From positions 1 through 41,705 of the forward strand of contig JAJFIS010000043.1 in NCBI GenBank assembly GCA_021774735.1: DNA of 41,705 nucleotides, in the 5' to 3' direction. How positions within the stretch are numbered: the first letter of the stretch is position 1; each line of letters starts with the position of its first letter. Below the pieces are notes generated by a model. That model was given only the letters and a program-made list of their open reading frames with translations, had not been told where the DNA came from and searched no databases. The DNA comes from Alphaproteobacteria bacterium (GTDB lineage: Bacteria > Pseudomonadota > Alphaproteobacteria > Sphingomonadales > Kordiimonadaceae). Positions 1-41,705 of this stretch are shown here, one piece after another. The position numbers and the translations under genes are program-made.

Positions 1-1
1 T

Positions 2-121
2 GGTGTACCCAAGGAGCATTTTGGACTATTTTTGAAGGAATGTGAGTGGCGTTTCAATAACAGTGATCCAGCACTTCAATTAAAAGAATTAAAACAGTGG
101 GTTAAAGAGAAACTGGATTAG
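2..121 (+). mobile_element. IS1595-family transposase, C-terminal fragment (cut by window edge)
   Basis: The frame is open from the first base of the window to a TAG at 119-121 and encodes 39 residues. It contains the block LKECEWRFN, which is typical of the C-terminal end of IS1595-family (ISXO2-like) DDE transposases, followed by a lysine-rich tail. The rest of the gene lies outside the window, so I cannot say whether the element is intact. The stop overlaps the stop codon of the convergent TIR gene (118-120) by two bases. This leaves no room for a normal terminal inverted repeat before that gene, so either the IS right end lies inside the TIR coding sequence or it has been lost. Family assignment rests on motif memory only. 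Confidence 0.7.
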
Positions 122-3100
122 TTATCTGGGTCAGCCCCAAAAATTAAATTTTGAGGCTGATCCGCCATCGTAATCGTATTAATGAGTGATTTTGCTTGCA
201 CGTCCCATTCTCTGATAAGAGTGCCTGAATTGGTGAATAGCCGGGAGCCATCATTATTGAGCCAAATACCATCAACTGAAATATCAATGCTCTTTAAGAT
301 TTTAGAAGCCCCGCCAGTAATATTATGAATCTCAATATTTTGAGCATCGACCATTAGCGCGAGGGTTGAAGCATCTCCGCTAACGGCGGTAGCATTATCA
401 TTTAGAAAGCTATTGGCCGGCAAATATTCCCGGGAAATACGACCTGTTTCAGTGTCATAAGCCAGCACTTTCAAATTGCTGCTGATATGCAACCCTATCT
501 CCTTCGGCTTCTGCTCAGGCACCAAAGAAACATCCGTCATTCCATCGGCACTTAATGTTGAACGGAGCATCACACCGTTCAGCTCACGCAGAATCTGCCG
601 TTGGCTTAACTGCAAGGGTGTTTTTAATTGGTATGCTGTTATGCCGTCCAGCTGCCTTGCGGCGGCTTTGTCAACCACCGGCAAAGCCAGTGACATTATG
701 GCTGATCCTTCATCACTGCGGAAAGTAAGGAAATCATCACTTGGGCTAAATTTCAAAGTGCCACCGCCCGCACTGCCTTGATACTGCAGCGAGAAATCTT
801 CAAGGCTCCAAACCCATAGTGCATTATAACTGCTACCCGCAAGCCACTTGCCGGTGCGGCTCCTGGTGAAGCTGGTTGGTCCAGAACTATCCCCTGTCCA
901 TAACGGCTTGGTTTCACCGGTTTTATAGGGATAGGTTGCCAATAGACCATCCCCCGTTAGGGCGAGAATATATTTGTCCTGCACCCCCAATATAGGTGTT
1001 GTTCTTGGATAAATATAGCTGGAATGGGTCACTGAATCATGGCCCACTTTCCAGGCAATGAAATCACTATCACCAAACTGCATCTGCAGCGCAGCGCCAG
1101 TATCAGATAACCAAATCTGACGCGGCATTCCCAGCCCCTGTGACGGCATATCAGAAGCAGGTAAAATATCAAAGCTATGCTCTGTTACGCCCGAACTGAT
1201 ATTTTCTATGCGCACAGCCCCCGTAGTTTCCATGAATATAATATGGCTGCCACTGGCGTTCAGCGCCACAGCGCTTAAGCCTTTCGCGGGCCATGTTTTT
1301 TCCGTGAAGCTTTCACCCTTCGCATGGATTAGCAAGGTCACTGCCCCGCCACTATCAACGGTCAATAGTTTCCGCTGGTCTCGGCTGCTACCAAAAAGTA
1401 AAATGCGCCCACCATACTCATGGCTGTCAATAATGGCGGCCTCACCTTGCTCAAAGCTAACAAAGTCGATATGTTTTTCACTGGTAATAACCGGCAATAT
1501 TTCAGCTTCACTGCCACCATCCAGCACCAACATTTGACCCTCAGAGGACAGCGTTAAAGCGTTGTCGTTAGCAGGTTCATCTTCAACCTTCATTATTTTC
1601 AGGTCATAATGCGTGCCCATAAAGGCATATGTATTTCCCATTTTACCAACCGCAGAAGGCGCACTGAAAGGAAGCCTGCGACAATTAGAAAGGGTAGGCA
1701 CCTGGTAAGTTTGCACCTGCTCATGACTATTCCAGTGGCAAAGCGCCCCTGACTGGGTTTGCACCATCACGGTAGCATCACTGCCATCAATGCCCGCTAG
1801 AATTTTTAAACCCTCTGCCGCCACAGTTTGACGGAGGACAAGCGTATCATCCCCAGAAGTATCATAAATAAACTGGTCTATTTTCCTGCCATCCGACAAA
1901 AACAGCATATTCGTCGTTGGCTCATAATGCGCCCAGCTTAACTGACTATAGAAATATTTTGATGGCATGACCTGTGTCAGCTTTTGCGTGGTGACATTCA
2001 ATAAATAGCGCTCACCTTCTTTCACTAAAAGAAGCATCTGGCCCGAATTATCAATCGCATAGGCCTGACCCTGCCATTTAAACGGCGCGCCCGTGCCATC
2101 GCCATTAATTATTGAAACTGTCTTATTCGACATAGCTAAAATGGCATTTCCTGCCATGATTTGAACGCCGTTAACTGAATAGGGCAATTCGGCCAATCGC
2201 TTTGTCTTACCATCATTACTATCAATGTTAATGCGCTCCAAATAAGAGCCGTCCTCAGTATTGCGAGCGGCAATCAGATAATCTCCCTTTTGCGATAATT
2301 TCAGTTCAGAGACATATTCTCCTGCTGGAATGAGCACTTTAACATATGTAATTTCTGTGCCTTGTAAATTGCCAATAATAGCGTAGGCAACGCCAGAACC
2401 ATCTGTGCGCAATCCCAAAAGCACACGACTGCCATTTGCTGAAATATCGGACCGCGACTGTTCAGCTATGGGGCGAGAAAATAATCGTGTCCCGGAAGGT
2501 ATGTGCCAAAGCTCAACAACAGAATTGCTTTTGGACAGCAGGATATAATCCTTTGTTTGTCTTTGAATCATTGGCAAGGCAGTCGAGTTTAAAGCAATGC
2601 GGGGGGCATCCATCAGTGTTGGCAGACTAATCATATCCAAGTGATAGGAGGGCTTTTTCGCCCACAAATAACCATTCTGAAGGGCATCAAATGCATTAAT
2701 TTTTGGTTTAGGCTCTACAAGCTGCAAGCCTTGGTCAGCTTGCGATAAATCAAATTTGAAAAGGCTCTCTTTTTCTCGAAAGAATAGTTTGGCGCCATCG
2801 CTTGAAAAATACATATCTTGGGCATATGACGACATGACAATATAGGGCAGACGGCTAGTTTCCGTAAGCTTCTCTGCATCCAAGATAATGATTGAACCAA
2901 ATGTGCTGGCCAGCGCGATAAATTGCCCAGCTTCATCAACTATAAAATTCTGGATAGGGCCTCCTGCATCATAGGATAAATACTCTCCGGTTCGATAATT
3001 AACCCTGTGCAAGATGCCCACTTTGGTGCTGTAAAAAACTAAGCCTTTATCAGCAAGTAAAGAATATTTATCGAGCTTGCCCTTTGACGCAAAAAATTCT

Positions 3101-4992
3101 GCCTCATTTTCACTAAGCGAATATCGTCTAATGCTGCCATAGCTGTCGCCGATGATAAAACTGTCCCCCACAGCGGCTGCCGATGTTATGCCCCGAGTTT
3201 CACCATAGGCAAAAAGAGCTTCTTTGCCGTATTTCACATGGAAATTCTGATTTTCATTTTTTCCGTCAAAGGGAATATATTCAGCATCGTTTCGCCCAAA
3301 AGAGACCAGACCTTTATGCTGGAGCTTATTTGCGGTCGCGTAATTTTCCGCCCACGCCTCTATCGTAGGTTCTGCCCCTAACGCGTCCAGTGACCAAACA
3401 TAGCGTTTGCGGTCATACCAATTGGTTAACTTTCCAGCAGCTTCATCAAGTCGCACTAATGTTGATCCCGGCCAGCTAGTGATCTGTTGCCTGTGTTCAG
3501 GTGACCCTATATCTGTTACAAAAGCATCATTCCCTTCGGTATATAAGACCGACTTGCCGTCATTATAAAATTGTAAAAAGTCAAAATTATCAAGGTGATC
3601 GGACCTTGTTGCACCTTCAAAAATTAAGCGTGATGTTCTGGTTTCTGGGGCGTAAGCATAAAGGCCATTACGCGAGGAATAAATGACATGGTCGCCGTCA
3701 ATGCTTAGGCGGTATATATAAGCATATTCATCAGTATCTGGAAAAATGGACTTTCCCGTCCGCGCGTCCCAAGCCCTTGCATTACCGAATGTCGTAACAA
3801 TAATAGTTGATGAATTTGAGGCAAATTCAAGCCTATCCCCCGCACTAGCATATTGGGTCCAATGCTGTAGCTGCTCTAAGCTGCTGGTGTCAAAAATGCG
3901 CAGTTCACCCGACACCTCAAGGGTAGCAACCAATTTTCCATCATCGGAGAAAGCTGCCGCCGTCACACCCTTTTCATGGCCTTCAAGCTTTCCTATTTCT
4001 GTCAAAGGCGCAGCGCCCCAAAGGGTCACCTCACCGTTGGCTGAAGTTGATAAAAACTTGCTTTCATCCTTTGATGCTGTGATTGAGCTCACAGCCCCGC
4101 TGTGATGGCCAATGATTGAAGCGCCGCTCAAAGCCTCCACAGCTTGGTAAAGGGCAATTTCCGCAGCCCGAAGGTAGGGCTTGTCAGGGTCGGCTAAATC
4201 CATTGGCAAGGCCGCGCGTGCCAGCGCCAGTGCCTGTGGCACATCACCCTGCTCTAATGCTTCTGCCGACCGAGTTACAAGTTGTTGGCTAGCATCCGTT
4301 TGAGCCTGCTGTTCCAGTTGATTAAAATTATAGAGCACCGCAGCACCAACCATAAGCGCGGCAGAGGCCGCAAGGCCTATGAAAAACTGCCGCCTTTTCT
4401 GGCGCTTTTTCTCCCGCTGGGCGAGGTCATCAAAATTAACCCCAAGCAACCCCGCTATCAATTTCAGCTTAGCGTTATTTTTACCGTCTTTACCGTCGCG
4501 CATATCAGCGGCAATGGGTTCCGTGCGTTCCTCCGACAGCTCCCCATCATCGCCAACGATAAATTTCAGCGCTGGCGGAAAACATTCGATATCTTCCATG
4601 CCCGGCTTGTCGGTACCATTGGGTTCACCCTCAATGATGATCGCCATGATGCGGTCTTGCTTACCCATCCGCTTAAAGGTCAAAATCTCTTCATTAACGA
4701 ATAGAGATTTAGCCGACCGAGGCGAGCAAACGACGATCAAATAGTCACTACCATCCAGCGCCATATTAATCGCCGCACCTAAATCAACCGCAGTAGGCAG
4801 TTCTTCCCGGTCACGGAAAATGGGGATCAAACGCTTAGGGATTGGACCATCCCGACCCGGCTTGCCTACAAGTGTTTTGGGAACATTATAAGTTTCAAGC
4901 CCTTTATGTAGCCAGTTAACCACGCCCGTATCGCTGTGACTGTAACTTAAAAAAGCTTTATAGTGCTTCTGCATCTGTTCGCCGTGTCCCAT
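118..4992 (-). CDS. TIR domain - TM - WD40-like beta-propeller protein
   Basis: This is a 1624-residue protein. Residues 10-145 form a TIR domain (FLSYSHSD at the start of strand A, a later SAKSLFVNEE block whose Glu101/Glu102 are candidates for the NADase glutamate). A basic stretch (KKRQKRR, 195-201) precedes one hydrophobic helix at 203-222, predicting the TIR in the cytoplasm and the rest outside. After the helix comes a motif common before WD40 arrays (RSAEALEQGDVPQALALARA). From about residue 288 to the end there are many degenerate WD40-type repeats (for example HHSGAVSSI...TLWG and DDGKLVATL...LRIFD), enough for more than one propeller. TIR proteins of this kind cleave NAD or make signalling nucleotides; activity here is inferred. 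It is the last gene of a minus-strand run, 15 bases after the CII-like gene. The ATG at 4992 lacks a Shine-Dalgarno; an in-frame ATG at 4974 is an alternative. Confidence 0.88.
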   Translation of the reverse strand: MGHGEQMQKHYKAFLSYSHSDTGVVNWLHKGLETYNVPKTLVGKPGRDGPIPKRLIPIFRDREELPTAVDLGAAINMALDGSDYLIVVCSPRSAKSLFVNEEILTFKRMGKQDRIMAIIIEGEPNGTDKPGMEDIECFPPALKFIVGDDGELSEERTEPIAADMRDGKDGKNNAKLKLIAGLLGVNFDDLAQREKKRQKRRQFFIGLAASAALMVGAAVLYNFNQLEQQAQTDASQQLVTRSAEALEQGDVPQALALARAALPMDLADPDKPYLRAAEIALYQAVEALSGASIIGHHSGAVSSITASKDESKFLSTSANGEVTLWGAAPLTEIGKLEGHEKGVTAAAFSDDGKLVATLEVSGELRIFDTSSLEQLQHWTQYASAGDRLEFASNSSTIIVTTFGNARAWDARTGKSIFPDTDEYAYIYRLSIDGDHVIYSSRNGLYAYAPETRTSRLIFEGATRSDHLDNFDFLQFYNDGKSVLYTEGNDAFVTDIGSPEHRQQITSWPGSTLVRLDEAAGKLTNWYDRKRYVWSLDALGAEPTIEAWAENYATANKLQHKGLVSFGRNDAEYIPFDGKNENQNFHVKYGKEALFAYGETRGITSAAAVGDSFIIGDSYGSIRRYSLSENEAEFFASKGKLDKYSLLADKGLVFYSTKVGILHRVNYRTGEYLSYDAGGPIQNFIVDEAGQFIALASTFGSIIILDAEKLTETSRLPYIVMSSYAQDMYFSSDGAKLFFREKESLFKFDLSQADQGLQLVEPKPKINAFDALQNGYLWAKKPSYHLDMISLPTLMDAPRIALNSTALPMIQRQTKDYILLSKSNSVVELWHIPSGTRLFSRPIAEQSRSDISANGSRVLLGLRTDGSGVAYAIIGNLQGTEITYVKVLIPAGEYVSELKLSQKGDYLIAARNTEDGSYLERINIDSNDGKTKRLAELPYSVNGVQIMAGNAILAMSNKTVSIINGDGTGAPFKWQGQAYAIDNSGQMLLLVKEGERYLLNVTTQKLTQVMPSKYFYSQLSWAHYEPTTNMLFLSDGRKIDQFIYDTSGDDTLVLRQTVAAEGLKILAGIDGSDATVMVQTQSGALCHWNSHEQVQTYQVPTLSNCRRLPFSAPSAVGKMGNTYAFMGTHYDLKIMKVEDEPANDNALTLSSEGQMLVLDGGSEAEILPVITSEKHIDFVSFEQGEAAIIDSHEYGGRILLFGSSRDQRKLLTVDSGGAVTLLIHAKGESFTEKTWPAKGLSAVALNASGSHIIFMETTGAVRIENISSGVTEHSFDILPASDMPSQGLGMPRQIWLSDTGAALQMQFGDSDFIAWKVGHDSVTHSSYIYPRTTPILGVQDKYILALTGDGLLATYPYKTGETKPLWTGDSSGPTSFTRSRTGKWLAGSSYNALWVWSLEDFSLQYQGSAGGGTLKFSPSDDFLTFRSDEGSAIMSLALPVVDKAAARQLDGITAYQLKTPLQLSQRQILRELNGVMLRSTLSADGMTDVSLVPEQKPKEIGLHISSNLKVLAYDTETGRISREYLPANSFLNDNATAVSGDASTLALMVDAQNIEIHNITGGASKILKSIDISVDGIWLNNDGSRLFTNSGTLIREWDVQAKSLINTITMADQPQNLIFGADPDN

Positions 4993-5007
4993 ATGGTTTG
5001 AAAGCTA

Positions 5008-5445
5008 CTAGGTTAAGGCTTGGCGAATGGCCGCCAAAGCACGCTCAGCCTCGGCTATTTCTTTTTTGATCATCGCAGTATCCCGGTGATCAATGCGATT
5101 GTCTTTCATCGCCGTTTCAACGGCCTCTAAAACATTTGCGGTTTCAATCGCCAAGTGATTGGTGCGGCGGAATACGCTATCGCTGTCCTTAGCATCAATG
5201 GCATCTGCGCGCTCAAAAACCATTAGGTCTGTGCCATCAAGGAAGAAGTCTAATATTTCAACACTGTTCAGGGATTGGGCTAATTGTCGAATTTCTTCCG
5301 CACTAAACAGGGTTTTATTATGCAGTCGTGCGTGAAGGCTATGATAACTCATCTCTAATATTGCAGCTACATCTTCCACCGGGGCCACTTTATCAATCAG
5401 CAGTAAGCGATAGACCAATTCGGAAAATTCTTTGCCGCGTTCCAT
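5008..5445 (-). CDS. Phage regulatory CII (CP76)-like DNA-binding protein
   Basis: This is a 145-residue soluble protein. Residues 20-60 look like a helix-turn-helix (VEDVAAILEMSYHSLHAR, then a segment ending in EIRQLAQSLN). The layout, with a C-terminal helical part rich in Ala and Glu (about 95-145), resembles the CII/CP76 regulators of P2-like phages. I recognise the pattern but cannot run a search. A GGAAG lies 4 bases before the ATG. It sits between the RyR-channel gene (51-base gap upstream) and the TIR gene (15-base gap downstream), so it is almost certainly co-transcribed with them. It could be the regulator of this run or an adaptor whose C-terminal helices bind a partner. Confidence 0.7.
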   Translation of the reverse strand: MERGKEFSELVYRLLLIDKVAPVEDVAAILEMSYHSLHARLHNKTLFSAEEIRQLAQSLNSVEILDFFLDGTDLMVFERADAIDAKDSDSVFRRTNHLAIETANVLEAVETAMKDNRIDHRDTAMIKKEIAEAERALAAIRQALT

Positions 5446-5496
5446 ATCACTTCCACTTCATTCTTTATCAGTCTAAATGGTTAATTAGAGCACCGT

Positions 5497-7959
5497 TTAC
5501 CGTCGTTTCACCGTCTCACTCATTGGGTCAAGAATGATGGTTGCGGGCTCAACAAGGGAATTCCACTGCAAATTTCCAGCCTTGATAATTTCTGCCCTTT
5601 TAGCAAGTGAATCTGCGGTTCCGCCGGGCAAGACCACAGCACCTTGCCTACAGATGGCGATCAATGTTTGGCCGTGCCGGTTAACATAATCAGCCGCTTT
5701 CCTGTAACCCACGCGTCTAGCGTCTTGATGGCTAAAGTCTATATCTTGGCGGAATAACGGGATCACCCATTCGGTTGCTTCCCGCTCAATGATAGCATGT
5801 CTGTCCGCAGTTATTATACGGGCGGCATCACTGTCACTATCGGGGTCAGACCATACAGTCCCAATATCATTCGCCCCAACACCGCAATGTCCGCCTTGGT
5901 TAAATTTAGCCTCAAAGTCATCCACCATCAGGGCTTCTGGCACACCCTCAATAATGACCAAGCGGTGGGGCACCTTATGCTTTTCTAAATAATCAAGGGC
6001 TGCATGGGTCAACAGAGTATCAGACCCTGGGGCGAGTGAAGTCATTAGCGTTATATGTTGACCTAGAGTGCTTTCAATTAAAGTCGGCAAAATAACCCTT
6101 GTTAATTCGGTGCGTAACCACTGAACCTCAGTTTCACTTAATAAATTATGCCCTATCAAGCTAACAACATGGTCGATTCGGCCAATATTGCCATCACTGC
6201 GACTTCGGTCCAAAACCAGTTCGTCCAGTAAGCCAACCTGGTCACGGTCATATTCTTGGTCTTGGTTCGATAGCTCTTCATAGGTCTTACCGAGGAGGTT
6301 ATGAATTTTACGGGCATTGTTACGCACAGCGCCGCCTGTCCAACCATCCACATAACGCCCCGCAGTCCATGATTTCTGCTCTAAAGTCGCAATGCGGTTC
6401 AACTGTTCATCACCGCCCGCCACCATCTTGTATGTTGGATACACATTTAAGCCGTAGCCCGGTGGTCTAATACAGCCAGCGCTCGCCATTTTAGCGGGCA
6501 GATGGTCCACCGCACGGCGGTTAGACACCTTTAAAGTCTCGCTTAACTGCTGCCATCCGGTAAAGCTTTCTTGCTTGATAATCTTTTCGCTGGGGCTGAG
6601 CGACTTCACACTATGGTCTTGGTATTTCTCATGCAGACGAATAGCCGATTTTTCCAAAAATCCTGAGATCATATCTCGGTCACAGATATGCCGCTGCATG
6701 CCAAATGCGGTCAGAACTGACCCTAAATGAACGGTTTCCTTTGGGCTGACAAGTAAGTCTTCCATGCCTGCGGCTCGGTCTAAGCGCAAATATATTGGGA
6801 AGTTATCACGGCCCGATTTTATCAGCCCTGCCCTGATAGCTAATGCTTCCTGCATGCAGGTTTCATCACTTTCAGCAAAGAAAAATAGATTGGAAATAGG
6901 CGCTTTTTCTTCAATGGACGCCAAAAGCTCATCAGGTAAATGATTGGCATTTATGGGCATCGACAAAAAGGTAAAATCTACTATTTTTGCCAGCTCGCCG
7001 AAACGGATCAAACAGCTAGTCTCAGCCTCATCTGGGTTTCCACAAAGAACCGTGAAACGCATGGGGCCAAAGGATTTATAGATACAGCTGGTTGCGATGC
7101 GCGAAATTAAATTTTCTGCATAGTCATCATAGCCCACAAAAACGCAGTGCAGCCGATTCTGATCCAGCATTTCTGCGTGTTTATAAATAGGGTGCCACCA
7201 AACAAACTCTCTGGCGGCTAAGGTTGACCGGTTAAAAGGATAAACTTCAACATTTGCTTTAGAGGCTGCGAATAAATCTTCATCACTTATTTTCTGCCAG
7301 AGCGCCTGCTTGGATATCTCCACATAAATAGATAAGGCATCTGCGGTATTTTTTGAGCTGTCGATAAGGCCCCTTGCCGTCATTAAGCTCTCTAAATTAA
7401 CGGAATCTTGGCCTGCAACTAAAATTAAATTTGACGCCTTGCCCAAACCGGCCATTGTAAGAATACCCAAATCCCGACAGTCGCCCGGTACGAGGAATAT
7501 TTTATTCACCGAACAAAAAACATCCATCGCATCGGTGAGCTCTTTTTCCACCACGACAACTACATTGCCCTTTTTACGCTCCGACAAAGCAAAGGCCAAA
7601 CCACCACCGCCCAAGCCACATATAATGGTATGGCCTTTTTGGCGCGCAAGACGCCATTTCTCAATACGGTTGATAGAAAGCTCGATGACGATACGAACGG
7701 CTGCACCCAATAGGGTGAGCAAGGCCATTATTTTTGCTATTCGAAGTGCGTAGTTATCAGCGTCAAAAGTTTGGCTATAGCCCTCACCCACAAACATCAA
7801 AAGCGTTTGCGTAATAATTTCCATTACCCATTGTGCCAAAGGAACAGTTCGGTCCGTGTTACTATCGGTTCCCCAACCCCACAGCCCCAATGTGACGGCA
7901 CCTAACGCCATTAAAATCAATAGAGGCCAATAAAATTTGTCGATTTTATTCTGTCGCAC
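5497..7959 (-). CDS. Two-TM channel-like protein with two TrkA-N/RCK domains, RyR domain and SLOG domain
   Basis: This is an 820-residue multidomain protein. Residues 10-30 and 74-96 are hydrophobic helices flanking a pore-loop-like segment that ends FVGEG (56-60), where potassium channels have TVGYG. A TrkA-N/RCK Rossmann domain follows (glycine motif GLGGGG at 115-120), then a second weaker one (FVGYDDYAE, 274-282). Residues 465-575 match the RyR domain (GRYVDGWTGG and KIHNLLGKTYEEL, ending YDRDQV). Residues 595-790 look like a SLOG Rossmann fold (SLIGHN, then SLAPGSDTLL, then VVLPGGT). RyR and SLOG domains are described as ligand- or nucleotide-binding modules in bacterial conflict systems. 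I infer a membrane sensor or gated channel. The start is GTG at 7959, with AGGGA 7 bases upstream. A strong hairpin lies between it and the upstream protease gene. Confidence 0.85.
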   Translation of the reverse strand: MRQNKIDKFYWPLLILMALGAVTLGLWGWGTDSNTDRTVPLAQWVMEIITQTLLMFVGEGYSQTFDADNYALRIAKIMALLTLLGAAVRIVIELSINRIEKWRLARQKGHTIICGLGGGGLAFALSERKKGNVVVVVEKELTDAMDVFCSVNKIFLVPGDCRDLGILTMAGLGKASNLILVAGQDSVNLESLMTARGLIDSSKNTADALSIYVEISKQALWQKISDEDLFAASKANVEVYPFNRSTLAAREFVWWHPIYKHAEMLDQNRLHCVFVGYDDYAENLISRIATSCIYKSFGPMRFTVLCGNPDEAETSCLIRFGELAKIVDFTFLSMPINANHLPDELLASIEEKAPISNLFFFAESDETCMQEALAIRAGLIKSGRDNFPIYLRLDRAAGMEDLLVSPKETVHLGSVLTAFGMQRHICDRDMISGFLEKSAIRLHEKYQDHSVKSLSPSEKIIKQESFTGWQQLSETLKVSNRRAVDHLPAKMASAGCIRPPGYGLNVYPTYKMVAGGDEQLNRIATLEQKSWTAGRYVDGWTGGAVRNNARKIHNLLGKTYEELSNQDQEYDRDQVGLLDELVLDRSRSDGNIGRIDHVVSLIGHNLLSETEVQWLRTELTRVILPTLIESTLGQHITLMTSLAPGSDTLLTHAALDYLEKHKVPHRLVIIEGVPEALMVDDFEAKFNQGGHCGVGANDIGTVWSDPDSDSDAARIITADRHAIIEREATEWVIPLFRQDIDFSHQDARRVGYRKAADYVNRHGQTLIAICRQGAVVLPGGTADSLAKRAEIIKAGNLQWNSLVEPATIILDPMSETVKRR

Positions 7960-7992
7960 TTATAGTCCCTATACCAGTTATACACTATGTGA

Positions 7993-8024
7993 CATATGGC
8001 TCCTTATTTCTAAGGAACCATATG
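7993..8024. other. Strong intergenic hairpin between protease and RyR-channel genes
   Basis: CATATGGCTCCTTA (7993-8006) pairs with TAAGGAACCATATG (8011-8024) across a 4-base loop, with one non-Watson-Crick position in 14. It lies between the stop of the FHA-protease gene (8034) and the GTG of the RyR gene (7959). There is no T-run after it on the minus strand, so it is a poor intrinsic terminator. mRNA processing, differential stability within the operon or a protein-binding palindrome are equally possible. Confidence 0.6.
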
Positions 8025-8033
8025 GCATAATCA

Positions 8034-9800
8034 TCACTCAGCGCGGCTCCAAACCAGTTCAAATTCAATACCAGCCTTTGGTCCCATGACAAAAATATAT
8101 GCATTGGTCAGCAAGGCTTTATCCTTGCCTTCTTGCAATCCATTAATGATCAAACGAGGTGTGGAATCGCTTCCATCTGAACGCGCAAGGATATTCAGCT
8201 TTTCATTCACTAAGAACATATCAATATCTTCACCGCCCACTGCTGATGCTATCATAACATCAACCTGACCAGCTGTTTGAATGTCAAGCTCAAAGCGAAA
8301 GAGAATACGGTTCAGTTGGGGATCACTTGCTAATTTTTTCTTGCCACGGAAAACCGACTGAACATCTTTGCCCGTTTTTTCACGGACGTCATAGGCCATT
8401 GACATATGAAGCGCATCGACAAAGGACTTATATTCAGTAGAGCGATTGTCCCAGTAAGCCTTTCTGGCATCAGAAATATCATTAACTGAACCATTCACTA
8501 GCTCCTTCAATACATCAACACGCTGACCAAAATTAACCCCGCCAACGTCAATCCTAGTATTATTAACAACGGTCAGGTTACCACCGCTTAACAGGGCAAC
8601 CACTTCACCGTTATGGTTGAAGATTGGCGAACCCGATGCGCCGCCACCTGCACCCATGGAAAATTGAACAAATTGATTTTGCAGCGGGTCAGTGCTGGTT
8701 AAGAAATAGTCAGTTATAGAGGTTATATTACCCACTTGCTGCTGTGGTTCTGGCTTGCGGGCATTAACGCCGCCGGCAACCATATTTTCCATCGGATAAC
8801 CAATATAAGCAACTTCATCGGCAGAATTTAAATCTATCAGATCTGTTGCACTGGCAAGTTTTAAGGCTGGCGCTAGCCCGTCAACATCATCGGTATAAAG
8901 CAAACCAACGTCATAGCCTGTAACAAAGTTTAACCTGTTACCACGATCATCAAAAACAGGCTTTTCTTTCAAATATTTAGCAAATTCCCCGTAATGAGGG
9001 TGCGCAATAACTTGCTTAATAACATGCTGTTGATAGGGGGGATAATTCGCCACAACCACAACTTCATAACCCTTTTCCGCATAGCCCTTCATGCCTTCAA
9101 CCACATGCGCATTTGTCGCCAAAGTACCGTCACCAACAACCCAAGCGGTGCCTGAGCCCAGCAATTGCTCCCCGCGCCTTGCCGCAACCAGATAAACTGA
9201 TTTTTCCAGTGCTGGCAGAACTTCAGAAAATGATCGCTTCTCCAGCCCTTCAACTTTAGCCTTCTGTTCCTCAATGGAAGCAATGAAATCAGCCGCATTC
9301 GCCGCCATCTGGTCTTCAATGGTTTCACTTTTTTCAAAGAGATATTGATACCCACCAACGGATATAAGCGCCAAAACCACAATAGACGCGGCAACCTTAA
9401 AGAATTTACCCGATGCTTCTTCGCGGGCGGTTTTTTTCTTGGCATATATCGGTTCAGTTACTGGCACCTCAAGATCAGCATAGGAGGAGGTAACCTCATA
9501 ACTTGGACCATCCTTGGCACCAACCGCAATTAAATGTGATCCAATGGGCAGCTCAATTTCGTCTTTAACCAGCTCACCATCCAGATAAACATAATTATCG
9601 CTTTGCATGATGATGCGATAATGACCTAGCTCAAACCGTAAGGAAAAATGCCGGGCACTTAGATGCTTCGTCGCATCACTATGGGGCCACTGAATATCGG
9701 CCTCATGGGCGCGCCCAAACAGAATATCCGTTTTCTCGTTACCAAACTCAAACACTTCGCCCTCATTTGGGCCAGACTTCGCTGTAATTCTTATAGCCAT
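8034..9800 (-). CDS. FHA domain - TM - trypsin-like serine protease (copy 1)
   Basis: This is a 588-residue protein. Residues 1-100 are an FHA phosphopeptide-binding domain with the conserved Gly29-Arg30 and Ser48/His51 (SARH). One hydrophobic helix at 134-153 follows a basic segment (KKKTAREE), so the FHA should be cytoplasmic and the remainder periplasmic. A coiled segment (160-190) leads into a chymotrypsin-fold protease at about 195-435 with a complete triad: His232 (TNAHVV), Asp297 (GYDVGL), Ser389 (GASGSP). The last 150 residues form a beta-rich tail resembling pre-peptidase C domains. An AAAGGAA lies 9 bases before the ATG. Its neighbour upstream is a second FHA-TM-trypsin, 74 bases away. 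The likely role is transducing a phosphorylation signal to a periplasmic protease; the substrate is unknown. Confidence 0.88.
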   Translation of the reverse strand: MAIRITAKSGPNEGEVFEFGNEKTDILFGRAHEADIQWPHSDATKHLSARHFSLRFELGHYRIIMQSDNYVYLDGELVKDEIELPIGSHLIAVGAKDGPSYEVTSSYADLEVPVTEPIYAKKKTAREEASGKFFKVAASIVVLALISVGGYQYLFEKSETIEDQMAANAADFIASIEEQKAKVEGLEKRSFSEVLPALEKSVYLVAARRGEQLLGSGTAWVVGDGTLATNAHVVEGMKGYAEKGYEVVVVANYPPYQQHVIKQVIAHPHYGEFAKYLKEKPVFDDRGNRLNFVTGYDVGLLYTDDVDGLAPALKLASATDLIDLNSADEVAYIGYPMENMVAGGVNARKPEPQQQVGNITSITDYFLTSTDPLQNQFVQFSMGAGGGASGSPIFNHNGEVVALLSGGNLTVVNNTRIDVGGVNFGQRVDVLKELVNGSVNDISDARKAYWDNRSTEYKSFVDALHMSMAYDVREKTGKDVQSVFRGKKKLASDPQLNRILFRFELDIQTAGQVDVMIASAVGGEDIDMFLVNEKLNILARSDGSDSTPRLIINGLQEGKDKALLTNAYIFVMGPKAGIEFELVWSRAE

Positions 9801-9874
9801 ATCAAATGGTTCCTTTCCCGAACAACCCCGTAATGACTTTTACACTACGTCTCAAATTCAACAATTGCAATTTA

Positions 9875-11665
9875 TCAGCGTTCTGCAAAGATTTCCCCTG
9901 CACAAACGCCTTTTGACCAGACATAAATATTAATTCTGAGGCTATCCCCAGAATGACCACCACCAATAACCATCTCAATCATTTCACGTTGGCCACCCGC
10001 AGTAGTTAAAGCGCCGTTAGAGCTGCGCGAAATATGGTCAAATTCAAAATCAAGGAATGTCTTCCTCATATCTTCACTGATGCTGAAGCTTGTCTCTGGC
10101 GTGTCTACTGTTGCCTGCAGGCACCCAGAAATCTTCCCACTTTTCGCGGGACAATGTCCCCTTTTCAAGGACTGGGCATAAACATAATATTTACCCGAGA
10201 CGGGTAGTGGCATTTCCAGAGCATCAAATCGTCGCCTGATTTTTTGCCCCCACATAAAAGGGGCTGTGTCCCAATCATAGGTGAAGCTGGCTTTGCACAT
10301 ATTTGCTGTCGGTTCTGATTGAGCATCAATCAAAGCCACTTTGCTTGCTTCAATTGTCGGCAAATCCGAAGTCCAACCCGACCAAATTTCTTGCTCGGCT
10401 TGCCAATTTATCTTGTCTCCACTTTCCTGCTTTAACATCTGGTGCAAGAACCGCAGGTTTTGACCGTAAGACTTTCCAGCAGAACTAACCGCTTTGCCAT
10501 TGCGCATTTCTTTCGAGCCTGAAAAATGAACAGCAACAACCTTGCCGTCCGCATTAAAAACTGGACCGCCACTGTTGCCGCCCCAGGTTTCAATGTCATA
10601 AGCCATAAAGGGGCTGGTCGCTTTTTCACCCTGCTGCTGCGCAAATCCTGCACGGCCATAAAAAGCCCCATATTCTATAATCGGTATCGGGCGTGTCTTG
10701 TCAAACTCGGTACGGTTCACCTTATTCGGATACCCTGCAATTGCAAGGGGCTGCCCTCGGTGCATTGCGGCAATCTCTTCAGCCTGGGCCAACTCCAGTG
10801 GTTTAATATGGTCCGGGATCCTTTCCACATGCAATGCAGCAAGGTCGTATGGCCTTAAGTAAAGCTGTTGAGCCTGAAACTTGATCGGCGGAATGCTGGA
10901 TAAATAGTTCTGAAAACGGGTCAGGCCAGGGTGATAAGTAACACCGATAATCCGAATGAGAGTGCCGTCCACACCGGCTTCAGTTGGCGGCACCCTCAAG
11001 TATGCAGAAGCGCCGTTTGTAATAGAAAAGTCAACAGATTCAGCAACATGCCTATTCGTAACCACCACACCGCCCGGTGCCAACCACGCGGTTGCAATGG
11101 GGGTAAGTTCTCCGTCAACTTCGCCCGGCTTTGTATTTTGAACAGAGAAAACACCTTGAAGCGTTTGTTCAGATATTTGGATATCATCATTTTGGAACCA
11201 AATGACAAATGAAGTCAACGCAGCCACCAATGCAGCGCCCGCCAATCCAAGGGCATATTTCCCTGTTGTGAAGGGCGATTTTTCCGGCGCTGTTATATGA
11301 ACCGTTTCAGCTAAAGTACTGATGGGAATATATTCAATGTCAAAAGTAGCGGATGTTTCACCCTCCACAAAGGATATAGTGCAGTTGCGGGGGAGATTTT
11401 GCTGGTCGTAAACACGTTTTCCACCTAACCAGACCGCCCCTTGACCGTTGGTGTCAAGTTGAAGGCAACCGGGCCCAAATTCCAGCTCACAATGTTGCCT
11501 GCCGACACCTTTTTCGCTCAGCTCTTCAGGAAGAACAACGTCAGCCCAGTTGCTATCCCGGCCAAAGCGAATGACCTGAATTTTGCCTTCTTCATATTGA
11601 GAGCAGTTTCCGTGACTGTCATTTATGCGAACAACAGCACCTGTTTTGGCCTGACCCGTCGGCAT
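9875..11665 (-). CDS. FHA domain - TM - trypsin-like serine protease (copy 2)
   Basis: This is a 596-residue protein with the same plan as its downstream neighbour but clearly diverged. The FHA-like domain (10-115) keeps Gly35-Arg36 and His58, but the phosphate-contact Ser is replaced by Gly55 (sequence GRQH), so phosphothreonine binding may be weakened. A single helix lies at 136-157. The protease domain (about 165-410) keeps His206 (TNRHVA), Asp274 (PYDLAA) and Ser365 (GNSGGP). The C-terminal 150 residues include several cysteines and an unassigned beta-rich domain. A GAGGAG sits 6 bases before the ATG at 11665. It is the first gene of the main minus-strand run; the preceding gene is closed by a terminator. 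It is likely inner-membrane anchored with the protease in the periplasm. Confidence 0.88.
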   Translation of the reverse strand: MPTGQAKTGAVVRINDSHGNCSQYEEGKIQVIRFGRDSNWADVVLPEELSEKGVGRQHCELEFGPGCLQLDTNGQGAVWLGGKRVYDQQNLPRNCTISFVEGETSATFDIEYIPISTLAETVHITAPEKSPFTTGKYALGLAGAALVAALTSFVIWFQNDDIQISEQTLQGVFSVQNTKPGEVDGELTPIATAWLAPGGVVVTNRHVAESVDFSITNGASAYLRVPPTEAGVDGTLIRIIGVTYHPGLTRFQNYLSSIPPIKFQAQQLYLRPYDLAALHVERIPDHIKPLELAQAEEIAAMHRGQPLAIAGYPNKVNRTEFDKTRPIPIIEYGAFYGRAGFAQQQGEKATSPFMAYDIETWGGNSGGPVFNADGKVVAVHFSGSKEMRNGKAVSSAGKSYGQNLRFLHQMLKQESGDKINWQAEQEIWSGWTSDLPTIEASKVALIDAQSEPTANMCKASFTYDWDTAPFMWGQKIRRRFDALEMPLPVSGKYYVYAQSLKRGHCPAKSGKISGCLQATVDTPETSFSISEDMRKTFLDFEFDHISRSSNGALTTAGGQREMIEMVIGGGHSGDSLRINIYVWSKGVCAGEIFAER

Positions 11666-11761
11666 TCTGAACTCCTCACTAATGCTTCAAATATTGCGCA
11701 TCCTGTATAACTCGCCGTTACAAAATCTAGTTTTCAGCAAGTAATAAACAAAATCTGCCGT

Positions 11762-11797
11762 AAATATAAATGACCGACCCCGCTTAGGGTCAGTCAT
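11762..11797 (-). terminator. Intrinsic terminator of the small secreted protein gene
   Basis: Read on the minus strand, an ATGAC.GACCC stem pairs with GGGTC.GTCAT around a 6-base loop, with one G-U pair, and is followed by a T-rich tail. It lies 24 bases past the stop of the secreted-protein gene and 97 bases before the FHA-protease 2 start. This implies that the small gene is transcribed separately from the six-gene run's protease-to-TIR part. Confidence 0.75.
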
Positions 11798-11820
11798 CCA
11801 GTTTTTAAGTATTTATGCAG

Positions 11821-12309
11821 TTACCCGCAAGTATGCCAAGTCCGGGTCCAATGAAGCACACCGTAACGGTCATACCAAAAACTATGATCGTGGTAATGAT
11901 TGCCATAGTAACAAGCATTAGCCTCATCAGCTTTTGGATTGGTGGCGGCAGCAAGGGCTAAAGCCTGCTTACCTAGGGCACTATTTTTGCCAGCCGCTTT
12001 TGCTGCAGCCCTGTAAACTTCATCTGCATGCCAGATTTTGTCATCAGCAAGGTCCGCACTATCCGCATCGGCTTCATCTTTAAGCAAAGCAAGATTTCCC
12101 GACATGGACATCATCTTGCCCGCAGCCAAAAGCAATATAGCATCATTACTTTCAAGCCCCGTTTTTAACAGCAATTCAGCTGCCCGTGAAGCATCGACCT
12201 GTTCTTGAGTGGCACCCGCTGGGGCTGCCTTATCCTCACCTACTATCCCCCCCTGGACACTAGATATTGAGAGAACGACAGAGACTGCTAGTAATTTTAG
12301 CATATTCAT
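11821..12309 (-). CDS. Small exported protein, Cys/His-rich C-terminus, unknown function
   Basis: This predicts 162 residues from the ATG at 12309, chosen because AAAGG lies 7 bases upstream (an upstream in-frame TTG at 12324 overlaps that site). The N-terminus is a signal peptide (NMLKLLAVSVVLSISSVQG). The middle is Ala-rich and helical. The C-terminal 30 residues are aromatic and histidine-rich, with two cysteines (ACYYGNHYHDHSFWY, ending HTCG), which could make a disulfide or a metal site. I do not recognise the family. It has its own terminator and lies between the divergent kinase gene and the FHA-proteases, which suggests it is the extracytoplasmic member of the same system, for example a protease substrate or inhibitor. 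Confidence 0.75.
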   Translation of the reverse strand: MNMLKLLAVSVVLSISSVQGGIVGEDKAAPAGATQEQVDASRAAELLLKTGLESNDAILLLAAGKMMSMSGNLALLKDEADADSADLADDKIWHADEVYRAAAKAAGKNSALGKQALALAAATNPKADEANACYYGNHYHDHSFWYDRYGVLHWTRTWHTCG

Positions 12310-12487
12310 TTGTACACCTTTCAATTAGTTTAAGTGGGGCAAGGTTACGTTAGGTTTTATTTGTTTGGCAATTAAAAAGAACCTAGAGTTTTTAATCGGG
12401 GCGATTGGCTTCTGTACATATTTAACATTTTTAGCGTTAAAGCCTCATTATCGAGACTATAGTGTAAAAATGACAAAAGGAGCGGCT

Positions 12488-14434
12488 GTGGACAATGAAG
12501 TAAAATATGAAAAAATCTTCGCAGCATTCCGCCGTGAAGACCATCCCTTATGTTTGCAAGCTCTGCATGATTTAGACATCACGCCTGACAAAACAGCATG
12601 GTTGGCTGATACTCTGAAAGCCACGTGGGAGCGCACTAACCCTAAAGACATTTTAGTTGATATTTCTGATAATATTGGAGACTTGAACCCGGGCGTTGAA
12701 ATTGGCCTAGCCTACTTCCTCCAAGGAATTTTATACAACAGGATGGGCCAAACCGCTAAATCCTTCGCCGCCTTTCAAAGCGCGGAGCAATTGGCCAATG
12801 CGGTCAACTCCCCAATATTTGAGATTGAAATTGGCATGGAGCGCGGCGTTGTCTTAGCTTGGCTTGGACAATTTGAGGCCGCTCTAAACGGCTATTTACG
12901 CGTTGTAACATTGGCAATAGACGCCTGCTATGAGATTGGACAGGCAGTGATATGGGCCAAAATTGGCCAGCTTTTTGGGGAATATAATGACCATGAGCAA
13001 TCTTTATATTATCTCCGCTTAGCCAAGAAAAATGGCGGCATGCTTTTGCCGACCCGCTTTCAAATAAATATGGCCATTGAAATGGCTGAAAAGATGCACA
13101 TGCTTGGCCAGAGAGAAGACGCACAAGCCTTAATAAAGGCGCTTGACCCTGCATCCACCGAAGCCTGCGACCAATATACAAAATTTAAACTTGGCCTTAT
13201 GGAGCTTAAATTTTCTGATAGCGAAGAAAAGGCGATCGATATTGCTCACGGCAAAGCCCAAGGATTGATGGAATCCGACGATGCATGGCAAGAAGCGGCC
13301 CTTGCTGCGGCCTTGGGGGAAGCCCTCATAACCATTAAGCCTGCAAAGGCCATTCCCAGTTTAGAACAAGCCGAAGAATATTTCCGCCAGCGCGGCTTAA
13401 TTTCGCATTTATGGCGCTGCCTTATACTGCAAGCCCGCTGCTTGGTTAAGCTAGACAGCCTAGCGAATGCAGAGGCGATGATGCGTGCGGCTAGGGAGAT
13501 TGCCTTTGATCAGGGCAATGAAAGATTGATTGAACTCACCGATAATATTAGGGAAACATTAGGCTTAACCCAAGGATTGGACTTACGCCAAAACGTTAAG
13601 GTTTCAAATGATTATAACAAAGCAAATAATGGCTATGCCACCCTCGAGTTGATAGGTAGCGGTGGTTACGGCGAGGTATATCGCGCTTTTGATATGCTGC
13701 AGCATAAAGAAGTGGCCCTAAAGAAGTTCCGCAACCGAAACCTTAGCATGGGTGAAGTCCAAACCTTCATGGAAGACACTATCAAACGTGAGCTTATCAG
13801 TGCAGCAAAGCTTCGCCATCCAGCCATTGTTGGCCCTACATCTTTTGGCACGGCGGATGACGGAAGTTTTTATACAACATCGCGTTTCATCAAGGGTAAA
13901 CCACTGCGGTCTTTTATGACGGGACAACCTTCCCCCATGAAACTTCTCAAATATCTCGCGCCCATTATCGGAGCCCTTGACTATGCCCACAGCAAAGGCG
14001 CCGTTCACCGAGATATTAAGCCTGAAAATATTATGATCGATGAGAGCAGCAATAGCCTGTTGGTGGATTTCGGTACTGCAAGCTTAAGCGAGGGCATAGG
14101 GGATATCGCCGCTAAATCTGGCACCCGGCCCTATATGGCCCCTGAACATCAACGGGGGCATGACGCCGCCCCTGAAATGGATAGCTTTTCGCTGGCAGTG
14201 ATTATTTATGAATGGCTTATGGGCGAAAAACCCTTTGCAGACCATGCCCCCACTGGGCGCGCCGCATATTGGTGGCAAAACCGGAAGATGAGCGCCAAAT
14301 TAAAAACCGCGGAAATACCAGCGGATATATCCTATCTCTTGCTGCAGGCATTTTCTTACCACGCCAAAAAACGTCCCGACATGGGGGCTTTTAATGCTAG
14401 TATGAAGGCCGCCTACCAAGCCCATCCTAAATGA
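12488..14434 (+). CDS. TPR - serine/threonine protein kinase
   Basis: I place the start at GTG 12488 because AAGGAG lies 5 bases upstream; the frame is open back to a TTG at 12365, which has no ribosome site. This gives 648 residues. Residues 1-370 are helical repeats of TPR type (for example GLAYFLQGILYNRMGQ and AALNGYLRVV). Residues about 380-640 are a complete Hanks-type kinase: glycine loop GSGGYGEV, lysine in VALKKF, catalytic HRDIKPEN near 505, DFG near 526, and APE. The order is inverted relative to usual bacterial PknB kinases, which carry the kinase first. There is no membrane segment from this start. It is divergent from the secreted protein and FHA-protease genes and is the natural writer for the FHA readers. 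Its TPR half probably senses or binds a partner. Confidence 0.88.
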   Translation: MDNEVKYEKIFAAFRREDHPLCLQALHDLDITPDKTAWLADTLKATWERTNPKDILVDISDNIGDLNPGVEIGLAYFLQGILYNRMGQTAKSFAAFQSAEQLANAVNSPIFEIEIGMERGVVLAWLGQFEAALNGYLRVVTLAIDACYEIGQAVIWAKIGQLFGEYNDHEQSLYYLRLAKKNGGMLLPTRFQINMAIEMAEKMHMLGQREDAQALIKALDPASTEACDQYTKFKLGLMELKFSDSEEKAIDIAHGKAQGLMESDDAWQEAALAAALGEALITIKPAKAIPSLEQAEEYFRQRGLISHLWRCLILQARCLVKLDSLANAEAMMRAAREIAFDQGNERLIELTDNIRETLGLTQGLDLRQNVKVSNDYNKANNGYATLELIGSGGYGEVYRAFDMLQHKEVALKKFRNRNLSMGEVQTFMEDTIKRELISAAKLRHPAIVGPTSFGTADDGSFYTTSRFIKGKPLRSFMTGQPSPMKLLKYLAPIIGALDYAHSKGAVHRDIKPENIMIDESSNSLLVDFGTASLSEGIGDIAAKSGTRPYMAPEHQRGHDAAPEMDSFSLAVIIYEWLMGEKPFADHAPTGRAAYWWQNRKMSAKLKTAEIPADISYLLLQAFSYHAKKRPDMGAFNASMKAAYQAHPK

Positions 14435-14525
14435 TACCGGGATAGGCTCGCTTGGGTTAACCGTTTTTCAAGTTGGGCAACCCGATGCGTCTTTTATCGC
14501 ACCCATTGAAGTGAATGATGAATAA

Positions 14526-15389
14526 TTAAGCTGCCCTTGGCCCGTAGCTTTGCCCCGCTGCAATTTGTGCCCATTGCCTAACATGGGGCAAATCATCCCC
14601 GAGCCAGTATGCTCGGCCATTCTCAATAACAAGGATTTCCTCCCATTTTGCCCCTACCGGCCCGTCGCCCGTGTGGGGTTCAACGAGCCATAGACCGTCA
14701 TGGGGGGCATGGTCTGATTGCGGACTTCCGTTCCACAGCGGTGAACTGCGGGCAAGACCCTTGGCCGCGGCAAGCACTTTCATTACGAACCAGCTAAGCG
14801 AGAGGCCGTCGGAGCCCTTTAACCGCCATTTAACCGGCATATTTGCCGTTTTAACGGCACGGTGACCAAAAACGGCACCGGGATGTTTAGTATGCACCGG
14901 TTCATAGCCCATGCTGCGAATATCTACCGCAACCCAGTCGGCTATTTCTTTAAATGTTTGGCCATTATTGACCGCATCGCAAACACCGACGCGGAATTGC
15001 TCAAGCCCGGCCATCATTTTAGCATGCTCAGGATTTTCACCAAAACAACAGCTATAAGAAGTATCGATCATATAGCCATCAAAAACTGGGGCTGCATCAA
15101 GGATGACACTGTCCCCCTTTTGCAAGGTCCGGGATTTGGGGTAGAAATTGCCAATTTTCCAATTGCCCGGCAAGGCCGTTCGTTCCCCAAACAACACCAC
15201 AGGGAGATGAAAAAAGGATTTAGCCCCAGCATCACGATACTGACGCACCAATGCCGCACCAACCTCTTTTTCGCTCTGTCCCTCGGTTAAAGAAGCCGCC
15301 ATATTTTCTAAAATTGAAAAAGAAAGGCTTTGTAATTCTTTAAAACGCGCGAGCGTAGTTGCATCAAAATTTTTTGTCTTAACAAGCAT
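14526..15389 (-). CDS. M24 metallopeptidase family protein (aminopeptidase/creatinase fold)
   Basis: This is a 287-residue protein with the pita-bread fold signature of family M24 (methionine aminopeptidase, Xaa-Pro dipeptidase). Candidate metal ligands are the two aspartates in ILDAAPVFDGYMIDTS, the histidine in VFGHRAV and the glutamates in WLVEPH and WEEILVIENG. The N-terminal prolidase domain is absent, so it is a stand-alone catalytic domain. The spacing between the Asp pair and the His is somewhat unusual, so activity on peptides is not certain. A GGGGGA lies before the ATG. It is convergent with the kinase gene, 91 bases away, and shows no link to the candidate system. Confidence 0.8.
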   Translation of the reverse strand: MLVKTKNFDATTLARFKELQSLSFSILENMAASLTEGQSEKEVGAALVRQYRDAGAKSFFHLPVVLFGERTALPGNWKIGNFYPKSRTLQKGDSVILDAAPVFDGYMIDTSYSCCFGENPEHAKMMAGLEQFRVGVCDAVNNGQTFKEIADWVAVDIRSMGYEPVHTKHPGAVFGHRAVKTANMPVKWRLKGSDGLSLSWFVMKVLAAAKGLARSSPLWNGSPQSDHAPHDGLWLVEPHTGDGPVGAKWEEILVIENGRAYWLGDDLPHVRQWAQIAAGQSYGPRAA

Positions 15390-15589
15390 AATGTTCCCCC
15401 ATTACTGGTTGCTTGCTTTTATAGTAGGCATAACAACAGATAAAACCCAAGGCCATTATTGCTCCATTGCAAATTTTCACATTTGCTGGGGCCGAGTGAA
15501 ATTGTGGCATAAAACATAAGCGTTTGACGCTGGCCTCTATAGAGGGCATCTTTCAAATAAACTAATCTGAAGCTGATTAAGGAGCTTAA

Positions 15590-17296
15590 ATGGGCGCGTT
15601 TTTATGGATGAATGCAGATATATCTTGGGCAGCTTCAGGCAAGCAAGCCCGTGATATTTTCGCGCGCCAAATGGGCAAAAATCCAATATCCGCTCCCATA
15701 TCCCCTATACTGGGCGAGCTAACCATCACTGGAGGCGAGGATGCCCCACTGCTATTTAGCCAAAATGATGCTGGCGAATTTGCGGCGTTAACAGGTACGC
15801 CCTACGCCGAAAAATTTGGCAGCGCTGAACATTTACCGCGCCAATTGCTATCCGGAAAATGTAATTATACTTCCCTAATGGGCGGCTTTGCCTTGCTTAG
15901 CGGCGGTGCGCTAAATGTAACTATTCAGGCTGACAAACTGGGACAACAACATATTTATGTGGGCGCAGGCGGGAAGGTTATTTCCACAAGCTTCTTGGCG
16001 ACCGCAACTGCCGTTGGTGGCATCCTGAATGTGCAGGCCCTTCGTGAGTATATATTTAATGGTGCCACATACGGCGGAGATACTTTATCGGATCAAGTTA
16101 AGCTTTTGCCCGCCGGAGCATCTGTAAAAATAAGCCAAAATGGGGCTATGGTCACGGATGCTTCCATCGTTCAAGCATCCAGTTTCTCCGGTAGCTTTAA
16201 TGATGCCGTTGAGGCTACAGCCAGTATTTTGCGGGAAATTTTTGCAGGTATGCTAAGCAGTTACGGTGCCATTGATACGGCACTATCTGCGGGCTTTGAC
16301 ACCCGGTTAATGCTGGCCTTACTGGTGGATGCAGGTGTCTCAGACTATGCCATACATGTTTACGGTGCTGCGAATAGTGCAGATGTAATGGTTGCCAAAA
16401 CCATTGCTGCCGGTGAGGGGTTTCCGCTTGTCCATAAAGATAAAACACGCATGGATGCGTTAGACAGTGATGGCTGGCAAGACCAAATTGCGGCTAATTA
16501 TATCGCTTTTGATGGCCTTCCCCCAGACGGTATCATTGATAGCGGCACTGACCTTGCCAGCCGCAGAGACCGTGCAGCTGGTGGCCGACTTGCTTTAAAT
16601 GGTGGCGGCGGGGAGATCATGCGCAATTTCTTCTATCTGCCCAACAGGCGCTACCGGGTGAGTGAGCTTTTAGATGGTTTTTATCGACGCTATGCGCCGT
16701 CCATATGTGGTGCTGACTTTGATGAGAAAACATATAGAGCCAATTTTGCTGAGAAAATCTTAAAGGCAGTCGGTTTACAAGGGGATGTTAATTACCTCCT
16801 TACTCGTAGTGATATTGAAAGGATTTATCCTTTATTTAGAGGTCGTTTTTGGATGGATGCCAACACGAGCAGGAATATGCGCTTTGGCCGAGCCATTACC
16901 CCGTTCGCTAACCCCGACCTGATCGCGCTCACAAGTAGCCTGCCGTATAAGTATAAAAATTATGGCCGGCTACAGGCCGCCGTTATTAACCATATCAGCC
17001 CACAGCTTGCTGCTTACATGAGTGACTATGGTTTCAATTTCCAACAAGGTCCAGATTGGAAATATAAGGCCAAGTCTGCCTTAAGCCTATACCGACCAAC
17101 ATGGTTACGCCGGCTAAGTTATCCTTTGCAACATGGCCGTATGCCTATAGCTGAAGCGCCAGAGGGTATGGAGGAAACCTTATGGGAAGAAAATAACCTG
17201 TCTGAATATTTTGACCGCCAAGCCATGCGGGACCCCGCACAGATCAAACGATTAATGACAACAAACTATGTAACATCACAGTTGGGTTTAAAATAA
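15590..17296 (+). CDS. Asparagine synthase-like protein lacking the glutaminase cysteine
   Basis: This is a 568-residue protein of the asparagine synthetase B superfamily. The C-terminal two thirds carry the ATP-pyrophosphatase module: the P-loop-like motif at residues 233-238 reads SAGFDT instead of SGGxDS, and GGGGEIMRNFF follows later. The N-terminal half has the shape of a class II glutamine amidotransferase domain (QADKLGQQHIYVG), but the protein starts Met-Gly rather than Met-Cys, so glutamine hydrolysis cannot occur in the usual way. AAGGAG lies 6 bases before the ATG, so the start is not in doubt. Such proteins often serve in cell-surface polysaccharide or peptide modification. The substrate is unknown, and no biosynthetic cluster surrounds it. 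Confidence 0.82.
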   Translation: MGAFLWMNADISWAASGKQARDIFARQMGKNPISAPISPILGELTITGGEDAPLLFSQNDAGEFAALTGTPYAEKFGSAEHLPRQLLSGKCNYTSLMGGFALLSGGALNVTIQADKLGQQHIYVGAGGKVISTSFLATATAVGGILNVQALREYIFNGATYGGDTLSDQVKLLPAGASVKISQNGAMVTDASIVQASSFSGSFNDAVEATASILREIFAGMLSSYGAIDTALSAGFDTRLMLALLVDAGVSDYAIHVYGAANSADVMVAKTIAAGEGFPLVHKDKTRMDALDSDGWQDQIAANYIAFDGLPPDGIIDSGTDLASRRDRAAGGRLALNGGGGEIMRNFFYLPNRRYRVSELLDGFYRRYAPSICGADFDEKTYRANFAEKILKAVGLQGDVNYLLTRSDIERIYPLFRGRFWMDANTSRNMRFGRAITPFANPDLIALTSSLPYKYKNYGRLQAAVINHISPQLAAYMSDYGFNFQQGPDWKYKAKSALSLYRPTWLRRLSYPLQHGRMPIAEAPEGMEETLWEENNLSEYFDRQAMRDPAQIKRLMTTNYVTSQLGLK

Positions 17297-17313
17297 AACG
17301 CCCGTGATGTGGA

Positions 17314-17655
17314 TTATTCAAGCTTGCCTGGTGCGGTTGATGGATAGCTTTGGCTAGCCTCGGCAAATCGCTTCAGCAGCATATCAGGGCCAACAAGTAA
17401 CTGCATGCCTGTTTGATCGCCTGATATCCATTGCACGCGACTAGCAAAGTCGCCAATACCGTCAATTGTCAAGACCACTTGAGTGTTCATTGAAAGATCC
17501 GCAGCACATTTTATCAGCGTTCCAGCAGTAGAAACATCACATATCCCGCAAGGAAACACTTCGTCGTCCAAAGTCGTTACCGTACCCTGCCAAACTACAG
17601 GCAATCTGCTATCCCAGCGACGCTCTAAATTATCTTTTTCTGTTTTATCTGCCAT
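17314..17655 (-). CDS. PilZ domain protein (c-di-GMP receptor)
   Basis: This 113-residue protein is essentially one PilZ domain. It has the arginine motif at the N-terminus (RRWDSR, the RxxxR contact) and the DxSxxG motif (DVSTAG), both needed for cyclic di-GMP binding, so a functional receptor is expected. GAGGA lies just upstream of the ATG. It is convergent with the asparagine synthase-like gene and stands alone, so its output is unknown. Confidence 0.85.
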   Translation of the reverse strand: MADKTEKDNLERRWDSRLPVVWQGTVTTLDDEVFPCGICDVSTAGTLIKCAADLSMNTQVVLTIDGIGDFASRVQWISGDQTGMQLLVGPDMLLKRFAEASQSYPSTAPGKLE

Positions 17656-17851
17656 GACATGTCCTCAAATCTCTAAACTAAATAGTAATTTGCTAATAAA
17701 AGCACCGCCATAAACTATCCTAGGCAAGGCATTTGACCAAGAAATAATCAATTTATGGTTAAAACCCTTTACCTTTTTCTTATCCTTCACCATATGTAAT
17801 GGATAATACCACCCGCAAGCAACCTGTACATTGAATGTGAGGAGACAATTT

Positions 17852-18628
17852 GTGCGCCGCTTTCTAAATGGCATCAGGTCAATTCTATTTAATATTTTAT
17901 TTTATCTTGAAATGACAATTTTCGCCATTCTTGTTACGCCCCTGTGCCTATTACCCTCTGAAAAGGCAGTGCGGACAGGCATCACTGTTCTGTCCAAGGT
18001 AGTTTTGTTCACTGCCCGCTGGGTCATGGGCATAACGCTTGAATTTAGAGGTGTTGAAAAGCTACCCCCTATTGGTGAGCCCATAATATTACTCTCTAAG
18101 CATATGAGCTACATGGATCCCTATATGGCATTTAGGCTCAGAGCGGACTTAACCGCTATGGCCAAAAAAGAGCTTTTCATGGTTCCCCTACTCGGGACTA
18201 TCTTCAAGAAGATCCATGTACTTCGTATCGACCGTGACGCAGGCAATGCCCATAAAGGAACCGATGTGGTGGCGGACCAAGTTGTCACCCACGGCCAAGC
18301 ATTATTAATTTACCCAGAGGCGACTAGAGTGCCCCCTGGAGAGCAACGCAGGTTGAAATCAGGGGCCTTTTATATCCAAGAAGGCCGAGACTTGCCTGTT
18401 TACCCTCTTGCCATGAATAGCGGATGTTCCTGGACCCGTAAATTTTGGCACACCCCCGGCCATGTGGTTGTTGAAGTATGTGACCCAATTCCAAGAGGCC
18501 TCAAGCGTAAAGAATTTATGGCTGCAATGCATGCATCTGTGGTTCAATATAGTGATACTATAATGCGCGAAAACGGCGCTATATTGCCGCCATTTGACGC
18601 TCAAAAAATAGTTACCCACAAAAAATGA
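17852..18628 (+). CDS. 1-acyl-sn-glycerol-3-phosphate acyltransferase family (PlsC-like)
   Basis: I place the start at GTG 17852 because GAGGAG lies 7 bases upstream; the open frame reaches back to TTG 17831, which overlaps that site. This predicts 258 residues. A hydrophobic N-terminus (about 8-40) anchors it to the membrane. The HX4D catalytic motif is present (KHMSYMD). The acceptor-binding motif reads YPEATR, with Ala for the usual Gly in EGTR, and PVYPLAMNSG is a later conserved block. The family transfers an acyl chain to lysophosphatidic acid or a similar acceptor in phospholipid synthesis. The serine acetyltransferase gene follows on the same strand. Confidence 0.87.
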   Translation: MRRFLNGIRSILFNILFYLEMTIFAILVTPLCLLPSEKAVRTGITVLSKVVLFTARWVMGITLEFRGVEKLPPIGEPIILLSKHMSYMDPYMAFRLRADLTAMAKKELFMVPLLGTIFKKIHVLRIDRDAGNAHKGTDVVADQVVTHGQALLIYPEATRVPPGEQRRLKSGAFYIQEGRDLPVYPLAMNSGCSWTRKFWHTPGHVVVEVCDPIPRGLKRKEFMAAMHASVVQYSDTIMRENGAILPPFDAQKIVTHKK

Positions 18629-18753
18629 AATCTTCACAATCCTGTGATTTGCTATAGAAAACTTCGCCTGAGTGAGAAGAAATCATTGCTGCCAGACACT
18701 TGTTTGCCCGGAAAAAAGGTTTACCTTTAATGGACGTAAATGAAGGTAAAGCG

Positions 18754-19632
18754 ATGAAAGTTGATAAAAATATTAAAGAGCAAGAAAATTGCCCCGGCTA
18801 TCAAGTCCTAGCAAAACAGCTGGCGCAGTTTCATGGCCAGTTTAGCGAGCGCCCCATATTGCGCATGTCTGATGCTGGTGAAATTTTGACTCGCATTCTT
18901 GCGGTGATGTTCCCGCATTTTTCTCCAAATACACATAACAGTGCGCGCGCGCTAAGCTTTGCCATGGACAGGCTTGATCAGGATTTGCGCCGCTTGATAA
19001 TGACCATACCCAATGCCGACGGTGACGAAGCCGCCAAAGCCTCTGTTGCCCTGATGACCGCATTGCCTGAAATTGCTGAAGATTGCCTTGCCGATGCCCA
19101 AGCGCTTTTGGAAGGTGACCCAGCAGCAGATACGCTAGATAGTATAATCCTTGCCTACCCTGGATTTTATGCAGTGGCCGCATACCGTGTTGCCCACCGC
19201 CTTGATCAAGCGGGTGTCGCTATATTGCCACGATTAATGAGTGAATATGCCCACCAAAAAACCGGCATTGAAATAAACCCCGCCGCTGTCGTGGGACGGT
19301 CATTCTTCATTGACCATGGCTCCGCTGTCGTTATTGGAGAAACAGCGATCATTGGTGACAATGTAAAAATATACCAAGGGGTCACTATTGGTGCGATTAA
19401 AGTTGATAGGGGGCAACGCAACAAAAAACGCCATCCGACCATCGAAGATAATGTCGTGATCTATTCCAATGCCACCATTTTGGGCGGTGATACCATAGTT
19501 GGCCGAAATAGTATTATTGGTGGGAATGTTTGGATTACAAAATCTGTACCAGCGGGATCTCGTATCATGTTTAAATCATGTGATGCTGACAAAATGGATC
19601 AATTAAACCAATCAGAAGGATTAGGCATTTAA
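18754..19632 (+). CDS. cysE: Serine O-acetyltransferase
   Basis: From ATG 18754 (GAAGG 7 bases upstream) this encodes 292 residues; an in-frame ATG at 18730 and TTG at 18700 are alternatives. The N-terminal helical part (to about 170) precedes a left-handed parallel beta-helix with hexapeptide repeats, including the active-site block IDHGSAVVIGETA and the later GNVWITKSVPAG. It acetylates serine with acetyl-CoA, the first step of cysteine synthesis. The long N-terminal helical domain resembles the EpsC/SrpG-type branch rather than the short CysE. It is monocistronic or loosely linked to the acyltransferase upstream. Confidence 0.88.
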   Translation: MKVDKNIKEQENCPGYQVLAKQLAQFHGQFSERPILRMSDAGEILTRILAVMFPHFSPNTHNSARALSFAMDRLDQDLRRLIMTIPNADGDEAAKASVALMTALPEIAEDCLADAQALLEGDPAADTLDSIILAYPGFYAVAAYRVAHRLDQAGVAILPRLMSEYAHQKTGIEINPAAVVGRSFFIDHGSAVVIGETAIIGDNVKIYQGVTIGAIKVDRGQRNKKRHPTIEDNVVIYSNATILGGDTIVGRNSIIGGNVWITKSVPAGSRIMFKSCDADKMDQLNQSEGLGI

Positions 19633-19657
19633 CCTTTTGGTTTGTATGGCCTCGCCT

Positions 19658-19984
19658 CTAGCTACCCTCACCCATAGTCATACGAATAACCATCGCGATC
19701 TGATCTCCGCGCATGGTCAATTCTTTCTCGACCCCCCGTGGGATGGGGATACGCTGTGCCATACAGTGATGCAATATCGCCGCCCGAAGCTGGTTATGGT
19801 TGAAGCTCATTTCCTCATCACCTTCAAAAGTAATGGCAGCATCAACATTACCCTCAATATCTTGATTCAGCTGGATGTTTTCCACAGCTATATCATCCGC
19901 TATTGCTCCCTCTCCTATTAAAGGGCGAAGAGCAGTAATTAATTCATTGTCGGACAATACAATACTACGTGCCTCTGTAATCAT
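19658..19984 (-). CDS. Conserved hypothetical protein, 108 aa
   Basis: This is a small soluble acidic protein with no signal peptide and no recognised motif. It appears to consist of an N-terminal alpha/beta part and a C-terminal segment ending IPRGVEKELTMRGDQIAMVIRM. AGGGG lies 6 bases upstream of the ATG, and codon use matches the neighbouring genes, both supporting a real gene. It is convergent with the serine acetyltransferase gene, and 71 bases separate it from the AI-2E permease gene upstream, so the two may share a transcript. I do not assign a function. Confidence 0.65.
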   Translation of the reverse strand: MITEARSIVLSDNELITALRPLIGEGAIADDIAVENIQLNQDIEGNVDAAITFEGDEEMSFNHNQLRAAILHHCMAQRIPIPRGVEKELTMRGDQIAMVIRMTMGEGS

Positions 19985-20055
19985 AATAAACCCCTATCAC
20001 TGAAGACTTTTCAATGTCTATACAATAACTTGTTCTAACAATACTTAAAGTCTTA

Positions 20056-21144
20056 TTAATTATCAGATTTTTTTTCAATTTCTTGATGCATCATATGGTT
20101 TGTGCGCTCTCGCCATGCCCGTAAAATAGCATTCGCAACTGTCGCTAATGGTATCGCGAAAAAGACGCCCCACAGGCCCCAAATGCCGCCAAAAACCAAA
20201 ATAGCCAAAATAATGGCATTTGGATGCAATTTCACTACTTCCGAAAACAATAATGGTGCCAGTAAATTACCATCAAGTGCTTGCAGCACTAAATAGGCTA
20301 TCACTGCAATAGTAAAATCTGGCCCCACACCCCACTGGAACAAAGCAACAAGCGCCACTGGGAGCGTAACAACCGCAGCACCAATATAGGGGATGATAAC
20401 GCTTAAACCCGTTGCCACTGCCAGCAAGGTGGCATATTGCAGACCGATAAAGCGATAGATAAAGAAAGAGACTAGGCCAACGATAATAATCTCATAAACT
20501 TTGCCCCGGGCATAATCGCCAGCCCGGTCAACCCCTTCACGAAACACCTGATTAACCAGCGATCGCTCCTTGGGCAGGAAGCCAATGATGAAAGCAAAAA
20601 TGGCCGGTTTATCTTTCAGAAAGAAAAAGACCATAACCGGCACCAGCACCAAATAAACCACCGCTGTAATGGCCCCAGCGACACCACTTAGCGAATATTG
20701 CACCAATTCTGGGCCCATATTGGTAATTTCCGTGCCGATGGAAGACAGCCATGTTTGGGCTTGCTCAGGCGAAATCATCTCAGGAAATTTTTCTTGTAAA
20801 TCGGTTACCAAAACCTGCAAACTCGCCAGCATCCGGGGCGTATCATTCACGAATTGGATGATCTGCTTCACTAAGGGCGGCAGCACGGCCAACACCACCA
20901 TTAGCATACCCAACATAAACAGCAGAAACACACTAGAAACCGCAAAAATATGTCGGGCACCGCGTCTTTTGAGCCACGTTACCGGGCCATCTAGTAAAAA
21001 TGCAATAACGATGGCCGCAATGGCCGGTGCCAGCATTTCACCAAAAAAAGTAACGAGTAAAACAGCGCAGATCACCACCAGCATTAACAGCGTAACCTGT
21101 GGGTCAGAAAAATTGCGTTTAAACCAGTCCGTTACGATTTGCAT
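20056..21144 (-). CDS. AI-2E family transporter (PerM/YdiK-like permease)
   Basis: This is a polytopic inner-membrane protein of 362 residues from ATG 21144. AGGA lies 5 bases before that codon, whereas the ATG at 21150 abuts it. The profile of about eight hydrophobic helices with a central soluble segment (EKFPEMISPEQAQTWLSS region) is typical of the AI-2E transporter/UPF0118 family, as are PVMVFFFLKDKP and the C-terminal GGIWGLWGVFFAIPLA. Members export autoinducer-2 or act in Na+/H+ exchange and stress tolerance; the substrate cannot be told from sequence. Confidence 0.87.
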   Translation of the reverse strand: MQIVTDWFKRNFSDPQVTLLMLVVICAVLLVTFFGEMLAPAIAAIVIAFLLDGPVTWLKRRGARHIFAVSSVFLLFMLGMLMVVLAVLPPLVKQIIQFVNDTPRMLASLQVLVTDLQEKFPEMISPEQAQTWLSSIGTEITNMGPELVQYSLSGVAGAITAVVYLVLVPVMVFFFLKDKPAIFAFIIGFLPKERSLVNQVFREGVDRAGDYARGKVYEIIIVGLVSFFIYRFIGLQYATLLAVATGLSVIIPYIGAAVVTLPVALVALFQWGVGPDFTIAVIAYLVLQALDGNLLAPLLFSEVVKLHPNAIILAILVFGGIWGLWGVFFAIPLATVANAILRAWRERTNHMMHQEIEKKSDN

Positions 21145-21261
21145 ATACATCCTACGAATTTAAAGATGTCAAAAATACTTAAACCACCATAGTATTTTAA
21201 TATAGGTGAAATTATGGGAAAAGTAACGGTGGTTATTTTTTAAATATATAATTTTTAAAAA

Positions 21262-22017
21262 TCACCCCTGAGAAACCCCACCATCAACGATAAAATTGGC
21301 TCCCGTAATCGTGCGGGCATCATCACTGGCTAAATATAATACAGTCTGGGCTACATCCATCGGATCCGCTGGTCCACCTTTAGGGAAACCACCGGCAAAT
21401 TTGCTCATATCGCCGCCAATGTCATCCAAGGCCCTAGTTAACATAGGGGTTAGCATTGGCCCCGGTGAGATGGCGTTAATCCGCAGACCCGTTCCCGCAT
21501 AGTCTAAGGCAGCGGATTTTGTCATCCCAATCAGAGCATGTTTGCTCATGCCATAAGCCGTCATCCATTCAGCACCGCTTTTTGATAAAATTGAAGCTGT
21601 ATTGATGATTGCCCCACTACCCGCTGCCAACATAACTGGAATTTGGTATCGCATAGCATGCCAAACCCCCATGACATTAGTGTCAAAAACTTCTCTCGCA
21701 GTCGCCACGGGCATATGGGCAAACCTAGCGGCTTTGTGTGAAATTCCCGCATTATTAAAGGCAATGTCCAGCCCGCCAAAATGGTCGCAGGCTTCGGATA
21801 CCAACGCTTCCATAGCCCGTTCTTCACGGACATCTGCATGGGTGTAATATGCTTTTGCCCCCATTTCCTTTAATATTGCCGTCACGCGGGCACCATCGCT
21901 GTCAATAAGGCCGCAAAATAAAATATTTGCCCCCTCCTTTGCAAAAGCAATGGCAACATTTTCACCCAGACCCGATGTGCCCCCGGTTATCAGAACGGAT
22001 TTGCCTTTAAAGCGCAT
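21262..22017 (-). CDS. Short-chain dehydrogenase/reductase
   Basis: This is a 251-residue classical SDR. It shows the nucleotide-binding TGGTSGLG (residues 11-18), the NNAG motif, and the YxxxK active-site pair in AYGMSK; the PG after the sheet is also present (ISPGPM). Asp in ADVRE suggests no fixed cofactor preference that I can read. The ATG follows the stop of the ZIP-like gene by only 3 bases, so the two are translated from one message. The substrate is unknown. Confidence 0.88.
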   Translation of the reverse strand: MRFKGKSVLITGGTSGLGENVAIAFAKEGANILFCGLIDSDGARVTAILKEMGAKAYYTHADVREERAMEALVSEACDHFGGLDIAFNNAGISHKAARFAHMPVATAREVFDTNVMGVWHAMRYQIPVMLAAGSGAIINTASILSKSGAEWMTAYGMSKHALIGMTKSAALDYAGTGLRINAISPGPMLTPMLTRALDDIGGDMSKFAGGFPKGGPADPMDVAQTVLYLASDDARTITGANFIVDGGVSQG

Positions 22018-22020
22018 AAA

Positions 22021-23223
22021 TTAGTCTTCTCTGTGAATGACGGATGTTGCAGAATGGTGGTCATGGCTGGTTAATCGAGCCGGTAATAGCGGCGCAAAAA
22101 ATTCACGCGCTCCAATTTTGAACAAGCCATAGCCGATGATAACAGCCCATAACCAGAAAAATATCTCGGGCATATTTTCAGAAAATAATGCCAGCGAATA
22201 CCACTGTAACATGGCGCCATAGGTTAACATTAACCACAGCAAAACGGACCATGGCAGTAAAGCTTTTATATGGTCCATCATAGCTTGCATTGAGTTGTGC
22301 CTTAAATAACCGACAAGGCCAGCAATAAGTAAAATGCCGAGCAGAGGCAAAGCACCCGCAACACCCATATCATAAAGCATATCTGCCACATGATTATTCA
22401 TATGAACCGCAGCCGCACCATCTGTATGGCTGGCAAAATGGGTAACAACAACCGTCGCTACAAAAGCCGTGCCTATGGCGGTGCCAATGCGGTGCGCATT
22501 TCGGCTTGCTGTACCGCCAGGGGCGGCATGCTCACCAACCGGATGCAAAATAACATGCAACAGGGAGCCTGCCGCAAATGCTTGCCAATAGCCTATTAAG
22601 GGCAGCCCGTACCATGAAACCGCAAGATCAAATAGCAAATAGCCAATAATGGTCATGACCCCCAATGCGCCAAGTAAAATATAGCTCATGGTCGATTGTA
22701 AAATAGGCGAAAGCAGCCACCAAACCGCAAGGCCAACCCCAACTCGGTGAATGATGATACCGGCAGCAACAAAGTCGCCAGAGGGTGTGCTGTCAACAGC
22801 CGCTAAAATAGCCCCATCACTGGCTGCATGTAAAATAAGAGCAAAAACAGCGATAAGGATTAAGGCTCGGTGCATCATCGCCTCGCTTTTATGGACGATG
22901 AATTCAGCTATCCACGGCAAGAAAAGCCCCAAAAGTGCCACCAACATAGTGATAGAGCCCCCAGCAAACAGCGCTTCAGGCAATAAGTTCATGCAGACAA
23001 GACCAATGATGGAGACCATGACAAATCCATCCATACCCGCCTGCACGACCTGTCGCCCTGCCAGCAGCTTGGACAGCAAAGGTGCTGCCAGCAACACCAC
23101 CACAGAAAGAATAAGCGCAAAATCCACCGATAAAAGCTCCACCGCACAAATGCCCGAGACAGAGTATGTCCGCCGCCGAATCGCATTTTGTATGGTTATA
23201 ATATTACCATACCCTAAAGTCAT
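22021..23223 (-). CDS. Polytopic membrane protein resembling ZIP metal transporters
   Basis: Up to 400 residues, with about 9-10 hydrophobic segments. Two neighbouring helices carry HAASDG and HRVGVG, and a further one carries HVILHPVGEH. This arrangement of histidines in membrane helices recalls helices IV and V of ZIP zinc/iron permeases (HxxxDG, then His-rich). The C-terminus has a cluster HDHHSA. I call it ZIP-like by inference only. The start is uncertain: ATG 23223 has a poor ribosome site, and GTG 23142 (residue 28) begins just before the first membrane helix. It lies between the FemAB-like gene and the SDR gene on the same strand. Confidence 0.65.
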   Translation of the reverse strand: MTLGYGNIITIQNAIRRRTYSVSGICAVELLSVDFALILSVVVLLAAPLLSKLLAGRQVVQAGMDGFVMVSIIGLVCMNLLPEALFAGGSITMLVALLGLFLPWIAEFIVHKSEAMMHRALILIAVFALILHAASDGAILAAVDSTPSGDFVAAGIIIHRVGVGLAVWWLLSPILQSTMSYILLGALGVMTIIGYLLFDLAVSWYGLPLIGYWQAFAAGSLLHVILHPVGEHAAPGGTASRNAHRIGTAIGTAFVATVVVTHFASHTDGAAAVHMNNHVADMLYDMGVAGALPLLGILLIAGLVGYLRHNSMQAMMDHIKALLPWSVLLWLMLTYGAMLQWYSLALFSENMPEIFFWLWAVIIGYGLFKIGAREFFAPLLPARLTSHDHHSATSVIHRED

Positions 23224-23247
23224 CGGAAAAGCCTAAATTCAAGAGAG

Positions 23248-24237
23248 CTACATCCAAGTACCACTAAGTTGATGGGGCACAGCGCCGGTGCCCAGTTTAA
23301 ACCGTGCGATACCCGCCATACTGTCACTGTTGAGGACACCCATATCAAGAAAAGATATGCCCGCTTCTTTGAGGGCTTTCATGGCTTCAAATAATACTAA
23401 ATTTTGACCACATATGCGGCGTCCAGCCTCCCCAGTCCAGCCTAGGTGGTACGTTGCACTGTTGCCGTGGAGAAGGAACAGTGCCCCCGCAATTTTTTCC
23501 CGGTCTTGTACCAAACTAATGGAAAGAATAGATTTTGCGTCATATAACGCCATTACGTTTCTATAATGACCTGTAAAACCAGCGGGCAGCGCTTGATAAC
23601 CGCGAGATTTTCGCTGCTCCGCCTCTTGTTCTATTAGCCAACTATATTGGTGGTTTTTTTTACCCCCCACCGCCACCGTCAGTTTTTCTTTTTCTGCCTT
23701 TCGAAGCTGATTGCGCCATTTACTTTGCAGGCCTGCCCTCAGCTGTTCTTTTGTGGGGCGCAGATCAAGCCATGCGGTTGAAAAGCCCCCCATAACCTGC
23801 CTAAAACCAGCTAAATGCATGGGAGTAATGCACCCTTCATGCTTCTGATCTTCTGGCTGAAGTCCAAGGAAGCGCCAGCGCCACTTAGGGTATTTCTTTG
23901 AAATAGCCATGTAAACAGCAGCTTTCACCTGGTCGCTTATATCTCCATCCAACCATATTGGCCCCCTAAAAAGAGTAGTGAAACCAATCTGACCCATTAA
24001 GCCGCGCTGCATCATGATAGCCGCAGCGATATTGTTACCATCAAGCGACACCAATAACCGCAGTGCGCTACCACCCATCGCCATGATAGCTAAGCCGTAT
24101 GCTGGATGCTGCTGTAAGGGCAAGGGTTCACCCCGAGAATATTGTGCAAGCGGCAAATCGCTGAATTTTGTCAGCGGTGCAATATCCACCGTAAGTCGTT
24201 GACAGAGGTCTTGAATATGATTGGCACTCGGCAGCAA
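23248..24237 (-). CDS. FemAB/BioF2-like GNAT acyltransferase
   Basis: This is a 329-residue soluble protein starting at TTG 24237, with AGGGG 7 bases upstream. Two tandem GNAT-like halves are apparent. The centre reads LRAGLQSKWRNQLRKAEK, the usual basic block of the FemAB / Acetyltransf_6 (BioF2-like) group, and the C-terminus has NLVLFEAMKALKEAGISFLDMGV. Relatives transfer aminoacyl or acetyl groups to peptidoglycan precursors or surface polymers. It is the first gene of a probable three-gene operon with the ZIP-like and SDR genes. Confidence 0.72.
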   Translation of the reverse strand: MLPSANHIQDLCQRLTVDIAPLTKFSDLPLAQYSRGEPLPLQQHPAYGLAIMAMGGSALRLLVSLDGNNIAAAIMMQRGLMGQIGFTTLFRGPIWLDGDISDQVKAAVYMAISKKYPKWRWRFLGLQPEDQKHEGCITPMHLAGFRQVMGGFSTAWLDLRPTKEQLRAGLQSKWRNQLRKAEKEKLTVAVGGKKNHQYSWLIEQEAEQRKSRGYQALPAGFTGHYRNVMALYDAKSILSISLVQDREKIAGALFLLHGNSATYHLGWTGEAGRRICGQNLVLFEAMKALKEAGISFLDMGVLNSDSMAGIARFKLGTGAVPHQLSGTWM

Positions 24238-24325
24238 TATTTGGCCCCTAAAAATTTACTTAAATAGACAAGTGGCCCCCACAATGACAAGGTGGATAGG
24301 AAAAGTCGAGACAGGGAAAATAACC

Positions 24326-24517
24326 GTGAGCCAAAAAAGCAAATCTGTTGGTGGCAAAAATATGCCCAGCCCAAAGGTAACCGCGCGGGGCTATTGGTAC
24401 ATGATTAAATATATTGGCTTGCCACTGATGGGAGCTTTACTTCTGTTAGATATTATTTTTTATCTGATTTTTGAAGAAGGTTTGGGGCGCTGCTACGGCT
24501 TGCTTTGCTTACTGTAA
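24326..24517 (+). CDS. Small single-pass membrane protein with conserved-looking CYGLLCLL tail
   Basis: A 63-residue protein from GTG 24326 (ATG 24362 is an alternative, giving 51 residues). A basic N-terminus (about 1-28) is followed by a membrane helix (YIGLPLMGALLLLDIIFYLI) and the short tail GRCYGLLCLL. I recall similar short proteins with this tail in alphaproteobacteria, but cannot verify it. It is divergent from the FemAB-like gene and convergent with the FKBP gene. The function is unknown. Confidence 0.55.
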   Translation: MSQKSKSVGGKNMPSPKVTARGYWYMIKYIGLPLMGALLLLDIIFYLIFEEGLGRCYGLLCLL

Positions 24518-24534
24518 CAGCACCCAAAATATTT

Positions 24535-25416
24535 CTATTCGTCTTCAGTGTTTTTTTCAGGCTCTGAAACCGCAAGTAATTCAACGTCAAATACCAATGT
24601 TGATTTGGGCGGAATGGGGCCTGAACCACCATCACCATAGGCAAGGGATGATGGAATGGTAACTTCCCACTTGTCGCCAACTTTCATCAGCTGCAAAACT
24701 TCTGTCCAGCCCGGAATAACTTGGGTAACGCCAAAGTCGATCGGTTCTCCCCGTTTGATGCTGCTATCAAATTCATAGCCATTTATCAAACGTCCCGCGT
24801 AATGCACTTTCACCGTGGCATCGATGCTGGGGCTTTCCCCGCCATCAGGGCCTTTGGTTATAACCTTATATTGCACACCGCTTTCGGTCACGGTAATGCC
24901 GTCTTTGAGCGCATTATCCGCTAAATATTTGTCTTGTGCCGTGAACCATCGGTTCATCATCATTTCTTCGGTTTGAACCTCAATGAGCTCAACTTCAAAA
25001 ATCAAGGTGCTATTCGCCGGTATAGTTGGGGTATCTCGCTCACCGTAGGCTAACTCTGGCGGGATGGTAAGTTCCCACTTAGCGCCCTCACGCATCAATT
25101 GCAGGGCTTCGGTCCAACCAGCGATAACTTGGGTAACACCAAAGCTGGAAGGAGAACCACGCTCAACGCTGCTATCAAAAACGGAACCATCCAATAAGCG
25201 GCCCGTATAATGGACAACAACCAGATCTTCCGGTTTTGGCATGGTGCCAGTGCCTTCTGTTAAAACACGGTATTGAAGACCGCTCTCAGTGGTGATAGTT
25301 TCCGTTTCCACGGCATTTCCTTTATCTTGTTTACTTTCAGAATTATCGCCACAGGCAGCAATTGCCAGCGCTAAAAATAACGAAATACCTAATTTAAAAT
25401 AGTTCAGCGCTTTCAT
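24535..25416 (-). CDS. Lipoprotein with two tandem FKBP-type peptidyl-prolyl isomerase domains
   Basis: The start is ATG 25416, preceded by AGGAGG at a 4-base spacing; the longer frame to 25467 lacks support. The 293-residue protein has a lipoprotein signal (lipobox LAIAAC, cysteine about 22). Two FKBP domains follow, about 40-150 and 180-285. Each carries VxVHYxGRL, FDSS, a FGVTQVIxGWTE block and a terminal FDVEL/FEVEL strand. The repeat is plainly an internal duplication, with the linker between domains about 30 residues. The domains catalyse prolyl cis-trans isomerisation, so a periplasmic folding role is expected. Single-domain FkpA-like lipoproteins are the usual form. Confidence 0.88.
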   Translation of the reverse strand: MKALNYFKLGISLFLALAIAACGDNSESKQDKGNAVETETITTESGLQYRVLTEGTGTMPKPEDLVVVHYTGRLLDGSVFDSSVERGSPSSFGVTQVIAGWTEALQLMREGAKWELTIPPELAYGERDTPTIPANSTLIFEVELIEVQTEEMMMNRWFTAQDKYLADNALKDGITVTESGVQYKVITKGPDGGESPSIDATVKVHYAGRLINGYEFDSSIKRGEPIDFGVTQVIPGWTEVLQLMKVGDKWEVTIPSSLAYGDGGSGPIPPKSTLVFDVELLAVSEPEKNTEDE

Positions 25417-25511
25417 GAAGCCTCCTGATCCTGTAGTTTGAAGGCGCAAAGTAACCAACTGAAACATTGGCGCAAGTCAAAAGGGCTTTTTTATGCCCAA
25501 GTAGGATCATT

Positions 25512-25787
25512 ATGGCGCAAAAAGCAGATATTCATGCGGCTCTGAGCCATGCAATAAACCAAAGTTGCTCGGTCGCCCCCCGCGAAGTCGCGATTAGCTT
25601 GGCGGAAGAAGGGCAAGATTGGCGGCGCTTGCTGCCAGCGATTCGCCGTGTCGCCACCGAGATGGCCGCCGAGGGCGAACTTGTTTTCATCCGTAAGAAA
25701 AAAATCCATGACCCCGCAACGGTCAAAGGCGTATTCCGCTATCAGTCAACGGCAAAAGTGTCTCATGAGGATACATCAGATGGATAA
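25512..25787 (+). CDS. DUF3253 family protein
   Basis: This is a 91-residue protein from ATG 25512, with AGGA 5 bases upstream; the longer frame to 25467 overlaps the FKBP start and is unlikely. The pattern (APREVAISLAEEG.DWRRLLPAIRRV, then DPATVKGVFRY) fits DUF3253, a small winged-helix-like family of unknown function. It overlaps the Hpt gene by 8 bases, so the two are translationally coupled. Confidence 0.75.
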   Translation: MAQKADIHAALSHAINQSCSVAPREVAISLAEEGQDWRRLLPAIRRVATEMAAEGELVFIRKKKIHDPATVKGVFRYQSTAKVSHEDTSDG

Positions 25788-26121
25788 AGAATTTGATGAG
25801 GCGATATTAAATGCACTCTCAACAGAGGTCGGAGCGGAGGGCATAAGTTTAATAATTTCCATATTTGTTGAAGAATTAAGTGCGTATTTAGCCCATCTTG
25901 ATGCTGAGCCTGGCACCTATGACCTTCCTTTGATGGAAGTGGAATGCCACACGATGGTGTCGTCTGCCCGAACCGTAGGCATGCTGCATTTAGCCAATGT
26001 CAGTCGGCAAATGGAGATCCATGCCGCTAAGGGTGACATGCAAGCTTTTAGTGAAAATATAGATAGCTTGCGTGCCGCAGGCATTGCAGCCGCTAAAGTT
26101 TTAAGACACTATTTAAAATAA
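25780..26121 (+). CDS. Hpt-like (histidine phosphotransfer) domain protein
   Basis: This is a 113-residue all-helical protein starting at ATG 25780, inside the end of the DUF3253 gene. The central block ECHTMVSSARTVGMLHLA has the histidine and following Ser/Ala-Gly pattern of Hpt domains (HxLKGxAxxxG), where the histidine accepts a phosphate. The surroundings support a phosphorelay role but no partner kinase or receiver is adjacent. It converges on engB. Confidence 0.7.
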   Translation: MDKEFDEAILNALSTEVGAEGISLIISIFVEELSAYLAHLDAEPGTYDLPLMEVECHTMVSSARTVGMLHLANVSRQMEIHAAKGDMQAFSENIDSLRAAGIAAAKVLRHYLK

Positions 26122-26153
26122 GGGTAAAATAAAAATGGAATGCTAAGCGGCGC

Positions 26154-26804
26154 TTAATCAGCGGCAAGGGCAGCAATATCGGCGCGTAGCTCTTCAATGC
26201 CCCACCCCTTTTCGCTGCTGGTTGCAAGGACCAGCGGAAAACAGGCTACATATTTGCGGATTTCAGCATTGGTTTTCTCGAGCATTTTTGCCCGCTCAGC
26301 CACTTTCAATTTATCCAGTTTGGTGAGAATAATCTGGTAGCTAACCGCCGCTACATCCAGCATTTTCATCACTTCGCGGTCATTGTCTTTTATGCCGTGG
26401 CGGGCATCAATTAACAATAATACCCGGCGCAGGCTCGCCCTACCTTTCAAGTAAGTCAGCACCAGCTCGGTCCATGCAGCAACTTGCGTCTTAGACACTT
26501 TGGCATAGCCATAGCCGGGCAGGTCCACCATATAGAGTGGCAAGTTCATCTGCTGGCCAAGGGTGAAATAATTCAGCTCCTGCGTTCGCCCGGGCGTGTT
26601 GGAGGTGCGCGCTAAGGTCTTGCGGCCTGTGAGCGCATTCACCAGCGAGCTTTTGCCCACATTAGAGCGCCCCGCGAAAGCAATTTCAATCCGATCAGCC
26701 TTAGGCAAGCCATCAAGAGCTACAGCACCCTTCACAAAATCCACCTGACCGGCAAATAAGCGCCGGCCAGTATCTATGATTTCTTCTGAGCGCTCATCGG
26801 CCAT
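26154..26804 (-). CDS. engB: Ribosome-biogenesis GTPase EngB (YihA/YsxC)
   Basis: This is a 216-residue Ras-like GTPase of the TrmE-Era-EngA family. It has the P-loop GRSNVGKSSLVNAL (G1), TPGRTQ (G2), DLPGYG (G3), TKLDK (G4) and ATSSEKG (G5), all intact. EngB is needed for late assembly of the 50S subunit. Its ATG overlaps the yidC stop by one base (TAATG), so it is translated in the same operon. In many alphaproteobacteria argB follows; here a convergent Hpt gene is found instead. Confidence 0.95.
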   Translation of the reverse strand: MADERSEEIIDTGRRLFAGQVDFVKGAVALDGLPKADRIEIAFAGRSNVGKSSLVNALTGRKTLARTSNTPGRTQELNYFTLGQQMNLPLYMVDLPGYGYAKVSKTQVAAWTELVLTYLKGRASLRRVLLLIDARHGIKDNDREVMKMLDVAAVSYQIILTKLDKLKVAERAKMLEKTNAEIRKYVACFPLVLATSSEKGWGIEELRADIAALAAD

Positions 26805-28549
26805 TATTTAGCGTCTTTTACGTCTTCATTAATGGAAACACCTTCACGGCGCATAATCACCCATTGCTGCGCGATCGACAGCAAGTTGTTCCATGTCCAA
26901 TAGATCACCAATCCAGCGGCAAAGTTACCTAAAATAAAGGTGAAAATAACCGGCAGCCATTTCATCACCGCTTGCTGGGTAGGGTCCCCTGACTGGGGGT
27001 TCAGCTTTTGCTGCAACCACATAGACAGCCCCATCAAGATCGGCCAAATACCAATGGCAATAAAGCTTGGTGGGTCGAAAGGTAATAACCCAAACAAGTT
27101 GAAAGGCGTTAGCGGGTCCCGCGCACTCAGATCTTGAATCCAACCAAAGAAGGGCTGATGCCGCATCTCAATGGTAACAAATAGCACTTTATAAAGCGCG
27201 AAGAACACCGGTATCTGGGCGAATATCGGCAAACACCCCATGACTGGATTAACATTTTCTTTCTTATAGAGCGCCATGGTTTCTTGCTGGAGCTTTTGTT
27301 TGTCGTCTTTATAGCGTTCCTGCAATTTCTTCATTTTAGGGCCGACTTTTTTCATCCGGCTCATGGAGCGGTAACCCTTGTTAGCAATCGGGAACATGAT
27401 CAATTTAATCACAATGGTCAGTAGAAGAATGGCGACACCAAAGTTACCGGTAAGGCCGTAAAGATAGTCGAGCCCTTTAAAGATCGGCCTAGTCAAGAAA
27501 TGGAACCAACCCCAATCGACAGCTTTGTGAAAATCGGTAATGTTATATTTGGTCTCATAGTGATCAAGCGCTTTAACAATCTTGGCACCTGCATACATAC
27601 GGCTTGTCTGGTGTGCGCTTGTGCCTGCGGGTACCGCAATGGCCTGGTCAATATAGTTAACCTGGTGGTTCACCTTGGCCGATGTTGAGCGTATATAATT
27701 AGCTCTGCGAACAGGCTTGCTTTGGTCAGGGATCAGTGCCGTCATCCAATATTTGTCGGTGATGCCAAGCCACCCTGTGCTGTTATCAAAGGCTAGATTT
27801 CCATCCTCCATGTCACCGTAGGTGGCTTCGTTCAGAATGCCGTCCATCACGCCAACTAGGCCTTCATGCAAGATAAACATACCGCTGGTCTCAGGCAGCC
27901 CGTCACGGCGAATAACACCGTAGGGCGTAAGCGAAATATCAGTGCCGCTACCGTTGGTTACGCCTTGTTCCACTGTAAACATAAATTGTTCATCGACAGA
28001 TATGGTGGTGGCAAAAACAAGCCCGGCTGGGTTGGTCCAACTGAAGGTCACTGGCTGCGAAGGGGTTAGAACTTCACGGTCTGCGCTCCAGACAGTATTG
28101 TCATTGGGCATGCTATCCCGGTCAACCGAGGTCCAGCCAAAACGGCTATAATAAGCATCCACAGTGCCTTTGGGGGTAAACAAACGGATATTTTCAGCGT
28201 CATCGTCAATGCTGGTCTTATGGTTGACCATGCTAAGATCATCAAACAACAAACCGCGAAGATTGATCGAACCGACAAGCTCTGGGGTTTCAATGAAAAC
28301 CCGCGAAGACACTGTTAATTGTTCTTCAATAGTAGTGCTACTGCTTACAGTAGGTAAATCAACATCAAGGCCATCGCTGCCCGCTAATGAGCTGCCATCT
28401 GCCTCAACCGCATCAGGGATATCACTATCCGGCGCGGCTTGCTCGGCCGTTACCTGCGGCACCACTTCCTGTGGGAAGAAATAGCTGTAGCCAAAGACCA
28501 CCAGCATCGACAGTACAATCGCCAAGATAAAGTTATTTTGTTCGCCCAT
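26804..28549 (-). CDS. yidC: Membrane protein insertase YidC
   Basis: This is a 581-residue protein with one N-terminal helix (6-25), a large periplasmic beta domain (about 60-345) and the C-terminal insertase domain with five helices (GNFGVAILLLTIVIKLIMFP, NPVMGCLPIFAQIPVFFALYKVL, then a further pair). The hydrophilic groove arginine fits in the usual place. It inserts inner-membrane proteins, with or without SecYEG. It lies in the standard rpmH-rnpA-yidD-yidC order. Confidence 0.96.
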   Translation of the reverse strand: MGEQNNFILAIVLSMLVVFGYSYFFPQEVVPQVTAEQAAPDSDIPDAVEADGSSLAGSDGLDVDLPTVSSSTTIEEQLTVSSRVFIETPELVGSINLRGLLFDDLSMVNHKTSIDDDAENIRLFTPKGTVDAYYSRFGWTSVDRDSMPNDNTVWSADREVLTPSQPVTFSWTNPAGLVFATTISVDEQFMFTVEQGVTNGSGTDISLTPYGVIRRDGLPETSGMFILHEGLVGVMDGILNEATYGDMEDGNLAFDNSTGWLGITDKYWMTALIPDQSKPVRRANYIRSTSAKVNHQVNYIDQAIAVPAGTSAHQTSRMYAGAKIVKALDHYETKYNITDFHKAVDWGWFHFLTRPIFKGLDYLYGLTGNFGVAILLLTIVIKLIMFPIANKGYRSMSRMKKVGPKMKKLQERYKDDKQKLQQETMALYKKENVNPVMGCLPIFAQIPVFFALYKVLFVTIEMRHQPFFGWIQDLSARDPLTPFNLFGLLPFDPPSFIAIGIWPILMGLSMWLQQKLNPQSGDPTQQAVMKWLPVIFTFILGNFAAGLVIYWTWNNLLSIAQQWVIMRREGVSINEDVKDAK

Positions 28550-28605
28550 TTTCGCATCACCCCTATGGCTTATTTCATAAGCCTGTGTTGTACTTTTAAT
28601 CGTCG

Positions 28606-28878
28606 TTACTCTTTGTCGCTCTGCTCATTATGCTCATCCGAACAGTTATGGTCACCACATGGCACCGGGTCATGACCCAATCCACCCCATGGATGACAGC
28701 GACCAATGCGCTTTATTGCCAGCCAACCGCCCTTAAGTCCACCATGGATTTTCAGCGCTTCAATTGCATAGGCGCTACAGCTTGGTGTGTAACGGCAATT
28801 GGGGCCGAGGAGCGGAGAAATCAAGAGCTGATAGCCGCGAAATAGTATTTTTAATGCCCAAGCAAGTGGTGACATCAT
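28606..28878 (-). CDS. yidD: Membrane protein insertion efficiency factor YidD
   Basis: This is a 90-residue protein with the YidD signature: [16 protein letters not shown], then [11 protein letters not shown] and GRCHPW. It assists YidC-dependent insertion at the membrane. The ATG overlaps the rnpA stop codon (ATGA), so initiation is coupled; a second ATG follows directly. The C-terminal tail is acidic and variable. Confidence 0.95.
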
Positions 28879-29297
28879 CCGGCCCCTTGGCTTGATTCAC
28901 GCTTTTTATGCTTATTATTACTTTTTGGAGCAAGGTCCGCGCCGCTCTGTAACTTGCGAATCGCCCATTTCATATCGGTTAACAATTTCTCAAAGGGATA
29001 ATTATGCGCCGTTTCCCGGCCTATGATCACATAAGTCCAACCCATGGGGGCGTCACTTGAGATAACCGAGCGGGCAATTTCGCGCAGGCGGCGCTTTACC
29101 CGGTTGCGAACAACCGCATTACCAACCTTTTTTGATGCTGTATACCCAACCCGCGATGGTGCGGTATTCTTCTGATTGTCTGGCATGGCTTGCAAAATAA
29201 AAGCTGGCGTTACCCACCGCCTTCCCCCACGAGAAAGCCTGAGGAAATCACGACGTTTTTTAAGCGTTACCAATGTGTTAGTGCCAGTTTCAGTCAT
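28875..29297 (-). CDS. rnpA: Ribonuclease P protein component
   Basis: This is a 140-residue basic protein with the conserved block [18 protein letters not shown] and an N-terminal LKKRRDF. It binds the RNase P RNA and aids 5' maturation of tRNAs. It lies 105 bases downstream of rpmH and overlaps yidD by 4 bases. Confidence 0.95.
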
Positions 29298-29402
29298 ATT
29301 ACCAATGGTTCTTCACTACACAGAAAGAAAGCCGACCGAGGGTATTCGGCCGGCTATTCAAAATGCTATTTTGTCGCCGCACTTATGGGTGCAGCAGCGG
29401 CC

Positions 29403-29537
29403 TTAAGCCGACAAATTTTTCCGGCCCCGGGCACGGCGAGCATTAATGATCTTACGACCCGCTGCTGTTGCCATGCGGCTGCGGAAACCATGACGGCGCT
29501 TGCGCACTATTACACTTGGTTGAAAAGTCCGTTTCAC
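29403..29537 (-). CDS. rpmH: Ribosomal protein bL34
   Basis: This 44-residue protein is highly basic and matches bL34: it begins VKRTFQPS, has [13 protein letters not shown] in the middle and ends RGRKNLSA. It starts with GTG rather than ATG; GGAG lies 8 bases upstream and an out-of-frame ATG is nearby. It heads the rpmH-rnpA-yidD-yidC-engB cluster, and the 216 bases before the divergent histidine kinase gene should hold its promoter. Confidence 0.93.
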
Positions 29538-29753
29538 GGGCCATACTCCACTCTTCTCAGCCACTATGGCCAAGGTTTAAATTGCGAAGGCGGTATATAA
29601 CGAGGCACGTGGGCCAAGTCAACAGCTGCATTCATATCACAAAGCATAATTATTGTTTGCCAAAATAAAACACTGGTAAGCATGATATGAACCAGTACAT
29701 TATAAGGTGAATAGGCAAGTAAAGTACTACTTGCTTTGATATAAGGGTTAATA

Positions 29754-31145
29754 ATGCCAGATCGCTACCGATCCATCAGCGTCAGTCTTCGCAGCCGTTT
29801 GCTATTGCTCACGATGCTATATGTATTGATGGTCGCCTCAATGATCTATATTCCCTCTCTGGCTAATTTCCGCCAAGGCTTTTTAGAGGAACGCTTATCT
29901 GCGGCACAAATTGCGGCGCTTGCACTGGAAGAAGCCCCCAATAATATTATCTCGTCTGAGCTTGAGGCTAACCTGCTGGAAGCGGCAGGGGTCATGACCA
30001 TTATCATGCGACGGCAAGACAAAAGCCTTTTACTTGGTTTCGATAATCTTACGGAAAAAGTTGATGCTGACTATGACCTGCGTAGTCCACTTTTGAAAGA
30101 TCTGATAGCAGATGCTTTTTCTGTCTTAGATAGTGAAGGATTTCGAATAATCAGAGTGGTGGGGAAACCCATAGATGCAAACACGCGCTATGTGGAAATT
30201 TCTCTAAGTGAAAAAATATTATTCACCGAAATGCAAGCCTACTCCAACAATATGATGCTGCTCGCCATCACAATATCCATTTTTTCTGGTGTGCTGGTCT
30301 ATATGACCCTTCATTGGTTCTTGGTGCGGCCCATGCGTCGAATTAAGAATAGTATAACAGCATTTCGCCAGCGCCCTGAAGACCCGGGTCGCGCTATTAA
30401 ACCCAGCAGACGCCGAGATGAAATTGGCGTGGTCGAACGTGAGCTTGGTCGCATGCAGGAAGAATTACGCCATGCACTAAATCACCGGAACCGTTTAGCC
30501 CAGTTAGGTGAGGCCGTATCCAAAATTAATCATGATTTGCGTAATATCTTAGCGACCGCTCAATTATCATCTGATGTCCTATCGCGGATAAAAGACCCTC
30601 GCGTTGCCAAAACATCAACGCGTTTAATGTCAGCAATTGACCGGGCAATCTCACTTTGTGAGCGTACGCTCAAGCATGGCCGCTGTGATGAACCCGACCC
30701 CATCAAGGCAGAACAACCTATATTCACCCTTGTTGATGATGTGATGGTTTCTCTGGGGTTAGAACACGGGTCGATCACTTTCCATAATGAAGTACCGCAA
30801 AATTTAACGGCCTTTGCCGACAGTGACCAACTATTCCGCGTTATCTTAAACTTGGCCCGCAATGCCCAGCTAGCCCAGCCAGATGGTGGCTCAATAACTG
30901 TTCATGCAGAAGCTGAGCCTGACGGCGGCCCTGTTCATATATGCTTGAAAGACACAGGCCCCGGCTTGCCAGAGGAAGCGCGCGAAAATCTGTTCAAACC
31001 CTTCGTGAGCGCCGCCAGCCCTGGCGGCTCCGGGCTTGGCCTAGCCATTGCCCGAGAAATATGCGAGGCCCACGGCGGGCGCTTAGAACTGGAATATACT
31101 AGCGCTAAGGGCACCAGCTTTATTATCTGTCTACCAAGCCAATAG
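29754..31145 (+). CDS. Membrane sensor histidine kinase
   Basis: This is a 463-residue protein with membrane helices at about 12-35 and 165-189 flanking a 130-residue periplasmic sensor. A HAMP segment follows. The dimerisation domain holds the phosphorylated His260 in KINHDLRN. The ATPase domain (about 345-463) has the N box (LNLARNAQ), DTGPGLP and GGSGLGLAI. No response regulator gene is adjacent, so it is an orphan kinase here. AGGG lies 6 bases before the ATG, and the 3' end is only 7 bases from the convergent ggt stop. Confidence 0.9.
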   Translation: MPDRYRSISVSLRSRLLLLTMLYVLMVASMIYIPSLANFRQGFLEERLSAAQIAALALEEAPNNIISSELEANLLEAAGVMTIIMRRQDKSLLLGFDNLTEKVDADYDLRSPLLKDLIADAFSVLDSEGFRIIRVVGKPIDANTRYVEISLSEKILFTEMQAYSNNMMLLAITISIFSGVLVYMTLHWFLVRPMRRIKNSITAFRQRPEDPGRAIKPSRRRDEIGVVERELGRMQEELRHALNHRNRLAQLGEAVSKINHDLRNILATAQLSSDVLSRIKDPRVAKTSTRLMSAIDRAISLCERTLKHGRCDEPDPIKAEQPIFTLVDDVMVSLGLEHGSITFHNEVPQNLTAFADSDQLFRVILNLARNAQLAQPDGGSITVHAEAEPDGGPVHICLKDTGPGLPEEARENLFKPFVSAASPGGSGLGLAIAREICEAHGGRLELEYTSAKGTSFIICLPSQ

Positions 31146-31152
31146 AAGCGGC

Positions 31153-32889
31153 TCAGTCAACGGCCACCACGCCTTCGCGCCTTGGGTCCGCGCCACCTGT
31201 GATCCAGAGCTCTGAACCATCTCGGTGAATAATTAAGCCGTGAATACCACTGTTCAACGTTTTAATTCGGACCTGCGTGTGACCTAGTCGGCCTAAAGCT
31301 GCTTGCAGCGCCTCAAGCCCATGGCCACTTTCAAGCTCCATTACACCGGCTTTATTAACCATATTAGGTAAGTTGATCGCGGCTTGAATGTCCAAATCCC
31401 AATCGACCACTCCAATAATAGCCTTGGCAACATAGCTAATGATGCGGCTACCCCCCGGGCTGCCAATGGCCATTTTTAAATTGCCTTGGCCGTCAAGCAC
31501 CAAAAAGGGTGACATGCTAGATCGTGGGCGTTTGCCACCTTCCACCCGGTTGGCAATCGCTTTACCGTCGCGCTCCGCCATGAAGGAGAAATCCGTCAGC
31601 TCATTATTAAGCAAGAACCCACCGGACATTAAAAAGCTGCCAAAAGCCGCTTGAACTGTCGCCGTAAAGCTAACCGCATTGCCCCACTGGTCCCGAATGA
31701 CCATATGACTAGTGCTGGGATAGTCATAGCCCATATTGGCTGCAAGTTTATCATTAGCTTTAGGCGGTGACCCTGCCGCCACGTTAAGCGCGGCTTGGCT
31801 CGGGTCAATAAGGCTTGCGCGGTTTTTAAGGTACGCCGGGTCGATCAAACCCTCAGTGGGTACATCCACAAAGTCTGGATCAGCCAAATATAGCTCCCGA
31901 TCAGCGTAAGCGAGCTTGCTGGCTTCGGCGAACAGATGCACTGAATTTGCGCTTTGAACGCCTGTCGCTTTCAAATCGAAGCCTTCCAATGTGCCCAGAA
32001 TGGCTAAAACCGTTGTGGCACCCGATGATGGTGGCCCCATACTGCAAAGGTTGAGAGTGCGGTATTTACCACATACGGGCGCGCGGCTAATCATGCGGTA
32101 GTCGCTCAGGTCTTTCAGGGTCATGGTGCTTGGGCTTAGTGCCGCGTGGGTTACCACTTTGATAATATTATCGGCGATAGGCCCTCTATAAAAAGCATCA
32201 GCCCCCTCAGCGGCAAGAACTTTAAGGGTCGCAGCATAGTCAGAGTTTTTCAGCAGGTGTCCAACAGGCCAAGCAGCACCAACGGCGTCGAAGAAATAAT
32301 GGCGCGACGCACCCAAGTCATCTAATTTGACCCCAGCTCGCACAATGCCTTTGCTATATAAATCCAATAAATAATGCAGCCGAGGTGACACTTTAAACCC
32401 ATCACTGGCAAGGCGAATTGCGGGTTCAAATAATGTCCCCCATGGTAACTTGCCATGTTTTTTGTGGGTTTCTTCAAACAAGCGCATCATGCCCGGCACC
32501 CCAACAGGGCGGCCACCAAAAGCCGCTTCCGCGAAGCCCATTGATTTGCCATCAGCCCTAATGAAAGCATCACTTTTCATCGCGCTTGGCGCAGTTTCGC
32601 GGCCATCATAAGCATTAACAATTTTCGATGCTCCGTCGAAATGCATCAAGAAACCCCCGCCGCCAATGCCCGATGATTGTGGCTCCACGAGGGAAAGCAC
32701 AAGCTCAGCTGCAATGGCCGCATCCACCGCACTGCCACCCTTGCGTAACATTTCTATCCCCGCTGCTGTGGCATGGGGGTTGGCGGTTGCCACCAATTGC
32801 TTTTCACCGCGAACAGCATCAGCGGCAGACCCACTTATAGGAGCCAACAACAATAGAACAATTAAACTTAAAACTTGGCGCAACGACAT
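31153..32889 (-). CDS. ggt: Gamma-glutamyltransferase
   Basis: I use ATG 32889 because AAGGAG lies 9 bases upstream; the ATG at 32898 directly abuts that site. The 578-residue protein has a signal peptide (LSLIVLLLLAPISGSAADA), so it is exported. The N-terminal part carries AAGIEMLRKGGSAVDAAIAA and GIGGGGFL; the autoprocessing nucleophile is the Thr of STSHMVI, followed by AAFGS. It transfers the gamma-glutamyl group of glutathione or hydrolyses it in the periplasm. A single precursor is expected to self-cleave into two chains. Confidence 0.93.
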   Translation of the reverse strand: MSLRQVLSLIVLLLLAPISGSAADAVRGEKQLVATANPHATAAGIEMLRKGGSAVDAAIAAELVLSLVEPQSSGIGGGGFLMHFDGASKIVNAYDGRETAPSAMKSDAFIRADGKSMGFAEAAFGGRPVGVPGMMRLFEETHKKHGKLPWGTLFEPAIRLASDGFKVSPRLHYLLDLYSKGIVRAGVKLDDLGASRHYFFDAVGAAWPVGHLLKNSDYAATLKVLAAEGADAFYRGPIADNIIKVVTHAALSPSTMTLKDLSDYRMISRAPVCGKYRTLNLCSMGPPSSGATTVLAILGTLEGFDLKATGVQSANSVHLFAEASKLAYADRELYLADPDFVDVPTEGLIDPAYLKNRASLIDPSQAALNVAAGSPPKANDKLAANMGYDYPSTSHMVIRDQWGNAVSFTATVQAAFGSFLMSGGFLLNNELTDFSFMAERDGKAIANRVEGGKRPRSSMSPFLVLDGQGNLKMAIGSPGGSRIISYVAKAIIGVVDWDLDIQAAINLPNMVNKAGVMELESGHGLEALQAALGRLGHTQVRIKTLNSGIHGLIIHRDGSELWITGGADPRREGVVAVD

Positions 32890-33031
32890 GGAGTGCATCT
32901 CCTTAATTTATGAACCCGGATCGGGATTTGTTTGGGGCATTGTAACCATCGCACGGTAAAATAAAAGCCCCGTTGACCGTCTCGCTTGATAGCACTAGAT
33001 TTGTCACCTAGTATGATTAAGGAGCAATGAG

Positions 33032-33943
33032 TTGAAAATAAGGGCAAAAGCTGGACCGAACAATAGCTTGTGTGATGTAAGCGGCCTTAAAGTTGGCCAT
33101 GCAAGGGATACAGCCGTGCGCACAGGGGTTACGGTTATAATACCAGATGCCCCGGTGATAATGGCGGTGGATGTTCGCGGTGGTGGCCCTGGTACCCGCG
33201 ATACCGATGCCTGTTCGCCGGAAAATTTTGTCACAGATTTTCACGGGCTTGTTCTATCCGGCGGTTCCGTTTTTGGTCTTGGCGCTGCGGACAGGATCGC
33301 TTTAATGTTAAGCGAAGCGGGTATAGGGATACAGCTTAAACCCCGCGCGGTGCCGGTGGTGCCTTCCGCCATTCTGTATGACCTTGCCAATGGCGGCGAT
33401 AAAAACTGGGGAGAAAGCCCGCCTTACGGCGACCTAGCCCGTGAAGCGATGACAAACTTATGTATAGACCCCGCGCGTGGATCTGTCGGTGCTGGCACTG
33501 GCGCAACGGCAGGTGACCGACCGGGCGGTGTTGGCATGGCGAGCCTATGCCTTGACGATGGCTTGATGGTCGCAGCCCTTATTATTGTTAATAGCTTTGG
33601 CCTGCCCCGCGCTGAAGCTGGGGGACCGGACCTAGCGCCCGGAGAAATTGATCTGCCTAAGCTCGGCCTCGTCGGTACCAACACCACCATCGGCTTGATC
33701 GCCACCAATTTGACCCTTGATAAAGCGCAGGCCAAGCGCCTTGCCATGATGGCACAGGATGGCCTCGCCCAGACCCTGCGGCCCATCCACACGCCTTTCG
33801 ACGGGGATACAATCTTTGCCATGGCTTTAAGGCAAATGCCTATGGCTGAACCGGCGGCCTCCACCATGGCGGTAGCGGGTACCCTTGCGGCGGACTGTGT
33901 GGCGATGGCGGTGAAGGATGCCCTGGCGAGCGCTGTCAAGTAA
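33032..33943 (+). CDS. P1 family (S58) peptidase-like protein
   Basis: This is a 303-residue protein starting at TTG 33032, with AAGGAG 7 bases upstream; a nearby ATG at 33027 runs into a stop. It carries the DmpA/OAT-fold signature: VGHARD near the start, VLSGGSVFGLGAAD, then VGAGTGATAG around residue 155, and VGTNTTIGLIATN (the region of the autoproteolysis site). The family includes DmpA- and BapA-type aminopeptidases that self-process. The specificity is not readable. It lies divergent from ggt and could process products of glutathione breakdown. Confidence 0.85.
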   Translation: MKIRAKAGPNNSLCDVSGLKVGHARDTAVRTGVTVIIPDAPVIMAVDVRGGGPGTRDTDACSPENFVTDFHGLVLSGGSVFGLGAADRIALMLSEAGIGIQLKPRAVPVVPSAILYDLANGGDKNWGESPPYGDLAREAMTNLCIDPARGSVGAGTGATAGDRPGGVGMASLCLDDGLMVAALIIVNSFGLPRAEAGGPDLAPGEIDLPKLGLVGTNTTIGLIATNLTLDKAQAKRLAMMAQDGLAQTLRPIHTPFDGDTIFAMALRQMPMAEPAASTMAVAGTLAADCVAMAVKDALASAVK

Positions 33944-33949
33944 CGCTAC

Positions 33950-34414
33950 TCAGGGCTTAACAGCGTCCAAATCGGCTTGTTCTGCTCTTAAAGTCGCCAA
34001 AATTTCACTATCTAAGCGAATGGCCGCTGCATTGCCCGCATAAACCAGAGAGTTTAATTGGTCTGTAATATTAGAAATGCGGGTCAGGGCTATCTGCGCC
34101 GCGTTCCAGCGATGTTTTTTATTATCGCGGCTGGCCTTGGTAATAGTTTGAAAAACCTCATGATATTCTGCCAAAAGCTGGGCGAAGCTTTCCCGTGTTT
34201 CTTCAATGACCCTAATATCATCAGCACTGCTTGGACTTATACTGGCATTGGTCGTACCTTGTGCAACTTCCCCTTCTGGTGCTTGGGCAGGTTGGGCAAC
34301 CGGGTCCGTAAGCTTAGGCCAGTCCCCAGCTGGCGTGCAGGCACCAAAGGCCACAATGACCAACCCTAAGACAGCATATTTAACATATTGAATTTTCATC
34401 AGATTTATCGCCAT
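33950..34414 (-). CDS. Putative lipoprotein, unknown function
   Basis: This is a 154-residue protein (149 from the second ATG at 34399). A signal segment leads to a lipobox (VAFGAC), so it is likely anchored to the membrane. The mature part has a Pro/Ala-rich linker and a helical region (IRVIEETRESFAQLLAEYHEVF). I do not recognise the family. It is convergent with the P1 peptidase, 6 bases away. Confidence 0.7.
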   Translation of the reverse strand: MAINLMKIQYVKYAVLGLVIVAFGACTPAGDWPKLTDPVAQPAQAPEGEVAQGTTNASISPSSADDIRVIEETRESFAQLLAEYHEVFQTITKASRDNKKHRWNAAQIALTRISNITDQLNSLVYAGNAAAIRLDSEILATLRAEQADLDAVKP

Positions 34415-34548
34415 ATTCTTACCAAACCAGCTGGCAGGCTACAGGGGAAAAAATATTAGCTCAAGAAAAAGCGATTTGGGGCTTGCAAAAATATTCTAAT
34501 CTGACTAGTTTCCGCCCGCACACCAAATCGTGCAGCACAATATGGTAC

Positions 34549-34625
34549 GCGCCCGTAGCTCAGCTGGATAGAGCACCAGACTACGAATCTGGGGGTCAGG
34601 AGTTCGAATCTTCTCGGGCGCGCCA
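34549..34625 (+). tRNA. tRNA-Arg (anticodon ACG)
   Basis: A complete cloverleaf of 77 bases: the acceptor stem GCGCCCG pairs with CGGGCGC, the anticodon stem CCAGA/TCTGG encloses the loop CTACGAA with anticodon ACG (read as ICG), the T loop TTCGAAT is canonical, and CCA is encoded. Accessory genes begin just downstream, so this could be an integration site. No repeat of its 3' end was found within the window. Confidence 0.97.
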
Positions 34626-35043
34626 CTTTCCCTCCTCACATCACCATACTCAGCCCAGAGTCATGCTTAGCCGCGCATTGGCGTTCACTGCGGTAATTCG
34701 CAGCGTTTCTCGCGGCCATTTGAGCATGTGATGATGATGGCATCGCCTTGCAGGGAGCGTCCCTCGCTATCCGATGAAATCCCCGCGATTATCAGTTATG
34801 AGCAAGAGGGGAGTGGCATACTCGCGTGAGTTTAGAATTTATCTTTAATGATGGAAATCGTTGGCATACAATAAAAATGCCTTTTACTGGAACGAAAGAC
34901 AGTCTTGAGTTTAGTAATATGCTCATCAAAACATCACACTCTACGATGTTTAGTTTAAGCAAACATTTGGATGATTGATAAATCCCGTAATTCTTAATGC
35001 CCGCTTTTGGCCTTTTAAATATAAGAGGTAGTGACCACCAAAG
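34626..35043. other. Gene-poor spacer after tRNA-Arg
   Basis: This 418-base stretch holds one possible short ORF (34826-34978) and no other supported gene. On the minus strand, about 34700-34790 has a protein-like but start-less reading frame ending in a stop (text GDAIIITCSNGREKRCELP), which may be the tail of a decayed gene. The location between a tRNA and an accessory gene suggests eroded integrated DNA. Confidence 0.4.
34826..34978 (+). CDS. Possible short ORF, 50 aa
   Basis: GTG 34826 to TGA 34976-34978 encodes 50 residues (begins MSLEFIFNDG, ends SLSKHLDD). No convincing ribosome site is present; the nearest purine run is about 14 bases upstream. It might be a real small gene or a gene fragment. 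Support is weak. Confidence 0.25.
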   Translation: MSLEFIFNDGNRWHTIKMPFTGTKDSLEFSNMLIKTSHSTMFSLSKHLDD

Positions 35044-36033
35044 ATGAATGTTTACAAATACAGAGGTAGCTCTTCGGAAACTTTGACACGCGATTTTGAT
35101 AGTGTTGTGCGCAATTGCTTTTGGGCACCTAGAGCGGACCAGCTTAACGATCCATCGGAAGCCTATATAGATGACCGGGAATTTGCAAAACGTTTAAAAG
35201 CCTTGGGGGCCAAAGATGTTGAAGCATCCTATGATAACCTTCTGAAAATGAGGCATACTGTAGGAGTGTATTCATTAAGTAAAACCCCGCTTGATGAACT
35301 GATGTGGGCTTATTATGCAGGCGGTCATTCAGGTTTTTGCATAGAATATGACCTTGATCGACTGACGTTAGAAGCACGAGCGGCATGGAATGTAATTGAC
35401 GTTTCCTATCATCCTAAACCTCAAACTATTATTTTCGAAGATGTGTTCCAAGCTAAAGACGAAGCTTCAATCATCGGTAAAATGATAGGCACAAAATCCA
35501 GACGATGGGCTCATGAAGAAGAAATTCGTATCATTGCTGCAATGTCGGGACAAAATAATTATGCTGCCTCAGCACTTACAGGAATATATTTTGGCTGTCG
35601 ATGCGACCCTAAGTTTATTCGGAAATTCCGACAGAAATTAAATGGTCGCAAAATCAAATATTATAAAATGGAATTTGAAGTTGATACTTACCAAATGACG
35701 CCCCGAGAACTGCAATATGACGTTGAAGTGGATGGGGCGCGGATAGAACATCTTGCGGAAATAGAGGACGGAGCCATCTCAGATCTAAAATATATTAATG
35801 ACCAAAATAGGCCATATTACGATTGCCTTAAAAAAGCAGCAGAGATAGTGAGACGGGATACATCATGCGAAAAAATTACATATGTTGATTTCAGCACAAG
35901 CAAAACACAAGGTGGAAAGCCAGTTGTTTATGTGGAATATGAAACTAATGTGACTACTGAGTTTTGCAACATTTTAAATCAGTATTTTCCCGTAGAGGAA
36001 TTGGAAATTTGTAATACCGCAAAAAACATCTGA
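35044..36033 (+). CDS. DUF2971 domain protein
   Basis: This is a 329-residue soluble protein. Residues 1-200 show the DUF2971 pattern: YKYR, FWAPRADQLNDPSEA, VYSLSKTPLDELMWAYYAGGHSGFCIEYD, and an arginine-tryptophan block (KSRRWAHEEEIRII). The C-terminal 110 residues are not assigned. DUF2971 proteins are unevenly distributed accessory genes of unknown biochemical activity. Codon use is more A+T-rich than the core genes nearby, in line with recent acquisition. The purine run GAGG lies 14 bases before the ATG, a little far. Confidence 0.8.
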   Translation: MNVYKYRGSSSETLTRDFDSVVRNCFWAPRADQLNDPSEAYIDDREFAKRLKALGAKDVEASYDNLLKMRHTVGVYSLSKTPLDELMWAYYAGGHSGFCIEYDLDRLTLEARAAWNVIDVSYHPKPQTIIFEDVFQAKDEASIIGKMIGTKSRRWAHEEEIRIIAAMSGQNNYAASALTGIYFGCRCDPKFIRKFRQKLNGRKIKYYKMEFEVDTYQMTPRELQYDVEVDGARIEHLAEIEDGAISDLKYINDQNRPYYDCLKKAAEIVRRDTSCEKITYVDFSTSKTQGGKPVVYVEYETNVTTEFCNILNQYFPVEELEICNTAKNI

Positions 36034-36090
36034 GTAATTTTGGACCAAGCAAAAAACGTATTATGTTATAATAGGTAGCATGTGCTTTTG

Positions 36091-36227
36091 GCCGGTAACT
36101 GACTGTCGTTTTTTCCAAGCGTTTTATACAATTTAAGCCAAGCGTTTTATACAATTTATCTTAAGCGTTTTATACAGTTTATTATTAATATTATAAAAAT
36201 ACTGTATTATATCAGTAACTTACCGGC
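36091..36227. repeat. Imperfect 15-bp inverted repeats bounding a 137-bp segment
   Basis: GCCGGTAACTGACTG at 36091-36105 matches the reverse complement of 36213-36227 at 13 of 15 positions. The segment between is A+T-rich and holds the three 23-bp repeats. No flanking target-site duplication is visible. It may be a small non-autonomous element or a chance pairing with the decayed gene end on the right. Confidence 0.45.
36115..36183. repeat. Three tandem 23-bp repeats
   Basis: Units begin at 36115, 36138 and 36161, with exactly 23-base periodicity. The shared core is AAGCGTTTTATACAATTTA, with units 1 and 2 identical over 21 bases and unit 3 differing at three of these. A period of about two helical turns places all copies on one DNA face, as for iterons or a multi-site operator. 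An A+T-rich stretch follows directly. Confidence 0.85.
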
Positions 36228-36418
36228 AACTCATACGGTTTCTCTTTACCTGTAAACACTGTGACGGTGATGGCATCACCTTCTTCACGGAAGGCGCCTT
36301 CATTGTTACCGGTGTGGCGAAAGTCAACCCATCGTTAATTGACCATATGGCCTGTGGCGCCATCAGTGGCGGCATCGCCCTCTTTTGGCCATAGTTGGAG
36401 CTCTTAGCGTAGGAAAAC
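36212..36418 (-). pseudogene. Decayed C-terminal end of a protein gene
   Basis: The minus-strand frame reads as protein-like text (KEGDAATDGATGHMV, then a TAA at 36335-36337, then RWVDFRHTGNNEGAFREEG, later ITVTVFTGKEKPYELP) to a TGA at 36212-36214. The stop falls where CAA (Gln) would fit. A second in-frame stop bounds it upstream, and no start is available. I infer the tail of a gene inactivated by point mutation and truncation; the family is unknown. Confidence 0.5.
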
Positions 36419-36504
36419 GTCCTAGATAAGCCATAATTAACCTCCAAGAATGTTGGCTTGACACAAATGAATTCGGACTGAGTTCTCTCATAAAGGCCCA
36501 AGTG

Positions 36505-37251
36505 ATGAAGAAAATTTCCACTGTTGCCATTGCCGCGCTTCTCGCTGCCACACCCTTGAGCGCATCTGAGCTTTCCTATGAGGCCGAGGCGGAAGCCGGC
36601 TTGACCAAACTGATCGAGAAAATCAGGGGTGAGCGGGTTAACAGCCGGCCCTGCAGCGCACCGCCGCGCTCCCCCACTGCACTCACAGGCCGGGCGAGCA
36701 AGAAATTTTACAAATCCGTGGAAAAATGGGATCGCTGCCAACGGGACCATATTGTAAGGTTAGAGGACCGCGTGGCTGATTATCAGTACCAGTTAGACAA
36801 TTGGTTGCCGGACCTGCCTTACGGCGCCCCAACGGTGAAGTTAGCCCTGCGCACCATCGATATTTACAACAGCCGCGTTGGCCGCGCGCGGGAGCGGTCT
36901 GATAAAGATTATAAGTTTCTCAAAACCACCGAGAGCGATTATCAGGACCGTATCGACACCGCCATTCGCCAAGAACGCTGGGCGCAGATCGAGCTAGACC
37001 GGAAGATATCCGACCATTGCATGTTTAAAACCACGGCGGTTTATGGCTATTTCACCGAGACATTATACCAGTGTATTCAACGGGTTAAATATGAACGCCA
37101 GCTCGTCGCCGCTGGCTATAACCCCTATACGCCCTATTATAACAGCTACAACAATTACAATAATTACGACCGGGCAAATATCTCGGTCAAGGTCAAGGTG
37201 AATGTCGATACCGGCGGGCATAGCTCATCAAGCCATTCCGGCCATAACTAG
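36505..37251 (+). CDS. Exported protein of unknown function
   Basis: This is a 248-residue protein from ATG 36505 (AAAGG 8 bases upstream; a GTG directly precedes it). It has a clear signal peptide (KKISTVAIAALLAATPLSASE). The mature part is charged and helical with four cysteines, for example KWDRCQRDHIVRLEDRVADY. The last 50 residues are Tyr/Asn-rich (YTPYYNSYNNYNNYD), then a Lys/Val strand, then a Ser/His tail (HSSSSHSGHN). No family recognised. It is likely periplasmic or surface exposed. Confidence 0.72.
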   Translation: MKKISTVAIAALLAATPLSASELSYEAEAEAGLTKLIEKIRGERVNSRPCSAPPRSPTALTGRASKKFYKSVEKWDRCQRDHIVRLEDRVADYQYQLDNWLPDLPYGAPTVKLALRTIDIYNSRVGRARERSDKDYKFLKTTESDYQDRIDTAIRQERWAQIELDRKISDHCMFKTTAVYGYFTETLYQCIQRVKYERQLVAAGYNPYTPYYNSYNNYNNYDRANISVKVKVNVDTGGHSSSSHSGHN

Positions 37252-37314
37252 GCATATTAGGCCCCTGCCCTACGGCGTTGCGGGCCTAGCCAATAAATTA
37301 TAAAGACGGTCAAA

Positions 37315-37461
37315 ATGCTGGCGCTGAAAGACCATAAATGGATCGCATGGTGGCAAGAGCTAAAGACGGGCTACAATTATTTTGAGACCAATCATAAGCC
37401 ACCGAATGTGAATGATAGGCGTGGGCAGATAGAACTGCATATTCCCAATTCTGTGGCATAA
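37315..37461 (+). CDS. Possible short ORF, 48 aa
   Basis: ATG 37315 to TAA 37459-37461 encodes 48 residues rich in Trp and charged residues (WIAWWQELKTGYNYFETN). A weak AAAGACGG lies upstream. It ends one base before the stop of the convergent 375-aa gene. The composition looks protein-like, so it may be a real small gene or the tail of a lost one. Confidence 0.35.
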   Translation: MLALKDHKWIAWWQELKTGYNYFETNHKPPNVNDRRGQIELHIPNSVA

Positions 37462-37462
37462 C

Positions 37463-38590
37463 TTAATCCTTTTCTGTTTGTGACTTGCTCGGGGCGTCAA
37501 AAGGCGCTCTATAAAATGCAGTATTAACTATTTTGATTATTTTTTTTTCTTTTGGAGACACAAGCACATGCGGCTCGCGCAACAAGCTCTTCTTTTGATA
37601 TGTAAATTCCCCGTAAACTCTATATTCATGCCTATTCAAATCAAGCCCCGGATAAATTCGTAATCCTGGCCCGGCATTTCTGCTTATCACAAATTGACCA
37701 TCCTTGATTACGACAGGGTACGGCACTAATTCTTGCCCGCGGCACTTAGTAAACATATGGGTGCTCATATATTTTCGGCTTTTCTTGAAATCTGGGCAAA
37801 CAGCCTTAAACCAGTCATCATTCATATTAGAAAACTTTGAGAAGGCCGTTAGAGGGATGTCTTCTCCTGCTTCTTTCAGCAAACGGATGCCATCCTCATA
37901 TGCCTCCTCGGGAAAAACATAATAACCCAAAGCCGAGTCGGCTTCCTCCGGAATATGTTTCAGTGCGGGCACATAATCACGGCGCAGTGACATAAACCAG
38001 GCGCGGGGGTCGTCGCCGTCGGCTGGGGTGTCATCGGGCACATCACGGATAGTATAGCGCAGATCCCGCACGCGGCTGTCAGGGTGGCTGAGGATCAACG
38101 GATGATCAAAGACCAGCAGTTCATCCCGGCTATCATATGTTTCCGCCAGAAACACCGGTAGCCCAATACCCGTGATGCCTTCGGTCGTGATTTTACGGTT
38201 TCTCCGCTTCATCTTTTCTCTACAGGCAAAAGGCAGCTTCATCATTACATGAACACCGCTCTCCAACGTGTGAGAGACCCGGCGAACATCGGCGTAAAAG
38301 CCTTTTTGATCTTTCATGCCGCGAATGATTGCAGTTAAATCGCGGGGCCAGGGAAAAGCATAAGGGATACATTTTGTAATTTTTTTTATCTCAATCGGCA
38401 CGCCGTCAACCACTAAGCTGATCGTCACTTCGCGCTTGAAACCGCCACTGTGGTAGTAAATATAGTCTGACACCCAGATGCCCAAACGCGCCACCAAAAG
38501 TATAGCCAAAACCCCTAGGGCGAACTTTTTAAAAGGAGAGCGTGGCTTCTTCCCGCCATCCGCTTTCGGAATATCTTTTCCATCAGACAT
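37463..38590 (-). CDS. Membrane-anchored protein of unknown function
   Basis: This is a 375-residue protein with a Lys-rich cytoplasmic N-terminus and a single helix at about 24-46 (FALGVLAILLVARLGIWVSDYI). The remaining 325 residues should be periplasmic. They contain five cysteines and no motif I recognise. TGGAGGT lies 6 bases before the ATG, a strong ribosome site that fixes the start. The 148 bases upstream separate it from the divergent DUF6624 gene. Confidence 0.72.
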   Translation of the reverse strand: MSDGKDIPKADGGKKPRSPFKKFALGVLAILLVARLGIWVSDYIYYHSGGFKREVTISLVVDGVPIEIKKITKCIPYAFPWPRDLTAIIRGMKDQKGFYADVRRVSHTLESGVHVMMKLPFACREKMKRRNRKITTEGITGIGLPVFLAETYDSRDELLVFDHPLILSHPDSRVRDLRYTIRDVPDDTPADGDDPRAWFMSLRRDYVPALKHIPEEADSALGYYVFPEEAYEDGIRLLKEAGEDIPLTAFSKFSNMNDDWFKAVCPDFKKSRKYMSTHMFTKCRGQELVPYPVVIKDGQFVISRNAGPGLRIYPGLDLNRHEYRVYGEFTYQKKSLLREPHVLVSPKEKKIIKIVNTAFYRAPFDAPSKSQTEKD

Positions 38591-38738
38591 AAAATAACCT
38601 CCACCCTTTTATAAAGCATAACAAGAAATTGATCTCAATAGTTAACTTAATACTATTATTTGATGTGTTTACTGTGATTAGATAAAATGTCATTCCATCA
38701 CGGCAAGATGGAATTAGTCACATTGGGGATTTATTACC

Positions 38739-39713
38739 ATGCACAACTTCATCAAGTTTACGCTCATATCTATTTTATACGCCGCAACATTCAGCCAAAC
38801 CGCCCAAGCCCAGAAAATATCTAATATTAACGATTTCACATCGCGTGAAATGGCTGCGACATTCGATTATACCAGCCTAACCAAAGCACAGGTTGAAAGC
38901 TTGAGCGCGTCGACACGAGAGCGCCTCTTTGGATTGGTCAGTGAAATTTATCCCGGTCGATTGGTAGACAAAGAAGCGGCCTTAGATAGTAGCTATTGGT
39001 GTCACGGTGATCCAATCCTGACCGAAGTCTTGGTCTCTCTTTCCCTGATGAAGAAATTTACCGATGCAACCTCGCTGAAAGAGGCACGGCAGCATGTGGC
39101 TGATTATTCTGCGTCAATAGTGATAAGATCGCCAAAGCTGATGGATTATGGCCAAAGTATCGAAGCGAAAGAACTGCCTTCTCTTGTCAAAAAAATGCGT
39201 ACAAGGGACCAATTTTTCATCAGCTTTGTTGGAAGGGAATTCAAAAACCTGATGAAAGAATTGAATGGCGATCAGGCGAAAATACCTGCATGGCAACACT
39301 ATTTTTATGCTGAAACATGCAATGCTACTGATAAGCTAGGTTTACTTGCAGTTCAGATTTTAGACCAATATGGTTGGCCGGATATTCACACATTTAGCCC
39401 GCTGGTGTCTCATGGATTATGGCTCGTCATTCAACACCAAGATGCACATTCTGACCGCCAACGAAGGGCACTATCGCTGATGAAGCCTTTGCTGGAAACG
39501 GGCGGTGTGAACGCTGCAAATTATGCCTTTTTATATGACCGCGTGGCGATCAATAGTGGGCGTCCCCAGCAATATGGAACCCAATTTAACAACTGCGTTC
39601 TGAGGCCAGTGGTAGACATGGAAAACCTGAATGATATCCGCGCTGAAGTGGGGTTGGGACCTTATGAGGACTATATACCCTGTTTCACTGAGGAGGATTT
39701 GCTGAAGGATTGA
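38739..39713 (+). CDS. Exported DUF6624-like protein
   Basis: This is a 324-residue protein with a signal peptide (residues 1-24, ending AQA). The C-terminal 170 residues fit the DUF6624 pattern: YGWP, LWLVIQHQDAHSDRQRRALSLM, AFLYDRVAINSGRPQQYGTQF and an ending near RAEVGLGPYEDY. That domain is of unknown function and is often found in exported or secreted proteins. GGGGA lies 9 bases before the ATG. The N-terminal part is unassigned. Confidence 0.75.
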   Translation: MHNFIKFTLISILYAATFSQTAQAQKISNINDFTSREMAATFDYTSLTKAQVESLSASTRERLFGLVSEIYPGRLVDKEAALDSSYWCHGDPILTEVLVSLSLMKKFTDATSLKEARQHVADYSASIVIRSPKLMDYGQSIEAKELPSLVKKMRTRDQFFISFVGREFKNLMKELNGDQAKIPAWQHYFYAETCNATDKLGLLAVQILDQYGWPDIHTFSPLVSHGLWLVIQHQDAHSDRQRRALSLMKPLLETGGVNAANYAFLYDRVAINSGRPQQYGTQFNNCVLRPVVDMENLNDIRAEVGLGPYEDYIPCFTEEDLLKD

Positions 39714-39964
39714 CGGCTGGTGAATTGTGCTGGTCTCGGTGCGGCACCAATTGCATCAAAAAGATTGCCCCAATTTAATTCCCGGTATGTAAAGCCGAAT
39801 ATGGATCCGGGTGACACGCCCATTTTCTTAAGGGCTGCACGATCAAGAAAAAGCTCATTGGCATCAATTTTACTTGCCCCGGCTACAACCTCTAAAGACC
39901 CAGTCGGCGAGGCCCCGAGCACGGAAGCCTCCATGCCCTCCTGAAAACCATCTGAGAAGGGCAT
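39671..39964 (-). CDS. Possible 97-aa protein downstream of the chemotaxis gene
   Basis: The frame is open for 97 residues and has a protein-like middle (KIDANELFLDRAALKKMGVSPGSIFGFTYRELN). It begins 25 bases after the chemotaxis gene stop, on the same strand, and overlaps the end of the DUF6624 gene by 43 bases tail to tail. No ribosome site is seen, and a 74-aa frame on the other strand covers most of it. It may be real or a gene fragment. Confidence 0.4.
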   Translation of the reverse strand: MPFSDGFQEGMEASVLGASPTGSLEVVAGASKIDANELFLDRAALKKMGVSPGSIFGFTYRELNWGNLFDAIGAAPRPAQFTSRQSFSKSSSVKQGI

Positions 39965-39988
39965 GAAGAAACGCTTATGAACTAGGCA

Positions 39989-41143
39989 TTATGCCTGTAG
40001 GCTACGGTATAACTCCACGCCCTCTTTCGCAAATGTGTTTGCGCTTGATATTGCCCCAGAAATAGATTCGAGATTGCTATTAATTTCTTCAACAGCTGTG
40101 CTCGCAGTTTGCATATTGGATGAAATTTCTTGGGTTGCTGCGGCCTGCTCTTCAACGGCACTGGCAACTGTTGTCACACCTGTTTCAACCTTTTCTACCG
40201 CCCCCCTAATTGTGTCTAGCCGCGCCACAACATCACTGGATATTGACTGCATATTATTAATTTCTGAATCAATCTGTGATGTGGCATCAGCAACCTGCGT
40301 TGCGAGCGCCTTAACCTCAGACGCGACAACAGCAAAGCCTCTTCCGGCATCACCGGCCCGGGCGGCTTCAATTGTCGCATTTAGGGCTAAAAGGTTAATC
40401 TGGCTGGCAATTTCCTGAATGACCACTACAATTTTATTCATTTCCAACGCTGCAGAAGATAATGCCTTTGTTGAACTATCAGCATTCACCGTTTCGTCCA
40501 TTGCCCGCAATACTTCCTGGCGAGAGCTGTCCATACTTTTAGCAATTTCTGACGATGTGATTTGGAACTCTTCGGTTGCCGTTGCTACGGCCTGAACCGT
40601 GGCTGATGTCTGACTTGAAGCAGCAGATGCAGTAGTTGATTGTTCATTGGCAGTGAGTACAGTTTCTAGAATTTTACCAAGATTTTCATCTACTATTTTT
40701 CCCACCCTTTCAGCTTCATGCCGTGCGACAACCTGTGCCGTAATGTCTGTGGCATATTTTACAACCTTAAATGCCTTACCACTTGGGTCCATTATCGGAT
40801 TATAGGATGCTTGTATCCAAATTTCTTTGCCGCCCTTGCCAATACGTTTATATTCTGCGGCCTGATACTCTCCTCGGTTCAATGCCTGCCAGAATTTTTT
40901 ATATTCGTCCGACTTACTATAACTTTCTTCCACAAACATGCGGTGATGTTTGCCTTTTATCTCATTTAGGCCGTAACCCATAGCATTCAGAAAATTGTCA
41001 TTCGCCTCAACGATGGTTCCATCAAGGTTGAAAGAAATCACGGCTTGAGATTCATTAAGGGCCTCTATGATCGACTGCATTTCTTGAGTTTGTCCATTTT
41101 GGGCACCAAAGACTTTATTTATAAAATTAGGTTTTTTCGACAC
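39989..41143 (-). CDS. Soluble PAS-domain methyl-accepting chemotaxis protein
   Basis: This is a 384-residue protein starting at GTG 41143 (AAAGGA 6 bases upstream). There is no membrane helix. A PAS domain covers about 20-135 ([15 protein letters not shown], ending [10 protein letters not shown]). The signalling domain follows, with the hairpin tip [20 protein letters not shown] and the flanking [15 protein letters not shown]. It would act on a CheA-CheW array in the cytoplasm and sense an internal cue, for instance redox or a cofactor. No che genes are in the window. Confidence 0.92.
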
Positions 41144-41429
41144 TTCTTATCCTTTATTACCAACAGTTCGCCCCTCAATATTTATGCACTATTTCTTTAC
41201 CTTCATACATTTTAACAACTAATGCATTAATAATCATTATTATTATAACTATACAGCTGATTTAACATTAATACTCAACAATCACTTGCACAATTCTAAC
41301 ATTTAAAAAACCAGATAAAGCTTGTATAATGACGAGAGCTTAAAATGCGCGATGACTATTTTATGATAGGACTAAATTAAAAGGCTTACCGCTATTGTAA
41401 GGAGCTGCCTATATTAGGACACCGTTAGG

Positions 41430-41469
41430 CGGGATATAGCGGGACTATCCGGGATATAACGGGATAAGA
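41430..41469. repeat. Four tandem 10-bp CGGGA repeats
   Basis: Four consecutive 10-base units begin CGGGA at 41430, 41440, 41450 and 41460: CGGGATATAG, CGGGACTATC, CGGGATATAA, CGGGATAAGA. The one-turn spacing would place CGGGA on one face of the helix. Confidence 0.85.
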
Positions 41470-41621
41470 ATTGGCTAACCCTATGGCTTTCAGCTCCAAG
41501 ATTCAAAATATTATGTCTAAATGTATCACACGCTTGATTTAGGACACAATGAACAATTCTTGCTCATTTTGCGTTTAATTTAGGACAAAGCATTGCCTTT
41601 ATGTTGGTGCCGCAATCACTT

Positions 41622-41659
41622 TTAAAGAGGTCTTTAAATGCACTTTAAGGCCTCTTTAA
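41622..41659. repeat. 38-bp near-palindrome with overlapping direct repeats
   Basis: The outer arms TTAAAGAGG (41622-41630) and CCTCTTTAA (41651-41659) are perfect inverted repeats; over the whole 38 bases 16 of 19 position pairs are complementary. A 19-base word around TTTAAATGCAC at 41632-41650 recurs in variant form at 41654-41672, 22 bases on. The combination suggests a protein-binding site or a mobile-element end. Confidence 0.8.
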
Positions 41660-41705
41660 TGCACATTTAAGGGGTTGTTCAAGTTTTGGAGCAATCCGTG
41701 ACCAC

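What the first reader, a model, noticed from the sequence alone, without database searches (positions are those of the whole stretch)
118..14434. Candidate multi-gene system: TIR-propeller, RyR/SLOG channel, two FHA-proteases, CII-like regulator and divergent TPR-kinase
Seen: one minus-strand run with short gaps links a TIR protein, a CII-like HTH, a channel-like TrkA-N/RyR/SLOG protein and two FHA-TM-trypsins; a small exported gene and a TPR-kinase adjoin it. Known: TIR, RyR and SLOG domains recur in nucleotide-linked conflict systems, and FHA domains read kinase marks. Inference: the kinase phosphorylates a partner read by the FHA domains, the RyR/SLOG channel senses a ligand, and the TIR and proteases are outputs on the two sides of the inner membrane. 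I know of no described system with exactly this set.
Basis: partly seen in the sequence, partly recalled or inferred. Interest (0 to 1): 0.88.

Follow-up and report, generated by a model that had tools for sequence, protein, structure and literature searches.

The report
TIR-linked RyR membrane-protein signalling operon
A bacterial gene cluster pairs a TIR immune-type enzyme with a membrane protein carrying the same RyR domain that phages use to bind TIR-made signals, suggesting that bacteria use RyR-domain membrane proteins as receivers of such alarm signals.

Summary
A minus-strand run (11665 to 118, gaps 15-74 bp) encodes two FHA-TM-trypsins, a 2TM/TrkA-N/RyR protein, a CII-like HTH and a TIR-TM-WD40 protein; a TPR-kinase is divergent. 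The exported gene is probably a separate transcript; the SLOG label is tentative.

Four of the seven families (RyR membrane protein, TIR-propeller, TPR-kinase, FHA-trypsin) recur together, rearranged, in one other family of the order (L013). FHA-trypsins of this kind were found in no further genome searched (2 of 246 order genomes, 1 of 398 phylum genomes, own included), so the exact set is rare.

The hub is the RyR membrane protein. In 11 of 12 collapsed lineages it lies within 10 kb of TIR, STAND, caspase, patatin, trypsin or SLATT genes; in 7 of 12 on the same strand within 100 bp. TIR genes lie nearby in 4 of 11 other genomes (0.15 expected).

A 2026 preprint shows that phage RyR domains bind or cleave TIR-made 2'/3'cADPR. 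The window protein keeps three of four ligand residues; the catalytic His is Gln (His in 14 of 14 homologues). I propose a Thoeris-like relay: TIR product, non-hydrolysing RyR receiver, membrane response. The kinase-to-FHA-protease branch is inference.

The parts
118..4992 (-). TIR-TM-WD40 protein, 1624 aa. TIR at aa 14-123 (4624-4953), Glu102 at a position invariant in 5 of 5 TIRs compared; one TM at aa 203-221 behind 7 Lys/Arg, so TIR in cytoplasm and propellers in periplasm (inferred)
5008..5445 (-). CII-like regulator (Phage_CP76, 36.2 bits, cut-off 26), ends 15 bp before the TIR gene
5497..7959 (-). 2TM - TrkA_N - second Rossmann-like region - RyR - tentative SLOG membrane protein, 820 aa; no TVGYG-type filter between the TM helices (it has VGEGY there)
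6235..6396 (-). RyR (R12, PF02026) domain, aa 522-575; Q528 in place of RyDEP catalytic His75; W531, H553 and D571 kept
   Evidence: RyDEP residues from PMC13232231
5500..6174 (-). tentative SLOG-like C-terminal domain
   Evidence: no support; model too poor to use
8034..9800 (-). FHA-TM-trypsin 1, 588 aa; FHA GR and SARH motifs, TM aa 133-151, presumed triad H232, D297, S389 (GASGSP)
9875..11665 (-). FHA-TM-trypsin 2, 596 aa; GRQH where trypsin 1 has SARH, TM aa 139-157, presumed triad H206, D274, S365 (GNSGGP)
11755..11822 (-). stable hairpin after the small exported gene, terminator-like; not listed by the consensus scan
   Evidence: -28 kcal/mol, z -7.6
11821..12309 (-). small gene with a signal-peptide-like N-terminus (ORF 11821-12324, likely ATG start at 12309); no Pfam or NCBIfam family; probably a separate transcript
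12488..14434 (+). TPR-Ser/Thr kinase (ORF 12365-14434, likely GTG start at 12488 behind AAAGGAG); VALK, HRDIKPEN and DFG motifs intact; divergent from the operon

Best explanation
A Thoeris-like, TIR-triggered membrane signalling module. The TIR-TM-propeller protein senses a disturbance, probably through its fast-diverging periplasmic propeller, and its cytoplasmic TIR converts NAD+ into an ADP-ribose-type signal such as 2' or 3'cADPR. The membrane protein encoded two genes upstream in the same operon binds that signal with its RyR domain, which has lost the catalytic His and so should read the signal rather than destroy it. Binding, relayed through the TrkA-N/RCK-type domains, opens or clusters the two TM helices and depolarises or permeabilises the inner membrane. 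A cytosolic TPR-kinase probably sets the threshold by phosphorylating a partner read by the FHA domains of two membrane-anchored trypsins whose protease domains sit in the periplasm. Shown: the genes, domains, operon spacing, conserved residues and recurrent neighbourhoods. Inferred: all biochemistry, the ligand, the ion flux, the kinase-FHA step and the phage-defence purpose.
For: Operon spacing 15-74 bp. RyR domain real. Phage RyR domains bind or cleave TIR-made cADPR isomers, with His75, Trp78, His100 and Asp117 contacting the ligand (PMC13232231). In 15 aligned proteins: His100 position His in 15 of 15, Trp78 position Trp in 14, Asp117 position Asp in 11, His75 position His in 14, the exception being the window protein, Gln528. 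TIR Glu invariant in 5 of 5. In 11 other channel genomes holding 32 TIR genes, 4 channel neighbourhoods have one (0.15 expected, P 2e-5); of 17 nSTAND1 genes over cut-off, 5 lie beside the channel (0.09 expected, P 6e-8); three genomes (G056, G090, G545) count in both tests, so they are not independent. Operon-like neighbours: TIR-nSTAND1-TPR 37 bp upstream (L042), STAND-TPR overlapping by 4 bp (L014, L045), SLATT 16 bp (L012), caspases on both sides (L026), patatin (L025, L027, L028). The quartet with kinase and FHA-trypsin recurs in L013. Active-site motifs present in kinase and both proteases.
Against: No measurement of any kind. His75 also touches the ligand, so Gln528 could abolish binding rather than only cleavage; the text that I saw does not say whether H75A still binds. 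The pore region has no conserved filter motif: none of the sequences has a TVGYG-type match, the window has VGEGY and L025 has SFGFG there, so 'channel' is unproven. Only 4 of 11 other channel genomes have a TIR nearby; others have STAND, patatin or SLATT genes, so the ligand may differ. The Asp117 position is not Asp in 4 of 15. The FHA-trypsin/kinase combination rests on two loci. One lineage (L043) showed no conflict neighbour. No conflict-type Pfam domain in 20 other frames of the window. AlphaFold models without an alignment were too poor to help. The P values treat gene positions as uniform, while conflict genes cluster in genomes.
Confidence: 0.45

Rival explanations
1. The RyR domain is a signal terminator rather than a receptor: in the family it cleaves or soaks up TIR-made cADPR to keep the system quiet, and the TM/TrkA-N part answers to NAD(H) or K+ as in ordinary RCK proteins.
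For: His and Asp positions of the RyDEP glycosidase dyad are kept in most homologues (His 14 of 15, Asp 11 of 15); TrkA_N domains bind dinucleotides in known relatives (family knowledge; PDB TrkA hits).
Against: The window protein itself lacks the catalytic His; a terminator needs no membrane anchor. Of eight phage homologues tested besides RyDEP, six bound the signals and none cleaved (PMC13232231).
Confidence: 0.15
2. An envelope-stress or cell-death signalling complex unrelated to phages: periplasmic propellers and trypsins sense envelope damage, and the membrane protein adjusts ion balance.
For: Propeller and both trypsin domains are predicted periplasmic; 20 other frames of the window show no conflict-type Pfam domain. 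The window membrane protein has no match in phage records and one weak match in plasmids; the FHA-trypsin has none in plasmids or, by pattern, viral contigs.
Against: Recurrent STAND, TIR, caspase, patatin, SLATT and FGE/RT neighbours of the membrane protein, which are conflict-system parts.
Confidence: 0.22
3. No joint system: separate signalling genes that piled up in one locus at a contig end.
For: The FHA-trypsin is found only in the own genome and G056 among 246 order genomes; L013 has a different gene order, mixed strands and a different fifth gene.
Against: Same-strand run with 15-74 bp gaps; four families reunited in a rearranged locus at low identity, without matches to the window's right-hand neighbours P0008 and P0009; enrichment of TIR and nSTAND1 beside the membrane protein.
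Confidence: 0.15

Closest known systems
Thoeris (ThsB TIR + ThsA SIR2-SLOG or TM-macro)
   Same: A TIR protein in one operon with a nucleotide-binding effector; in the TM-macro type the effector has a two-helix TM domain (PMC11204291, passages).
   Different: Receiver module is RyR (plus a tentative SLOG) behind TrkA-N, with no SIR2 or macro domain found; TIR is fused to a TM and WD40 propellers; two FHA-trypsins, a kinase and a CII-like regulator are added.
RyDEP, phage RyR-domain anti-Thoeris proteins (PMC13232231)
   Same: RyR/R12 domain with the same Trp, His and Asp ligand positions.
   Different: Bacterial, with predicted TM helices, part of a TIR operon; catalytic His is Gln in the window protein. 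RyDEP is a phage counter-defence enzyme, and relatives are sponges.
STAND/TIR/peptidase conflict systems (PMC7159879, PMC8195603, passages only)
   Same: TIR, trypsin or caspase, kinase, FHA and STAND parts mixed in one locus; L013, L014, L026, L029, L030 and L042 carry STAND-type ATPases.
   Different: No STAND, vWA or MoxR gene among the window's seven proteins; RyR and TrkA have 0 occurrences in both papers' main texts, 'ryanodine' only in one reference list ('ryanodine' was searched only in the second).
Animal RyR and TRPM channels
   Same: RyR repeat in a channel protein; SLOG-type ligand domains in TRPM (recalled).
   Different: 2TM/RCK architecture, one RyR domain, bacterial operon; the family profile's best stretch in animal RyR chains is the RyR domain.

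Membership tests
Thoeris | TIR (ThsB) gene in the operon | tested here: met
   TIR_2 35.1 bits and ThsB_TIR 24.8 bits, both over cut-off
Thoeris | ThsA effector with SIR2-SLOG or TM-macro | tested here: not met
   No SIR2 or macro match in the seven proteins; genes beyond the contig end unknown
Thoeris | TIR makes a nucleotide signal that activates the partner | not testable with these tools
   needs biochemistry; TIR Glu conserved
RyR/R12 domain (PF02026) | R12 sequence family with ligand residues His, Trp, His, Asp | tested here: inconclusive
   Family membership clear by profile, Pfam alone under cut-off; Trp, His, Asp kept, first His is Gln
2TM RCK potassium channel | TM-pore-TM with TVGYG-type filter, then RCK domains | tested here: not met
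   Two TM and TrkA_N present; no TVGYG-type match in the window or in 12 homologues that show the region (L013 cut, L031 not a channel); VGEGY in the window and SFGFG in L025 resemble one
SLOG | SLOG/LOG Rossmann fold and motifs | tested here: inconclusive
   Weak matches only to L042 and SLOG-like neighbours; L042's part reaches YAcAr (SLOG family) only at 0.05, under cut-off; no SLOG hit; no significant match to E. coli Smf/DprA
STAND/EAD or vWA-MoxR conflict system | STAND, or vWA plus MoxR, NTPase in the locus | tested here: not met
   none in the window's seven proteins; STAND present in L013, L026, L029, L030, L042
Known PADLOC defence system | specific PADLOC protein models | tested here: not met
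   Kinase-domain (PD-T4-6, mad6 and others), protease-domain (RT-Protease_XI and others) and weak TIR and MTase_II matches only; no match for the CII-like and membrane proteins; neighbours and homologues without strong match

The most novel reading that the evidence does not exclude
Bacteria have a TIR-to-RyR axis: cADPR isomers made by an immune TIR are the direct ligand that opens or clusters a RyR-domain membrane protein, so the long-debated link between cADPR and animal RyR channels has a bacterial immune counterpart, and phage RyDEP proteins are escaped versions of the host's own receiver domain. In the window the receiver has lost hydrolysis; in most relatives it may be a self-resetting receptor that cleaves its own ligand.
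Probability: 0.3. Interest if true: 0.9.

Novelty: new variant of a known kind. Interest (0 to 1): 0.7.

Why it matters
A preprint of May 2026 shows phage RyR domains binding and cleaving TIR-made signals. A bacterial membrane protein that carries this domain, lies beside TIR, STAND, caspase and patatin genes in several families of the phylum and, in one case, has lost the catalytic His, gives a ready test of whether cADPR isomers gate RyR-type membrane proteins, and could add a receiver class to TIR immunity.

Tried and rejected
Closer relatives of the window membrane protein: none in genome contigs by pattern or in phage records; one weak plasmid match; three Sinorhizobium plasmids with the L011 homologue as query; none in viral contigs with the L011 and L027 homologues as queries (the window protein itself was not tried there). 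FHA-trypsin: genome contigs gave only the contig of L013 again (poor patterns); viral contigs by pattern and plasmids nothing. Structure: both AlphaFold jobs on single sequences gave mean pLDDT 37.5 and 34.9, so no fold search was run. SLOG against E. coli Smf/DprA: E 0.11 and 0.32, the Fmt control 0.36 and 0.37, so SLOG was downgraded to tentative. TIR alone against PDB with phmmer: no hit; with the five-TIR profile, 39 sequences.

Rejected: the kinase as a membrane protein (the N-terminal TM of the ORF vanishes with the better start; the L013 relative starts without one, judged by eye); the small exported gene as an operon member (hairpin); PADLOC kinase hits as evidence of those systems (kinase domain only).

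Limits and dropped rows: in the fetched loci I scanned chosen neighbours with Pfam, not every frame; in L043 two neighbour frames besides the membrane protein, and searches show no TIR, nSTAND1 or patatin on its contig. Dropped before counts: L003-L008 (six weak TrkA-type matches), L023 and L024 (TM/TrkA part only, neighbourhoods not fetched), L031 (RyR on a RelA/SpoT-like protein; kept only in the residue table). L014, L045 and L046 were collapsed to one lineage, and so were L027 and L028 (84% identical); L025 and L044 are one locus. The residue table was not collapsed and lacks L046. L042 scored 1.9e-7 to the window protein and has no Pfam RyR call, but aligns with the motif. Patatin enrichment (3 of 11, P 5e-4) comes from one family and is not counted as independent. 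Two gaps printed (L026 caspase-FGE, L027 patatin) are artefacts of overlapping frames; I used coordinates.
Full report
What is there. The window is a whole contig of a 2.78 Mb draft genome. On the minus strand, genes run from 11665 to 118: FHA-TM-trypsin 2 (9875-11665), FHA-TM-trypsin 1 (8034-9800), a membrane protein (5497-7959), a CII-like HTH (5008-5445) and a TIR-TM-WD40 protein (118-4992), with gaps of 74, 74, 51 and 15 bp. Pfam supports TIR_2, WD40, Phage_CP76, TrkA_N, FHA, Trypsin_2 and Pkinase above their cut-offs; RyR is below its cut-off in the window protein (23.5 against 27.4 bits). A TPR-kinase is divergent.

The kinase ORF begins at TTG 12365, but a GTG at 12488 follows AAAGGAG, and the L013 relative shows no N-terminal TM by eye; the kinase is then cytosolic. 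The small exported gene (likely start 12309) is followed by a hairpin of -28 kcal/mol, z -7.6, so the five-gene run probably starts its own transcript before 11665. The consensus scan did not list that hairpin and found promoters and terminators about as often as in shuffles. The contig ends 117 bp beyond the TIR gene's stop, so nothing is known downstream. A 39-aa plus-strand frame there looked to me like the tail of an IS transposase (recalled); Pfam found nothing in it.

Topology and active sites. Hydropathy and Lys/Arg counts put TIR and FHA in the cytoplasm and WD40 and trypsin domains in the periplasm (a simple scan, not a topology predictor). Kinase VALK, HRDIKPEN and DFG are present; the proteases have presumed triads H232/D297/S389 and H206/D274/S365. 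FHA 1 has GR and SARH; FHA 2 has GRQH in place of SARH. The TIR Glu102 is invariant in the five TIRs compared, and a profile of these matches known NADase TIRs such as AbTIR (2.2e-6).

The RyR domain. The window domain matches the B. thetaiotaomicron RyR-like structure (3nrt, 6.5e-5; the top hit, 6uhi, 2.9e-12, is named a chimera and matches twice with the same letters) (the species of 3nrt is recalled). The family profile matches animal RyR at about 1e-33 and TrkA in two stretches. A preprint (PMC13232231; [quoted passage not shown] Aligning 15 proteins, the His100 position is His in 15, the Trp78 position Trp in 14, the Asp117 position Asp in 11, and the His75 position His in 14. The exception at His75 is the window protein, with Gln528. 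The spacing 528-553 equals 75-100. I read this as a receiver that cannot cleave; loss of binding is the alternative.

Is it a channel? Two TM helices precede TrkA_N. No TVGYG-type filter was found in the window or in the 12 homologues that show the region; the window has VGEGY and L025 has SFGFG there, which resemble one but are not conserved. Pore, transporter-like or membrane-disrupting action all remain open.

The SLOG question. The C-terminal part of the window protein matches L042's C-terminus at 4e-4, and a two-sequence profile matches four neighbour proteins, which I call SLOG-like by motif, with probability 82.7. Relatives of the L012 one stand near the channel in L025 (5e-12), L027 (8e-5), L045/L046 (1e-4), L014 (5e-4) and L028 (7e-4), and those of L025 and L027 carry SLATT-type domains. 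No library supports SLOG directly for the window part, the neighbour profile has no PDB hit, and comparison with E. coli Smf/DprA was not significant. I call it tentative.

Does the set recur? Single-sequence search over 59 genomes (own included) found the own genome and G056 clearly, plus six weak TrkA-type matches, and 3 of 385 class genomes, own included. Profiles found 10 of 398 phylum genomes and 6 of 385 class genomes, own included; of the ten, G640 and G441 match only in the TM/TrkA part and G598 only in RyR. L013 is contig JACZYI010000017.1 (same length and match place). It has the membrane protein (cut at the contig edge), a TPR-kinase broken into two frames, TIR-TM-WD40, DUF4062-nSTAND1-WD40 and an FHA-trypsin, in another order and without matches to the window's P0008 and P0009. 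DUF4062 in that protein is my reading by eye; Pfam reported nSTAND1 and propellers there. BLAST identities: TIR part 67% over 180 aa, FHA-trypsin 34%, membrane protein 26%, kinase 32%, TPR 23%, with no BLAST match between the WD40 parts. So the TIR is held and the presumed sensor has changed. FHA-trypsins of this kind were in 2 of 246 order genomes, 1 of 398 phylum genomes and 1 of 8 genomes of G056's family, all of these being the own genome or G056.

The neighbourhoods. I collapsed the fetched loci to 12 lineages. Eleven have a TIR, STAND, caspase, patatin, trypsin or SLATT gene within 10 kb: the window; L013; L011 (TIR-WD40); L012 (SLATT, 16 bp); L014/45/46 (DUF4062-STAND-TPR, 4 bp overlap); L025 (patatin, SLOG-SLATT); L026 (caspase, caspase-FGE, TIR-nSTAND1-WD40); L027/28 (patatin, SLATT); L029 (nSTAND1-FGE and a reverse transcriptase); L030 (DUF4062-STAND-WD40); L042 (TIR-nSTAND1-TPR, 37 bp). 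In seven of the 12 such a gene is on the same strand within 100 bp (window, L012, L014/45/46, L025, L026, L027/28, L042). L043 has none that I found. Control: 11 other channel genomes hold 32 TIR genes, of which 4 lie beside the channel against 0.15 expected (P 2e-5); of 17 nSTAND1 genes over cut-off, 5 do, against 0.09 (P 6e-8). G056, G090 and G545 count in both, and conflict genes cluster in genomes, so these P values are optimistic; the association is still unlikely to be chance. L029 resembles the hypermutated sensor loci of PMC10907252 (passages seen).

Mechanism. The best reading is a Thoeris-like relay: TIR product, RyR receiver, membrane response. It fails membership in Thoeris, because no SIR2-SLOG or TM-macro effector was found (definition from passages of PMC11204291), and in canonical 2TM K+ channels, because the filter is missing. 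The kinase and FHA-trypsins form a second layer whose logic (phosphorylation, FHA docking, periplasmic proteolysis) follows from domain knowledge only.

Novelty. Searches of the paper library for RyR with SLOG or TrkA-N, RyR domain with TIR and phage, SLATT/SLOG/TIR, TrkA-N with patatin and STAND, RyR domain with prokaryotic, Thoeris with transmembrane effectors, FHA with trypsin and TIR, and RyR with TIR, cADPR and ion channel listed, among the rows shown, no title or abstract start that describes a bacterial RyR membrane protein tied to TIR; I opened only the papers named here, and PMC9503650 and PMC4820453 by term search. The 2015 survey of nucleotide-centred conflict systems in Nucleic Acids Research, which may mention such architectures, is not held, and I have only recall of it. 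That is why I call this a new variant of a known kind rather than categorically new.

Noticed in passing
L031 7541-10063: One protein joins a RelA/SpoT synthetase region (4.5e-12), a TPR match and a RyR domain (2.8e-15) with no TrkA_N: a RyR domain on a possible alarmone enzyme.
   Followed up: no
L029 2-4629: nSTAND1-FGE gene and a reverse transcriptase 3.2 and 0.8 kb upstream of a RyR membrane protein, like the diversity-generating retroelement loci of PMC10907252. No template or variable repeat was sought.
   Followed up: partly
L026 6409-13048: Caspase gene, RyR membrane protein and caspase-FGE gene in one tight run (26 bp gap, 4 bp overlap), a possible caspase-RyR unit.
   Followed up: partly
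L025 7446-9260 (= L044 2447-4261); L027 12718-14427: SLOG-like region fused to SLATT-type membrane domains near the RyR protein; SLATT scores are under the curated cut-offs.
   Followed up: partly
1-121: Plus-strand frame fragment ending at 121, overlapping the TIR gene's stop at the contig end; resembles a transposase tail from memory, no Pfam hit.
   Followed up: partly
11821-12309: Small exported protein with a His/Tyr/Trp/Cys-rich C-terminus and no Pfam or NCBIfam family.
   Followed up: no
34549-39713: tRNA-Arg followed by DUF2971 and DUF6624 genes and two ORFs without family, a possible small island.
   Followed up: no
L045 11447-19704: Two genes annotated as adenylate/guanylate cyclases on the other strand beyond the RyR membrane protein on a conjugative Sinorhizobium plasmid.
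   Followed up: no
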